Positions 1 through 39,124 of a DNA stretch of 39,124 nucleotides are shown in pieces. Within the stretch, counting starts at the first letter, position 1; the number at the start of each line of letters is the position of its first letter. This DNA is from Eubacteriales Family XIII. Incertae Sedis bacterium (GTDB lineage Bacteria; Bacillota; Clostridia; Peptostreptococcales; Anaerovoracaceae): positions 1 through 39,124 of the forward strand of contig JAISLZ010000037.1 of the NCBI GenBank assembly GCA_031277015.1, in the 5' to 3' direction. Both the position numbers and the translations under genes were made by a program. The notes beneath the pieces are model-generated. The model saw nothing but the letters and a program-made list of their open reading frames with translations, was not told the origin of the DNA and ran no database searches.

Positions 1-140
1 GCTCCTTCACCATAGCGAAAGGATATACTCTGCAACGTCACACATCAAGACATGTATATATATTACCACCTTTCACGCGCATTATTCAAGAATCCTGAAA
101 ATATGACCTTATTCTACCTTGACCCGAGCCGCGACAGAAA
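1..140. other. Intergenic stretch at window edge
   Basis: No open reading frame with a ribosome binding site is visible on either strand in the first 140 bases. The stretch is AT-richer than the genes to its right and lies downstream of the terminator that closes the leftward cupin operon. Any gene it belongs to must lie outside the window. Confidence 0.5.
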
Positions 141-174
141 ATCCAAAACAGGAGGACGGCATCCGTCCCCCTGT
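141..174 (-). terminator. Rho-independent terminator of the cupin operon
   Basis: Read leftward, the arms are ACAGG plus GGACGG, paired with CCGTCC plus CCTGT around a 3-nt loop, with a single internal mismatch. A TTTT run and a further T-rich stretch follow. It begins about 30 bases after the cupin stop codon, the right place to end the M24-dehydrogenase-cupin transcript. Confidence 0.8.
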
Positions 175-202
175 AAACAATCAAAGTTTCTCTATTCCGC
201 CG

Positions 203-928
203 CTACCTCGCAGGGCTGAGCGACAGCGCGAGGCGCAGGGTTTGCTTGGTCGTGTTGGCGATGTCCCACTTGGCGCCCTTGGGCACTACGAGCGTGTCCT
301 CGGCCCGCTTCATGGGCAGGACCTCACCGTCCACCGTCGCCTCTGCCTGGGCCTGGAACATGTAGGCTATGACGTCGGCCTTAGGCGTGTCGAGCGAGAG
401 CTTCGCACCGGGCAGCACGTCCACGATGTGGAACTCCTGCGTCGGCGAGCCGCTGATCGCGGGCGATGCCAGCGTGAAAAACGTCACGCCGTCGTTGCCC
501 GGCTCTGTAGTGCCTTCGACATCGTTGATGTTCTTGATGTACGGCTGCGACGCCTTGTAGCCCTGCGGGCAGAGCGTGACCAGGAACTTGAGCGTCGCCG
601 TCCCAAACGGGTACATCTCGTGGTCCATGCTACCCGGCGTCCACATGATGTCGCCCGTCTCAAAGGTGTAGCGCTTCCCGTCGATCATGGAGTAGCCGTA
701 CCCGCCGAGAATGTAGAACACGTGATCCGCGTTGGGATGGTTCGCGTTCAGGGCCGCGCCGCCCCAGACGATCTCGCACGTCGAGAAATACAGATAGGTC
801 CAGTCCTTGCCCGCCGGGTCATAGCCCATCGATGCGGGGTTCGCGAAGGGGGCCGAATGCGCGAGTACGTGCGCCGCCGGCTGTATCGCCTGGATGTCGT
901 AATAATTTTTCACATAAGCTTTTGCCAT
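203..928 (-). CDS. Bicupin domain protein
   Basis: A 241-aa two-domain cupin. The N-terminal domain carries the best motif: HPNADH, then a glycine-rich turn, then GDIMWTPG and a further His in DHEM, matching the two cupin motifs, although the usual motif-1 Glu is not obvious. The C-terminal half keeps the fold pattern (TLVVPKGAKW) but no His ligands, so it is probably structural. I chose the ATG at 928 because GGAGG lies just upstream; an in-frame start at 967 has no such site. It is the last gene of the leftward operon with the M24 hydrolase and the dehydrogenase. Bicupins of this shape include isomerases, dioxygenases and lyases acting on small carboxylates, so the reaction cannot be named. 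A terminator follows. Confidence 0.85.
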   Translation of the reverse strand: MAKAYVKNYYDIQAIQPAAHVLAHSAPFANPASMGYDPAGKDWTYLYFSTCEIVWGGAALNANHPNADHVFYILGGYGYSMIDGKRYTFETGDIMWTPGSMDHEMYPFGTATLKFLVTLCPQGYKASQPYIKNINDVEGTTEPGNDGVTFFTLASPAISGSPTQEFHIVDVLPGAKLSLDTPKADVIAYMFQAQAEATVDGEVLPMKRAEDTLVVPKGAKWDIANTTKQTLRLALSLSPAR

Positions 929-972
929 TTTGTTTTCCTCCCTATTTATGGATCTACATGTTTTCAAACTTT

Positions 973-999
973 AAAATAAACGTGCTCTCGGTTTATTTT
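973..999. other. AT-rich inverted repeat between dehydrogenase and cupin
   Basis: AAAATAAAC and GTTTATTTT form a perfect 9-bp inverted repeat around a 9-nt loop. It lies in the 142-bp gap between the dehydrogenase stop and the cupin start. There is no G+C-rich stem with a T-run, so it is unlikely to be a strong terminator. It could be an mRNA processing or stability element, or a protein-binding dyad. Confidence 0.45.
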
Positions 1000-1070
1000 T
1001 TATAAAATGGGCCTACCACTTGTATCTTTTTATAGAACAAACCCAATGCCTGTTTTATTATATACGTGAA

Positions 1071-1961
1071 TTACGGCCGGGTGTAATCGCTCTCCTCCTC
1101 GAGCAGCTTCGTGAGGACGGAGAAGTCGAGGTCGCCATAGCCCTTGCTATCGGCCAGCTCCAGGCGGGACTTCGTGATCGCCGTGCTCTCGAGCTTGACG
1201 CCGTACTGGCTGCCGACGGCCTCCGCGAGCTTCAGATCCTTGATCATGAGCCTGACGCTGAAGGCAGGAGCGTAGTTGGCCGTACCAATGGGGACTTTCT
1301 TGTAGCCCGTGAGTGGTGAGCCGACCGCGCTGCCCGCGATGATCTCCACTACCTGCTGCACGTCGAGGCCGGCCTTCTCGGCCAGCACGACCGCCTCGGC
1401 TTCCATCTGCATCGTCGTAGCTATCATGAGGTTCAGCGAGAGCTTCATGACACGCGCCTCATCGCCTCCGCCGAGGTAGAATTGGTTGCCACCGAGCACC
1501 TCAAAGAGCGGTAGCGTCTTGTCATACGCGGCCTTGTCGCCTGAAGTGAGGATGCCGAGCGTACCGGCCTGCGCCAGCACTGTGCTGCCCGTGACGGGTG
1601 CGCGCAGGAACTTCGCGCCGGCAGCTTCCACAGCGTCGTTCACCTTCGCGGACTCCTCTACGGAGACTGTGCTCATGTCGACGAATACCTTGCCCGGCGC
1701 AAGACCGGCAACGATGCCGTCCGCGCCCAGTGCCACGGCGTGCAGGCTCGGGCCGTCCGCGACCATCGTGAAGATGAAGTCATTCTTCTCGGCCACCGCC
1801 TTAGGGGTATCACCCCACCCGGCGCCGTCCGCTAAGACAGCGTCCGCCTTTGCCTTCGTCCTGTTCCAGACCGTTACCGCATGCCCCGCTTTGAGCAGGT
1901 TACTGCTCATAGGCGTGCCCATGTTCCCAAGGCCTATCCAACCGATGTTTGCCATAATCAT
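1071..1961 (-). CDS. NAD(P)-dependent beta-hydroxyacid dehydrogenase (3-hydroxyisobutyrate dehydrogenase family)
   Basis: About 296 aa, normal length for the family. The N-terminal Rossmann motif is GLGNMG within GWIGLGNMGTPM. The substrate-binding segment APVTGS and the region around the conserved lysine (ARVMKLSLN) are present. Family members oxidise or reduce small beta-hydroxyacids or semialdehydes such as 3-hydroxyisobutyrate, tartronate semialdehyde or 3-hydroxypropionate; the sequence does not choose among them. Two in-frame ATGs (1961 and 1955) follow a GGAAAGGA site, so the start is uncertain by two codons. Longer in-frame readings upstream have no ribosome binding site and would overlap the M24 gene. 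It is the middle gene of the leftward operon. Confidence 0.9.
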   Translation of the reverse strand: MIMANIGWIGLGNMGTPMSSNLLKAGHAVTVWNRTKAKADAVLADGAGWGDTPKAVAEKNDFIFTMVADGPSLHAVALGADGIVAGLAPGKVFVDMSTVSVEESAKVNDAVEAAGAKFLRAPVTGSTVLAQAGTLGILTSGDKAAYDKTLPLFEVLGGNQFYLGGGDEARVMKLSLNLMIATTMQMEAEAVVLAEKAGLDVQQVVEIIAGSAVGSPLTGYKKVPIGTANYAPAFSVRLMIKDLKLAEAVGSQYGVKLESTAITKSRLELADSKGYGDLDFSVLTKLLEEESDYTRP

Positions 1962-2027
1962 ACCATCCTTTCCGCTGTTTTCCGAATCCGCGGCGCGACT
2001 TGCGCCACCCACCCGGACCTCTCCATA

Positions 2028-2048
2028 TTGCCCGCCCTTTACGGGCAA
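2028..2048. other. Small hairpin between M24 and dehydrogenase genes
   Basis: TTGCCCG and CGGGCAA pair perfectly over 7 bp around a 7-nt loop, in the 115-bp gap downstream of the M24 gene. No T-run follows on the leftward strand, so this is not called a terminator. It may modulate relative expression in the operon. Confidence 0.35.
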
Positions 2049-2076
2049 ATCCCAAAAAAACCTCCTACAACTATTT

Positions 2077-3312
2077 CTAGAGAAATTGGCATCCCGGAAG
2101 CCCGCAGGACGTGATTTCATCCGACGGGAATTTCGTGATCCTCTCGCAACCGTCCTTCGTGACGACGACTTCCTCCTCTATGCGCGCGCTACCGGAACCG
2201 TCAGCGGCAGGGCACCATGTCTCGAGTGCGAATACCATGCCTTCCTTGAGCTCAAACGGGCTCTCCAGCGAGAACAGACGTGAAATGATGGGCTTCTCCC
2301 AGAGGCCTAGCCCTATGCCATGCGCAAACTGCAGGAGGAAAGCCTCCTCCTCGTTCTTGAACCCGAGGTCGGTCGCTGAGGGCCATTTCGCGGCGACATC
2401 CGCCGTCGTGTTCCCGGCCTTGATCTGCGCCTCGGACTCGCGTATCCACTTCAGCGCTTTGTCATAGGCGTCGCGCTGCGCGGAGTTCGGTACGCCGCAG
2501 GAGAACGTGCGGTAATAGCATGTCTTGTACCCGTTGTACGTGTTGCCTATGTCGAAGTAGATGAGCTCGCCGGGGCGTATCATCCTGTTCGTAAACGTAT
2601 GGCTGTGCGGATTGCCGCGCTCGCCGGAGATGCTGTTCACGAACTCGACGAGCTCGGCTCCCCAGCTGTAGAGCTTGTAGTTCGCTATTGCGACGAGCTC
2701 GTTCTCCAGTATGCCCGGACGGAGAGCCTTCGCCAGGTCGTAATAGGCGGCGTCCACCATGGCGGCCGACTGCTTGAGCAGCTGTATCTCGTCGTCCGTC
2801 TTGATGATGCGTGCGTCCAGCATGGCCTGCTGACCATCTACGATCTCGATATTCTCAGCCTCGAGCGCGCGGATGAGGGGGACGTCAACGATGTCCATGC
2901 CGACTTTGTCCGTGGCGCCGTATTCCTTCAGATACCGCGATATCTGATCGGCGACCTTCTGCACCATGCCCGCGTCCTCCGGGATGGAGCCGCGCATGGA
3001 ACCTACAGCCGGCATTATGTGGTCCACATCGAGCCAGTCGACACGTTTGCGCTTGGACGGCGCGGCCGGATCGAACAGAAATGGTTGCTCCACCCCTTCG
3101 ATGAGGATGCAGTAGCGGTTCATCTTGTTTCTGTTCCATTCACCGATATGCGTACCTGTGATATAGCGGATATTGTCGAAGTCGTAACAGACTAGAGCGC
3201 TGAGGCCCTTATCCTTCATGCTCCGTTTCGCGCGGGCTAGCCTGTCCGCTTTTAGCCTCCTGAAATCGACGTTTATTTCAAAGTCGACCCCGTTCATCCC
3301 TGATCTTGGCAT
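2077..3312 (-). CDS. M24 (creatinase/aminopeptidase P-like) metallohydrolase homologue with one altered metal ligand
   Basis: A 411-aa protein with the two-domain layout of the M24 family: a creatinase-N-like domain (about residues 15-165) and a pita-bread catalytic domain (about 175-405). Four of five expected metal ligands are recognisable: Asp254 in YFDIGN, His331 in FAHGIGLG, Glu364 in FALETW and Glu379 in RIEEEV. The second Asp of the D-x(10)-D motif is Cys265 (YKTCYYRTF instead of the usual Y-x-S-D-x-T-R-T). The family includes prolidases, creatinase and the DMSP lyase DddP, so the chemistry may not be peptide cleavage. The start has AAGGAGG just upstream. It is the first gene of a leftward operon behind a sigma-54 promoter. 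Confidence 0.88.
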   Translation of the reverse strand: MPRSGMNGVDFEINVDFRRLKADRLARAKRSMKDKGLSALVCYDFDNIRYITGTHIGEWNRNKMNRYCILIEGVEQPFLFDPAAPSKRKRVDWLDVDHIMPAVGSMRGSIPEDAGMVQKVADQISRYLKEYGATDKVGMDIVDVPLIRALEAENIEIVDGQQAMLDARIIKTDDEIQLLKQSAAMVDAAYYDLAKALRPGILENELVAIANYKLYSWGAELVEFVNSISGERGNPHSHTFTNRMIRPGELIYFDIGNTYNGYKTCYYRTFSCGVPNSAQRDAYDKALKWIRESEAQIKAGNTTADVAAKWPSATDLGFKNEEEAFLLQFAHGIGLGLWEKPIISRLFSLESPFELKEGMVFALETWCPAADGSGSARIEEEVVVTKDGCERITKFPSDEITSCGLPGCQFL

Positions 3313-3363
3313 TGTGTTCCTCCTTACACGTGAGTGTGGCGATTGCGGTCTGATATATATAAA

Positions 3364-3379
3364 AGCAATATCCGTGCCT
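3364..3379 (-). promoter_or_regulatory. Sigma-54 promoter of the M24-dehydrogenase-cupin operon
   Basis: Leftward strand: AGGCAC-GGATA-TTGCT, against the consensus TGGCAC-N5-TTGCW. GG and GC are exactly 10 nt apart and only the first base differs. The predicted transcript start falls about 40 nt before the M24 ATG. Confidence 0.8.
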
Positions 3380-3560
3380 TAATGGCCGCTTTCATGATAT
3401 TTTTTTCACATACGCGCCGCACCACTGAAATACCGCTGTTTTCCAATCATATGGTGCCTCGGAATCCGTTGTATACAAAACGCGGGTGACATGCCTAACC
3501 TACGTATGTGCCTACAAACCATGGATTTCGGCACAGTATATAAAAACTTGGGCCAATTAT

Positions 3561-3585
3561 GTGCCATGGCGTTGTGATATGGCAC
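3561..3585. promoter_or_regulatory. Palindromic upstream activating site (GTGCCA-N13-TGGCAC)
   Basis: A perfect 6+6 inverted repeat with a 13-bp spacer, 182 bp upstream of the -24 element of the M24 operon. The same palindrome with the same spacer occurs at 14139-14163, 192 bp upstream of the other sigma-54 promoter. It is the best candidate binding site for the neighbouring AcoR-like activator. It also overlaps the -35 region of the activator's own putative promoter, which suggests autoregulation. Binding itself is inferred. Confidence 0.7.
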
Positions 3586-3600
3586 GCATTGTGATATAGT
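3572..3600 (+). promoter_or_regulatory. Putative sigma-70 promoter of the activator gene
   Basis: TTGTGA, a 17-bp spacer and TATAGT lie about 90 bp before the activator start. The -35 matches 4 of 6 consensus bases and the -10 matches 5 of 6. It overlaps the palindromic site. Confidence 0.45.
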
Positions 3601-3691
3601 ATTAGCACGTTGCCAGGCACCGACAAAGCAAATCCGCTGATTGCGGTATATTCAACAGCGTAGCAACACATATTGGCAGGAAGGGGCAATT

Positions 3692-5782
3692 ATGGTATAC
3701 GACCAACCGACAAGCGGCAATCACAGACGCATCGAGGAGCTATGGGAGAGGTATGCCGCAGGTGATGAGCCTTTCCCGGACGAGGCACCGGAGGGCATAC
3801 GCCCGGAGATATTTGAATCGTGGCGGCGTAGCAAGAACCTGAAGATTTCCCCGTTCGAGGTAGTCAATACCATCCTGGACGACAGCGATCTGAAAAAGAT
3901 GCTGGCGGACAATGAGGTGCTGGTCAGGACCGCGCACTCGTACCTGGAGAACCTATACAAATTCGTGAGCGGGTCCGACTTCGTCATCGCCTTGACGGAG
4001 CGCGCCGGGTATGTGCTCGACATAGTAGGCCTTCAGGGCATGATCGGGGAACGCGCGAAAAAGAGCGCCCTCGTCATAGGGTGCAGCAGGAGCGAAGCCT
4101 ACGCCGGAACATGCGGCATAGGGGTCTGCCTCGCCCTCGGCGAACCCATACAGATATGGGGCGCCGAGCACTACATCAAGCCCCACCACAACTATGTCTG
4201 CTCGGCCGCCCCCATCAGGAACGAGGACGGCTATATCATCGCCTGCATCGACGTCATAGGCCCTGTCGACAATGTGACCGTGCATACGCTGGCCATGACA
4301 TGCGCGGCGGCGGACGGTATCGAGAAGGAACTGAAGATGCGGCGCGCCTATGACGAGATACACGTCCTGAACGACAAGCTGATGTCCACACTCCAGACGC
4401 TCTCGCAGGGTATCGTCATGATAGACGAAGGCGGCGTCATCACCCAGTCCAACAGCAGCGCCTGCAACGTGCTGAAATTGCCGGACAGCGACATCAACGG
4501 CGCGAACATCAGGGACCTGCTCGACCTGACCTCGGCCACCTACGATATTTTTTCGGTGAGCCGCAAAAGCCTTCACAAGGAAATGCGCGTGACTAACGCT
4601 ATCGGCATCCCTCTGCATCTCTCCGTTTCTTCATCTATACTTAAAGATGAAGGAGGAAAAAAAATATCCACCGTGCTGGTCCTGGAGAAGAGGACGAGTT
4701 TCAACAAGGCGGTCACGAAGGTGAGCGGGTTTACCGCGAAGTACAGCTTTGACGAGATCATCGGCAGTTCCGAATCCATCAATGAGATCAAGCAGCTAGG
4801 CATGCTCGCGGCGCACAGCAATTCCAACGTGCTCATACTCGGTGAGAGCGGCACGGGCAAGGAGCTGCTCGCACAGTCCATCCACAACGCGAGCGCGCGG
4901 CCCTACGCGCCATTCATCGCGATCAACTGCGGCTCGCTGCCGAGGAGCCTCGTAGAAAGCGAGCTCTTTGGCTACGAAGCGGGTGCGTTCACTGGCTCGA
5001 ACAAGGATGGATACCCCGGCAAGTTCGAACTGGCCGACGGCGGCACGCTCTTCCTCGACGAGATCGGGGACATGCCCATCGATATCCAGGCGACGCTACT
5101 CCGCGCCATACAGACGAAGGAGATACTGCGCATCGGCGGCAAGATGCCCAAGCATGTGGACGTACGCATCATCGCCGCTACAAACGTGAACCTCGCCGAA
5201 TACATTGAAAGCAAGCGCTTCCGCAAGGACCTGTATTATAGGCTGAACGTTCTGACCTTCTGTATGCCGCCGCTGAGGCATAGGCGCGGGGATATCGAAC
5301 TGCTGCTGAAGCGGTTCATAGATGAGTACAACCGGCGAATGGGGCTGAACGTCAAAGGATTCACACCCACGGCCATGCGCTATATCATGGAATTTGACTG
5401 GCCAGGCAATGTGCGCGAGCTGGAAAACATGGTGGAACGCGCGATGAACCTCGCGTCGGGGGACTATCTGACAGAACGGGAGCTCGGACCCGAGATACTC
5501 ATGAACAACATGGTTTTCGATGTTAATCATCACCCCGCAGGACAGTCCTACGAATCCGAGCATGCACCCGCGATACACTCATATCCCCCTCCTTATTTTG
5601 CGAGTCCCTCCCGGAGTAGCGAGGTGCTCACAGACAATGTTGAGGAGGGAATGATTCGCAAGGCGCTCTCGGCGGTTCGCGGCAACGTCACGAAGGCGGC
5701 GAACATCGCGGGGATACCTAAGCGGACCATGTACCGGCGCATCGAGCAGTATAGCATCGACCTGTCGGAATTCAGGGCGTGA
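3692..5782 (+). CDS. Sigma-54-dependent transcriptional activator, AcoR type
   Basis: A 696-aa enhancer-binding protein. The N-terminal third resembles the AcoR GAF sensor domain (about residues 60-190). A PAS-like segment follows (about 215-320). The AAA+ domain has Walker A GESGTGKE (near 384), the sigma-54 contact loop GAFTGS (near 430), Walker B FLDEIGDM and the R-finger region. The C-terminus is a Fis-type helix-turn-helix (AANIAGIPKRTMYRRI). It should drive the sigma-54 promoters at 3364-3379 and 13932-13947 after sensing a small ligand; there is no receiver domain. I chose the ATG at 3692 because AGGAAGGGG precedes it. The AEC permease starts 6 bases after its stop. Confidence 0.93.
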   Translation: MVYDQPTSGNHRRIEELWERYAAGDEPFPDEAPEGIRPEIFESWRRSKNLKISPFEVVNTILDDSDLKKMLADNEVLVRTAHSYLENLYKFVSGSDFVIALTERAGYVLDIVGLQGMIGERAKKSALVIGCSRSEAYAGTCGIGVCLALGEPIQIWGAEHYIKPHHNYVCSAAPIRNEDGYIIACIDVIGPVDNVTVHTLAMTCAAADGIEKELKMRRAYDEIHVLNDKLMSTLQTLSQGIVMIDEGGVITQSNSSACNVLKLPDSDINGANIRDLLDLTSATYDIFSVSRKSLHKEMRVTNAIGIPLHLSVSSSILKDEGGKKISTVLVLEKRTSFNKAVTKVSGFTAKYSFDEIIGSSESINEIKQLGMLAAHSNSNVLILGESGTGKELLAQSIHNASARPYAPFIAINCGSLPRSLVESELFGYEAGAFTGSNKDGYPGKFELADGGTLFLDEIGDMPIDIQATLLRAIQTKEILRIGGKMPKHVDVRIIAATNVNLAEYIESKRFRKDLYYRLNVLTFCMPPLRHRRGDIELLLKRFIDEYNRRMGLNVKGFTPTAMRYIMEFDWPGNVRELENMVERAMNLASGDYLTERELGPEILMNNMVFDVNHHPAGQSYESEHAPAIHSYPPPYFASPSRSSEVLTDNVEEGMIRKALSAVRGNVTKAANIAGIPKRTMYRRIEQYSIDLSEFRA

Positions 5783-5788
5783 CGCGGC

Positions 5789-6781
5789 ATGTTCAGCGGG
5801 CTTGTCAGCGTAGCGGTCATACTCATCATCTTTGCTCTCGGGTTCTTTTTTCATCAACGTCGCATATGGCCTGACAATACACCGTCCGGGCTATCGGCCG
5901 TCGTCATCCGCATCTCCGCACCGTGCCTGGCCGTTACGAGCATCGTCTCGGGTTTTACACGCGATCTGCTCCGCAGCTCCCTCATCCTGCTGCTGGTCGC
6001 GGCCCTGCACATACTGGCGCTCTACGTTGCCGGTAAACTCCTATCACGCGCCCTAAGGCTGAAGGATGGGAGGAAGACCATATTTGAGGTGACATTCACC
6101 TACTCGAATGTCATCTTCATCGGACTGCCTATCAATCAGATCGTATTCGGGGAGGAAGGGCTCCCTTTCCTTTTCGCTTACTACATCATCATCCTCGCCG
6201 CGTTCTGGAGCTTTGGCTACGCGCAGATCGCGGCAGCGGGCAAGCTGCAGGCCGGCAAAGCTGAGGGCAAAGCTGAAATGCGCGAGAAGGCGGCGAACGG
6301 GCCTGTGAGGAGGCGAATCCCCCCTCAACTGTCAAAAATCATTAATCCGGGGTTTATCGGCGTCATCGTAGGCTATATCCTCGTAGAAGCCGGGATGAAG
6401 CTAGCGGCGCCCATAGATATCGCGATGGGTTACCTCGCAGGCCTGACCGTCCCGCTGTCCCTGCTCGTGATAGGGGCCAACCTCACGATATTCGCTAAGG
6501 GCATACCACGGGTCACGGCGGACGAAGTGATTATCTTGCTCGGTAAGTTCGTCATAAGCCCGCTGATCATGTTCGGCCTGCTGAAAGCCTTAGGAGTGGA
6601 CGGCCTCCCTTTCTTCGTGTTCATCCTGTCATCGTCCATGCCGTGCCACATGCAGACATCCATCATCGCACAACATTACGGCGTGGAGAGCGCATATGCA
6701 TCGAAGCTCGTAGGCCTGTCGACTCTGCTGTCGCTCATCACCATCCCCATCTACGTAGCGGGAATACACCACTTTATGTGA
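5789..6781 (+). CDS. AEC-family permease (auxin efflux carrier / malate permease type)
   Basis: A 330-aa integral membrane protein with two clusters of hydrophobic segments, about ten in all, around a charged central loop (about residues 145-175). The segment TFTYSNVIFIGLPI is characteristic of AEC carriers. Bacterial members transport malate, malonate or other small carboxylates, in or out. The ATG lies 6 bases after the activator's stop and no clear Shine-Dalgarno is visible, so translation is probably coupled to the activator. Pairing with the activator suggests it moves the inducer, the substrate or a fermentation end product of the same pathway. Direction of transport cannot be read from the sequence. 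Confidence 0.85.
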   Translation: MFSGLVSVAVILIIFALGFFFHQRRIWPDNTPSGLSAVVIRISAPCLAVTSIVSGFTRDLLRSSLILLLVAALHILALYVAGKLLSRALRLKDGRKTIFEVTFTYSNVIFIGLPINQIVFGEEGLPFLFAYYIIILAAFWSFGYAQIAAAGKLQAGKAEGKAEMREKAANGPVRRRIPPQLSKIINPGFIGVIVGYILVEAGMKLAAPIDIAMGYLAGLTVPLSLLVIGANLTIFAKGIPRVTADEVIILLGKFVISPLIMFGLLKALGVDGLPFFVFILSSSMPCHMQTSIIAQHYGVESAYASKLVGLSTLLSLITIPIYVAGIHHFM

Positions 6782-6794
6782 TATCCAGCCCACG

Positions 6795-6835
6795 AAAAAG
6801 GCTGCCCACAGGGATGAATGCCATATGGAGCAGCC
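6795..6835 (-). terminator. Terminator of the acetoin-dehydrogenase-like operon
   Basis: On the leftward strand GGCTGC pairs with GCAGCC around a 24-nt loop that can fold further, directly followed by TTTTTC. It lies about 40 bases past the E3 stop codon and between two convergent genes. Confidence 0.65.
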
Positions 6836-6873
6836 CATTAAGAGCCTATGAAGTTTGTTTGGTTGCGACGTCG

Positions 6874-8646
6874 TCAGCAATGTATGGCCGCGCCGAGCGC
6901 CGCGTGAAATGCTTCCATGACGGCTTCCGACACGGTGGGATGGGGATGGACGGCGGCCGCCACCTCCTCCGCCGTGGCCTCGGCGCGTATGGCCGTAGCG
7001 ATCTCCGCTATCATGTCCGTGGCGTGCATGCAGTAGAGGTGCGCGCCGAGTATCTCGCCGTATTTACTGTCCACTATGACCTTCACGAGTCCGGATGTTT
7101 CGCCGGCTACCATCGACTTGCCGTTGGCGGCTATCGGGAAACGGCCTACGCGCACAGCGTCGCCGTAGCGTCCCCGCGCGTCATCTTCACTCAGCCCTAC
7201 TGAAGCGGCCTCGGGGCTGATATATACGGCGCTCGGTATGGCGTCATAACGCATGGAAACATCGCGACCTGCGATATTCTCCGCGGCGACGATGCCTTCC
7301 GCAGATGCCGTGTGCGCGAGCATCACCTTGCCGTTGACATCGCCGATGGCGTATATCCCCGGTACCGATGTACGCATATGCTCGTCGGTAACGATGGCTC
7401 CACGTTCGGTCGAAATGCCGAGCCTGTCCGTATCCACCGTGAGGCGCGGAGCCCTGCCGACGGCCATGAGTACGCGCTCCGCGCCGATGGACTCAGTTTT
7501 TCCGCCCTGCTCAAAGGTCACGGCATTGCCCTCCACAGAAGTCACCTTTGCCCCTGTGCGTATATCTATGCCGAGCCGCTCGAGATCGGACGAAACCAAC
7601 TCCGCGATCTCCGCGTCGACAGGCGGAAGTATGCGGTCAAGGAACTCTACAATGGATACCTTCACGCCGGCCACCGCGAGAAAATACGCGAACTCCACCC
7701 CTATGACGCCGCCGCCGATGATGACGATGTCCTTCGGCAGGCTTTCAAGCTCGAGCAGTGTATCGCTCGTCAGCACGTCATCCTGCCGGACGACGCCGGG
7801 CGGCAGACCCTTGATCTCTGAACCTGTGGCTATGATGATGCTTGCCGTGCTGTGGGAGTCGCCAGACACCGTTACGGTATGTGCGTCCGCGATATCCGCA
7901 TCCCCGCGAAGCACGTCCACCTTGTTCTTCTTGAGGAGTGATTCTACCCCGCCTACAAGCCGGCTGACCACATCCGCCTTGCGCGCTTGGACCTTTTTCA
8001 TGTCTAGAGCAGCCTTGGAGGCGTTCACCCCCTTGACCCCGAAATCCGCCGCCGCACGCACTTCCCGCAGCGACTCCGCGCTACGCAAGAAAGCCTTCGT
8101 GGGGATGCAGCCTCGGTTCAGGCATACGCCGCCAAGGCGATCCCGCTCGGCCAAAGCTACATGCAGACCGAGCTGCGCAGCTTTAATCGCCGCTACATAG
8201 CCTCCCGGCCCCCCTCCGATGACTATGACGTCGTAGTCGTAGTCTCCTGCACCTGCGGCTTTCTCGGCTGGCGTAGCCACAGGCGCCTTTCTCGGTGGTT
8301 CGTGCACCGCCGCGGCTTCCGGTGTGGACTGCTCAGGCACAGTGCCGTTTACCGCAGTCCCTCCTCCGAGCTGCGCTAAAGCTTCCTGCTCCGCTGCCGA
8401 TATGTCCTCATCCGCCCCCGCGATGATGGCGATGGGCAACGTGACAGGCACCGTCTCACCCTCGTCTATGAGAAGCCTGCGGACCACGCCATCCTGCGCA
8501 GCCTCCACGTCGATATTCGTCTTATCGGTTTCGATGGAAAACAGCGGCTCGCCCTTGCTGATGGCGTCGCCCTCGCCCTTATACCATGAGATGAGTTTGC
8601 CCTCATCCATATTGAACCCCAGTTTAGGCATCACAACAATTTCCAT
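6874..8646 (-). CDS. acoL: Dihydrolipoamide dehydrogenase (E3) with N-terminal lipoyl domain
   Basis: A 590-aa protein. Residues 1-80 are a lipoyl domain with the lipoylated Lys42 in ETDKTNID. An Ala/Pro-rich linker runs to about 135. The rest is a complete E3: FAD motif GGGPGG near 144, redox disulfide Cys175/Cys180 in GGVCLNRGC, NAD-binding GGGVIGVEF, and the C-terminal HPHPTVSE with the catalytic His-Glu pair. It reoxidises dihydrolipoamide with NAD+. The ATG has AAAGGAGA upstream. It is the last gene of the leftward operon, 15 bp after E2, with a terminator behind it. Lipoyl-tagged E3 enzymes are known in Firmicutes; here the tag matters because the adjacent E2 has no lipoyl domain. Confidence 0.95.
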   Translation of the reverse strand: MEIVVMPKLGFNMDEGKLISWYKGEGDAISKGEPLFSIETDKTNIDVEAAQDGVVRRLLIDEGETVPVTLPIAIIAGADEDISAAEQEALAQLGGGTAVNGTVPEQSTPEAAAVHEPPRKAPVATPAEKAAGAGDYDYDVIVIGGGPGGYVAAIKAAQLGLHVALAERDRLGGVCLNRGCIPTKAFLRSAESLREVRAAADFGVKGVNASKAALDMKKVQARKADVVSRLVGGVESLLKKNKVDVLRGDADIADAHTVTVSGDSHSTASIIIATGSEIKGLPPGVVRQDDVLTSDTLLELESLPKDIVIIGGGVIGVEFAYFLAVAGVKVSIVEFLDRILPPVDAEIAELVSSDLERLGIDIRTGAKVTSVEGNAVTFEQGGKTESIGAERVLMAVGRAPRLTVDTDRLGISTERGAIVTDEHMRTSVPGIYAIGDVNGKVMLAHTASAEGIVAAENIAGRDVSMRYDAIPSAVYISPEAASVGLSEDDARGRYGDAVRVGRFPIAANGKSMVAGETSGLVKVIVDSKYGEILGAHLYCMHATDMIAEIATAIRAEATAEEVAAAVHPHPTVSEAVMEAFHAALGAAIHC

Positions 8647-8661
8647 TATCGTCTCCTTTGC

Positions 8662-9816
8662 TTAAATCAACAACTCTATCGGGCTTTCGAGTAGCCTTTT
8701 CACCTCGCTTACGAACTGTGCCGCGAGCAGACCGTCGATAAGCCTGTGGTCCACGGACAGCGTGATGTTCATGAGCGGGCGTATCTCTATGCTCTTGCCG
8801 CCATCCTCCCCCTGTACTACCGCCGGCTCGTCCTTAGTGGCGCTCACGGCGAGTATGCCCACTTCGGGCGGGTTGATGATGGCCGTGAAGTTCTCTATAC
8901 CGAACATGCCGAGGTTCGAAATCGTGAACGTGCCGCCATGGTATTCCTCAGGCACAAGCTTTCCCTCGCGGGCTTTCGCGAATAACGGCGACGACGCTTT
9001 CGATATCTCGATGACACTCATGCGCTCCGCGCCCTTCACTACGGGAACAATCAGCCCCGAGGGGGAGGCGACGGCGATGCCGAGATTGACATTTTCGTAC
9101 TGCTCGATGACATCGCCCACGAGGGACGCGTTCATCTCGGGGTATTTGACGAGCGTCATGACGACTGCCCTCGCGATGTAGTCCGTCACGGACGTCTTCT
9201 TGTCCTGCTTGCCGTTTATGACGGCGCGCAGGGAGAGCAGTTCATAGGCATCGACCTTCTGCGTGAAGTAGAGGTGTGGCGAGGTGAATTTGCTCTCGGC
9301 GAGCCGTTCGCCTATGATCTTCCGCACCCCGGAATATGGCGTTACGCCGGCTATGCGCTTGCCGTCCTTGGTAACGGCGGCTCCCTGCGCGGCGGCAACG
9401 GCGGTTTCCGGTCCTTCGGAAGCGGCGGGAGTCGCCGCGCCCTTTGCGGCCCCGGCCCCTCCCTCGCTCACGGCTTTGAGCACGTCCGCCTTTGTGAGCT
9501 TCGCGCCGCCCGCGGCGCTGTACAAAGAGACGAGTGACACGCTCTCGGCGGCAGCTATAGCCCGGGCGAGAGGCGTGGCCCGCACGGGCGCATTCCCCGC
9601 GGCTACCTCTGACGCCGTGCCATCAAAGGCAACAGCCGAGACGGAGCTTCCTGTAGCGACGCCGGCCCCCGCCGATTCCAACCACGCAATCAAATCGGCC
9701 TCCGTGACGCCCCCGTCAAAGCCGCTACCTAAGGTGCCGCGCAGCAAATCCGTATCTACGCCCCTTTCGACCGCACGCCGCCGTGCACGCGGCGTGATTT
9801 TTATTCTTTCCTTCAT
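8662..9816 (-). CDS. acoC: Dihydrolipoamide acyltransferase (E2) lacking a lipoyl domain
   Basis: A 384-aa E2 component. The N-terminus begins directly with a peripheral-subunit-binding domain (about residues 5-47, ITPRARRRAVERG). A second such domain lies at about 78-118 (RATPLARAIAAAE). Then comes the catalytic CAT-like domain (about 150-384) ending in SVDHRLIDG, with the active-site His and Asp. No lipoyl domain with a DKA/DKT-type lysine precedes them, although most E2 proteins have one to three. The swinging arm is presumably supplied by the lipoyl domain on E3. The ATG at 9816 is preceded by AAGGTGG; an in-frame ATG at 9843 has no ribosome binding site. It transfers the acyl group from the E1 product to CoA. 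Confidence 0.92.
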   Translation of the reverse strand: MKERIKITPRARRRAVERGVDTDLLRGTLGSGFDGGVTEADLIAWLESAGAGVATGSSVSAVAFDGTASEVAAGNAPVRATPLARAIAAAESVSLVSLYSAAGGAKLTKADVLKAVSEGGAGAAKGAATPAASEGPETAVAAAQGAAVTKDGKRIAGVTPYSGVRKIIGERLAESKFTSPHLYFTQKVDAYELLSLRAVINGKQDKKTSVTDYIARAVVMTLVKYPEMNASLVGDVIEQYENVNLGIAVASPSGLIVPVVKGAERMSVIEISKASSPLFAKAREGKLVPEEYHGGTFTISNLGMFGIENFTAIINPPEVGILAVSATKDEPAVVQGEDGGKSIEIRPLMNITLSVDHRLIDGLLAAQFVSEVKRLLESPIELLI

Positions 9817-9871
9817 TGTCCCCACCTTATTGTTGCCATGCATTTATATCCAATGTACCTTAGCCCCATAG

Positions 9872-10858
9872 TCACGCGTCCGCCACAGTAAGCGCGCGGG
9901 CTTTCTCTATGATCTTGTCCTCGGACGGAATGATCGGGAACTCGAGCGCCGGACTGAAAGGCAGGGGGACATTCGGCGTGCCGATGCGCGCGATGGGCGC
10001 GTCGAGGTAGTAGAACACGTCCTCCATGACGTTCGCCGCAATCTCCGCACCCACGCCACAACGCTCATAGGCCTCGTCCACGATGAGTAGTCGCCCGGTC
10101 TTTTTGACGGATTCTATAATGGCGTCCCTGTCGAGCGGCACTATGCTCCGCAGATCTATTACCTCGCACGATATGCCATCCGCCGCGAGCTTGTCCGCGG
10201 CCTTCAGCGACTTCATCACCTGGGACGATGTCGCCACTATCGTGACGTCGTCCCCTGCACGCTTCACGTCGGCCTTGCCGATGGGGATGAGCTCCACATC
10301 GTCGTCTATATCAAATTTGTTGGTATATTCCATCTTGTGCTCGAAGAATATGACGGGATTGTCGTCTCTTATAGCTGATTTGAGCAGGCCCTTCGCCTCC
10401 TGTGCCGTCGAGGGAAGCACGACCTTCATGCCGGGAAAATGCGCCACCATCGCCTGCAGGCTCTGAGAATGTTGCGCGGCCGACGAACGTCCCGCCCCGA
10501 TAGGAGCACGGATGACCATGGGCACGGTGGCCTGTCCGCCAGACATATAGCGTATCTTAGACATCTGATTCACGACCTGGTCGGCCGCTATGAGCAGGAA
10601 ATCGGAAAACATGAGCTCGACGATGGGCCTGAGCCCAGTCAGCGCCATGCCGACCCCCATGCCGACGAAACCGGCCTCCGATATGGGCGTATCCTTGACA
10701 CGGAGGTCACCGTACTTTTCGTACAGGCCAACAGACGTCTTGAAATTGCCGCCGATGAAGGCTACGTCCTCGCCGAGCAGTAACACATTGTCGTCACGCG
10801 CCATCTCCTCGTCCAGCGCCTCCAGTATCGCATCCCTATACATTATTTCTCTCATCAT
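9872..10858 (-). CDS. acoB: TPP-dependent dehydrogenase E1 beta subunit (acetoin/2-oxoacid type)
   Basis: About 328 aa, the full length of E1-beta subunits. It carries the transketolase pyrimidine-binding half with LLGEDVAFIGG and SEAGFVGMGVGMAL, the latter including the conserved Glu that activates TPP. The C-terminal transketolase-C half follows (IDLRSIVPLD, VDEAYERCG). It pairs with the alpha subunit encoded 14 bp upstream to form the alpha2-beta2 E1 heterotetramer. ATGs at 10858 and 10855 both follow AGGAGA. The similarity is to acetoin dehydrogenase E1-beta, but branched-chain and pyruvate E1 enzymes share this fold, so the substrate stays open. Confidence 0.92.
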   Translation of the reverse strand: MMREIMYRDAILEALDEEMARDDNVLLLGEDVAFIGGNFKTSVGLYEKYGDLRVKDTPISEAGFVGMGVGMALTGLRPIVELMFSDFLLIAADQVVNQMSKIRYMSGGQATVPMVIRAPIGAGRSSAAQHSQSLQAMVAHFPGMKVVLPSTAQEAKGLLKSAIRDDNPVIFFEHKMEYTNKFDIDDDVELIPIGKADVKRAGDDVTIVATSSQVMKSLKAADKLAADGISCEVIDLRSIVPLDRDAIIESVKKTGRLLIVDEAYERCGVGAEIAANVMEDVFYYLDAPIARIGTPNVPLPFSPALEFPIIPSEDKIIEKARALTVADA

Positions 10859-10872
10859 CTGTCTCCTGTACC

Positions 10873-11847
10873 TCACCCTATCAAGACATCGTCAAAGGCT
10901 TCGGATGCGTCCGGGTACGGACTATCCACAGCGTATTTCACGGCAGCCTGTATCTCCCGCTCGACCTCGCCCTCAATGGCTGCTACCGCGGCTTCGGAGG
11001 CGCCGGATGCTATCAGCTTCGCGCGGAAGGCGCGGACAGGGCAACGCTCCATCCAATCTTTCTTCTCATCGGCGTCCCTGCGCGCGCGGTAGACCGCGGG
11101 ATCGCCGACGTGATGGCCCTGCCAGCGGTAGGTCTTGCACTCCACTATAGTCGGCCCTTTGCCTTTCCTGGCATGATCCACGGCCTCGGCCGCCGCCGCA
11201 TAGACCGCCTCCACGTCCATTCCGTCCACCACGACGCCGGGTATGCCGTACGCCTTCGCCCTGTCTGCCAGGTCGCGCGTATTTGTGACATCGCGAATGT
11301 CCACCGATATACCGTAGAGGTTGTTTTCAATAATATAGATGCAGGGCAGTTTCCACGCCGCAGCCATATTGACGCTCTCATGAAAGGTCCCCTCGTTCGT
11401 CGCGCCATCACCGAAAAAGGATACGGCCACCTGCTCCGTCCCCCTGTATACGGCGGAATAAGCCGCGCCCGTTGCGATGGGTATCTCACCACCGACTATG
11501 CCGTTCGCACCGAGGATGCCCCTGTCCATCGCCATGATGTGCATGGAACCACCCTTACCCCGGCTGTAGCCGCCCTCCTTGCCGAGTATCTCGGCCATCA
11601 TCATGTCCGTCCTGGCCCCACGCGCCACGAGGTGGCCGTGCCCGCGGTGGGAACTGCCGATGTAGTCGTCGTCGTTCAGCGCGGCGCACACGCCGGTCGC
11701 AACGGCTTCCTCGCCCAGATACAGATGCGCCAGCCCCGGCATGAGGCCCTTCTTGTAGAACTCAAAGACCTCCTCCTCAAATCTGCGCATCTTGTACATG
11801 GTTTCGTATATGCCGCCAAATGATTTTTTCGCTAATTTTTTCACCAT
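10873..11847 (-). CDS. acoA: TPP-dependent dehydrogenase E1 alpha subunit (acetoin/2-oxoacid type)
   Basis: A 324-aa E1-alpha. The TPP-binding motif starts at GDGATNEG (about residue 145) and ends at the paired Asn in IIENNLYGIS. SHRGHGH and the phosphorylation-loop-like segment YSRGKGGSMH are conserved in this family. The ATG has GGAGGAT upstream. It heads the E1-alpha, E1-beta, E2, E3 cluster. Acetoin dehydrogenase E1 splits acetoin into acetaldehyde and an acetyl group; other family members decarboxylate pyruvate or branched-chain 2-oxoacids. The AcoR-like activator nearby favours an acetoin-type role but does not prove it. Confidence 0.92.
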   Translation of the reverse strand: MVKKLAKKSFGGIYETMYKMRRFEEEVFEFYKKGLMPGLAHLYLGEEAVATGVCAALNDDDYIGSSHRGHGHLVARGARTDMMMAEILGKEGGYSRGKGGSMHIMAMDRGILGANGIVGGEIPIATGAAYSAVYRGTEQVAVSFFGDGATNEGTFHESVNMAAAWKLPCIYIIENNLYGISVDIRDVTNTRDLADRAKAYGIPGVVVDGMDVEAVYAAAAEAVDHARKGKGPTIVECKTYRWQGHHVGDPAVYRARRDADEKKDWMERCPVRAFRAKLIASGASEAAVAAIEGEVEREIQAAVKYAVDSPYPDASEAFDDVLIG

Positions 11848-11962
11848 ACCGCTATCCTCCGAGTCATGTTGGGGGAACGCTATCCCGCGAACCGCACCTC
11901 AGGGCCGCCCTTTTGATCGACGGGCACTCTAAGGCCACGCTGCCTTGCCCCTTTATTCCCTT

Positions 11963-11991
11963 AACAGGGGCCGCGAGTCACGACCCCTGTT
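11963..11991. other. Hairpin between the second small gene and E1 alpha
   Basis: AACAGGGG and CCCCTGTT form a perfect 8-bp stem around 13 nt. It lies in the 178-bp gap between the 37-aa gene and E1-alpha. It lacks a T-run on either strand, so full termination is doubtful. It may be an attenuator or processing site that lowers dehydrogenase expression relative to the symporter. No promoter could be assigned in the gap. Confidence 0.45.
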
Positions 11992-12025
11992 GACAACTTT
12001 CGGTAACCGTGTGCGCCTCAACGCC

Positions 12026-12139
12026 TCAGTCGCGCTTCTTCCTGCCGTACGCTCCGGCCATGATGCCATACACGATACCTACCGCGATGACTATCGTCAT
12101 CCAAATGAGCTCCTTGTATTCAATCCCGCTGATCCACAT
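12026..12139 (-). CDS. Tiny membrane protein, second of a pair after the symporter (37 aa)
   Basis: A 37-aa reading frame starting MWISGIEYKELIW, with one membrane segment (about residues 11-29, ending VYGIMAGAYG) and a basic tail (GRKKRD). GGAAGGTAGG precedes the ATG and the start lies 15 bp after the stop of the other small gene. The size, single helix, basic end and position behind a sodium:solute symporter match small accessory subunits known for several SSS and NSS transporters. It could stabilise or regulate the symporter. Function is inferred from context and composition, not from a recognised family. Confidence 0.7.
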   Translation of the reverse strand: MWISGIEYKELIWMTIVIAVGIVYGIMAGAYGRKKRD

Positions 12140-12154
12140 ACTGACCTACCTTCC

Positions 12155-12289
12155 TTATTTCCCATCCTGATCTTCATCGGGGATATCCTTGATGAGTATC
12201 TTACCGATGATGGCGGACACCACCGTGATACCTATGATGATAGCCGCGCACTGTCCGAAAAATTCCCAGAAAAATGTACTTCCATGCAT
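12155..12289 (-). CDS. Tiny membrane protein, first of a pair after the symporter (44 aa)
   Basis: A 44-aa reading frame beginning MHGSTFFWEFFG, with a single hydrophobic helix (about residues 9-33, rich in Ile, Val and Ala) and an acidic tail (IPDEDQDGK). A strong TAAGGAGG site, overlapping the symporter stop codon, lies 6 bases before the ATG, so translation is very probably real and coupled. An overlapping ATG in another frame at 12285 gives a protein without a membrane segment and is less likely. It is a candidate symporter accessory subunit. The acidic tail contrasts with the basic tail of the neighbouring 37-aa protein, so the two could pair. Confidence 0.75.
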   Translation of the reverse strand: MHGSTFFWEFFGQCAAIIIGITVVSAIIGKILIKDIPDEDQDGK

Positions 12290-12302
12290 GGGTTTATCCT
12301 CC

Positions 12303-13868
12303 TTACCTGGCTGCTTCCGCGGCCTTCGCCTTTCTCTGTTCCAACTCCTTGAAGTAGCCGGGCTTGCTGCCGGGGAGCACCGCCGTCAGAATGGCGCCGA
12401 GCACCACGGATATAGCGAGCGTGAGATAGGGGATAGGTATGGCCCCTATGGCCAGCCTGAATGGGGTATACGTCCACAGTATGACACATATCCAGCTAAC
12501 GACGAACACGATCATCGCTGCCTTGCCGTTGCGCTTCCAGAACAATGCGAAGATGACGTTCCAGAAGATGGGAGCAAGCCACGCGAACGCCCAGTTGGCT
12601 CCGTTGACGATCTCGGGCTTGTTGAGCGTGGCGAGCACGGCCACAACCGCCGCGAGCACTATGAATATGCGCGTGTACTTGGTCTTCGTCGCCTCGCTCG
12701 CATCCGGATGGCGCCGCAGATAGATGTCGTTCACGAATATGTTGCCGAGGCTCAGAGTGGTGATGGCGAATGTGGACAGCACGGCGCCGAGGAAGGCCGC
12801 CACGAGGATGCCTACCACCCAGGCCGGGAGTATGTCGAGCAGCAGCGCGAGGCCAGCCTGCTTGGCGGGTATGGCGTTGGCCGGCAGATTGAGGTTGCCG
12901 CTGTTCACCGCCGCAAAAGCCGCGATCCCGATGAGCGCCGTGAAGATGCCGAAGAGCCCGTTGACCGGCGCCGCCACCCACAGCGACTTGACCACAGTCT
13001 TCTCGTCCTTGGCGGCCATGGTGGACTGAAGCCCCATCTGGCTGATGCCCTGAGCGAACGTGACCGCGACCACCGTCGCAATGCCGAAGGTGACGAGCGA
13101 GCCACCCATGCCTCCCGTACCGAAGATGCTCGGATAAGCTTCGATGGGGACGGGGCCCGGCTGTTCGACACCGGCGGGCGGGTTCGCGAAGAAAGCCCCT
13201 ACGGCGTCCCAGCCTGAATATCCGTCATATGGGTTCCCCGTGAACAGATACTGCGCGAGGAATGCCGTAGCCAGGATCAGACCGGCGTACATGACCACTG
13301 TGTTGATCATGTTGACCCAACCGATCTCCTTCATCCCCGCAAGCAGCACGTACGCGAGCCCGAAAGCCGCGCCTATTATGGTGCCCACCTCAGTGGTGAC
13401 GGCGTTCTGCGTCAGCCCGTTGAAGATGATGCCGAGGGCCTGCACCTCCATGGTGAGGATCGCAAAGGTCTGCGCCGCGATGACCGCCACACAGAGCAGC
13501 GCCACTCTGTCGTCAAAAAGCATACGAATGAGTTCGGGTATGGTGTTGACCTTGAGACGCCTGACGAAACGCCCCGTCACAAGGCAGATGACGCATATCA
13601 GCACTACATGGGCTATGGAGAACCAGACGCTGATCGCGCCCATATTCCATGAGACCTCCATGATGCCGAACACGTGCACTGCGCCGAGCACGGCGAGCGC
13701 GATGGACGCGCCTACTACCGGCCACGGGAGCGAACGCCCCGCGTTGGCGAACGCACCGCTTCCCTCGCCGCCTTCCGCCGCCAACTTCTTGCCCTTCATA
13801 TAAAGGTAGAGACTGACGCCGCCGATTGAAAGAACTTCATAGATGATAACGATAAGCATTACTGTCAT
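12303..13868 (-). CDS. Sodium:solute symporter (SSS family)
   Basis: A 521-aa polytopic membrane protein with about a dozen hydrophobic helices and the broken-helix pattern of the SSS family (LeuT-like fold). The segment ALNKPEIVNGANWAFAWLAP and the conserved loop near FVRRLKVNTIPELI fit this family, whose members carry proline, pantothenate, acetate, pyruvate and related solutes with Na+. The substrate cannot be assigned. GGAGGAGGTG precedes the ATG at 13868. It is the first gene of a leftward operon that continues through two tiny membrane proteins into E1-alpha, E1-beta, E2 and E3, so it probably imports the compound that the dehydrogenase complex consumes. Confidence 0.92.
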   Translation of the reverse strand: MTVMLIVIIYEVLSIGGVSLYLYMKGKKLAAEGGEGSGAFANAGRSLPWPVVGASIALAVLGAVHVFGIMEVSWNMGAISVWFSIAHVVLICVICLVTGRFVRRLKVNTIPELIRMLFDDRVALLCVAVIAAQTFAILTMEVQALGIIFNGLTQNAVTTEVGTIIGAAFGLAYVLLAGMKEIGWVNMINTVVMYAGLILATAFLAQYLFTGNPYDGYSGWDAVGAFFANPPAGVEQPGPVPIEAYPSIFGTGGMGGSLVTFGIATVVAVTFAQGISQMGLQSTMAAKDEKTVVKSLWVAAPVNGLFGIFTALIGIAAFAAVNSGNLNLPANAIPAKQAGLALLLDILPAWVVGILVAAFLGAVLSTFAITTLSLGNIFVNDIYLRRHPDASEATKTKYTRIFIVLAAVVAVLATLNKPEIVNGANWAFAWLAPIFWNVIFALFWKRNGKAAMIVFVVSWICVILWTYTPFRLAIGAIPIPYLTLAISVVLGAILTAVLPGSKPGYFKELEQRKAKAAEAAR

Positions 13869-13931
13869 AGAACACCTCCTCCATTTGTCACCGTTGCGGC
13901 AACATGCCATTGCCCTTATCAAACTTTATTA

Positions 13932-13947
13932 AGCAACTCACATGCCA
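13932..13947 (-). promoter_or_regulatory. Sigma-54 promoter of the symporter-dehydrogenase operon
   Basis: Leftward strand: TGGCAT-GTGAG-TTGCT, one mismatch to TGGCAC-N5-TTGCW, with the GG and GC doublets 10 nt apart. The predicted start falls about 50 nt before the symporter ATG. Confidence 0.82.
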
Positions 13948-14138
13948 ACTCACGTGACGATAGAGGCAGCACGCGGTAGCGCCCCATGAAAGCGCCTAAC
14001 GGATTTGTGAAAAATATATCAAGAATACGTATATGCGTGCGCTTTGGGGCGTACGCCTATGATTGCTCCATGGGATAAAATTTATTTCCCCCCGGAATCC
14101 GCTATGGGGGATATGGAATAAATATGAGCCATAGTACT

Positions 14139-14189
14139 GTGCCAGGAATGGGAGTGATGGCACGAAATCACGTGCCATCACATGTGCCA
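14139..14189. promoter_or_regulatory. Cluster of activator half-sites including GTGCCA-N13-TGGCAC
   Basis: Half-sites are GTGCCA at 14139, TGGCAC at 14158, GTGCCA at 14172 and GTGCCA at 14184. The first two repeat exactly the palindrome and 13-bp spacer found at 3561-3585. It starts 192 bp upstream of the -24 box of the symporter operon, close to the 182 bp seen at the other site. The extra half-sites suggest stronger or cooperative binding. It could also influence the rightward acyl-CoA synthetase promoter about 80 bp away. Confidence 0.7.
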
Positions 14190-14271
14190 TGGATTATAGA
14201 TATCTCTATAAACCCATGTTGCGCAGATATGGCTTGACGACAAGCGCGCGTTGCCTCCATATAACGCATGG

Positions 14272-14300
14272 TTGACACCGTAATCTTTCGATGATAAAAT
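14272..14300 (+). promoter_or_regulatory. Sigma-70 promoter of the acyl-CoA synthetase
   Basis: A perfect TTGACA, a 17-bp spacer and TAAAAT lie about 40 bp before the synthetase ribosome binding site. Confidence 0.75.
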
Positions 14301-14346
14301 GCTTTTATAATAAAAGTATTTTTACAAAAAATTACAAGGAGGCGAT

Positions 14347-15885
14347 ATGGTAATGGCTACAGGACTCAAGATGGAGCTCAAAGTAAAATCGGTCGGGCAG
14401 ATATACAGGAACAACTATGCGCCCGACAAAACGGCTCTCGTATTCAAGGGCAAAGAGTGGACATATGGGGAATTTGACAATGCGGTCATCGCCCACGCTA
14501 ATTTTTTCAGAGCTCTCGGATTGAAACCCGGCGAGCGCGTCATACTCGACGCTCCGAACAGTCCGGATTTCATCTTCACCTATTTCGGTGTCGTCAGAAA
14601 CGCCGCCATCATCGTCCCGGTCAACCCTATGTTCACGCGGAGGGAGCTCGGCTACACGTCGAAGGATGCGGGCGCGAAGTATCTGGTCATAAGTGACTCC
14701 GTGCTCACGCAACATGAATACACGAAGCGCCAGCTATCAGACGAACTCGGTATCAAGGTCATCGTGATAGACGATGATTTCAGGCAAAGGGTACAGGACA
14801 GCCCGCGCGAGGACTTCGACCTCGTAGACCACGCGCAGACGATCTCGACCTACCTCTACACATCGGGAACTACGGGCGTTCCAAAGGCTGCCATGCTCTC
14901 ACACCACAACCTTACCATCAATGCCATGCAGACGAATACCGCGTTTGACACTGACGGGTCGGATCGTTTCATACTCGTTCTACCCCTCTTTCACGTACTC
15001 GCGTTCACATGTGTCACCCTCATGCCACTCGCCACGGGGGCAACGGTATACCTCATCGAGAGTTTCCGTCCTAAGGAGTTCATCGAGGAACTCACCGCAA
15101 AGAATATCACTGTATTCATAGGCGTCCCCGCAATGTATGTCGTTCTGGTCAATGCGGGAAAACAGCACGTACAGTTCCCGGATCTTAGGCGCGTCATCTG
15201 TGGAGGCGCACCTCTGCCCATAGATACCATCAATGGGATGAAGGATGGCCTTGGACTCGAAGTCGTCGAAGGCTATGGGCTCACGGAAGCCTCCCCGGCG
15301 TGCCTGTTCAACCCCATCCACGGAGTGCACAAACCCGGTTCCGTAGGTGTCCCCTTCCCTTTAAACGAGTGCAAGGTCGTAAACGAAGCGGGAGATGAAC
15401 AGCCCGCCGGCAAGCCGGGGGAACTTCTCGTCAAGGGGCCCAACATCATGCAGGGTTACTATAACCGACCGGAAGAAAACGCAGCTACGATCGTGGATGG
15501 ATGGTTACATACCGGCGATATCGCTCAGACAGACGAGGACGGTTACTTCTATATCGTAGACAGGATCAAAGACCTCATCATCGTGTCCGGACTGAACGTC
15601 TACCCGAGGGAGGTGGAGGAAGCCCTATTCGAACACCCGCGCGTAGCCGAGGCCGCAGTCATAGGCGAGCCGGACAAACTGCGCGGCGAAGTCGTCGTGG
15701 CCTATGTCGCGCTGAAAGAAGGCGAAGACATTCACCACAAGGAGCTCTTGCGTTTCCTGAAAACGCGCCTATCGCAGTACAAGCTCCCACGCCGAATCAA
15801 TATAGTGGACTCCCTGCCCCGCAACAGCTCAGGCAAAGTCCTAAGGCGCGTACTGAAAGAAAGCTCCGTGAAAGATGATAAGTAA
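14347..15885 (+). CDS. Acyl-CoA synthetase / AMP-dependent acid:CoA ligase
   Basis: A 512-aa adenylate-forming enzyme. The phosphate-binding loop YTSGTTGVPKAAML is near residue 172, the motif EGYGLTEASP near 313, the hinge GDIAQTDEDGYFYIVDR follows, and the C-terminal catalytic Lys is in NSSGKVLRR. It activates a carboxylic acid as acyl-AMP and transfers it to CoA (or a carrier protein). Chain-length preference cannot be read. AAGGAGG precedes the ATG; a second ATG two codons on is also possible. It is transcribed rightward alone and converges on the ACP-FkbH cluster, so it could feed acyl groups into that pathway or serve the catabolic island to its left. Confidence 0.92.
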   Translation: MVMATGLKMELKVKSVGQIYRNNYAPDKTALVFKGKEWTYGEFDNAVIAHANFFRALGLKPGERVILDAPNSPDFIFTYFGVVRNAAIIVPVNPMFTRRELGYTSKDAGAKYLVISDSVLTQHEYTKRQLSDELGIKVIVIDDDFRQRVQDSPREDFDLVDHAQTISTYLYTSGTTGVPKAAMLSHHNLTINAMQTNTAFDTDGSDRFILVLPLFHVLAFTCVTLMPLATGATVYLIESFRPKEFIEELTAKNITVFIGVPAMYVVLVNAGKQHVQFPDLRRVICGGAPLPIDTINGMKDGLGLEVVEGYGLTEASPACLFNPIHGVHKPGSVGVPFPLNECKVVNEAGDEQPAGKPGELLVKGPNIMQGYYNRPEENAATIVDGWLHTGDIAQTDEDGYFYIVDRIKDLIIVSGLNVYPREVEEALFEHPRVAEAAVIGEPDKLRGEVVVAYVALKEGEDIHHKELLRFLKTRLSQYKLPRRINIVDSLPRNSSGKVLRRVLKESSVKDDK

Positions 15886-15920
15886 AATAATGATGTCGGC
15901 GGCTTATCCGCCACAGCGAT

Positions 15921-15950
15921 GCGTGAAACCCGCAAAAGCGGGTCTCACGC
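15921..15950. terminator. Bidirectional hairpin between acyl-CoA synthetase and ACP
   Basis: GCGTGA-ACCCGC and GCGGGT-TCACGC form a 12-bp stem with one internal mismatch and an AAAA loop. It contains the stop codon of the leftward ACP gene and follows the rightward synthetase. There is no long T-run, so termination is inferred from stem strength and its position between convergent genes. Confidence 0.6.
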
Positions 15951-16205
15951 AGTTGGCGCTTCACGCAGCGTCTCGATCTTGTCGGCGATAGCGCCCACAG
16001 ACGTCAACTCAGGGATATCGTCACTGTCAAACTGTACGTCGAACGCCTCCTCGATCTCGAATATCAATTGAATATGTGATACGGAATCCCATTCCTTCAG
16101 GTCGTCGCCGCTGGTCTCGTCCGTTACAGCAAGCGAGTCGTCACCAAAAAAGGACCTTATCACATCGCCCAATTCCTCAATGATATCTTTTCTTTTCATT
16201 TTCAT
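15945..16205 (-). CDS. Acyl carrier protein (first, downstream copy)
   Basis: About 86 aa, acidic and helical. The phosphopantetheine attachment serine is Ser41 in EWDSVSH. The flanking pattern (LIFEIEEAFDVQFDSDDI) is typical of ACPs in modular or dedicated pathways rather than the housekeeping DSLD type. Three in-frame ATGs (16211, 16205, 16199) follow AAAGGAA; 16205 has the best spacing. It is the last gene of the FkbH/KAS III cluster. FkbH-like proteins load a glyceryl or similar acyl group onto a dedicated ACP, and this one is two genes downstream of FkbH. A hairpin terminates the cluster inside its stop region. Confidence 0.88.
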   Translation of the reverse strand: MKMKRKDIIEELGDVIRSFFGDDSLAVTDETSGDDLKEWDSVSHIQLIFEIEEAFDVQFDSDDIPELTSVGAIADKIETLREAPTA

Positions 16206-16249
16206 TTTCATTTCCTTTCACGAACAAGACGGCGGATATCATCCCCGGT

Positions 16250-16696
16250 CTATGCTCCGCATTGCACGAGTTCTATCATTCCGGCATTCCGTCCCATCAA
16301 AAATAGGACACCCCGACCTCCGAGGGCGGGAGCGGATACAGGCCCACGGCGGCCCACCGCGTTTTCTATATTTGGTAATAGATGGAGGGGGGGGGTATTT
16401 AATGAAATGTATCCGACGCGATTCAATGCAGCTTCAGCCGAAGGGATATCTTCCACCTCATAGCATATATGATAGGGACCCGCACCGTTTTTTTTCAGCA
16501 ATGCGCGGACGACGGAATTTTCTCCGCGCGAAGCGACGAGCTCGATCAGATGGTCCCCGTTTCTCATAAATACGATGTCCACATCACGTCCCTCATCATA
16601 ACAGGGCGCACCCACCTCCGCATAGCCCAAAGCCTTATGCTCTGTGACCGCCTTTGGAATATTTTTTACAAGAAAGCCGATATGATGTATCTTCAT
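16250..16696 (-). CDS. VOC-superfamily protein (glyoxalase / methylmalonyl-CoA epimerase-like)
   Basis: A 148-aa protein of two paired beta-alpha-beta-beta-beta modules: HHIGFLVKNI at the start, HLIELVA at the end of module one, YHICYEVEDI at the start of module two and GMIELV at the end. These supply the usual His/Glu metal ligands of VOC enzymes. Family members are epimerases, isomerases, lyases and dioxygenases; the best resemblance is to methylmalonyl-CoA epimerases, but here a carrier-protein-bound substrate is plausible. GGAGA precedes the ATG. It lies 14 bp after FkbH. The gene carries a run of nine C (coding strand) and a run of eight A, unusual in such a short GC-rich gene. Confidence 0.82.
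   Translation of the reverse strand: MKIHHIGFLVKNIPKAVTEHKALGYAEVGAPCYDEGRDVDIVFMRNGDHLIELVASRGENSVVRALLKKNGAGPYHICYEVEDIPSAEAALNRVGYISLNTPPLHLLPNIENAVGRRGPVSAPALGGRGVLFLMGRNAGMIELVQCGA
16387..16395. repeat. Homopolymer tract of nine G/C inside the VOC gene
   Basis: Nine consecutive G on the plus strand, read as C9 in the VOC coding strand. A T8/A8 tract lies in the same gene at 16488-16495. Runs of this length can slip by one base and switch the frame. Slippage here is only a possibility. Confidence 0.75.
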
Positions 16697-16710
16697 TGAA
16701 GTTTGTCTCC

Positions 16711-18501
16711 TTACTTTCCGCCGATCATGGGCATCTCGGCTTCGATATAGGTCTTCTGCGGTACAAAGCTGTCCAGCGCAAGCCTCCAGCGCGTGGCAGG
16801 ACCGTCGACCGTATCGCCTACGTCATCCGGTTCGTCAGATATATCCTGCTCTACAAACCCCATCTCCCTAAGTAACCCTTTGGCGGGGCCGTTTTTCGCG
16901 GTGGGAATGTACTCCGCGATTATCTCCCTGTAATTGTCACGCTTGGCCTCACTCGCTATCACTCCTATCATGAACGTCTCCACACCGCGCTTCGCGACAC
17001 GACAACTCATGAGAAATGTGTCAAGAAACAACGTTTCCGGCGAATCTTTCCGTAGAATTGCGACGCCTATGATGCCGTAGTCACCAAACGCGTCCCTGAG
17101 CGAGGCGCACATAGTGACGTACTCCCCGGACTCTGTCATATCCGCAAGCTCCCTCTCCGTGTAACGTCGCGTCCGCAGATTGAACTGATTTGTCCGCTGT
17201 GTTAGCTGTGCCGCACGTGGAATCGAGAAAGCATCAAACGGCCCTATCGTACAGCGCATATCCAGTTCCTTCAGATATGTATCCAGATTCGCGGCTCGCT
17301 CTCTATGCCTCTCCCTCTCGGCTTCGTGGCGATACATCTCCGTCCTGGCCACATCTTCCTCCAAAATGACGACCGCCTCAAACAATCCAAGAGATTGCAG
17401 ATATGACAGCACCCCGGTCGCGTCCCTAGGCAATTCGGGAACGACGACATCCGGAAGCGCGTTGCGCACCAACTCACGCTCAAACGGATTGTCATCGATG
17501 AAGACCATGCTGTCAAACCCGATGTTGAGTATCCTCCGTATCTCCCGAATATTCGACGCCTTATCCCGCCAATTTGCGATGAACACGGCGATATCATCCC
17601 GCCTAAGAACCATGTCGGGGTGTTGCAAAAATGGCATCATCGCGACTCTTTCGTCATTCTTGCTACATACGCATACGGCTATGCCGCGCCTCGACAGCTC
17701 GCGTATCCATGCTTGCAGATCGGCGTAGGCCCTTCCCACGCCCGCTCCACCGATGGCGATATGTTCCCATCCCACCTCTCCAACGACGCCACCCCAAAGA
17801 GTGTCGTCGAGATCGGTGATGAGGCATTTGCGAACTTTGCCCGTAAGAGCGTCCGACACCGCGAATACGCGATCCGCCACATCCGCGAGAAAATCCATGG
17901 TCCACGGGCAGGAAGCGAGATAATACGAACGCGGATCGTAAGCGTGAATCGCACCCACCGCACTTTGGAGCATGTCAACATCCACAAGAAATACGCCGTC
18001 ACGATGCTTCACGGACTCGGCGATCAGCATATTAGTCTCGCGAATGCCGGAGAGCAGGGATTCAGGATACGTGCCTGCCAAATTGCCGTATAGACCGTCA
18101 TCCATAGTACAGAAATTGCAGATAATGACGGGCGCGCCCGAACGTCCGGTGAGTGCGTCCAGAATATCGCATAGACGCGCAGCCTCGCGTTCAGGGAACG
18201 TAGCGCGACGCATTTTTTCCTCATTATAGAACCGGGCCCTGTAGTTCTGCGCTGACGGGAACACGACGATCCTGTCCGGTTCAGATAGGTATAGGCCGGA
18301 ATCCGGGTCAAGCGCCTCCTCAAGCATGCGGTCGAAAGCTCCTTCATAGACACGCGCGTCGATAAGGCGCTCAAATGAAACAGCGCGTAGCGCCTGCGCG
18401 ATATACTGGCTAGCCTGATCCGCGAGTACAGCAATATTCATCCGGTGAAACGCAGAATAGTCCTTGTTCAAATTTACTCTAAGTCTTTTGAAATCAGCCA
18501 T
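16711..18501 (-). CDS. FkbH-like HAD-IIIC phosphatase / acyl-ACP loading enzyme
   Basis: A 596-aa protein. Residues 1-215 form an SGNH-like N-terminal region. The HAD domain starts at Asp230 and Asp232 in TDLDDTLWGG, followed by CSKND and FIDDNPFER. The C-terminal GNAT-like domain has the family segments QRTNQFNLRTRRYT, FGDYGIIG, MSCRVAKRGVE and EYIPTAKNGPAK. Characterised FkbH-like enzymes dephosphorylate 1,3-bisphosphoglycerate and load glyceryl onto an ACP for tetronate or methoxymalonyl units. The start at 18501 has GGAGTAGG upstream and lies 2 bases after the KAS III stop, so the two are translationally coupled. Partners in the cluster are two ACPs, KAS III, SDR and VOC. Confidence 0.92.
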   Translation of the reverse strand: MADFKRLRVNLNKDYSAFHRMNIAVLADQASQYIAQALRAVSFERLIDARVYEGAFDRMLEEALDPDSGLYLSEPDRIVVFPSAQNYRARFYNEEKMRRATFPEREAARLCDILDALTGRSGAPVIICNFCTMDDGLYGNLAGTYPESLLSGIRETNMLIAESVKHRDGVFLVDVDMLQSAVGAIHAYDPRSYYLASCPWTMDFLADVADRVFAVSDALTGKVRKCLITDLDDTLWGGVVGEVGWEHIAIGGAGVGRAYADLQAWIRELSRRGIAVCVCSKNDERVAMMPFLQHPDMVLRRDDIAVFIANWRDKASNIREIRRILNIGFDSMVFIDDNPFERELVRNALPDVVVPELPRDATGVLSYLQSLGLFEAVVILEEDVARTEMYRHEAERERHRERAANLDTYLKELDMRCTIGPFDAFSIPRAAQLTQRTNQFNLRTRRYTERELADMTESGEYVTMCASLRDAFGDYGIIGVAILRKDSPETLFLDTFLMSCRVAKRGVETFMIGVIASEAKRDNYREIIAEYIPTAKNGPAKGLLREMGFVEQDISDEPDDVGDTVDGPATRWRLALDSFVPQKTYIEAEMPMIGGK

Positions 18502-18503
18502 TC

Positions 18504-19565
18504 CTACTCCACCGCTACGATTCCGGCATACGCCAGCCCTCCGAGCGAAGTCGCGACACCGCCCCATGACAGACCTACTCCAAAGCCGGACATGATCACA
18601 TCTTTGGGCATTGAAAGCTCCTTGGACGCAAGATCGCAGATGAGCAGCGGTATAGTGGACCCGTTTGTATTGCCGTATCTGCCGATGTTGACCGGGAACT
18701 TTTCGAGAGGGAGCCTGCTGCGTTTCGCGATAAATTTCAGCATATATGCGTTTGCCTGGTGCAGCAGGAAATACTCAAAGTCCGCTTTGTCCATCCCGTG
18801 CAACTCCGCCAATTCATCGATGAGCGCGGGCACTCGCTTGACCGCAAACGTGAAGACAGCCATCCCGTCCATATAGAAGTCCTCCGATGAACGCCCGTTA
18901 CCGTCATCGTCGTATGACACTATACCCGTATCCGAATCCATCGGCATACGCGCGCCACCAGCGGGCACGATCAAGGCATCCGATCCCGAGCCGTCCGTAC
19001 TCATTATGACAGAAGATAACACCCCCTCCGTCGAACGCTCCAGAGCTGTCGCTGTCCCCGCATCGCTTATGATGAATGTCAATCCTTTATCCTCCGGTGA
19101 CACGTATCTCCTGAGGGTATCGCCGATGAGCAGCAGGACCTTGCTGCAAGCTCCCGTATCTATGAGATTGGCCGCAAGGAAGTACGCGGAGACGAACGCC
19201 GAGCAACCGAAATTCATATCGAATGCAAAACAGCCCGTAGACAGCCCCAGCCTGTCCTGAAGGAGACAGGAAGTAGCCGGCGCGATATAGTCCGGCGTCT
19301 GGCTGACGAAGATCAGACCGTCTATCTCCTCCCTCTGCCAGCCCAGGCCGTCGATCAGCCTTTCGGCCGCCACGTAGCACAGATCCGAAGCGGTCTGCCC
19401 TTCCTCGGCGAAGTACAGATTTCCGACCCCGATGGGGAGCGTTATCTTTCTTATTTCCGGCTCGTCGAAGAATCCTTCCCCTACTTCATAAACGGTCTTG
19501 ACGGTCCGTGGAAGCGCCCCACATACGCCGCTGATCTTCACATTCTTTGTTTGCAATTTTGCCAT
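18504..19565 (-). CDS. 3-oxoacyl-ACP synthase III-like condensing enzyme (KAS III / FabH-like)
   Basis: A 353-aa thiolase-fold enzyme with the full KAS III triad: Cys121 in NFGCSAF, His269 in LLHQAN and Asn299 in YGNTNGS. The protein differs enough from housekeeping FabH around the cysteine (NFGCSAF rather than AACAGF) to suggest a specialised substrate. It catalyses Claisen-type condensation or acyl transfer with an acyl-ACP. Directly beside FkbH, this pairing is seen in tetronate pathways, where a FabH-like protein joins glyceryl-ACP to an acyl chain. AAGGGAC precedes the ATG. It sits 64 bp after the SDR gene and 2 bp before FkbH in one leftward operon. Confidence 0.93.
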   Translation of the reverse strand: MAKLQTKNVKISGVCGALPRTVKTVYEVGEGFFDEPEIRKITLPIGVGNLYFAEEGQTASDLCYVAAERLIDGLGWQREEIDGLIFVSQTPDYIAPATSCLLQDRLGLSTGCFAFDMNFGCSAFVSAYFLAANLIDTGACSKVLLLIGDTLRRYVSPEDKGLTFIISDAGTATALERSTEGVLSSVIMSTDGSGSDALIVPAGGARMPMDSDTGIVSYDDDGNGRSSEDFYMDGMAVFTFAVKRVPALIDELAELHGMDKADFEYFLLHQANAYMLKFIAKRSRLPLEKFPVNIGRYGNTNGSTIPLLICDLASKELSMPKDVIMSGFGVGLSWGGVATSLGGLAYAGIVAVE

Positions 19566-19629
19566 CTATTACTGTCCCTTGATGATTTCCATGGTTATTC
19601 CAACTCGCCTTACGATGGCGCTCTCATTA

Positions 19630-20379
19630 TCACGCTCGCGTCAGATGCCCCCCGTCCAGGATAAATGTCTGTCCCGTGAGCCATCTCGCCTTGTCGCTTA
19701 CCAGGTATGTGATGAAGGACGCGACGTCCTCAGGACGTCCGATGCCGAACGGATATCCGTCAAGCAGCGCGCTACGCTGCCCATCGGTAAGCTGTTCGAT
19801 AAATCCCGACACCATTCGGGTCTCGACGACACCGGGCGCTACGCAGTTGATACGAATGCCGCGTTCAGACAGCTCTGCCGCCGCCGCGCAGGCAAATCCT
19901 TCAAGAGCGGATTTCGAGGCCGCATAGATGGATTTCCCCGGTGCGCCCTCGTGCGCCGCCAGAGATGATATCAATATGAAGGACGCGGCTACCGTCGCCA
20001 TCCCCTTTCTTGAGAAAGCGCCGACCAGGCACATTGCGGCGTAGGTGTTGAGCGCAAACACATCTTCTATCTTTGAGATTTTTGTCATATGGACGGGCAG
20101 AGTCCTCTCCATACCGGCACAGTGGACGAGCCCCCTGATGGGACCAATTCGGTCCCGGGTAGCCTTCGCAAAATCCCCTATGCTACTACGGTCAGACAGA
20201 TCCCAAGGCATGACCAACGCGTTTTGCTCATCTCCGTACAACATCTCCAGCTCAGACTCCCTGCGCGCGGCAGCTACAACCGAATACCCCGACGCAAGCA
20301 ACATCTTCGATGTCTCGGCCCCTATCCCGCTCGATGCCCCTGTTACGACTATCCACCTATTGCTATCAGTTTCGCTCAT
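19630..20379 (-). CDS. Short-chain dehydrogenase/reductase (FabG-like)
   Basis: A 249-aa classical SDR: cofactor motif TGASSGIG at residue 13, the structural NAG-type segment near HCAGME, catalytic Ser in ILISSLAA, Tyr-x-x-x-Lys as YAASK, and the C-terminal SDKARWLTGQTFILDGG. It most likely reduces a 3-oxoacyl-ACP produced by the neighbouring KAS III, using NADPH. No Shine-Dalgarno is visible near the ATG, and a 17-bp palindrome lies 8 bases upstream, so initiation may be unusual or repressed by structure. It is followed 64 bp later by KAS III. Confidence 0.92.
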   Translation of the reverse strand: MSETDSNRWIVVTGASSGIGAETSKMLLASGYSVVAAARRESELEMLYGDEQNALVMPWDLSDRSSIGDFAKATRDRIGPIRGLVHCAGMERTLPVHMTKISKIEDVFALNTYAAMCLVGAFSRKGMATVAASFILISSLAAHEGAPGKSIYAASKSALEGFACAAAAELSERGIRINCVAPGVVETRMVSGFIEQLTDGQRSALLDGYPFGIGRPEDVASFITYLVSDKARWLTGQTFILDGGHLTRA

Positions 20380-20386
20380 GCAGTAT

Positions 20387-20403
20387 CAAAAATATTATTT
20401 TTG
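20387..20403. other. AT palindrome just upstream of the SDR start
   Basis: CAAAAATA-T-TATTTTTG is a perfect 17-bp palindrome, with its near end 8 bases before the SDR ATG and no ribosome binding site between. It could be a weak attenuator, a protein-binding site or an RNA structure controlling SDR translation. Confidence 0.45.
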
Positions 20404-20445
20404 CCTCTAAAAGATGCAGCATATGCCTCATCTCCATTATGTATA

Positions 20446-20673
20446 TTATGCGTCGCATCCGATCAGCGACAATAGATCCCTTGGCGTCTTAGCCGCGATG
20501 AAATCGTCCACGCTGACAGTCACTCCGAACTCATCCTCGATCGTTACAAGTGTCGCGTAACCTTTCAAAGAATCCCAGTCAAAAGCATCGGTCTTGAACT
20601 CAGTGTCGAGGGTCACCGCGTCCTCATCCACCTCAAGTATATCAGCCAAACTAATCAGCAATTTTTCTTCCAT
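20446..20673 (-). CDS. Acyl carrier protein (second, upstream copy)
   Basis: A 75-aa acidic helical protein. The phosphopantetheine serine is Ser35 in DWDSLKG. Helix pattern and length are those of a stand-alone ACP. The ATG at 20673 is chosen for AAGGAAAC just upstream; an in-frame extension to 20751 has no such signal and would give a basic, atypical N-terminus. It lies between the glycerophosphotransferase-like gene and the SDR. Two different ACPs in one cluster suggest one carries the loading unit made by FkbH and the other the acyl chain handled by KAS III and SDR. Confidence 0.88.
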   Translation of the reverse strand: MEEKLLISLADILEVDEDAVTLDTEFKTDAFDWDSLKGYATLVTIEDEFGVTVSVDDFIAAKTPRDLLSLIGCDA

Positions 20674-20750
20674 GATGTTTCCTTTTACGCCTGCATTCCC
20701 TATGGGTATCACCTTCAAGAAAAGTATATCACATCGAACGGCCGCTTTCA

Positions 20751-21911
20751 CTATGGACGAACGGTCTCATCGCCGAGCGCCCGCAGGATCACGCTTTTAA
20801 GTCTTTCCGTGCATCCACCGTCATAGGTCTCAACGTATTTCCTGGCAAAGGCGCGCTCGTACTCCATATCGTAATCTTTTTCACGGATGAGGCGCGCGAT
20901 CGCCCTAGCGCTACGAGCCGCGTATCTGCCATACTCCAGTTCAGGATCGATGTTGAGACCGGGTGAACGGCGATAATCTTCGATGTCGTATATATAATAG
21001 TAGAGAGGCTTGCCGACCAGCGCCGCCGCAAACGCGAGGCTTGAATAGTCTGTGACGACGATATCAGCGGCATACAGAAGCTCCTCCGCGTAAATCCCCG
21101 AACCGTCCACCTCATCCACCGGATGTTTCTTTTCGATCACCATATACCCGTCGGAGCCGAGCGCTTTGCGTAGCGCGCCCGGACCCTCACCGCGCTCGTA
21201 AGTTTTATCCATATCATGTCCCGGCGTATCCTTCCGGTATGTTGGCACGTAAAGCACCACCTTTAAAGGCCGACCGGCTTTCTCATTCTCATCGAACTCC
21301 GGATATGCGGCAGCTATATCTCCCTCTTGATTGAATGTCCCTACGTATAATGCATCCACATATGGCGTGCCTGTGATGAGCGCCTTGTCCTCGCTCATTC
21401 CGAAAGCCTCAGCGAAGAAACGCGCGGCAGACTCCGACGGCGCAATGAAAAAGTCATAGCCCGCGTGCATGCACAGTAACTTTGCCCTTCGCTTATCCCT
21501 ATCGCTCATAGCCTGGAGAGTCTGAAGGCCGAATTTTTTCACGGCGCCTATCGCGTGCCACATCTGTATGACCGTCAGTTCTTTCCTATGCTTCAGGATG
21601 CTGATGGGAATAGAATAGCCGTCGGTTACAGCGACGCGGGCCCTGGACAACGCTCTCATCTGGCGCAGTATCATGCGCATGTTCGCGATCGCATTCGCCA
21701 TAAATCGCGAACCATCCTTCTCCTGCCTCTGCAAATACATTTCCGTCCTTATGCCATCCGCACGGAGGGTCTCAGCGAGAGCCCTATAATCCTCAGACGG
21801 CTCATCACCTTGCCTACTGACAAATATCACATTGCCGGAAGCCGGACCCCGTTTCATAAAGAAATATATTATCCTAAAAAAGAGTTTGGCTGTACCTATC
21901 AATATACCCAT
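20751..21911 (-). CDS. CDP-glycerol glycerophosphotransferase-like protein (TagB/TagF family)
   Basis: A 386-aa protein with an N-terminal hydrophobic, basic membrane-association segment (about residues 5-22). Family motifs are QMWHAIGAVKKFG, corresponding to the WHG-x-x-x-K-x-G motif, then the YVPTYR segment and the C-terminal ADIVVTDYSSLAF. TagB/TagF proteins transfer glycerol phosphate from CDP-glycerol to wall teichoic acid linkage units or polymers at the inner membrane face. The motif Gly after WH is Ala here. The ATG has no clear Shine-Dalgarno and lies 17 bp after the M28 stop. Its presence ties the acyl-carrier cluster to a glycerol-phosphate or surface-polymer product. Confidence 0.88.
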   Translation of the reverse strand: MGILIGTAKLFFRIIYFFMKRGPASGNVIFVSRQGDEPSEDYRALAETLRADGIRTEMYLQRQEKDGSRFMANAIANMRMILRQMRALSRARVAVTDGYSIPISILKHRKELTVIQMWHAIGAVKKFGLQTLQAMSDRDKRRAKLLCMHAGYDFFIAPSESAARFFAEAFGMSEDKALITGTPYVDALYVGTFNQEGDIAAAYPEFDENEKAGRPLKVVLYVPTYRKDTPGHDMDKTYERGEGPGALRKALGSDGYMVIEKKHPVDEVDGSGIYAEELLYAADIVVTDYSSLAFAAALVGKPLYYYIYDIEDYRRSPGLNIDPELEYGRYAARSARAIARLIREKDYDMEYERAFARKYVETYDGGCTERLKSVILRALGDETVRP

Positions 21912-21928
21912 ATCGTAAGATGACGGAG

Positions 21929-24277
21929 CTATAGGCCCATATCCTCCACGCGCGCGTCATCGGCATAGGTGTCAAGAAGTTCATTCATACTGTCGGTCAA
22001 TCTCGCCAGAGCGTCCTCCTGCCCATTGTATACGGCTATGAGCGTATCTTCCTGGCTCTTTATAAGCTCATCTATCATGGCAAGCTCGGCCGCGAAATCC
22101 AACGCCTGTTCACCTGACGCCGAACTACCGGCGCCGGACGATGACGAAGGATCTACTTCCACCGCCGAAGGCGACGAGAGCGCCGCACCCGTCACGGCCA
22201 GGGAACCGTAGAGCGCATCCGCCATCTCACTCCCCATCCTGCTAAGAATTGCACGGACGATATCATCCGCACGGCAGGCGCGCGATACGAGCCTGCCCTC
22301 AGCCCATGTACCCTTCACCGATTCGTCTAGCCCTTTCGAAAACTTATCGCAGGTGTCGGCATCGAATGCGGTAGCCGCGTACACGGACTCTATCCCGGAA
22401 AGGTAGTCATCAATCGCCGATTTTGCATCTCCACCCGCCAGGGCTTCACGTGCTCCGTACAACATCGTTATGTTGTGCTGAATACCTTCGTTGGCGAATC
22501 CCGGTTCCAAATTTCTATCCAGACGCAGTAACTCATCCTGCATTTCACGGTACACGGCGTATATACCGTCGTTGATCCCGGCAGCCAGTTTTCTCGTCTC
22601 CTCGAATTTTTCCATCGCTTCTTCCCGGCTGGTCTCAGCGCTTCCTTCATCGGCTCCGTCGATCTTCGCTACGGCGAGTCTGTAATCTGTGTTGAAATCC
22701 GAGGTGAAGCTGTCAAGCGCCTTTGCTGATCTGATGGATCTATCTAGATTTGCCATAAGATGGGCGTCAAAGACCGGCCTGTCATAATCCTCAAGCGTAT
22801 CCTTGAGATGTTCCAATCTATTCGCGAACTTCAGTGGGCGCAACGGCATATCGTCCAGCATGAAGGTCGAATAGCCGATATACCTGCCTATACAGAGTGC
22901 CCCGGCGTCGCTGTAGCCGCCGACCGCAAGATCATCCATACTGGAGTGGTACATCGACGCGAAATATTGTTCGTCTCCCTCACCCCCCTCTGTCGCAAAG
23001 GTCGGTACGCCGCACGCATTGTAGATAAAATCCTCCCGGTACGTGCTCGGGGACGATATGGCGGGAGAGACGGTGATCTCGCTACGATCACCGAACGAAA
23101 CAATACTGGATCTCGCGAAGTCCTTGAGCTCCACGGGCGCGTTGATGCTAAAGCTTTTCATGGAGCTCAAAGGATATCCACTGTCTATATTGAATAGCGC
23201 GAAGGAACGTTCGGCCCATTCGGGCCTGATGTTGACGATCTGCTCATAAGCGCCCGTAGCCCAGTCGGCCTCCGTTCCTGATCTCCCCCATTCTTCCGCA
23301 CCGTGCAGGATGAAACGCAATGTCTTTTCCGGCTTGACCTCACTTTCACGGAACGCTTTGGCTATACCCAGGATCAGGCCCACTCCGGACGCATCATCAT
23401 AAAAAGAATGGTAATAGCCGTCGTAGTGGGCGATGAACATGATGGCTTCGTCCGTCATACCCGGTATCTCTCCCCATATATTGCGTGTACCTTCGTTCAT
23501 GGTGACCTTGCTGTCTGCATTCAGTACCACATCGATCTGCTTGACGCCGCCCTCGTCATACCCGTCCGCGTCAATGGCCCGGCGGATGGCATCACTGTCT
23601 AGCGAACTGATCGCAAGCGCAGGCGCACCCGCGTCACCACATATATCCTGGCTGACTACGCGAGCGCCTATATCCTCCTCCATGATGCTACACGCGACGA
23701 CGGCGCGCGCGCCCTTCAGATGAGCTTGGTACGCGGGATAGTTGATCCACCACTCGTTCTCCTGATCTATGTCTATGAGTACGAGTTTCCCTCTCACGTC
23801 TATGCCCTTATAGTCGGCCGCCGTACCCTTGCCGAGATAGACGATGGGCAACCTCTCGTCATGGGCGACTATGTCTGTCTGGTACCCGCCGAGGGCCGCC
23901 GTTGTGACATGGCCGCGTTCGTCCTTGAACGAGATGTTCGCGCCTCCAAATATCCATCCGTCCGCCGCGGCCCTGTCGACCGTCACGTTCTCGAGACCTA
24001 TGTCCTTCATTGTCTGAGCGAGCAGGCCTGCGGCTTCCTCCTCAGCGGGGCTGCCCGAGCTGCGGAATCCGAGCGCGGGGTCGTCCCCAAGCGCGGCGAG
24101 CTGCGAAGCCACCGTCTTGCAGAACTCAGGATCTACCGCAGCCGCGTACTCCTCGTATCCGGAAGGTGAGGAACCGCGCACGGGAACCTTCTCCGCCGGT
24201 TGCCGGGCTACTATGATACCACATACAGCGATGGCGATGATGGCTATCGCCATGGCGGTTTTGAAAACGCTTCTCAT
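21929..24277 (-). CDS. Membrane-anchored or secreted M28-family metallopeptidase
   Basis: A 782-aa protein. Residues 7-25 are a hydrophobic signal or anchor. A PA-like insert lies at about 110-240 (KGIDVRGKLVLIDI). The M28 zinc site is complete: His in FIAHYDG, bridging Asp in YDDASGVG, Glu-Glu in LHGAEEWG, Asp in LFNIDSG and the last His in YHSSMDD. After the peptidase, about 300 residues are helical with Ser/Ala-rich stretches and no recognised domain. It would cleave N-terminal amino acids or act as a peptidase outside the membrane. The ATG overlaps the NUDIX stop by 4 bases. Its relation to the acyl-carrier genes may be only shared transcription. Confidence 0.9.
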   Translation of the reverse strand: MRSVFKTAMAIAIIAIAVCGIIVARQPAEKVPVRGSSPSGYEEYAAAVDPEFCKTVASQLAALGDDPALGFRSSGSPAEEEAAGLLAQTMKDIGLENVTVDRAAADGWIFGGANISFKDERGHVTTAALGGYQTDIVAHDERLPIVYLGKGTAADYKGIDVRGKLVLIDIDQENEWWINYPAYQAHLKGARAVVACSIMEEDIGARVVSQDICGDAGAPALAISSLDSDAIRRAIDADGYDEGGVKQIDVVLNADSKVTMNEGTRNIWGEIPGMTDEAIMFIAHYDGYYHSFYDDASGVGLILGIAKAFRESEVKPEKTLRFILHGAEEWGRSGTEADWATGAYEQIVNIRPEWAERSFALFNIDSGYPLSSMKSFSINAPVELKDFARSSIVSFGDRSEITVSPAISSPSTYREDFIYNACGVPTFATEGGEGDEQYFASMYHSSMDDLAVGGYSDAGALCIGRYIGYSTFMLDDMPLRPLKFANRLEHLKDTLEDYDRPVFDAHLMANLDRSIRSAKALDSFTSDFNTDYRLAVAKIDGADEGSAETSREEAMEKFEETRKLAAGINDGIYAVYREMQDELLRLDRNLEPGFANEGIQHNITMLYGAREALAGGDAKSAIDDYLSGIESVYAATAFDADTCDKFSKGLDESVKGTWAEGRLVSRACRADDIVRAILSRMGSEMADALYGSLAVTGAALSSPSAVEVDPSSSSGAGSSASGEQALDFAAELAMIDELIKSQEDTLIAVYNGQEDALARLTDSMNELLDTYADDARVEDMGL

Positions 24278-24819
24278 AAATGCGCAGAACCTCGTACCAA
24301 CTCCCGCGCCAGCAGGGCAGACACTATCGTCTTTTGGTCTATCAACTCGCCGTTCATCGTCATAGAGTACAGTTCCTCCGGGGTATATTCCTCCACGATG
24401 ATAGCCTCATTATCATCAAAATCGGTCTCTCCGGGCACCAAGCCTTCGGCAAGGTAAAACCTGAGTATTTCGGTAGAGTAGCCTATGGAGGAATAGCCCT
24501 CGAGCAGATACCTGACGCTTCCCGCGGTGTAGCCCGTCTCCTCGCGGAACTCGCGCGCGGCCGCTTCCGTCGGATCCTCGCCCTTCTCGAGCTTTCCCGC
24601 GGGTATTTCCAGGACGGCCCTTTCCGCCGCCTTGCGATATTGTCTGACCATAGGCACCCTTCCCTCATCGGTCAACCCGATGATGACTATGCCGCCGCCG
24701 TGTTCGACGATTTCACGGTACGATTCCCCGTTCCTGACCGTAACTTTGTCGCGGCGCAGATTGAGTATCTTACCTTCATATATGCGTTCCGATCCTATCG
24801 TCTTCTCCTCAAATATCAT
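24274..24819 (-). CDS. NUDIX hydrolase, ADP-ribose pyrophosphatase type
   Basis: A 181-aa protein. The NUDIX box is complete: GKLEKGEDPTEAA followed by REFREETGY. The N-terminal strand pattern (ERIYEGKILNLRRDKV) is typical of the ADP-ribose pyrophosphatase subgroup. It hydrolyses nucleoside diphosphate sugars such as ADP-ribose. It starts 5 bases after proC and overlaps the M28 start by 4, so the three genes are co-translated. The substrate is assigned from subgroup resemblance only. Confidence 0.88.
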   Translation of the reverse strand: MIFEEKTIGSERIYEGKILNLRRDKVTVRNGESYREIVEHGGGIVIIGLTDEGRVPMVRQYRKAAERAVLEIPAGKLEKGEDPTEAAAREFREETGYTAGSVRYLLEGYSSIGYSTEILRFYLAEGLVPGETDFDDNEAIIVEEYTPEELYSMTMNGELIDQKTIVSALLARELVRGSAHL

Positions 24820-24824
24820 ATCGG

Positions 24825-25652
24825 TTATTTGCCCATCCTCTTTGATTTTTCGACACAGGCGTAGACGGCGCGTTTGACCGTATCCATGAAATCCCCCTTT
24901 TCGAGCGCCTGCACAGCTTCTATAGTCGTTCCGCCAGGGCTACATACGTTTACCCTCATCCGCTCTACACTCACATCCCCATTCTCCATTACCATCTTCG
25001 CCGCTCCCAAAGTCGACTGCGCCGCCAACAGTCGGGCGTCCCTTTCGCTAAGGCCGTGCCTGACGCCGCTCTCGATGAGCGCCTGCATATACATATATGC
25101 GTAGGCCGGACTAGATCCGCTGATACCGGTGACCGCGTCGAGAGCGTCTTCGCTGACCTCTATAACGCGGCCTACGGAGCCGAATACTTCTGCCACCGAC
25201 CCGAACTCAGCGTCCGTGATCGATTCCCCGCGCGCGAGGGCCGACATGCCCTCCCCCACCATGACTGGGGTATTTGGCATAACGCGGATTACCTTCGCTC
25301 CGCCGAGCGCGTCGGAGAGCCAGCCTATGCCGACACCTGCAGCTATCGAGGCGAATACCTTCTCCGTGGCGCCGGCGCCATCAGATATCATGCCCGCCAA
25401 ACGCGGGACGGCCTCGTCAAACATCTGCGGCTTGATCGCAAGAATCACGACGTCCGACTTAGCGATCAGATCGGCCTCGTCTGCCGCCGCACTTATCACG
25501 GGCAACTCCGCAAGCGCTTTTGCCTTGGAGGCATCAATGTCGTAGACGAATATCCTGACCGTTTCGCCGCGCTCCGTTGCCACGATACTACTCGCATAGC
25601 CGCGCGCTATCGCGCCACCCATATTCCCCGCTCCGAGTATGCCTATGTTCAT
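24825..25652 (-). CDS. proC: Pyrroline-5-carboxylate reductase
   Basis: A 275-aa enzyme for the last step of proline synthesis, reducing 1-pyrroline-5-carboxylate with NAD(P)H. The Rossmann motif is GAGNMGGA, and the C-terminal signature region is present (GGTTIEAVQALEKG after VCSPG). VMPNTPVMVGEG is also conserved. GGGAGG precedes the ATG, which overlaps the proB stop by 4 bases. The third proline gene, proA, lies 9 kb away on the other strand. Confidence 0.96.
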   Translation of the reverse strand: MNIGILGAGNMGGAIARGYASSIVATERGETVRIFVYDIDASKAKALAELPVISAAADEADLIAKSDVVILAIKPQMFDEAVPRLAGMISDGAGATEKVFASIAAGVGIGWLSDALGGAKVIRVMPNTPVMVGEGMSALARGESITDAEFGSVAEVFGSVGRVIEVSEDALDAVTGISGSSPAYAYMYMQALIESGVRHGLSERDARLLAAQSTLGAAKMVMENGDVSVERMRVNVCSPGGTTIEAVQALEKGDFMDTVKRAVYACVEKSKRMGK

Positions 25653-26458
25653 GAATACCTCCCGCCGGGGACAAATATCGTACCGGACTGTTCACCGCCC
25701 GCTATACGCGTCAACACACCGCGCGACTTGCCGCAGACGAGGAGCAACGCGGCCCCGTGCTCCGCAACGGCTTCAGCAGCGTCTATCTTTGACCCCATAC
25801 CTCCTGAACCGAAACTGCTCTTGCCGCCTGTATCTATGACACGCCTGAGCGCGCCTATGTCCGTAACCTCGCCTATTAGCTTCGCGCCCTCGTGTTCCTT
25901 GGGCGACTTGTCGTACACTCCCTCTATATCGCTCATGAGTATGAGCAGGTCCGCATTCCAAAGATTTGAGGTGAGGGCCGCAAGCCTGTCATTATCACCG
26001 CTGTCAAACTCGTCGATACTGACACTGTCGTTCTCGTTGATGATCGGCACGACTCCTTCATCGAGCAATGTAAAAAGAGTGTTGCGTATATGTAGCGTTG
26101 TATTCCGGTCACGAAAATTGGCGCGTGTGAGAAGCAGTTGGGCAACTATCGCGCCGTGCTTTGCGAAATGCTTTTTGTACGCCATCATAAGCTCCACCTG
26201 ACCTACCGCGCACATCGCCTGTTTGTAGTTCATATCACCGTGACGGCTCCAGGCGCCGACCGCATTAACGCCCGACACTTCCGCGCCCGAGCTCACCATC
26301 ACGACCTGCTTGCCCTCCTCGCGCAGAGCTACAACCTGTGCCGCGATGTCCTCCACTACATCCGTATCCATACTGCCATCCGCTCCAGCAAGCACGTTGC
26401 TCCCGATCTTCAGGACTATCTTCCTGCTGCCGGTAAGTATCTCAGTAGCCTTGTCCAT
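25649..26458 (-). CDS. proB: Glutamate 5-kinase, short form without PUA domain
   Basis: A 269-aa amino-acid kinase. Motifs: VLKIGSNVL at the N-terminus, VSSGAEVSG, INENDSVS and the late SFGSGGMGSKIDAA. It phosphorylates glutamate to start proline synthesis. The protein ends after the kinase domain, about 100 residues shorter than E. coli ProB, which carries a C-terminal PUA domain; the short form occurs in other bacteria. I used the ATG at 26458, behind GAGGAAAGG, rather than a GTG two codons earlier. It overlaps proC by 4 bases. Confidence 0.95.
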   Translation of the reverse strand: MDKATEILTGSRKIVLKIGSNVLAGADGSMDTDVVEDIAAQVVALREEGKQVVMVSSGAEVSGVNAVGAWSRHGDMNYKQAMCAVGQVELMMAYKKHFAKHGAIVAQLLLTRANFRDRNTTLHIRNTLFTLLDEGVVPIINENDSVSIDEFDSGDNDRLAALTSNLWNADLLILMSDIEGVYDKSPKEHEGAKLIGEVTDIGALRRVIDTGGKSSFGSGGMGSKIDAAEAVAEHGAALLLVCGKSRGVLTRIAGGEQSGTIFVPGGRYS

Positions 26459-26530
26459 ACACACCTTTCCTCGATTACGCGCGCGAATCCCTCATGGCGA
26501 AGCCTGTTCGAACGCTCCGCCTCGCGGTCT

Positions 26531-27970
26531 TCACACCTTCAAAACGACCTTCTCACCGTCAGGAAGCCCATCCGTTATTGGGAGGATATTTTCTCTAATA
26601 AAATCCTCCGTCTGCCCGGCACTCCTTCCTATATACAGCGATGGATCGAGCAACCTCTCGATTTCCTCCATGCTCATGCCGAAAGACGGATCACCCGCAA
26701 TGCGTTCCAGGAGATCGTTCGACTCGCCATGTTCCTTGACCCTTTCCGCCGCCGCCATGGAATGTACCCTGATGCGTTCGTGAAGCTCCTGCCGATCTCC
26801 ACCCTTCTTCACGGCGTTCATAAGGATATTCTCTGTGACCATGAACGGCAGCTCGGCCATGATATGCGAGTGTATCACGCGTTCATGCACGACGAACCCT
26901 CCCGTAACATTGCAGAGTATGTCCACTATAGCGTCGGCAGCCATAAACGCCTCGGGTATGACTATACGCCGGTTCGCGCTGTCGTCGAGAGTCCGTTCAA
27001 ACCACTGCGTCGCCTCCGTGACCGGGGGTACGGCAGCTACGCCCATGATATACCTCGCGAGTGAGCTGGCCCGCTCGCTTCGCATGGGATTCCTCTTATA
27101 CGCCATGGCGGATGAACCGATCTGATCTTTCTCAAAAGGTTCCTCTATCTCCTTCATGCTCTGGAGTAGCCTGACGTCATTAGTCATCTTCGCCGCGCTC
27201 TGCGCTATGCCCGAGAGGGCGGATAGCACCTTGCTATCGATCTTGCGAGTATAGGTCTGGCCGGATAGCGCTACCGTACAGGTGAACCCGAGCTTCTCAG
27301 CCACCAGGACCTCGAGAACTTTCACCTTATCCTCGTCACCGCCCGCAAGCTCGAGAAAACTCGCCTGCGTACCCGTAGTGCCCTTGACCCCGAGCAGAGG
27401 GAGCGACTCCACGAGCGACGTTACATCCTTATAATCGTAGTAAAAATCCTGAAGCCAAAGAGCGGCGCGCTTGCCTACCGTCACGAGTTGCGCGGGCTGC
27501 AGGTGTGTGAACCCCAGGGTCGGCAACGCCTTGTACCTGAGCGCAAAGTCCGCGAGGTTCTTCATGAGGCGCGCGAGCTTGCCCGCTATCCATGCCAGCG
27601 CTTCTTTCATCTGTATGATATCCGCGTTGTCGCCCACATAAGCGCTCGTCGCGCCAAGGTGGATGATAGGTGCGGCTTTCTTCGCCTGAAGTCCGTAAGC
27701 GTGAACGTGAGCCATGACGTCGTGTCTGACCTTGCGCTCCCGCGCCTCAGCTTCCGCATAGTTGATGTCGTCGGCGTATCTTCTCAAATCATCTATCTGT
27801 TCATCGGTGATGCCTCCGAGTCCGAGCGCGCGCTCAGCTTCTGCGAGGGCTATCCATAGTCTGCGCCACGTCCTGAACTTCGTATCCGGCGAGAAGATGC
27901 GCAACATTTCGTCACTCGCGTACCTCTCACACAGCGGATTGGCATATATACTGTAGTCTTTGTAAGGCAT
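26531..27970 (-). CDS. purB: Adenylosuccinate lyase
   Basis: A 479-aa member of the fumarase/aspartase superfamily with the signature SSAMAYKRNPMRSE and the His-containing HLGATSAYVGD segment. It cleaves SAICAR and adenylosuccinate, releasing fumarate, in purine synthesis. The length matches the long form of the enzyme. GGAGG lies before the ATG at 27970. It is the first gene of the leftward series that continues into proB, proC and the acyl-carrier cluster, although a 72-bp gap separates it from proB, so it may have its own end. Confidence 0.95.
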   Translation of the reverse strand: MPYKDYSIYANPLCERYASDEMLRIFSPDTKFRTWRRLWIALAEAERALGLGGITDEQIDDLRRYADDINYAEAEARERKVRHDVMAHVHAYGLQAKKAAPIIHLGATSAYVGDNADIIQMKEALAWIAGKLARLMKNLADFALRYKALPTLGFTHLQPAQLVTVGKRAALWLQDFYYDYKDVTSLVESLPLLGVKGTTGTQASFLELAGGDEDKVKVLEVLVAEKLGFTCTVALSGQTYTRKIDSKVLSALSGIAQSAAKMTNDVRLLQSMKEIEEPFEKDQIGSSAMAYKRNPMRSERASSLARYIMGVAAVPPVTEATQWFERTLDDSANRRIVIPEAFMAADAIVDILCNVTGGFVVHERVIHSHIMAELPFMVTENILMNAVKKGGDRQELHERIRVHSMAAAERVKEHGESNDLLERIAGDPSFGMSMEEIERLLDPSLYIGRSAGQTEDFIRENILPITDGLPDGEKVVLKV

Positions 27971-28107
27971 ATTTCGTTCCTCCAAGTATATTATTGTACA
28001 CCTTTTGAGCCGATTTGCCCATATGTCGTGGGCACTCGGGCACGACGCGCTTCCTTCGCATAATTATCAGAATAATTTATTAAATTCGAAATAGTTTTAA
28101 TTTTCTG

Positions 28108-28136
28108 TTGACAAGGTGTGGTCATTGGCATATACT
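28108..28136 (+). promoter_or_regulatory. Sigma-70 promoter of amtB-glnK
   Basis: A perfect TTGACA, a 17-bp spacer and TATACT lie about 45 bp before the amtB start. This region between purB and amtB is strongly AT-rich. Confidence 0.82.
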
Positions 28137-28182
28137 ATCCATGCAATTATTTATTCTATTTTTCTTAGGGAGGTGATAGCAT

Positions 28183-29430
28183 ATGATAAATTCAGGCGAT
28201 ACTTCTTTCATCATCATCTGTACGGCGCTGGTATTCATCATGACGCCGGGGCTCGGATTCTTCTACGGCGGCCTCGGGCGCAGGAAGAACGTCGTCAGCA
28301 ATATGATGAACTCGGCGTTCATCCTCGGCCTGGGCATAGTGATGTGGCTCGTACTCGGCTATTCAATGGCGTTTGGCGGCAACACAGGAGGCATCATCGG
28401 GTCGTTTGACCACATCCTCATGAACGGAATTTCTTTTACCGACCTGTCGGATCCGGAAGCTGAATCCGGCTCCATACCCGTCTTCGTCTTCGCGGTTTTC
28501 CAGATGGCGTTTGCGCTCATAACTCCAGCCATCATCACGGGGTCCGTGGCGGGCAGGATCAAGTTCAAGGCTCTGTTCTTCATCATCGCACTCTGGTCGA
28601 TCATCGTCTATTATCCTCTCGCCCACATGGTATGGGGCGAGGGCGGTTTCATCGGACAGACCATAGGCGCGCTCGATTTTGCGGGTGGCGATGTAGTCCA
28701 TATAAGCTCAGGTGTCAGCGGGCTCATTCTCGCGTTGCTTGTTGGAAAGAGGCAACAGTACGACGCCATATCGTACAGGGTGCACAACATACCTTTCGTG
28801 ATGCTCGGTATGGCGCTTCTGTGGTTTGGATGGTTCGGTTTCAATGCCGGCTCGGCCCTCGCGGCCAATGACCTTGCGGGTCACGCTTTCCTGGTGACAG
28901 CGTTAGCAGCGGCAGCGGCGCTGGTGAGCTGGATGGTTATAGACGTTATCAAGGAAGGCAAGCCTACCCTCATCGGCGCGTGCACTGGTGTAGTCGCGGG
29001 GCTGGTTGGCATCACGCCGGCGGCCGGATTCGTCCCTGTATACGCCGCTCTCATCATCGGGCTCGCAGTATCGCCTGTCTGCTACTTAGGTATCGTTCTC
29101 ATCAAGCGAGTACTCAAAATAGACGACGCGCTGGACGCCTTCGGTTGCCACGGCATAGGAGGCATATTCGGCGGCCTTATGACCGGATTGTTCGCGCAGG
29201 CCGCTATAGGTGGTACGGACGGGCTCGCCTACGGCAATCCCGCGCAGTTGGGAGCACAGGCTCTCGGCATCGTGATAACGATAGGTTGGACCGTGGCAGG
29301 TACGCTCGTATCCGCCGGCATCGTAAGGATATTCACGCCGCTCAGGGCGACTAAGCAGGAGGAGGTAGTCGGACTCGACACCTCGCAACACGGCGAATCA
29401 GCATACCCGTCATTCAACGGCCTCGACTGA
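28183..29430 (+). CDS. amtB: Ammonium transporter
   Basis: A 415-aa polytopic protein of the Amt/Rh family with about 11 helices. The N-terminus carries TPGLGFFYGGL. The pore histidines are recognisable in GGDVVHISSG and FGCHGIGG. It brings ammonium across the membrane. AGGGAGGTGA precedes the ATG. The PII gene follows after 15 bp, the usual pairing in which PII binds the transporter and blocks it when nitrogen is plentiful. Confidence 0.96.
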   Translation: MINSGDTSFIIICTALVFIMTPGLGFFYGGLGRRKNVVSNMMNSAFILGLGIVMWLVLGYSMAFGGNTGGIIGSFDHILMNGISFTDLSDPEAESGSIPVFVFAVFQMAFALITPAIITGSVAGRIKFKALFFIIALWSIIVYYPLAHMVWGEGGFIGQTIGALDFAGGDVVHISSGVSGLILALLVGKRQQYDAISYRVHNIPFVMLGMALLWFGWFGFNAGSALAANDLAGHAFLVTALAAAAALVSWMVIDVIKEGKPTLIGACTGVVAGLVGITPAAGFVPVYAALIIGLAVSPVCYLGIVLIKRVLKIDDALDAFGCHGIGGIFGGLMTGLFAQAAIGGTDGLAYGNPAQLGAQALGIVITIGWTVAGTLVSAGIVRIFTPLRATKQEEVVGLDTSQHGESAYPSFNGLD

Positions 29431-29445
29431 TAGGAGGTGGCACAA

Positions 29446-29790
29446 ATGATTAAAATAGAAGCGATCGTTCGCGAAGAAAAGCTGGAAGAAGTGAAGACTG
29501 CTCTCGCGAATATGGAGGTGAACGGCATTTCGATATCACAGGTCATGGGGCACGGTAGCCAGAAGGGATACGTAGAGCTCGTCAGAGCGACCGAAGTTCC
29601 GGTCAACCTCATACCTAAGATCAAATTCGAAATTGTCGTCTCGTCCGAAGAATGGGAGCGCAAGACCATAGAAGCCATCAAAGAAGCCGCGTTTACGGGC
29701 GAGCCCGGCGACGGCAAGATATTCAGCTACGCACTCAGGACCGCTATAAGGATCAGGACAGGTGAGACGGGCTATGATGCATTGAACTGA
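29446..29790 (+). CDS. glnK: PII nitrogen regulatory protein without the usual T-loop tyrosine
   Basis: A 114-aa PII protein: IEAIVREEKLEEVK at the start, the B-loop GEPGDGKIF and the C-terminal IRIRTGETG. The T-loop reads GSQKGYVELVRATEV. Aligned to E. coli GlnB, the positions of Tyr46 and Tyr51 are both Val, so uridylylation at Tyr51 is not possible. Control is probably by ATP/ADP and 2-oxoglutarate alone. GGAGG lies before the ATG at 29446; an in-frame GTG three codons earlier is part of this site. Confidence 0.94.
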   Translation: MIKIEAIVREEKLEEVKTALANMEVNGISISQVMGHGSQKGYVELVRATEVPVNLIPKIKFEIVVSSEEWERKTIEAIKEAAFTGEPGDGKIFSYALRTAIRIRTGETGYDALN

Positions 29791-29859
29791 CGCCCCGCTC
29801 CTCCCGGACGCGGACGACGGCCTTGAATCCGCTTATTACAACTCCTCATATTTGTCTGA

Positions 29860-29887
29860 CAGACCGCGTTTAACTATACGCGGTCTG
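29860..29887. other. Hairpin after glnK
   Basis: CAGACCGCG and CGCGGTCTG form a perfect 9-bp stem around 10 nt, 70 bases after the glnK stop. No T-run follows. It probably ends or shields the amtB-glnK transcript. Confidence 0.5.
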
Positions 29888-29963
29888 CCGCACTTACGTG
29901 AGATTATCATGCCGGCATGACAATGTAATCAGGGTTTATCAAAGATATGTCATTGCGCCAACT

Positions 29964-29976
29964 ATTGTGGTACAAT
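29964..29976. promoter_or_regulatory. Dyad over the putative -10 region of the Rrf2 gene
   Basis: ATTGT-GGT-ACAAT is a 5+5 inverted repeat with a 3-base centre, about 45 bp before the Rrf2 start. TACAAT inside it is a plausible -10 box. Autoregulation by the Rrf2 protein is inferred. Confidence 0.4.
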
Positions 29977-30019
29977 AACCGCATGGCATTTGGTATTACA
30001 TGATGATAAGGGGTTCATG

Positions 30020-30424
30020 ATGATCATTACGAGGGAAATTGACTACGCGATCAGAATACTCAGGCAGCTTAGGGATGGAAAACTGAAGGCTACCCCTGAG
30101 GTCTGTCAGCTCGAAAACCTCCCGATTCACTTCGTCTACAGAATACTGAAAAAGCTCGACAACGCCGGCATCGTGGATATTACGCGGGGCAAAGACGGAG
30201 GGGCCCGGCTCACGCGCGATTTAGGGGAGATCACGATGTACGATCTGGTCGCCGCGCTCGGTGAGCGCAGATACGTAAGCGCTTGTACGAAACCCGGATA
30301 CGATTGTGAATACCGCCGCGACCACGACGGCAAGTGCGGCGTGCATGACAACTTGACCGTCATGCAGGACAACCTCGACGATATGCTCAAGGGCAAGACG
30401 ATCATACAGATAGTAGAGGACTGA
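30020..30424 (+). CDS. Rrf2-family transcriptional regulator with three cysteines
   Basis: A 134-aa regulator with an N-terminal winged helix (about residues 1-75, EIDYAIRILRQL and YRILKKLDNAGIV). Cys89, Cys96 and Cys106 lie in the segment where IscR and NsrR bind their iron-sulfur cluster, so it is probably a sensor of O2, NO or Fe-S status. ATGs at 30017 and 30020 follow AAGGGG; the second has better spacing. It directly precedes the acyl-CoA dehydrogenase-rubredoxin and flavodiiron genes in the same direction and is the obvious candidate to control them, although its own promoter appears separate from theirs. Confidence 0.9.
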   Translation: MIITREIDYAIRILRQLRDGKLKATPEVCQLENLPIHFVYRILKKLDNAGIVDITRGKDGGARLTRDLGEITMYDLVAALGERRYVSACTKPGYDCEYRRDHDGKCGVHDNLTVMQDNLDDMLKGKTIIQIVED

Positions 30425-30502
30425 AAACTACCCGGCAGGTTTTTTATTTGAAAATACACTATATTCACATTTGTAGTTCTTTTTCATTTCATAAATTTAT
30501 AC

Positions 30503-30531
30503 TTGACAAAAGTTATCTAGAATAATATCCT
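30503..30531 (+). promoter_or_regulatory. Sigma-70 promoter of the acyl-CoA dehydrogenase fusion operon
   Basis: A perfect TTGACA, a 17-bp spacer and TATCCT, with a leader of about 90 nt before the fusion gene. Confidence 0.65.
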
Positions 30532-30629
30532 GATGACAGAAAACAATCACGTTATCAGAGGGGTGTATGAATATATCGGTCACAATAAAATTGAATTGAT
30601 ATGTGGAGTTGCAAAAGGAGGCAGGTAAG

Positions 30630-32534
30630 ATGTTGTATGGAACAACAGAGGCGCACGAGGCTTTCCGGGCCAAAGTGCGGGAGTTTGCCGAAACGGAGGT
30701 GAAGCCGCTCACTTTCCTTATGGACAAGGAGAACGGTTTTCCCACCGAGCAGGTGAAGAAGATGGGAGAGTTCGGTTGGATGGGCATCCCGTTCCCCGAG
30801 GAATACGGGGGAATGGGGCTCGATTACATCAGTTACGCGATAGCTGTGGAGGAGCTCGCGAGGGTCGACGGAGGCACGGGCGTCATCGTGTCCGCGCACA
30901 CTTCGCTCTGTTGCTGGCCCATCTTCGCGTACGGTACGGAGGAACAGAAGCGCAAATACCTCATCCCTCTCACCAGGGGCGAGAAGATCGGGGCCTTCGG
31001 GCTGACAGAACCCAACGCCGGCTCGGACGCAGGCGGCACGGAGACGACGGCCGACCGAGATGGGGACTATTACATTCTGAACGGCGGCAAGATATTCATC
31101 ACGAACGCCGACAAGGCCGAGACCTATGTGGTGCTGGCTTCGACTTCGCCAGAGCTGGGGACGAGGGGCATCAGCGCTTTCATCGTCGAAAAGGGATGGG
31201 AAGGCTTCACCTTCGGTGACCACTACGACAAGCTCGGCATCAGGAGTTCATCGACCGCCGAGCTCGTGTTCAACAATGTGAAGATACCTAAGGAAAACCT
31301 GCTCGGCCGCGAGGGCGAAGGCTTTCGCATAGCGATGGCGACGCTCGACGGTGGGCGCATAGGCATAGCGGCGCAGGCGCTCGGAATCCAGCAGGGGGCG
31401 TATGAGTCCGCTCTCGAATACGCGAAGGAGCGCGTGCAGTTCGGCAAGCCGATAGCCTTCCAGCAGTCCATCAGCTTCAAGCTCGCCGACATGGCTACGA
31501 AGATACGGGCCGGCCGTCTGCTCGTCTATTCCTCCGCAGCGCTGAAAGATGAACACCTGCCCTACGGCGTGGAATCAGCCATGGCAAAGCAGTACGTCTC
31601 GGACCGGGGGCTTGAAATAGTCAACGACGCCCTCCAGATATATGGAGGCAACGGCTACCTGAAGGGTATGGACGTGGAGCGCATGTACCGCGACGCAAAG
31701 ATATGTACGATATACGAAGGCACGAACGAGATACAGCGCGTGGTCATCGCTTCCCATATCGTAGGTAAGCCGCCCAAGGAGGCCGCCGTACAGGCTGCAA
31801 AGGCAGGCGCGATCACCGGTGAGCGCAAGAAAGAGATATTCAAGGAAGGCGAACCTAAGGATCAGGTGAAGGCACTCGTGGATGCGCTCATTAAGGACGG
31901 CTACGACTTCACCGTCGGCATAGATATAGGCACGCCCATTGCGCAGGCTGAGCGCGTCGTGAGCGCGGGAAAGGGTATAGGCGACAAGGAGAACATGAAG
32001 CTCGTCTATGAGCTCGCGGCGCAGGCCGGTGCTGCCATAGGCTCATCGCGTCCCGTGGCCGAGACGCTCAAATACCTGCCCATCAATCGCTATGTGGGCA
32101 TGTCCGGGCAGAAGTTCACGGGCAACCTCTATATAGCATGCGGCATATCGGGGGCAGGCCAGCACCTAAAGGGCATCAAGACCGCCTCGACGATAGTCGC
32201 TATCAACAACAACCCGGGCGCACCTATATTCAAGAACTGTGACTACGGTATCGTAGGTGACGTACTCGAGATACTGCCGTTACTGACGAAAGCACTCGAT
32301 AACGGCGAGCCTAAGCAGCCCGCGCCACCGATGAAAAAGATCCGCCGCCGCGCGCCTAAGAAACTACCGCCCGTGTGGAAACAGCACATCTGCAATGGTT
32401 GCGGCTACGAATACGTCCCCGACATCGGCGACATAGAGAACGGCGTCACGCCCGGCACACTCTTCGACAATCTGCCGGATGCGTGGATCTGCCCCGAGTG
32501 CGGCGAGGAAAAGGATCAGTTCATCGAAGTGTGA
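30630..32534 (+). CDS. Acyl-CoA dehydrogenase fused to ETF-alpha FAD domain and rubredoxin
   Basis: A 634-aa three-part fusion. Residues 1-380 are a complete acyl-CoA dehydrogenase with [11 protein letters not shown] and the catalytic Glu in [10 protein letters not shown]. About 425-555 match the C-terminal FAD-binding domain of ETF alpha: [37 protein letters not shown] and APIF-x-x-x-DYGIVGD. A basic, Pro-rich linker leads to a rubredoxin (586-634) with both iron knuckles, CNGCG and CPECG. Electrons should pass from acyl-CoA through two FADs to the rubredoxin iron. No ETF beta is present, so classical bifurcation is not expected. The ATG at 30630 follows AAAGGAGG. The flavodiiron gene follows after 43 bp. 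Confidence 0.94.
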
Positions 32535-32577
32535 AACTAGCTCCATATATGGATATCTTTAAAAGGAGGATAATGCC

Positions 32578-33828
32578 ATGCATAGTGTAAGACTTGTAAC
32601 AGACAACCTTTACTGGGTCGGGGCCAACGAACATCGCCTAGACCTCTTCGAAAATATACACCCCCTGGACGGCATAGGGGTTTCCTACAATTCCTATCTG
32701 CTGCTGGACCAAAAGACCGTCCTGTTTGACACGGTGGACTGGGCCGTATGCAGACAGTATCTCGAGAACATAGAGTTCGTGCTGAATGGGCGCCCGCTCG
32801 ACTATCTCGTCATCAACCATCTCGAGCCCGACCACGCAGCGTCGATAGAGGAGGTTCTCATCCGGCATCCCGAGACCACGGTCATATCGAACGAAAAGGC
32901 TTTCATGCAGATGAGACAGTTCGGATTCGACGCGATACTCGGCGACCGGTACGATGAGGTGCTCGAAGGAGACACCCGCACGTTCGGCGACCATACGGTG
33001 GCGTGGGTCTACGCACCGATGGTGCACTGGCCCGAGGCCATGGTCGCGCTGGACGTGACGAACGGAGCGCTGTTCTCCGCGGACGGATTTGGCAGCTTCA
33101 AGGCGCTCGATGGCGTGCTGTTCGCCGACGAGGTGGACTTTGACCGCGACTGGCTCGACGAGGCCCGACGCTATCTGACGAACATCGTCGGCAAGTACGG
33201 CCCGCACATCCAGGCCCTGCTCGCGAAGGCCGGGCCGCTGCTCCCGCAGGTCAAATACATCTGCCCCCTCCACGGCCCCGTCTGGCGCGAGGACTTCGGC
33301 TACATCATCGGCAAGTACGACAAGTGGAGCCGGTACGAGCCCGAGGTGGACGGCGTGCTCATCATCTACGCATCGATGTACGGCAATACGGAGAGCGTGG
33401 CCGTCGCCCTCGCCGCCAAGCTGAGGGAGCGCGGCGTCAAGGACGTGAAGGTTCGCGACGTGTCGAGCACGCACGTGTCGTGGCTCATCTCCGAGACCTT
33501 CAAATATAGCCACGTCGTAATCGCGTCCGTGACCTACAACCTCGGCATATACCCGCTCATCCACAACTACCTCATGGACATGAAGGCCCTGAACCTGCAG
33601 CAGCGCACGTTCGCCGTCATCGAGAATGGGACGTGGGCGCCTAAGGCCGGCGACCTGATCCGCGAGTTTCTCGATAAGGAACTGAAGCAGATGACCGTGC
33701 TGAACGACGAGCTGACCATCAACTCGCACCTGCCGGCGGACAATGAATCCGAACTCGACTCGATGGCCGACAGCATCGCCGAATCCGTCAATGAGGAAAG
33801 CAAGGCCAGAGCCGCGGCGCAAGCGTAG
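32578..33828 (+). CDS. Flavodiiron protein (rubredoxin-dependent O2/NO reductase)
   Basis: A 416-aa class A flavodiiron protein. The metallo-beta-lactamase-like domain has all diiron ligands: H-x-E-x-D-H in NHLEPDHAAS (about residue 80), His in MVHWPE, Asp in FSADGFG and His in CPLHGPVW. The flavodoxin domain begins near 258 with the FMN loop SMYGNTES. Such enzymes take electrons from rubredoxin and reduce O2 to water or NO to N2O. AAAGGAGG lies before the ATG. The gene directly follows the rubredoxin-bearing dehydrogenase, so that fusion is its likely electron donor. Its stop is immediately followed by the stop of the convergent NUDIX gene. Confidence 0.95.
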   Translation: MHSVRLVTDNLYWVGANEHRLDLFENIHPLDGIGVSYNSYLLLDQKTVLFDTVDWAVCRQYLENIEFVLNGRPLDYLVINHLEPDHAASIEEVLIRHPETTVISNEKAFMQMRQFGFDAILGDRYDEVLEGDTRTFGDHTVAWVYAPMVHWPEAMVALDVTNGALFSADGFGSFKALDGVLFADEVDFDRDWLDEARRYLTNIVGKYGPHIQALLAKAGPLLPQVKYICPLHGPVWREDFGYIIGKYDKWSRYEPEVDGVLIIYASMYGNTESVAVALAAKLRERGVKDVKVRDVSSTHVSWLISETFKYSHVVIASVTYNLGIYPLIHNYLMDMKALNLQQRTFAVIENGTWAPKAGDLIREFLDKELKQMTVLNDELTINSHLPADNESELDSMADSIAESVNEESKARAAAQA

Positions 33829-34272
33829 TCAGCGTATACGGTATACCTCGCGGCCGGGGTCGTCAGACAGCGCGTCCCAGACCTCATCGCGCATATAGTC
33901 GGGATAGACATGGTCTATCCCGACTATTTCTTCCCGCGAGAAGAACTTCAGCCCGTCCAGTACCTGATCGTCCCCAAGCTCCGGATCTTCGCCGAGCTCC
34001 GGATGCCCCCCTATCACCTTGCCGATGAAGAAGTTCACAAAGCGTTGCCCGCGCTCCGACACCTCCTCGACGTGCCACAACAGGCGTCCGACGTGAATGA
34101 TGAGGCCCGTCTCCTCAAGCACCTCGCGTATCGCGGCGTCGCGCGAACTCTCGCCGTCCTCAATGGCCCCGCCCGGCACCATCCATATATCCCTGCCGTC
34201 GTGATGCTGCCTCACGAGCAGTACCCTTCCTTGATTGTCCGGTATTACGATTCTGACTCCGCCTGCCCACAT
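33829..34272 (-). CDS. NUDIX hydrolase
   Basis: A 147-aa NUDIX protein with the complete box GGAIEDGESSRDAA followed by REVLEETGL. The tail (ELGDDQVLDGLKFFSREEI) is ordinary for small NTP or nucleotide-sugar NUDIX enzymes, and the substrate cannot be named. I chose the ATG at 34272 because AAAGGTG lies 7 bases upstream; an in-frame ATG at 34302 lacks a good site. It is transcribed toward the flavodiiron gene and its stop codon abuts that gene's stop with no bases between. Confidence 0.88.
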   Translation of the reverse strand: MWAGGVRIVIPDNQGRVLLVRQHHDGRDIWMVPGGAIEDGESSRDAAIREVLEETGLIIHVGRLLWHVEEVSERGQRFVNFFIGKVIGGHPELGEDPELGDDQVLDGLKFFSREEIVGIDHVYPDYMRDEVWDALSDDPGREVYRIR

Positions 34273-34409
34273 GGTAATCACCTTTCTTGATGCTTTGCTC
34301 ATAATTCTGTCTTTAGGTAACTTCTAAAAACTATCATTGTCGATATTATCATATGCTACGCGCACCATCAATAATGGAAATGTATTATACTATTTGTGGA
34401 GGTAAGCTG

Positions 34410-35708
34410 ATGGACAAGGGTATGAACAGTGTACGCGAGGTGGCGGAAGCCGCGAAAAGGGATAGCTTTCATCTTGCCGCTGTGAGCGAGGATGTCAGGG
34501 ATGATGCCCTGCGACGCGTCGCCATAGCGCTCGACGAGAGTCACGGCGCAATCATTGCGGAGAACGAAAAGGATCTCGTAGCGGCGCACGCGGACGATCT
34601 GCCGGAGCCGATAGTAAAGCGCCTGAAATTCGGAGAGGACAAGATCGGGGACGTGATTGCGGGTATACATGACCTCGTCCACCTGCCCGATCCCGTCGGT
34701 AGAACGCTCAGCAGAAGGCAGCTTGACGAGGGGCTCATACTCGAACAGATAACCTGCCCGATCGGTGTCATCGGCGTCATATTCGAATCGCGTCCCGACG
34801 CCCTCGTCCAGATCGCTTCGCTCTGCATCAAGAGCGGCAACTGCGCTGTACTGAAAGGCGGCAGTGAGGCCAAGCACACGAACCGCATATTGTTCGAAAA
34901 GATACACGCAGCGGGTATGAGCGCTGGACTGCCGGAAGGCTTTCTCTCGCTTCTTGAATCCCGCGAGGAGATCGCGGGACTGCTCGGTTGCCATGAATAC
35001 GTGGACCTTGTCATCCCGCGCGGCTCAAACGCGTTCGTACGCCACATAATGAACAGCAGCGAGATACCCGTCATGGGACACGCGGATGGCGTCTGCCACG
35101 TCTACGTCGACAAAGCCGCCGACATCGCGAAGGCCGTACCCATCATACGAGACAGCAAGGTGCAGTACGCGGCAGCGTGCAACGCGGTGGAGACCGTGCT
35201 CGTACACTCGGACGTCGCTGAATCACTGCTACCCCCTCTCGAAAAGGAGCTTAGGGAACGCGAGGTCGTGGTACGTGGCACGGACAGGGTGGCACAGATT
35301 ATCGCGGGCGTGGACGCGGCGTCAGAGGATGACTGGACGATGGAATATCTGGACTTTATAGTGAGCGTGAATATCGTCGATGACCTGGGCGAAGCGATCG
35401 ACCATATCAACACCTATGGCTCGCACCATACCGACTGCATCATAACAGAGGATGCCGTAGCCGCGGAGAGATTCATGGAGCTGGTAGACTCGGCGGGAGT
35501 GTATCAGAACTGTTCAACCAGGTTCGCGGACGGGTTCCGCTATGGGCTCGGCGCTGAAGTCGGTATAAGCACGGGCAAACTGCACGCACGCGGGCCCGTC
35601 GGGCTGGACGGCCTTACGACCTACAAGTACAGGCTGTACGGCGGCGGCCATATCGTGGCCGATTATGCCGAAGGCCGACGGTCATTTTGCTTCAAGGAAC
35701 TCCAATAG
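34410..35708 (+). CDS. proA: Gamma-glutamyl phosphate reductase
   Basis: A 432-aa aldehyde-dehydrogenase-fold enzyme: PIGVIGVIFESRPDA, LKGGSEA, the catalytic Cys in YAAACNAVET, and the C-terminal GAEVGISTGKLHARGPVG. It reduces glutamyl phosphate to the semialdehyde in proline synthesis and complements proB and proC on the other strand. GGAGG precedes the ATG at 34410; in-frame starts further upstream lack this site. The last 46 bases overlap the 3' end of the convergent adhesin gene. Confidence 0.96.
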   Translation: MDKGMNSVREVAEAAKRDSFHLAAVSEDVRDDALRRVAIALDESHGAIIAENEKDLVAAHADDLPEPIVKRLKFGEDKIGDVIAGIHDLVHLPDPVGRTLSRRQLDEGLILEQITCPIGVIGVIFESRPDALVQIASLCIKSGNCAVLKGGSEAKHTNRILFEKIHAAGMSAGLPEGFLSLLESREEIAGLLGCHEYVDLVIPRGSNAFVRHIMNSSEIPVMGHADGVCHVYVDKAADIAKAVPIIRDSKVQYAAACNAVETVLVHSDVAESLLPPLEKELREREVVVRGTDRVAQIIAGVDAASEDDWTMEYLDFIVSVNIVDDLGEAIDHINTYGSHHTDCIITEDAVAAERFMELVDSAGVYQNCSTRFADGFRYGLGAEVGISTGKLHARGPVGLDGLTTYKYRLYGGGHIVADYAEGRRSFCFKELQ

Positions 35709-38134
35709 ATTCTGCGCCACAGGGTAGCCATAACGGTGATTGCCGCGGCTGAAGCGATCATGATCCACACCCACAATGCGAGGTTCATGGTATCGCCCGT
35801 ATCTGACGTTCCGCCACCATCGTCACCTTCACCATCATTACTGCCATTCCCATCATTACCGTTGTCATTGCCGCCGTTGTCATTACCGCTGCCACCACCG
35901 CCTCCATCGTCTCCATCGCTACCGCCGTTAGGATTTGTGATAGCGGAATTGGTGACCGTAATCTCCGTCTCAGATCCGTCGGACACTCTCACTGAGACCG
36001 CGGAGTACGACGCAGTCCAAGTACCTTCGACACCGGTCTCATTTATGTCATATACGCCGACCGGTATATTGGTCAGCGCCTTCTCATAATGATTCGTTTC
36101 GTCCAGGGTGAATGTGAATATGTTGTGCCGGTCGCGTTCGTCCGTCAGAGTCACGGTATAGACCGCGCCGGGCGAGGGCATGACCGTCCGGCCATTCACC
36201 TCCACGACCTTTTTCACCTTGACATTGCCCACATGCTGGCGATTCACGACATCCAGGATCACCGTATCGCCCGGCGGTACGACGATGGAGCCCTCCTCGC
36301 ATGATACGAGCGAATACCTTTCGTCGTACAGTTCCGAAACATCGTACCTTCCAGCGGGGAGCTCTATCTCACCGGTGGTATAGCCGTTCACTCCGTTGAA
36401 AATGGCACCCTGCAGACCGATAGAGGCGGCGGTAACGCCGCCCTTACTGAGACCAATCACGAACAGGTCGCGATTCAGAGGGGCTACCTCCGTGCCGTCG
36501 GCAAGCTGTACGGTTTTCCTGATCTTCACTTTGCCAGGCTCCTGCTGATTTTTGATCCAGATGTTCGCGTAGTTTGCCTTAGGATCGCCGTGATATATCG
36601 TAATCTCATCGTCCGATTGCGACACGAATCTGTATCGGTGATTGGCCGGATTCTTATCCTCCGCCACGGTATAAGCTCCGTCGGTAACGGCCGCCGTCAT
36701 AGTCCAGTGGTTTGACGAGTTGAGGGTGAACCTGTATATCGGCTTACCCGTCGCCGCGGGCGTCGGAGTCAATGACACGGTGAACTCGTCGCCCTCCGTG
36801 GGCGTCACCACGTTGCCGTCGGCATCCAGCATGATCTTTGTCACAGACACATGGCCCCGGCCGAGAGGAACACCGCCATGCAGCTGCAACTGGGCTTTGC
36901 CATAGATATCCCCCTTTACGCCTTTATCCATAAGCCCGACAAAAGCCTGCACCTCCGTCCACTCATGTCCCCCATTCGTGCTGGCGGGGTCTCCATACAC
37001 GACGAGCTGTGGGGTAGCTTGCGTGTATGTGACATCGTTCGCACGCGCCGACGCGTTCACAGCGATGCCGCTCAGATCCTCGTACCTGTCAATTTCAGGG
37101 ACTTTAAGCCAGAAGCGCTGACCCGCAGTCACATAGGGGGCCTTGTATTGATCTGTGGTCGTCAATTCTGGATAGCCATACTCCGTGGCTTTATCCAGCT
37201 CGGCGATCGAAGGTGAACCGCCATTGTCCTTGACGAAGTCTATCGAACCGTGGTTGCGCCCGGATAGACTGAGGAAAATTTTGTCCATCCCGCTATTGAC
37301 ATCAGGGTTTGTGCTCTCCACCGTGAGCGGTCCGTAGAAATAATGCTTTGTAGATAACGCGCTGTCCGTAACGAAGTCCGCCGATCTGTTATCGATGGTA
37401 AGATTCATCTGCATACCCAGAGGCGCCGGATTCGCCGCGTATCTGTTCGCATCCGCGATGAGGGCCTTTTCGAGGTTGTACATCTTCCTCTGGTCGTCCG
37501 GACTCAACTTCGTGCTCATGATGCTGACCATTGGATCCGAAAAGTGCCAGATGGCGAGCTTCGTCGCCACGAGCGCGATCTTTGCGTCTATGGCAGTATC
37601 TGAGGGCGATAGGTTCGGGTAGCGCGCTCTCAAGCTGTTCACGCTCTCGTTGTTAACGGACAGGCCCGTACCATCGCCATAGTACCCATTGGCTAGAAGC
37701 CACATGATCTGGTCCTGATTATTGAGGAAGTTCGGAGCTTCGCTATCCAGGTCCGCGGTATCCGCTGTCGCTATCACATAGCCGCTCACCTGATCGACAT
37801 ACGGGCTCGGGTGGGTGATGTGGCTCGATGAATGGAAGCGTACGGTGGCCGCAGCGCAGTATAGCTGTCTGATGACGGTATTGCCGTCTTTGTCTTTGAG
37901 TACACCCAGCTGTATATCGGAAGGGCCAACACTCACCTTCCCTTCTGAATCCATGACGAGATACGTGATCTGTATGTTGTCGTCGTAATTCACTACAGCG
38001 TCGAAGGTTGCGGCGCCCACCGAGTCCGCCGCGAGGGATGAGCCATCCTCTGCGGAGTTACGAACCATACCACAGATCAATACGGACACGAGTACCGCGA
38101 ACACAAGCGTAAACGATATGCCTTTGTTTCTCAT
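35663..38134 (-). CDS. Large wall-anchored adhesin: thioester-like domain, three Cna-B-like repeats, sortase-like tail
   Basis: An 823-aa surface protein. Residues 1-35 are a signal peptide. About 45-400 resemble a thioester adhesin domain, with the expected Cys93 (LYCAA) but Lys192 where the thioester Gln is expected (ATKLAIW instead of TQ-x-AIW). Three Cna-B-like beta domains follow, starting near GHVSVTKIML, GKVKIRKTV and GNVKVKKVV. Then comes a Gly/Asn/Asp-rich spacer and a C-terminal sorting-type tail: TSDTGD (a divergent LPXTG-like motif), a hydrophobic helix and a basic end. The ATG at 38134 has AGGGGG upstream. It would be displayed on the wall for attachment. Its 3' end overlaps proA. 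Confidence 0.85.
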   Translation of the reverse strand: MRNKGISFTLVFAVLVSVLICGMVRNSAEDGSSLAADSVGAATFDAVVNYDDNIQITYLVMDSEGKVSVGPSDIQLGVLKDKDGNTVIRQLYCAAATVRFHSSSHITHPSPYVDQVSGYVIATADTADLDSEAPNFLNNQDQIMWLLANGYYGDGTGLSVNNESVNSLRARYPNLSPSDTAIDAKIALVATKLAIWHFSDPMVSIMSTKLSPDDQRKMYNLEKALIADANRYAANPAPLGMQMNLTIDNRSADFVTDSALSTKHYFYGPLTVESTNPDVNSGMDKIFLSLSGRNHGSIDFVKDNGGSPSIAELDKATEYGYPELTTTDQYKAPYVTAGQRFWLKVPEIDRYEDLSGIAVNASARANDVTYTQATPQLVVYGDPASTNGGHEWTEVQAFVGLMDKGVKGDIYGKAQLQLHGGVPLGRGHVSVTKIMLDADGNVVTPTEGDEFTVSLTPTPAATGKPIYRFTLNSSNHWTMTAAVTDGAYTVAEDKNPANHRYRFVSQSDDEITIYHGDPKANYANIWIKNQQEPGKVKIRKTVQLADGTEVAPLNRDLFVIGLSKGGVTAASIGLQGAIFNGVNGYTTGEIELPAGRYDVSELYDERYSLVSCEEGSIVVPPGDTVILDVVNRQHVGNVKVKKVVEVNGRTVMPSPGAVYTVTLTDERDRHNIFTFTLDETNHYEKALTNIPVGVYDINETGVEGTWTASYSAVSVRVSDGSETEITVTNSAITNPNGGSDGDDGGGGGSGNDNGGNDNGNDGNGSNDGEGDDGGGTSDTGDTMNLALWVWIMIASAAAITVMATLWRRIYWSSLKQNDRRPSA
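35812..35932. repeat. Trinucleotide-like low-complexity tract in the adhesin
   Basis: Imperfect triplet repetition (CCATCA, CCGTTG and CCACCG types) encodes the Gly/Asn/Asp/Ser-rich wall-spanning spacer of the adhesin. Such tracts expand and contract between strains. Confidence 0.75.
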
Positions 38135-38137
38135 CAC

Positions 38138-38341
38138 ATTGCCCCCTGTCTGCTATTCGCACTTATATTCTACCATATAATTTTATAAGTGCACGGGGCT
38201 TTATTGCTCTTATTTGCTCACTTCTTATTTGATTTTGGAAGCCTGAATCCTCGCCATTCCAATGGGCTCCAGGCTTCCTAATTCCTCAAATGTCAAAGCT
38301 GGGATTTTACCATATAGACGATCACGGTCACAATATCGTCC
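38138..38341. other. Intergenic region between prepilin and adhesin
   Basis: An AT-rich gap of about 200 bases with no gene. It holds a long inverted repeat (38237-38278) and, nearer the adhesin, AT-rich sequence with possible -10 boxes read leftward, such as TAGAAT. No convincing -35/-10 pair could be fixed. Confidence 0.5.
38237..38278. other. Long inverted repeat with inner arm
   Basis: GGAAGCCTG and CAGGCTTCC pair perfectly over 9 bp; inside them CCATT-CC-AATGG forms a second small arm. It lies about 60 bases after the prepilin stop. There is no T-run on the leftward strand, so simple termination is uncertain. Confidence 0.5.
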
Positions 38342-39079
38342 TTAAATCTTACGTATATGAATGACTTGGTAACCCGCGTTCGGATCACTATGCGCTTTAG
38401 TTTTTAAGTCATTATAAAGATCAGCATGAGTCGCATATTCATCTTCGAGTCCACTAAGACCGTAGGCGACATAGACCGCGCTCTTGCCGGTAACGACACC
38501 TTCCGGGTAATATCTATAGAGGAATGACTGAGCATTGAGGATGCTATATGACGCGTCCGCGGGGATATAGAAACCCAACTCCGTATACCCAGGCGTTGTT
38601 TCATAAGGGATAAAAGGGGTTCCCGTCAACTCGGCTGCCTTCTCTGCGAATAATGTACGTGCATCTTTACTATTCGGATATGAAACAGCGGGATCATAAT
38701 TCTCTATATTAATGAACATGGATATACGGTTAGGGTTGATGAACTTCAGGTTAGTACTCCAGGGAGGGTTCCCTGCACTCGATGCAGGTTCTCCATCCAC
38801 CAAATAGTTACTCCATTTTGAACTCGGATCTTTCGGAAGTCCTTTTCCTAGCGTACCGTCGGCATACATTTCATCAATCACCGTGCGATAGGCCGCAATC
38901 GCGTTGCGGGCGTCCGCGATGTACTTTTTGTCATTCGCCTTGTCGATGTAGCCGGTCAGTGCGGGGATGGCGATGGCCGCGAGGATCGCGAGGATGACGA
39001 GGACTACGATGACCTCGACGAGGGTGAAGCCTGCGCGCCCTCTCATATTCGTTATCTGCTTCTTTAGAATCATGTTCAT
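38342..39079 (-). CDS. Type IV prepilin-like protein
   Basis: A 245-aa prepilin. The leader ends in RGRAG, followed by FTLVEVIVVLVILAILAAIA: the prepilin peptidase cleavage site (Gly/Phe), the Glu at +5 and the hydrophobic assembly helix. It is larger than ComGC-type pseudopilins and closer to a major or minor pilin. The globular part (about residues 50-245) has no cysteines that I can see and no recognised domain. AAGGGAG lies 6 bases before the ATG at 39079; a second ATG follows two codons later. The N-terminal coding part is GC-rich while the C-terminal part is clearly AT-richer, suggesting a mosaic gene. The assembly machinery is not in the window. Confidence 0.88.
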   Translation of the reverse strand: MNMILKKQITNMRGRAGFTLVEVIVVLVILAILAAIAIPALTGYIDKANDKKYIADARNAIAAYRTVIDEMYADGTLGKGLPKDPSSKWSNYLVDGEPASSAGNPPWSTNLKFINPNRISMFINIENYDPAVSYPNSKDARTLFAEKAAELTGTPFIPYETTPGYTELGFYIPADASYSILNAQSFLYRYYPEGVVTGKSAVYVAYGLSGLEDEYATHADLYNDLKTKAHSDPNAGYQVIHIRKI

Positions 39080-39124
39080 GTGATGCTCCCTTCCTTGCTA
39101 TCTATTGATATTTATATTGCGAGA

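Follow-up and report, generated by a model that had tools for sequence, protein, structure and literature searches.

What is made by the tightly packed acyl-carrier, condensing and FkbH-like genes at 15945-21911, and does the TagB/TagF-like gene next to them take part? The window, i.e., the whole stretch of 39,124 nucleotides analyzed here, is contig C55 of a 1.98-Mb genome that is 87% complete. The initial annotation proposed a glyceryl- or hydroxyacyl-derived unit, either released as a small tetronate-like product or attached to a surface polymer.

Gene content of the locus

As initially annotated, the locus consists of seven contiguous leftward genes; all seven open reading frames are intact and their families were matched by Pfam/NCBIfam (Table 1). 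The intergenic gaps calculated from the coordinates are, in order from the ACP1 gene to the TagF-like gene, 38, 14, 2, 64, 66, and 77 bases, which bears out the distance of two bases given earlier for KAS III and FkbH. A promoter and terminator scan for the module yielded chance-level numbers, and no direct repeats marking insertion borders were found around it.

Table 1. Features of the window, with coordinates, strand, and family matches or predicted roles.
Feature	Position	Strand	Family match, motif or reading
AcoR-like sigma-54 activator	3641..5782	+	Ordinary
Acetoin-dehydrogenase-like operon	6874..11847	-	Ordinary
AcoC	8662..9843		Belongs to the acetoin dehydrogenase operon
AMP ligase	14347..15885	+	Converges on ACP1
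ACP1	15945..16211	-	Pfam PP-binding; motif EWDSVSHIQL; predicted carrier of FkbH-made glyceryl
VOC/glyoxalase-fold protein	16250..16696	-	Glyoxalase_4; methylmalonyl-CoA-epimerase/GloI-like
FkbH-like HAD-IIIC protein (596 aa)	16711..18501	-	FkbH_N and TIGR01686; predicted glyceryl transferase/phosphatase
KAS III	18504..19565	-	ACP_syn_III and its C-terminal domain; predicted condensing enzyme
SDR, FabG-like reductase	19630..20379	-	adh_short_C2
ACP2	20446..20673	-	PP-binding; motif DWDSLKG; predicted carrier of malonyl and the extended acyl chain
TagB/TagF-like glycerophosphotransferase	20751..21911	-	Glyphos_transf (163 bits); judged outside the module, neighbor by position
M28 peptidase, Nudix, ProC, ProB, PurB	21929..27985	-	Conserved block going with the TagF-like gene; outside the module
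Large surface protein	35663..38137	-	Pfam thioester domain (TED); C-terminal tail resembling a membrane anchor

The FkbH-like protein belongs to the FkbH family according to its TIGR01686 domain (277 bits against an NCBIfam cut-off of 147). Its solved structural relative is BF1531 (3slr), and the DxD motif (D230xD232) and other invariant residues are kept in an alignment with relatives. The Cys-His-Asn triad of the KAS III is intact, as had been reported: Cys121, His269, and Asn299 are invariant across seven aligned sequences. The predicted model of this protein has a pLDDT of 78 and a pTM of 0.82, with two poorly modelled loops. Both ACPs keep the serine of the WDS motif when aligned with relatives, and they fall into two separable groups, with ACP1 aligning with the FkbH-side ACPs of six relatives and ACP2 being distinct. 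The SDR shares 51-55% identity with module SDRs from the same family. An ACP, a ketosynthase, and a ketoacyl reductase are found together in one unit, as in FAS-II-like R-group modules. The VOC protein matches clostridial glyoxalase-like 2qh0/3hdp and methylmalonyl-CoA epimerases. The alignment revealed a 17-residue insert near residues 106-122 (about 16325-16395) that is missing in relatives and adjoins a run of nine C, the sole G/C run of eight or more bases in the window. The tract and the insert represent a possible site of slippage or damage, and the VOC gene could be damaged.

Two further candidates were rejected. The AMP ligase gene has relatives in the same genus (80 and 77% identical) on other contigs, between genes that we take from reading their sequences to be ABC-F-like and 4-alpha-glucanotransferase-like. 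Because these relatives lie elsewhere, the ligase was not taken as a part of the module and was discarded as its acyl activator. The methoxymalonyl-ACP pathway (FkbG-K type) shares FkbH and an ACP with the module but needs two dehydrogenases and an O-methyltransferase, all of which are absent from it.

Synteny of the TagF-like gene

The TagF-like gene is adjacent to the acyl genes on the same strand, separated by the 77-bp gap, and the genome contains six PF04464 matches. These observations favor an acyl decoration of a glycerol-phosphate polymer via the adjacent enzyme. The protein itself does not reach the equivalog cut-offs of TarB (127 bits vs. 500) or TarF (69 bits vs. 550), and only membership of PF04464 holds. 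The gene order in the genus argues against such a partnership. In genome G089, the TagF orthologue (59-61% identity) sits in a block TagF-M28-Nudix-ProC-ProB-PurB with no acyl gene beside it and with a gene for a metallo-beta-lactamase-fold protein on its other side, and the acyl modules of this genome are located on two other contigs. The same block is present in G141 of the same genus, whose 73%-complete assembly gave no match to KAS III or FkbH. In the window it spans 20751-27985, and L175 and L176 have the same order.

Of 80 FkbH loci drawn from many phyla, not one has a detectable relative of the window TagF within 9 kb, and no TagF-like gene was seen beside the acyl module at the readable loci of relatives. 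In addition, decoration after polymerization would need a membrane acyltransferase such as MBOAT, which is absent beside the module. We consider this polymer decoration most improbable. The initial annotation had counted TagF as part of the system and held that non-adjacency in relatives would break the surface-polymer link; non-adjacency is what we found, and TagF is rejected as a partner by synteny within the genus. Since the TagF block is separate in relatives, the simplest account of the window is a module beside a TagF gene with its own older neighbors.

Conservation of the acyl module and its neighborhood

The order ACP2-SDR-KAS III-FkbH-(VOC)-ACP1 is conserved in seven further genomes, six from Anaerovoracaceae and one from another Bacillota class. 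FkbH has such a KAS III nearby, together with ACPs and an SDR, in L046 (G089) and L028 (G235) of the same genus, in L101 (G129), L180 (G169), L181 (G168), and L182 (G164) of the same family, and in L233 (G1046) of the other class; a second locus of G089 (L103) has the same combination with the SDR missing. The acyl set thus represents more than chance, because it recurs in other genomes in nearly the same order. In the window, L180, L182, L233, and also L021, FkbH and ACP1 are separated by a VOC gene. In L046, a second, divergent KAS III (5969-7051, 36% identity) is encoded upstream of ACP2, a possible sign of two extension rounds there.

In a tree of 53 KAS III sequences, the window protein falls in a supported set of eight (100/99), and FkbH adjoins KAS III in seven of the eight sequences of this closest clade. 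The presence of an FkbH neighbor is clustered on the tree, to which close relatives contribute. More distant KAS III sequences (L233, L206) also neighbor FkbH, which suggests more than one joining event. Locus L233 carries FkbH-VOC-ACP-KAS III-ACP-NeuD-SDR in one run (6591-12048), apparently an independent assembly of the same gene set.

The neighborhoods in relatives point to surface glycans. A NeuD/PglD-type sugar N-acyltransferase is encoded in or beside the module at all seven loci with a readable flank (L046, L028, L103, L101, L180, L182, and L233). Five of these loci (L046, L101, L180, L182, and L233) additionally encode PglC-type sugar-phosphate transferases and aminotransferases of the DegT family, which are of the LegC/PglE type where tested. 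L046 also carries a MurJ-type flippase and glycosyltransferases, and L101 and L182 carry FnlA, WbcJ-like, and WecB genes (UDP-L-FucNAc type). In NCBIfam, the LegC-type aminotransferases score 397-446 bits to TIGR04181 and the NeuD_NnaD proteins 157-170 bits, and the PglC-like transferase was also matched, with some scores of these glycan neighbor genes lying just under the curated cut-offs. The hydroxyacyl unit for a surface glycan, one of the options raised initially, is thus supported by the gene neighborhoods of relatives.

Both halves of the module also occur apart. In other Bacillota (e.g., L185, L232, L234, L235, L238), KAS III-SDR-ACP2 units that have no FkbH adjoin NeuD, PglC or DegT genes, which makes FkbH-ACP1 appear to be an added supply of primer. 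Conversely, 77 of the 80 FkbH loci have no KAS III. Next to such FkbH-ACP pairs, the commonest genes are those for MBOAT acyltransferases (19 of 92 neighboring genes tested), SDRs, and MaoC dehydratases. Together, these arrangements indicate that the module combines a primer block, made up of FkbH and ACP1 and often VOC, with an extension block that comprises KAS III, SDR, ACP2, and sometimes FabD. At least 38 of the 80 FkbH loci have a glycan gene nearby, a lower bound because the neighbor tally used a small set of reference proteins. We also observed that, in Bacteroidota and Clostridia (L022-L070), FkbH-ACP pairs frequently have an MBOAT membrane acyltransferase close by, which suggests a Dlt-like O-acylation system using glyceryl-ACP.

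The prevalence of FkbH loci without KAS III favors a simpler glyceroylation, in which FkbH-ACP1 would hand an unextended (or epimerised) glyceryl group to the sugar, with KAS III, SDR, and ACP2 making a separate acyl group or KAS III acting only as an acyl transferase between carriers. L021, which encodes NeuD-FkbH-VOC-ACP1 without KAS III or SDR, fits this reading, and di-O-methylglyceric acid is a known minor decoration of the flagellin sugars of C. jejuni (PMC3958885). We nevertheless judge it unlikely for the window, where KAS III is intact in its catalytic residues and almost abuts FkbH, as it adjoins FkbH throughout most of its closest clade. Moreover, between their SDR and KAS III genes, L180 and L181 encode a FabD-like malonyltransferase (248 bits against a cut-off of 261), pointing to a malonyl extender. 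KAS III and SDR with their own ACP, plus FabD in these two relatives, fit one malonyl extension followed by keto reduction.

The other option raised initially was a small tetronate, for which KAS III would join glyceryl-ACP1 to a 3-ketoacyl thioester before release. The glycerate-utilisation operon of tetronate pathways (abyA1-A5, mad7/8/16/17/18, RK-682 rkD) has an FkbH-like protein, a discrete ACP, and a FabH-like KAS III in common with the module; these are three of the five genes that tetronate clusters devote to glycerate utilisation (PMC7489565, PMC3625739). The remaining parts differ: between 14347 and 24277 there is no acyl chain source (PKS/FAS) and no Agg4/Agg5-like gene, and the module has a second ACP and an SDR, which would eliminate the 3-keto group required for a tetronate. 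The FabD-like gene found in relatives fits poorly as well, and the relatives lie in glycan clusters. A tetronate-like product is very unlikely on these grounds, while the pairing of FkbH with an ACP and KAS III without a modular PKS, also stated initially, is supported.

Proposed pathway and comparison with known systems

We propose that ACP2-SDR-KAS III-FkbH-VOC-ACP1 is a type-II-fatty-acid-like module that probably makes a short polyhydroxyacyl group with which a nucleotide-linked 4-amino-4,6-dideoxy sugar destined for a surface glycan is N-acylated. All steps are predicted from protein families and gene order. FkbH would load glyceryl from 1,3-bisphosphoglycerate onto ACP1, as FkbH-type enzymes are reported to do with discrete ACPs in tetronate pathways (e.g., Tmn16) (PMC3625739). 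The VOC protein might act on the alpha carbon of the thioester on ACP1, by epimerising it or in another way; this step is a guess and the least certain one. KAS III would then be primed with the ACP1-bound unit and condense it with malonyl-ACP2, a reaction for which we know of no demonstrated case; the KAS III of tetronate pathways couples glyceryl-ACP to a beta-ketoacyl chain instead. Reduction of the 3-keto group by the SDR would most simply give 3,4,5-trihydroxypentanoyl-ACP2. A NeuD/PglD-type enzyme, encoded next to the module in relatives, would transfer the group to the 4-amino position of a sugar that a PglF-like dehydratase and a LegC/PglE-type aminotransferase would produce, and a PglC-like enzyme and glycosyltransferases would build the acylated sugar into the glycan. 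The exact acyl group, 3,4,5-trihydroxypentanoyl, is a tentative assignment. Slightly more tentative still is the full picture of a glyceryl-primed mini fatty-acid pathway that yields this group (or a VOC-epimerised isomer) as a new N-acyl substituent on a bacillosamine-type sugar in Gram-positive clostridia. Among the papers listed in our literature search, trihydroxypentanoyl did not occur on a glycan, and the library searched contained nothing on FkbH with FabH and O-antigen or on FkbH with glyceric acid.

Unlike in relatives, the module in the window is not next to glycan genes. The genes for a UDP-4-amino-dideoxy sugar were found outside the window, namely a membrane PglF-like dehydratase (632 aa) on contig C89 and a LegC-type aminotransferase, 69% identical to its L046 counterpart, encoded at one edge of contig C63. 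Family searches found no NeuD/PglD in the window or its 87%-complete genome and no match to PglC (PF02397) in that genome. The NeuD family TIGR03570 gave weak matches on contig C69 only, which are probably GlmU, as the stretch reads like MurC-GlmU-Prs-Pth-Mfd. Either the NeuD and PglC genes lie in the missing 13% (e.g., past the end of C63) or N-acylation in this species relies on a different acyltransferase. The unfound N-acyltransferase and PglC are the main weakness of the proposed pathway.

The initial statement that no described system has exactly this gene set is overstated, as the R-group pathway of Flavobacterium psychrophilum follows the same logic without FkbH (PMC6519341). There, wfpD (ACP), wfpC and wfpE (ketosynthases), wfpF (reductase), and wfpG (PglD homologue) were assigned by homology to the formation of 3,5-dihydroxyhexanoyl on Qui2NAc4N, the glycan structure being determined by NMR (PMC6519341). 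Compared by description, this O-polysaccharide R1-group pathway (wfpC-wfpG with pglE/pglF; PMC6519341) is the closest described case. Both systems have a type-II-FAS-like ACP, ketosynthase, and ketoacyl reductase, and the PglD-like acyltransferase of F. psychrophilum is proposed to act on UDP-Qui2NAc4NH2. L101 and L182 share their L-FucNAc-type genes (FnlA, WbcJ-like, WecB) with it. The two differ in the acyl product, in the FkbH, second ACP, and VOC, none of which is described for F. psychrophilum, and in the acyltransferase, which is not beside the module in the window.

A further likeness, again by description, is the C. jejuni locus for acylated nonulosonate sugars, in which fabH2 and ACP genes presumably neighbor the fkbH-domain gene cj1302. 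This gene belongs to the flagellin glycosylation locus (PMC7099621). Both the sugar and the Gram-negative flagellin target differ from those proposed here.

The pathway would thus be a sugar N-acylation of a known kind, with the predicted glyceryl primer as its unusual feature. If the proposal is true, 1,3-bisphosphoglycerate from glycolysis enters a chain-extending pathway that yields a tag for glycans and no antibiotic, and a testable role emerges for FkbH genes outside PKS clusters. This gene order would then help in predicting, from genome sequence, which N-acyl groups surface glycans carry, and it cautions against labelling such sets as tetronate clusters.
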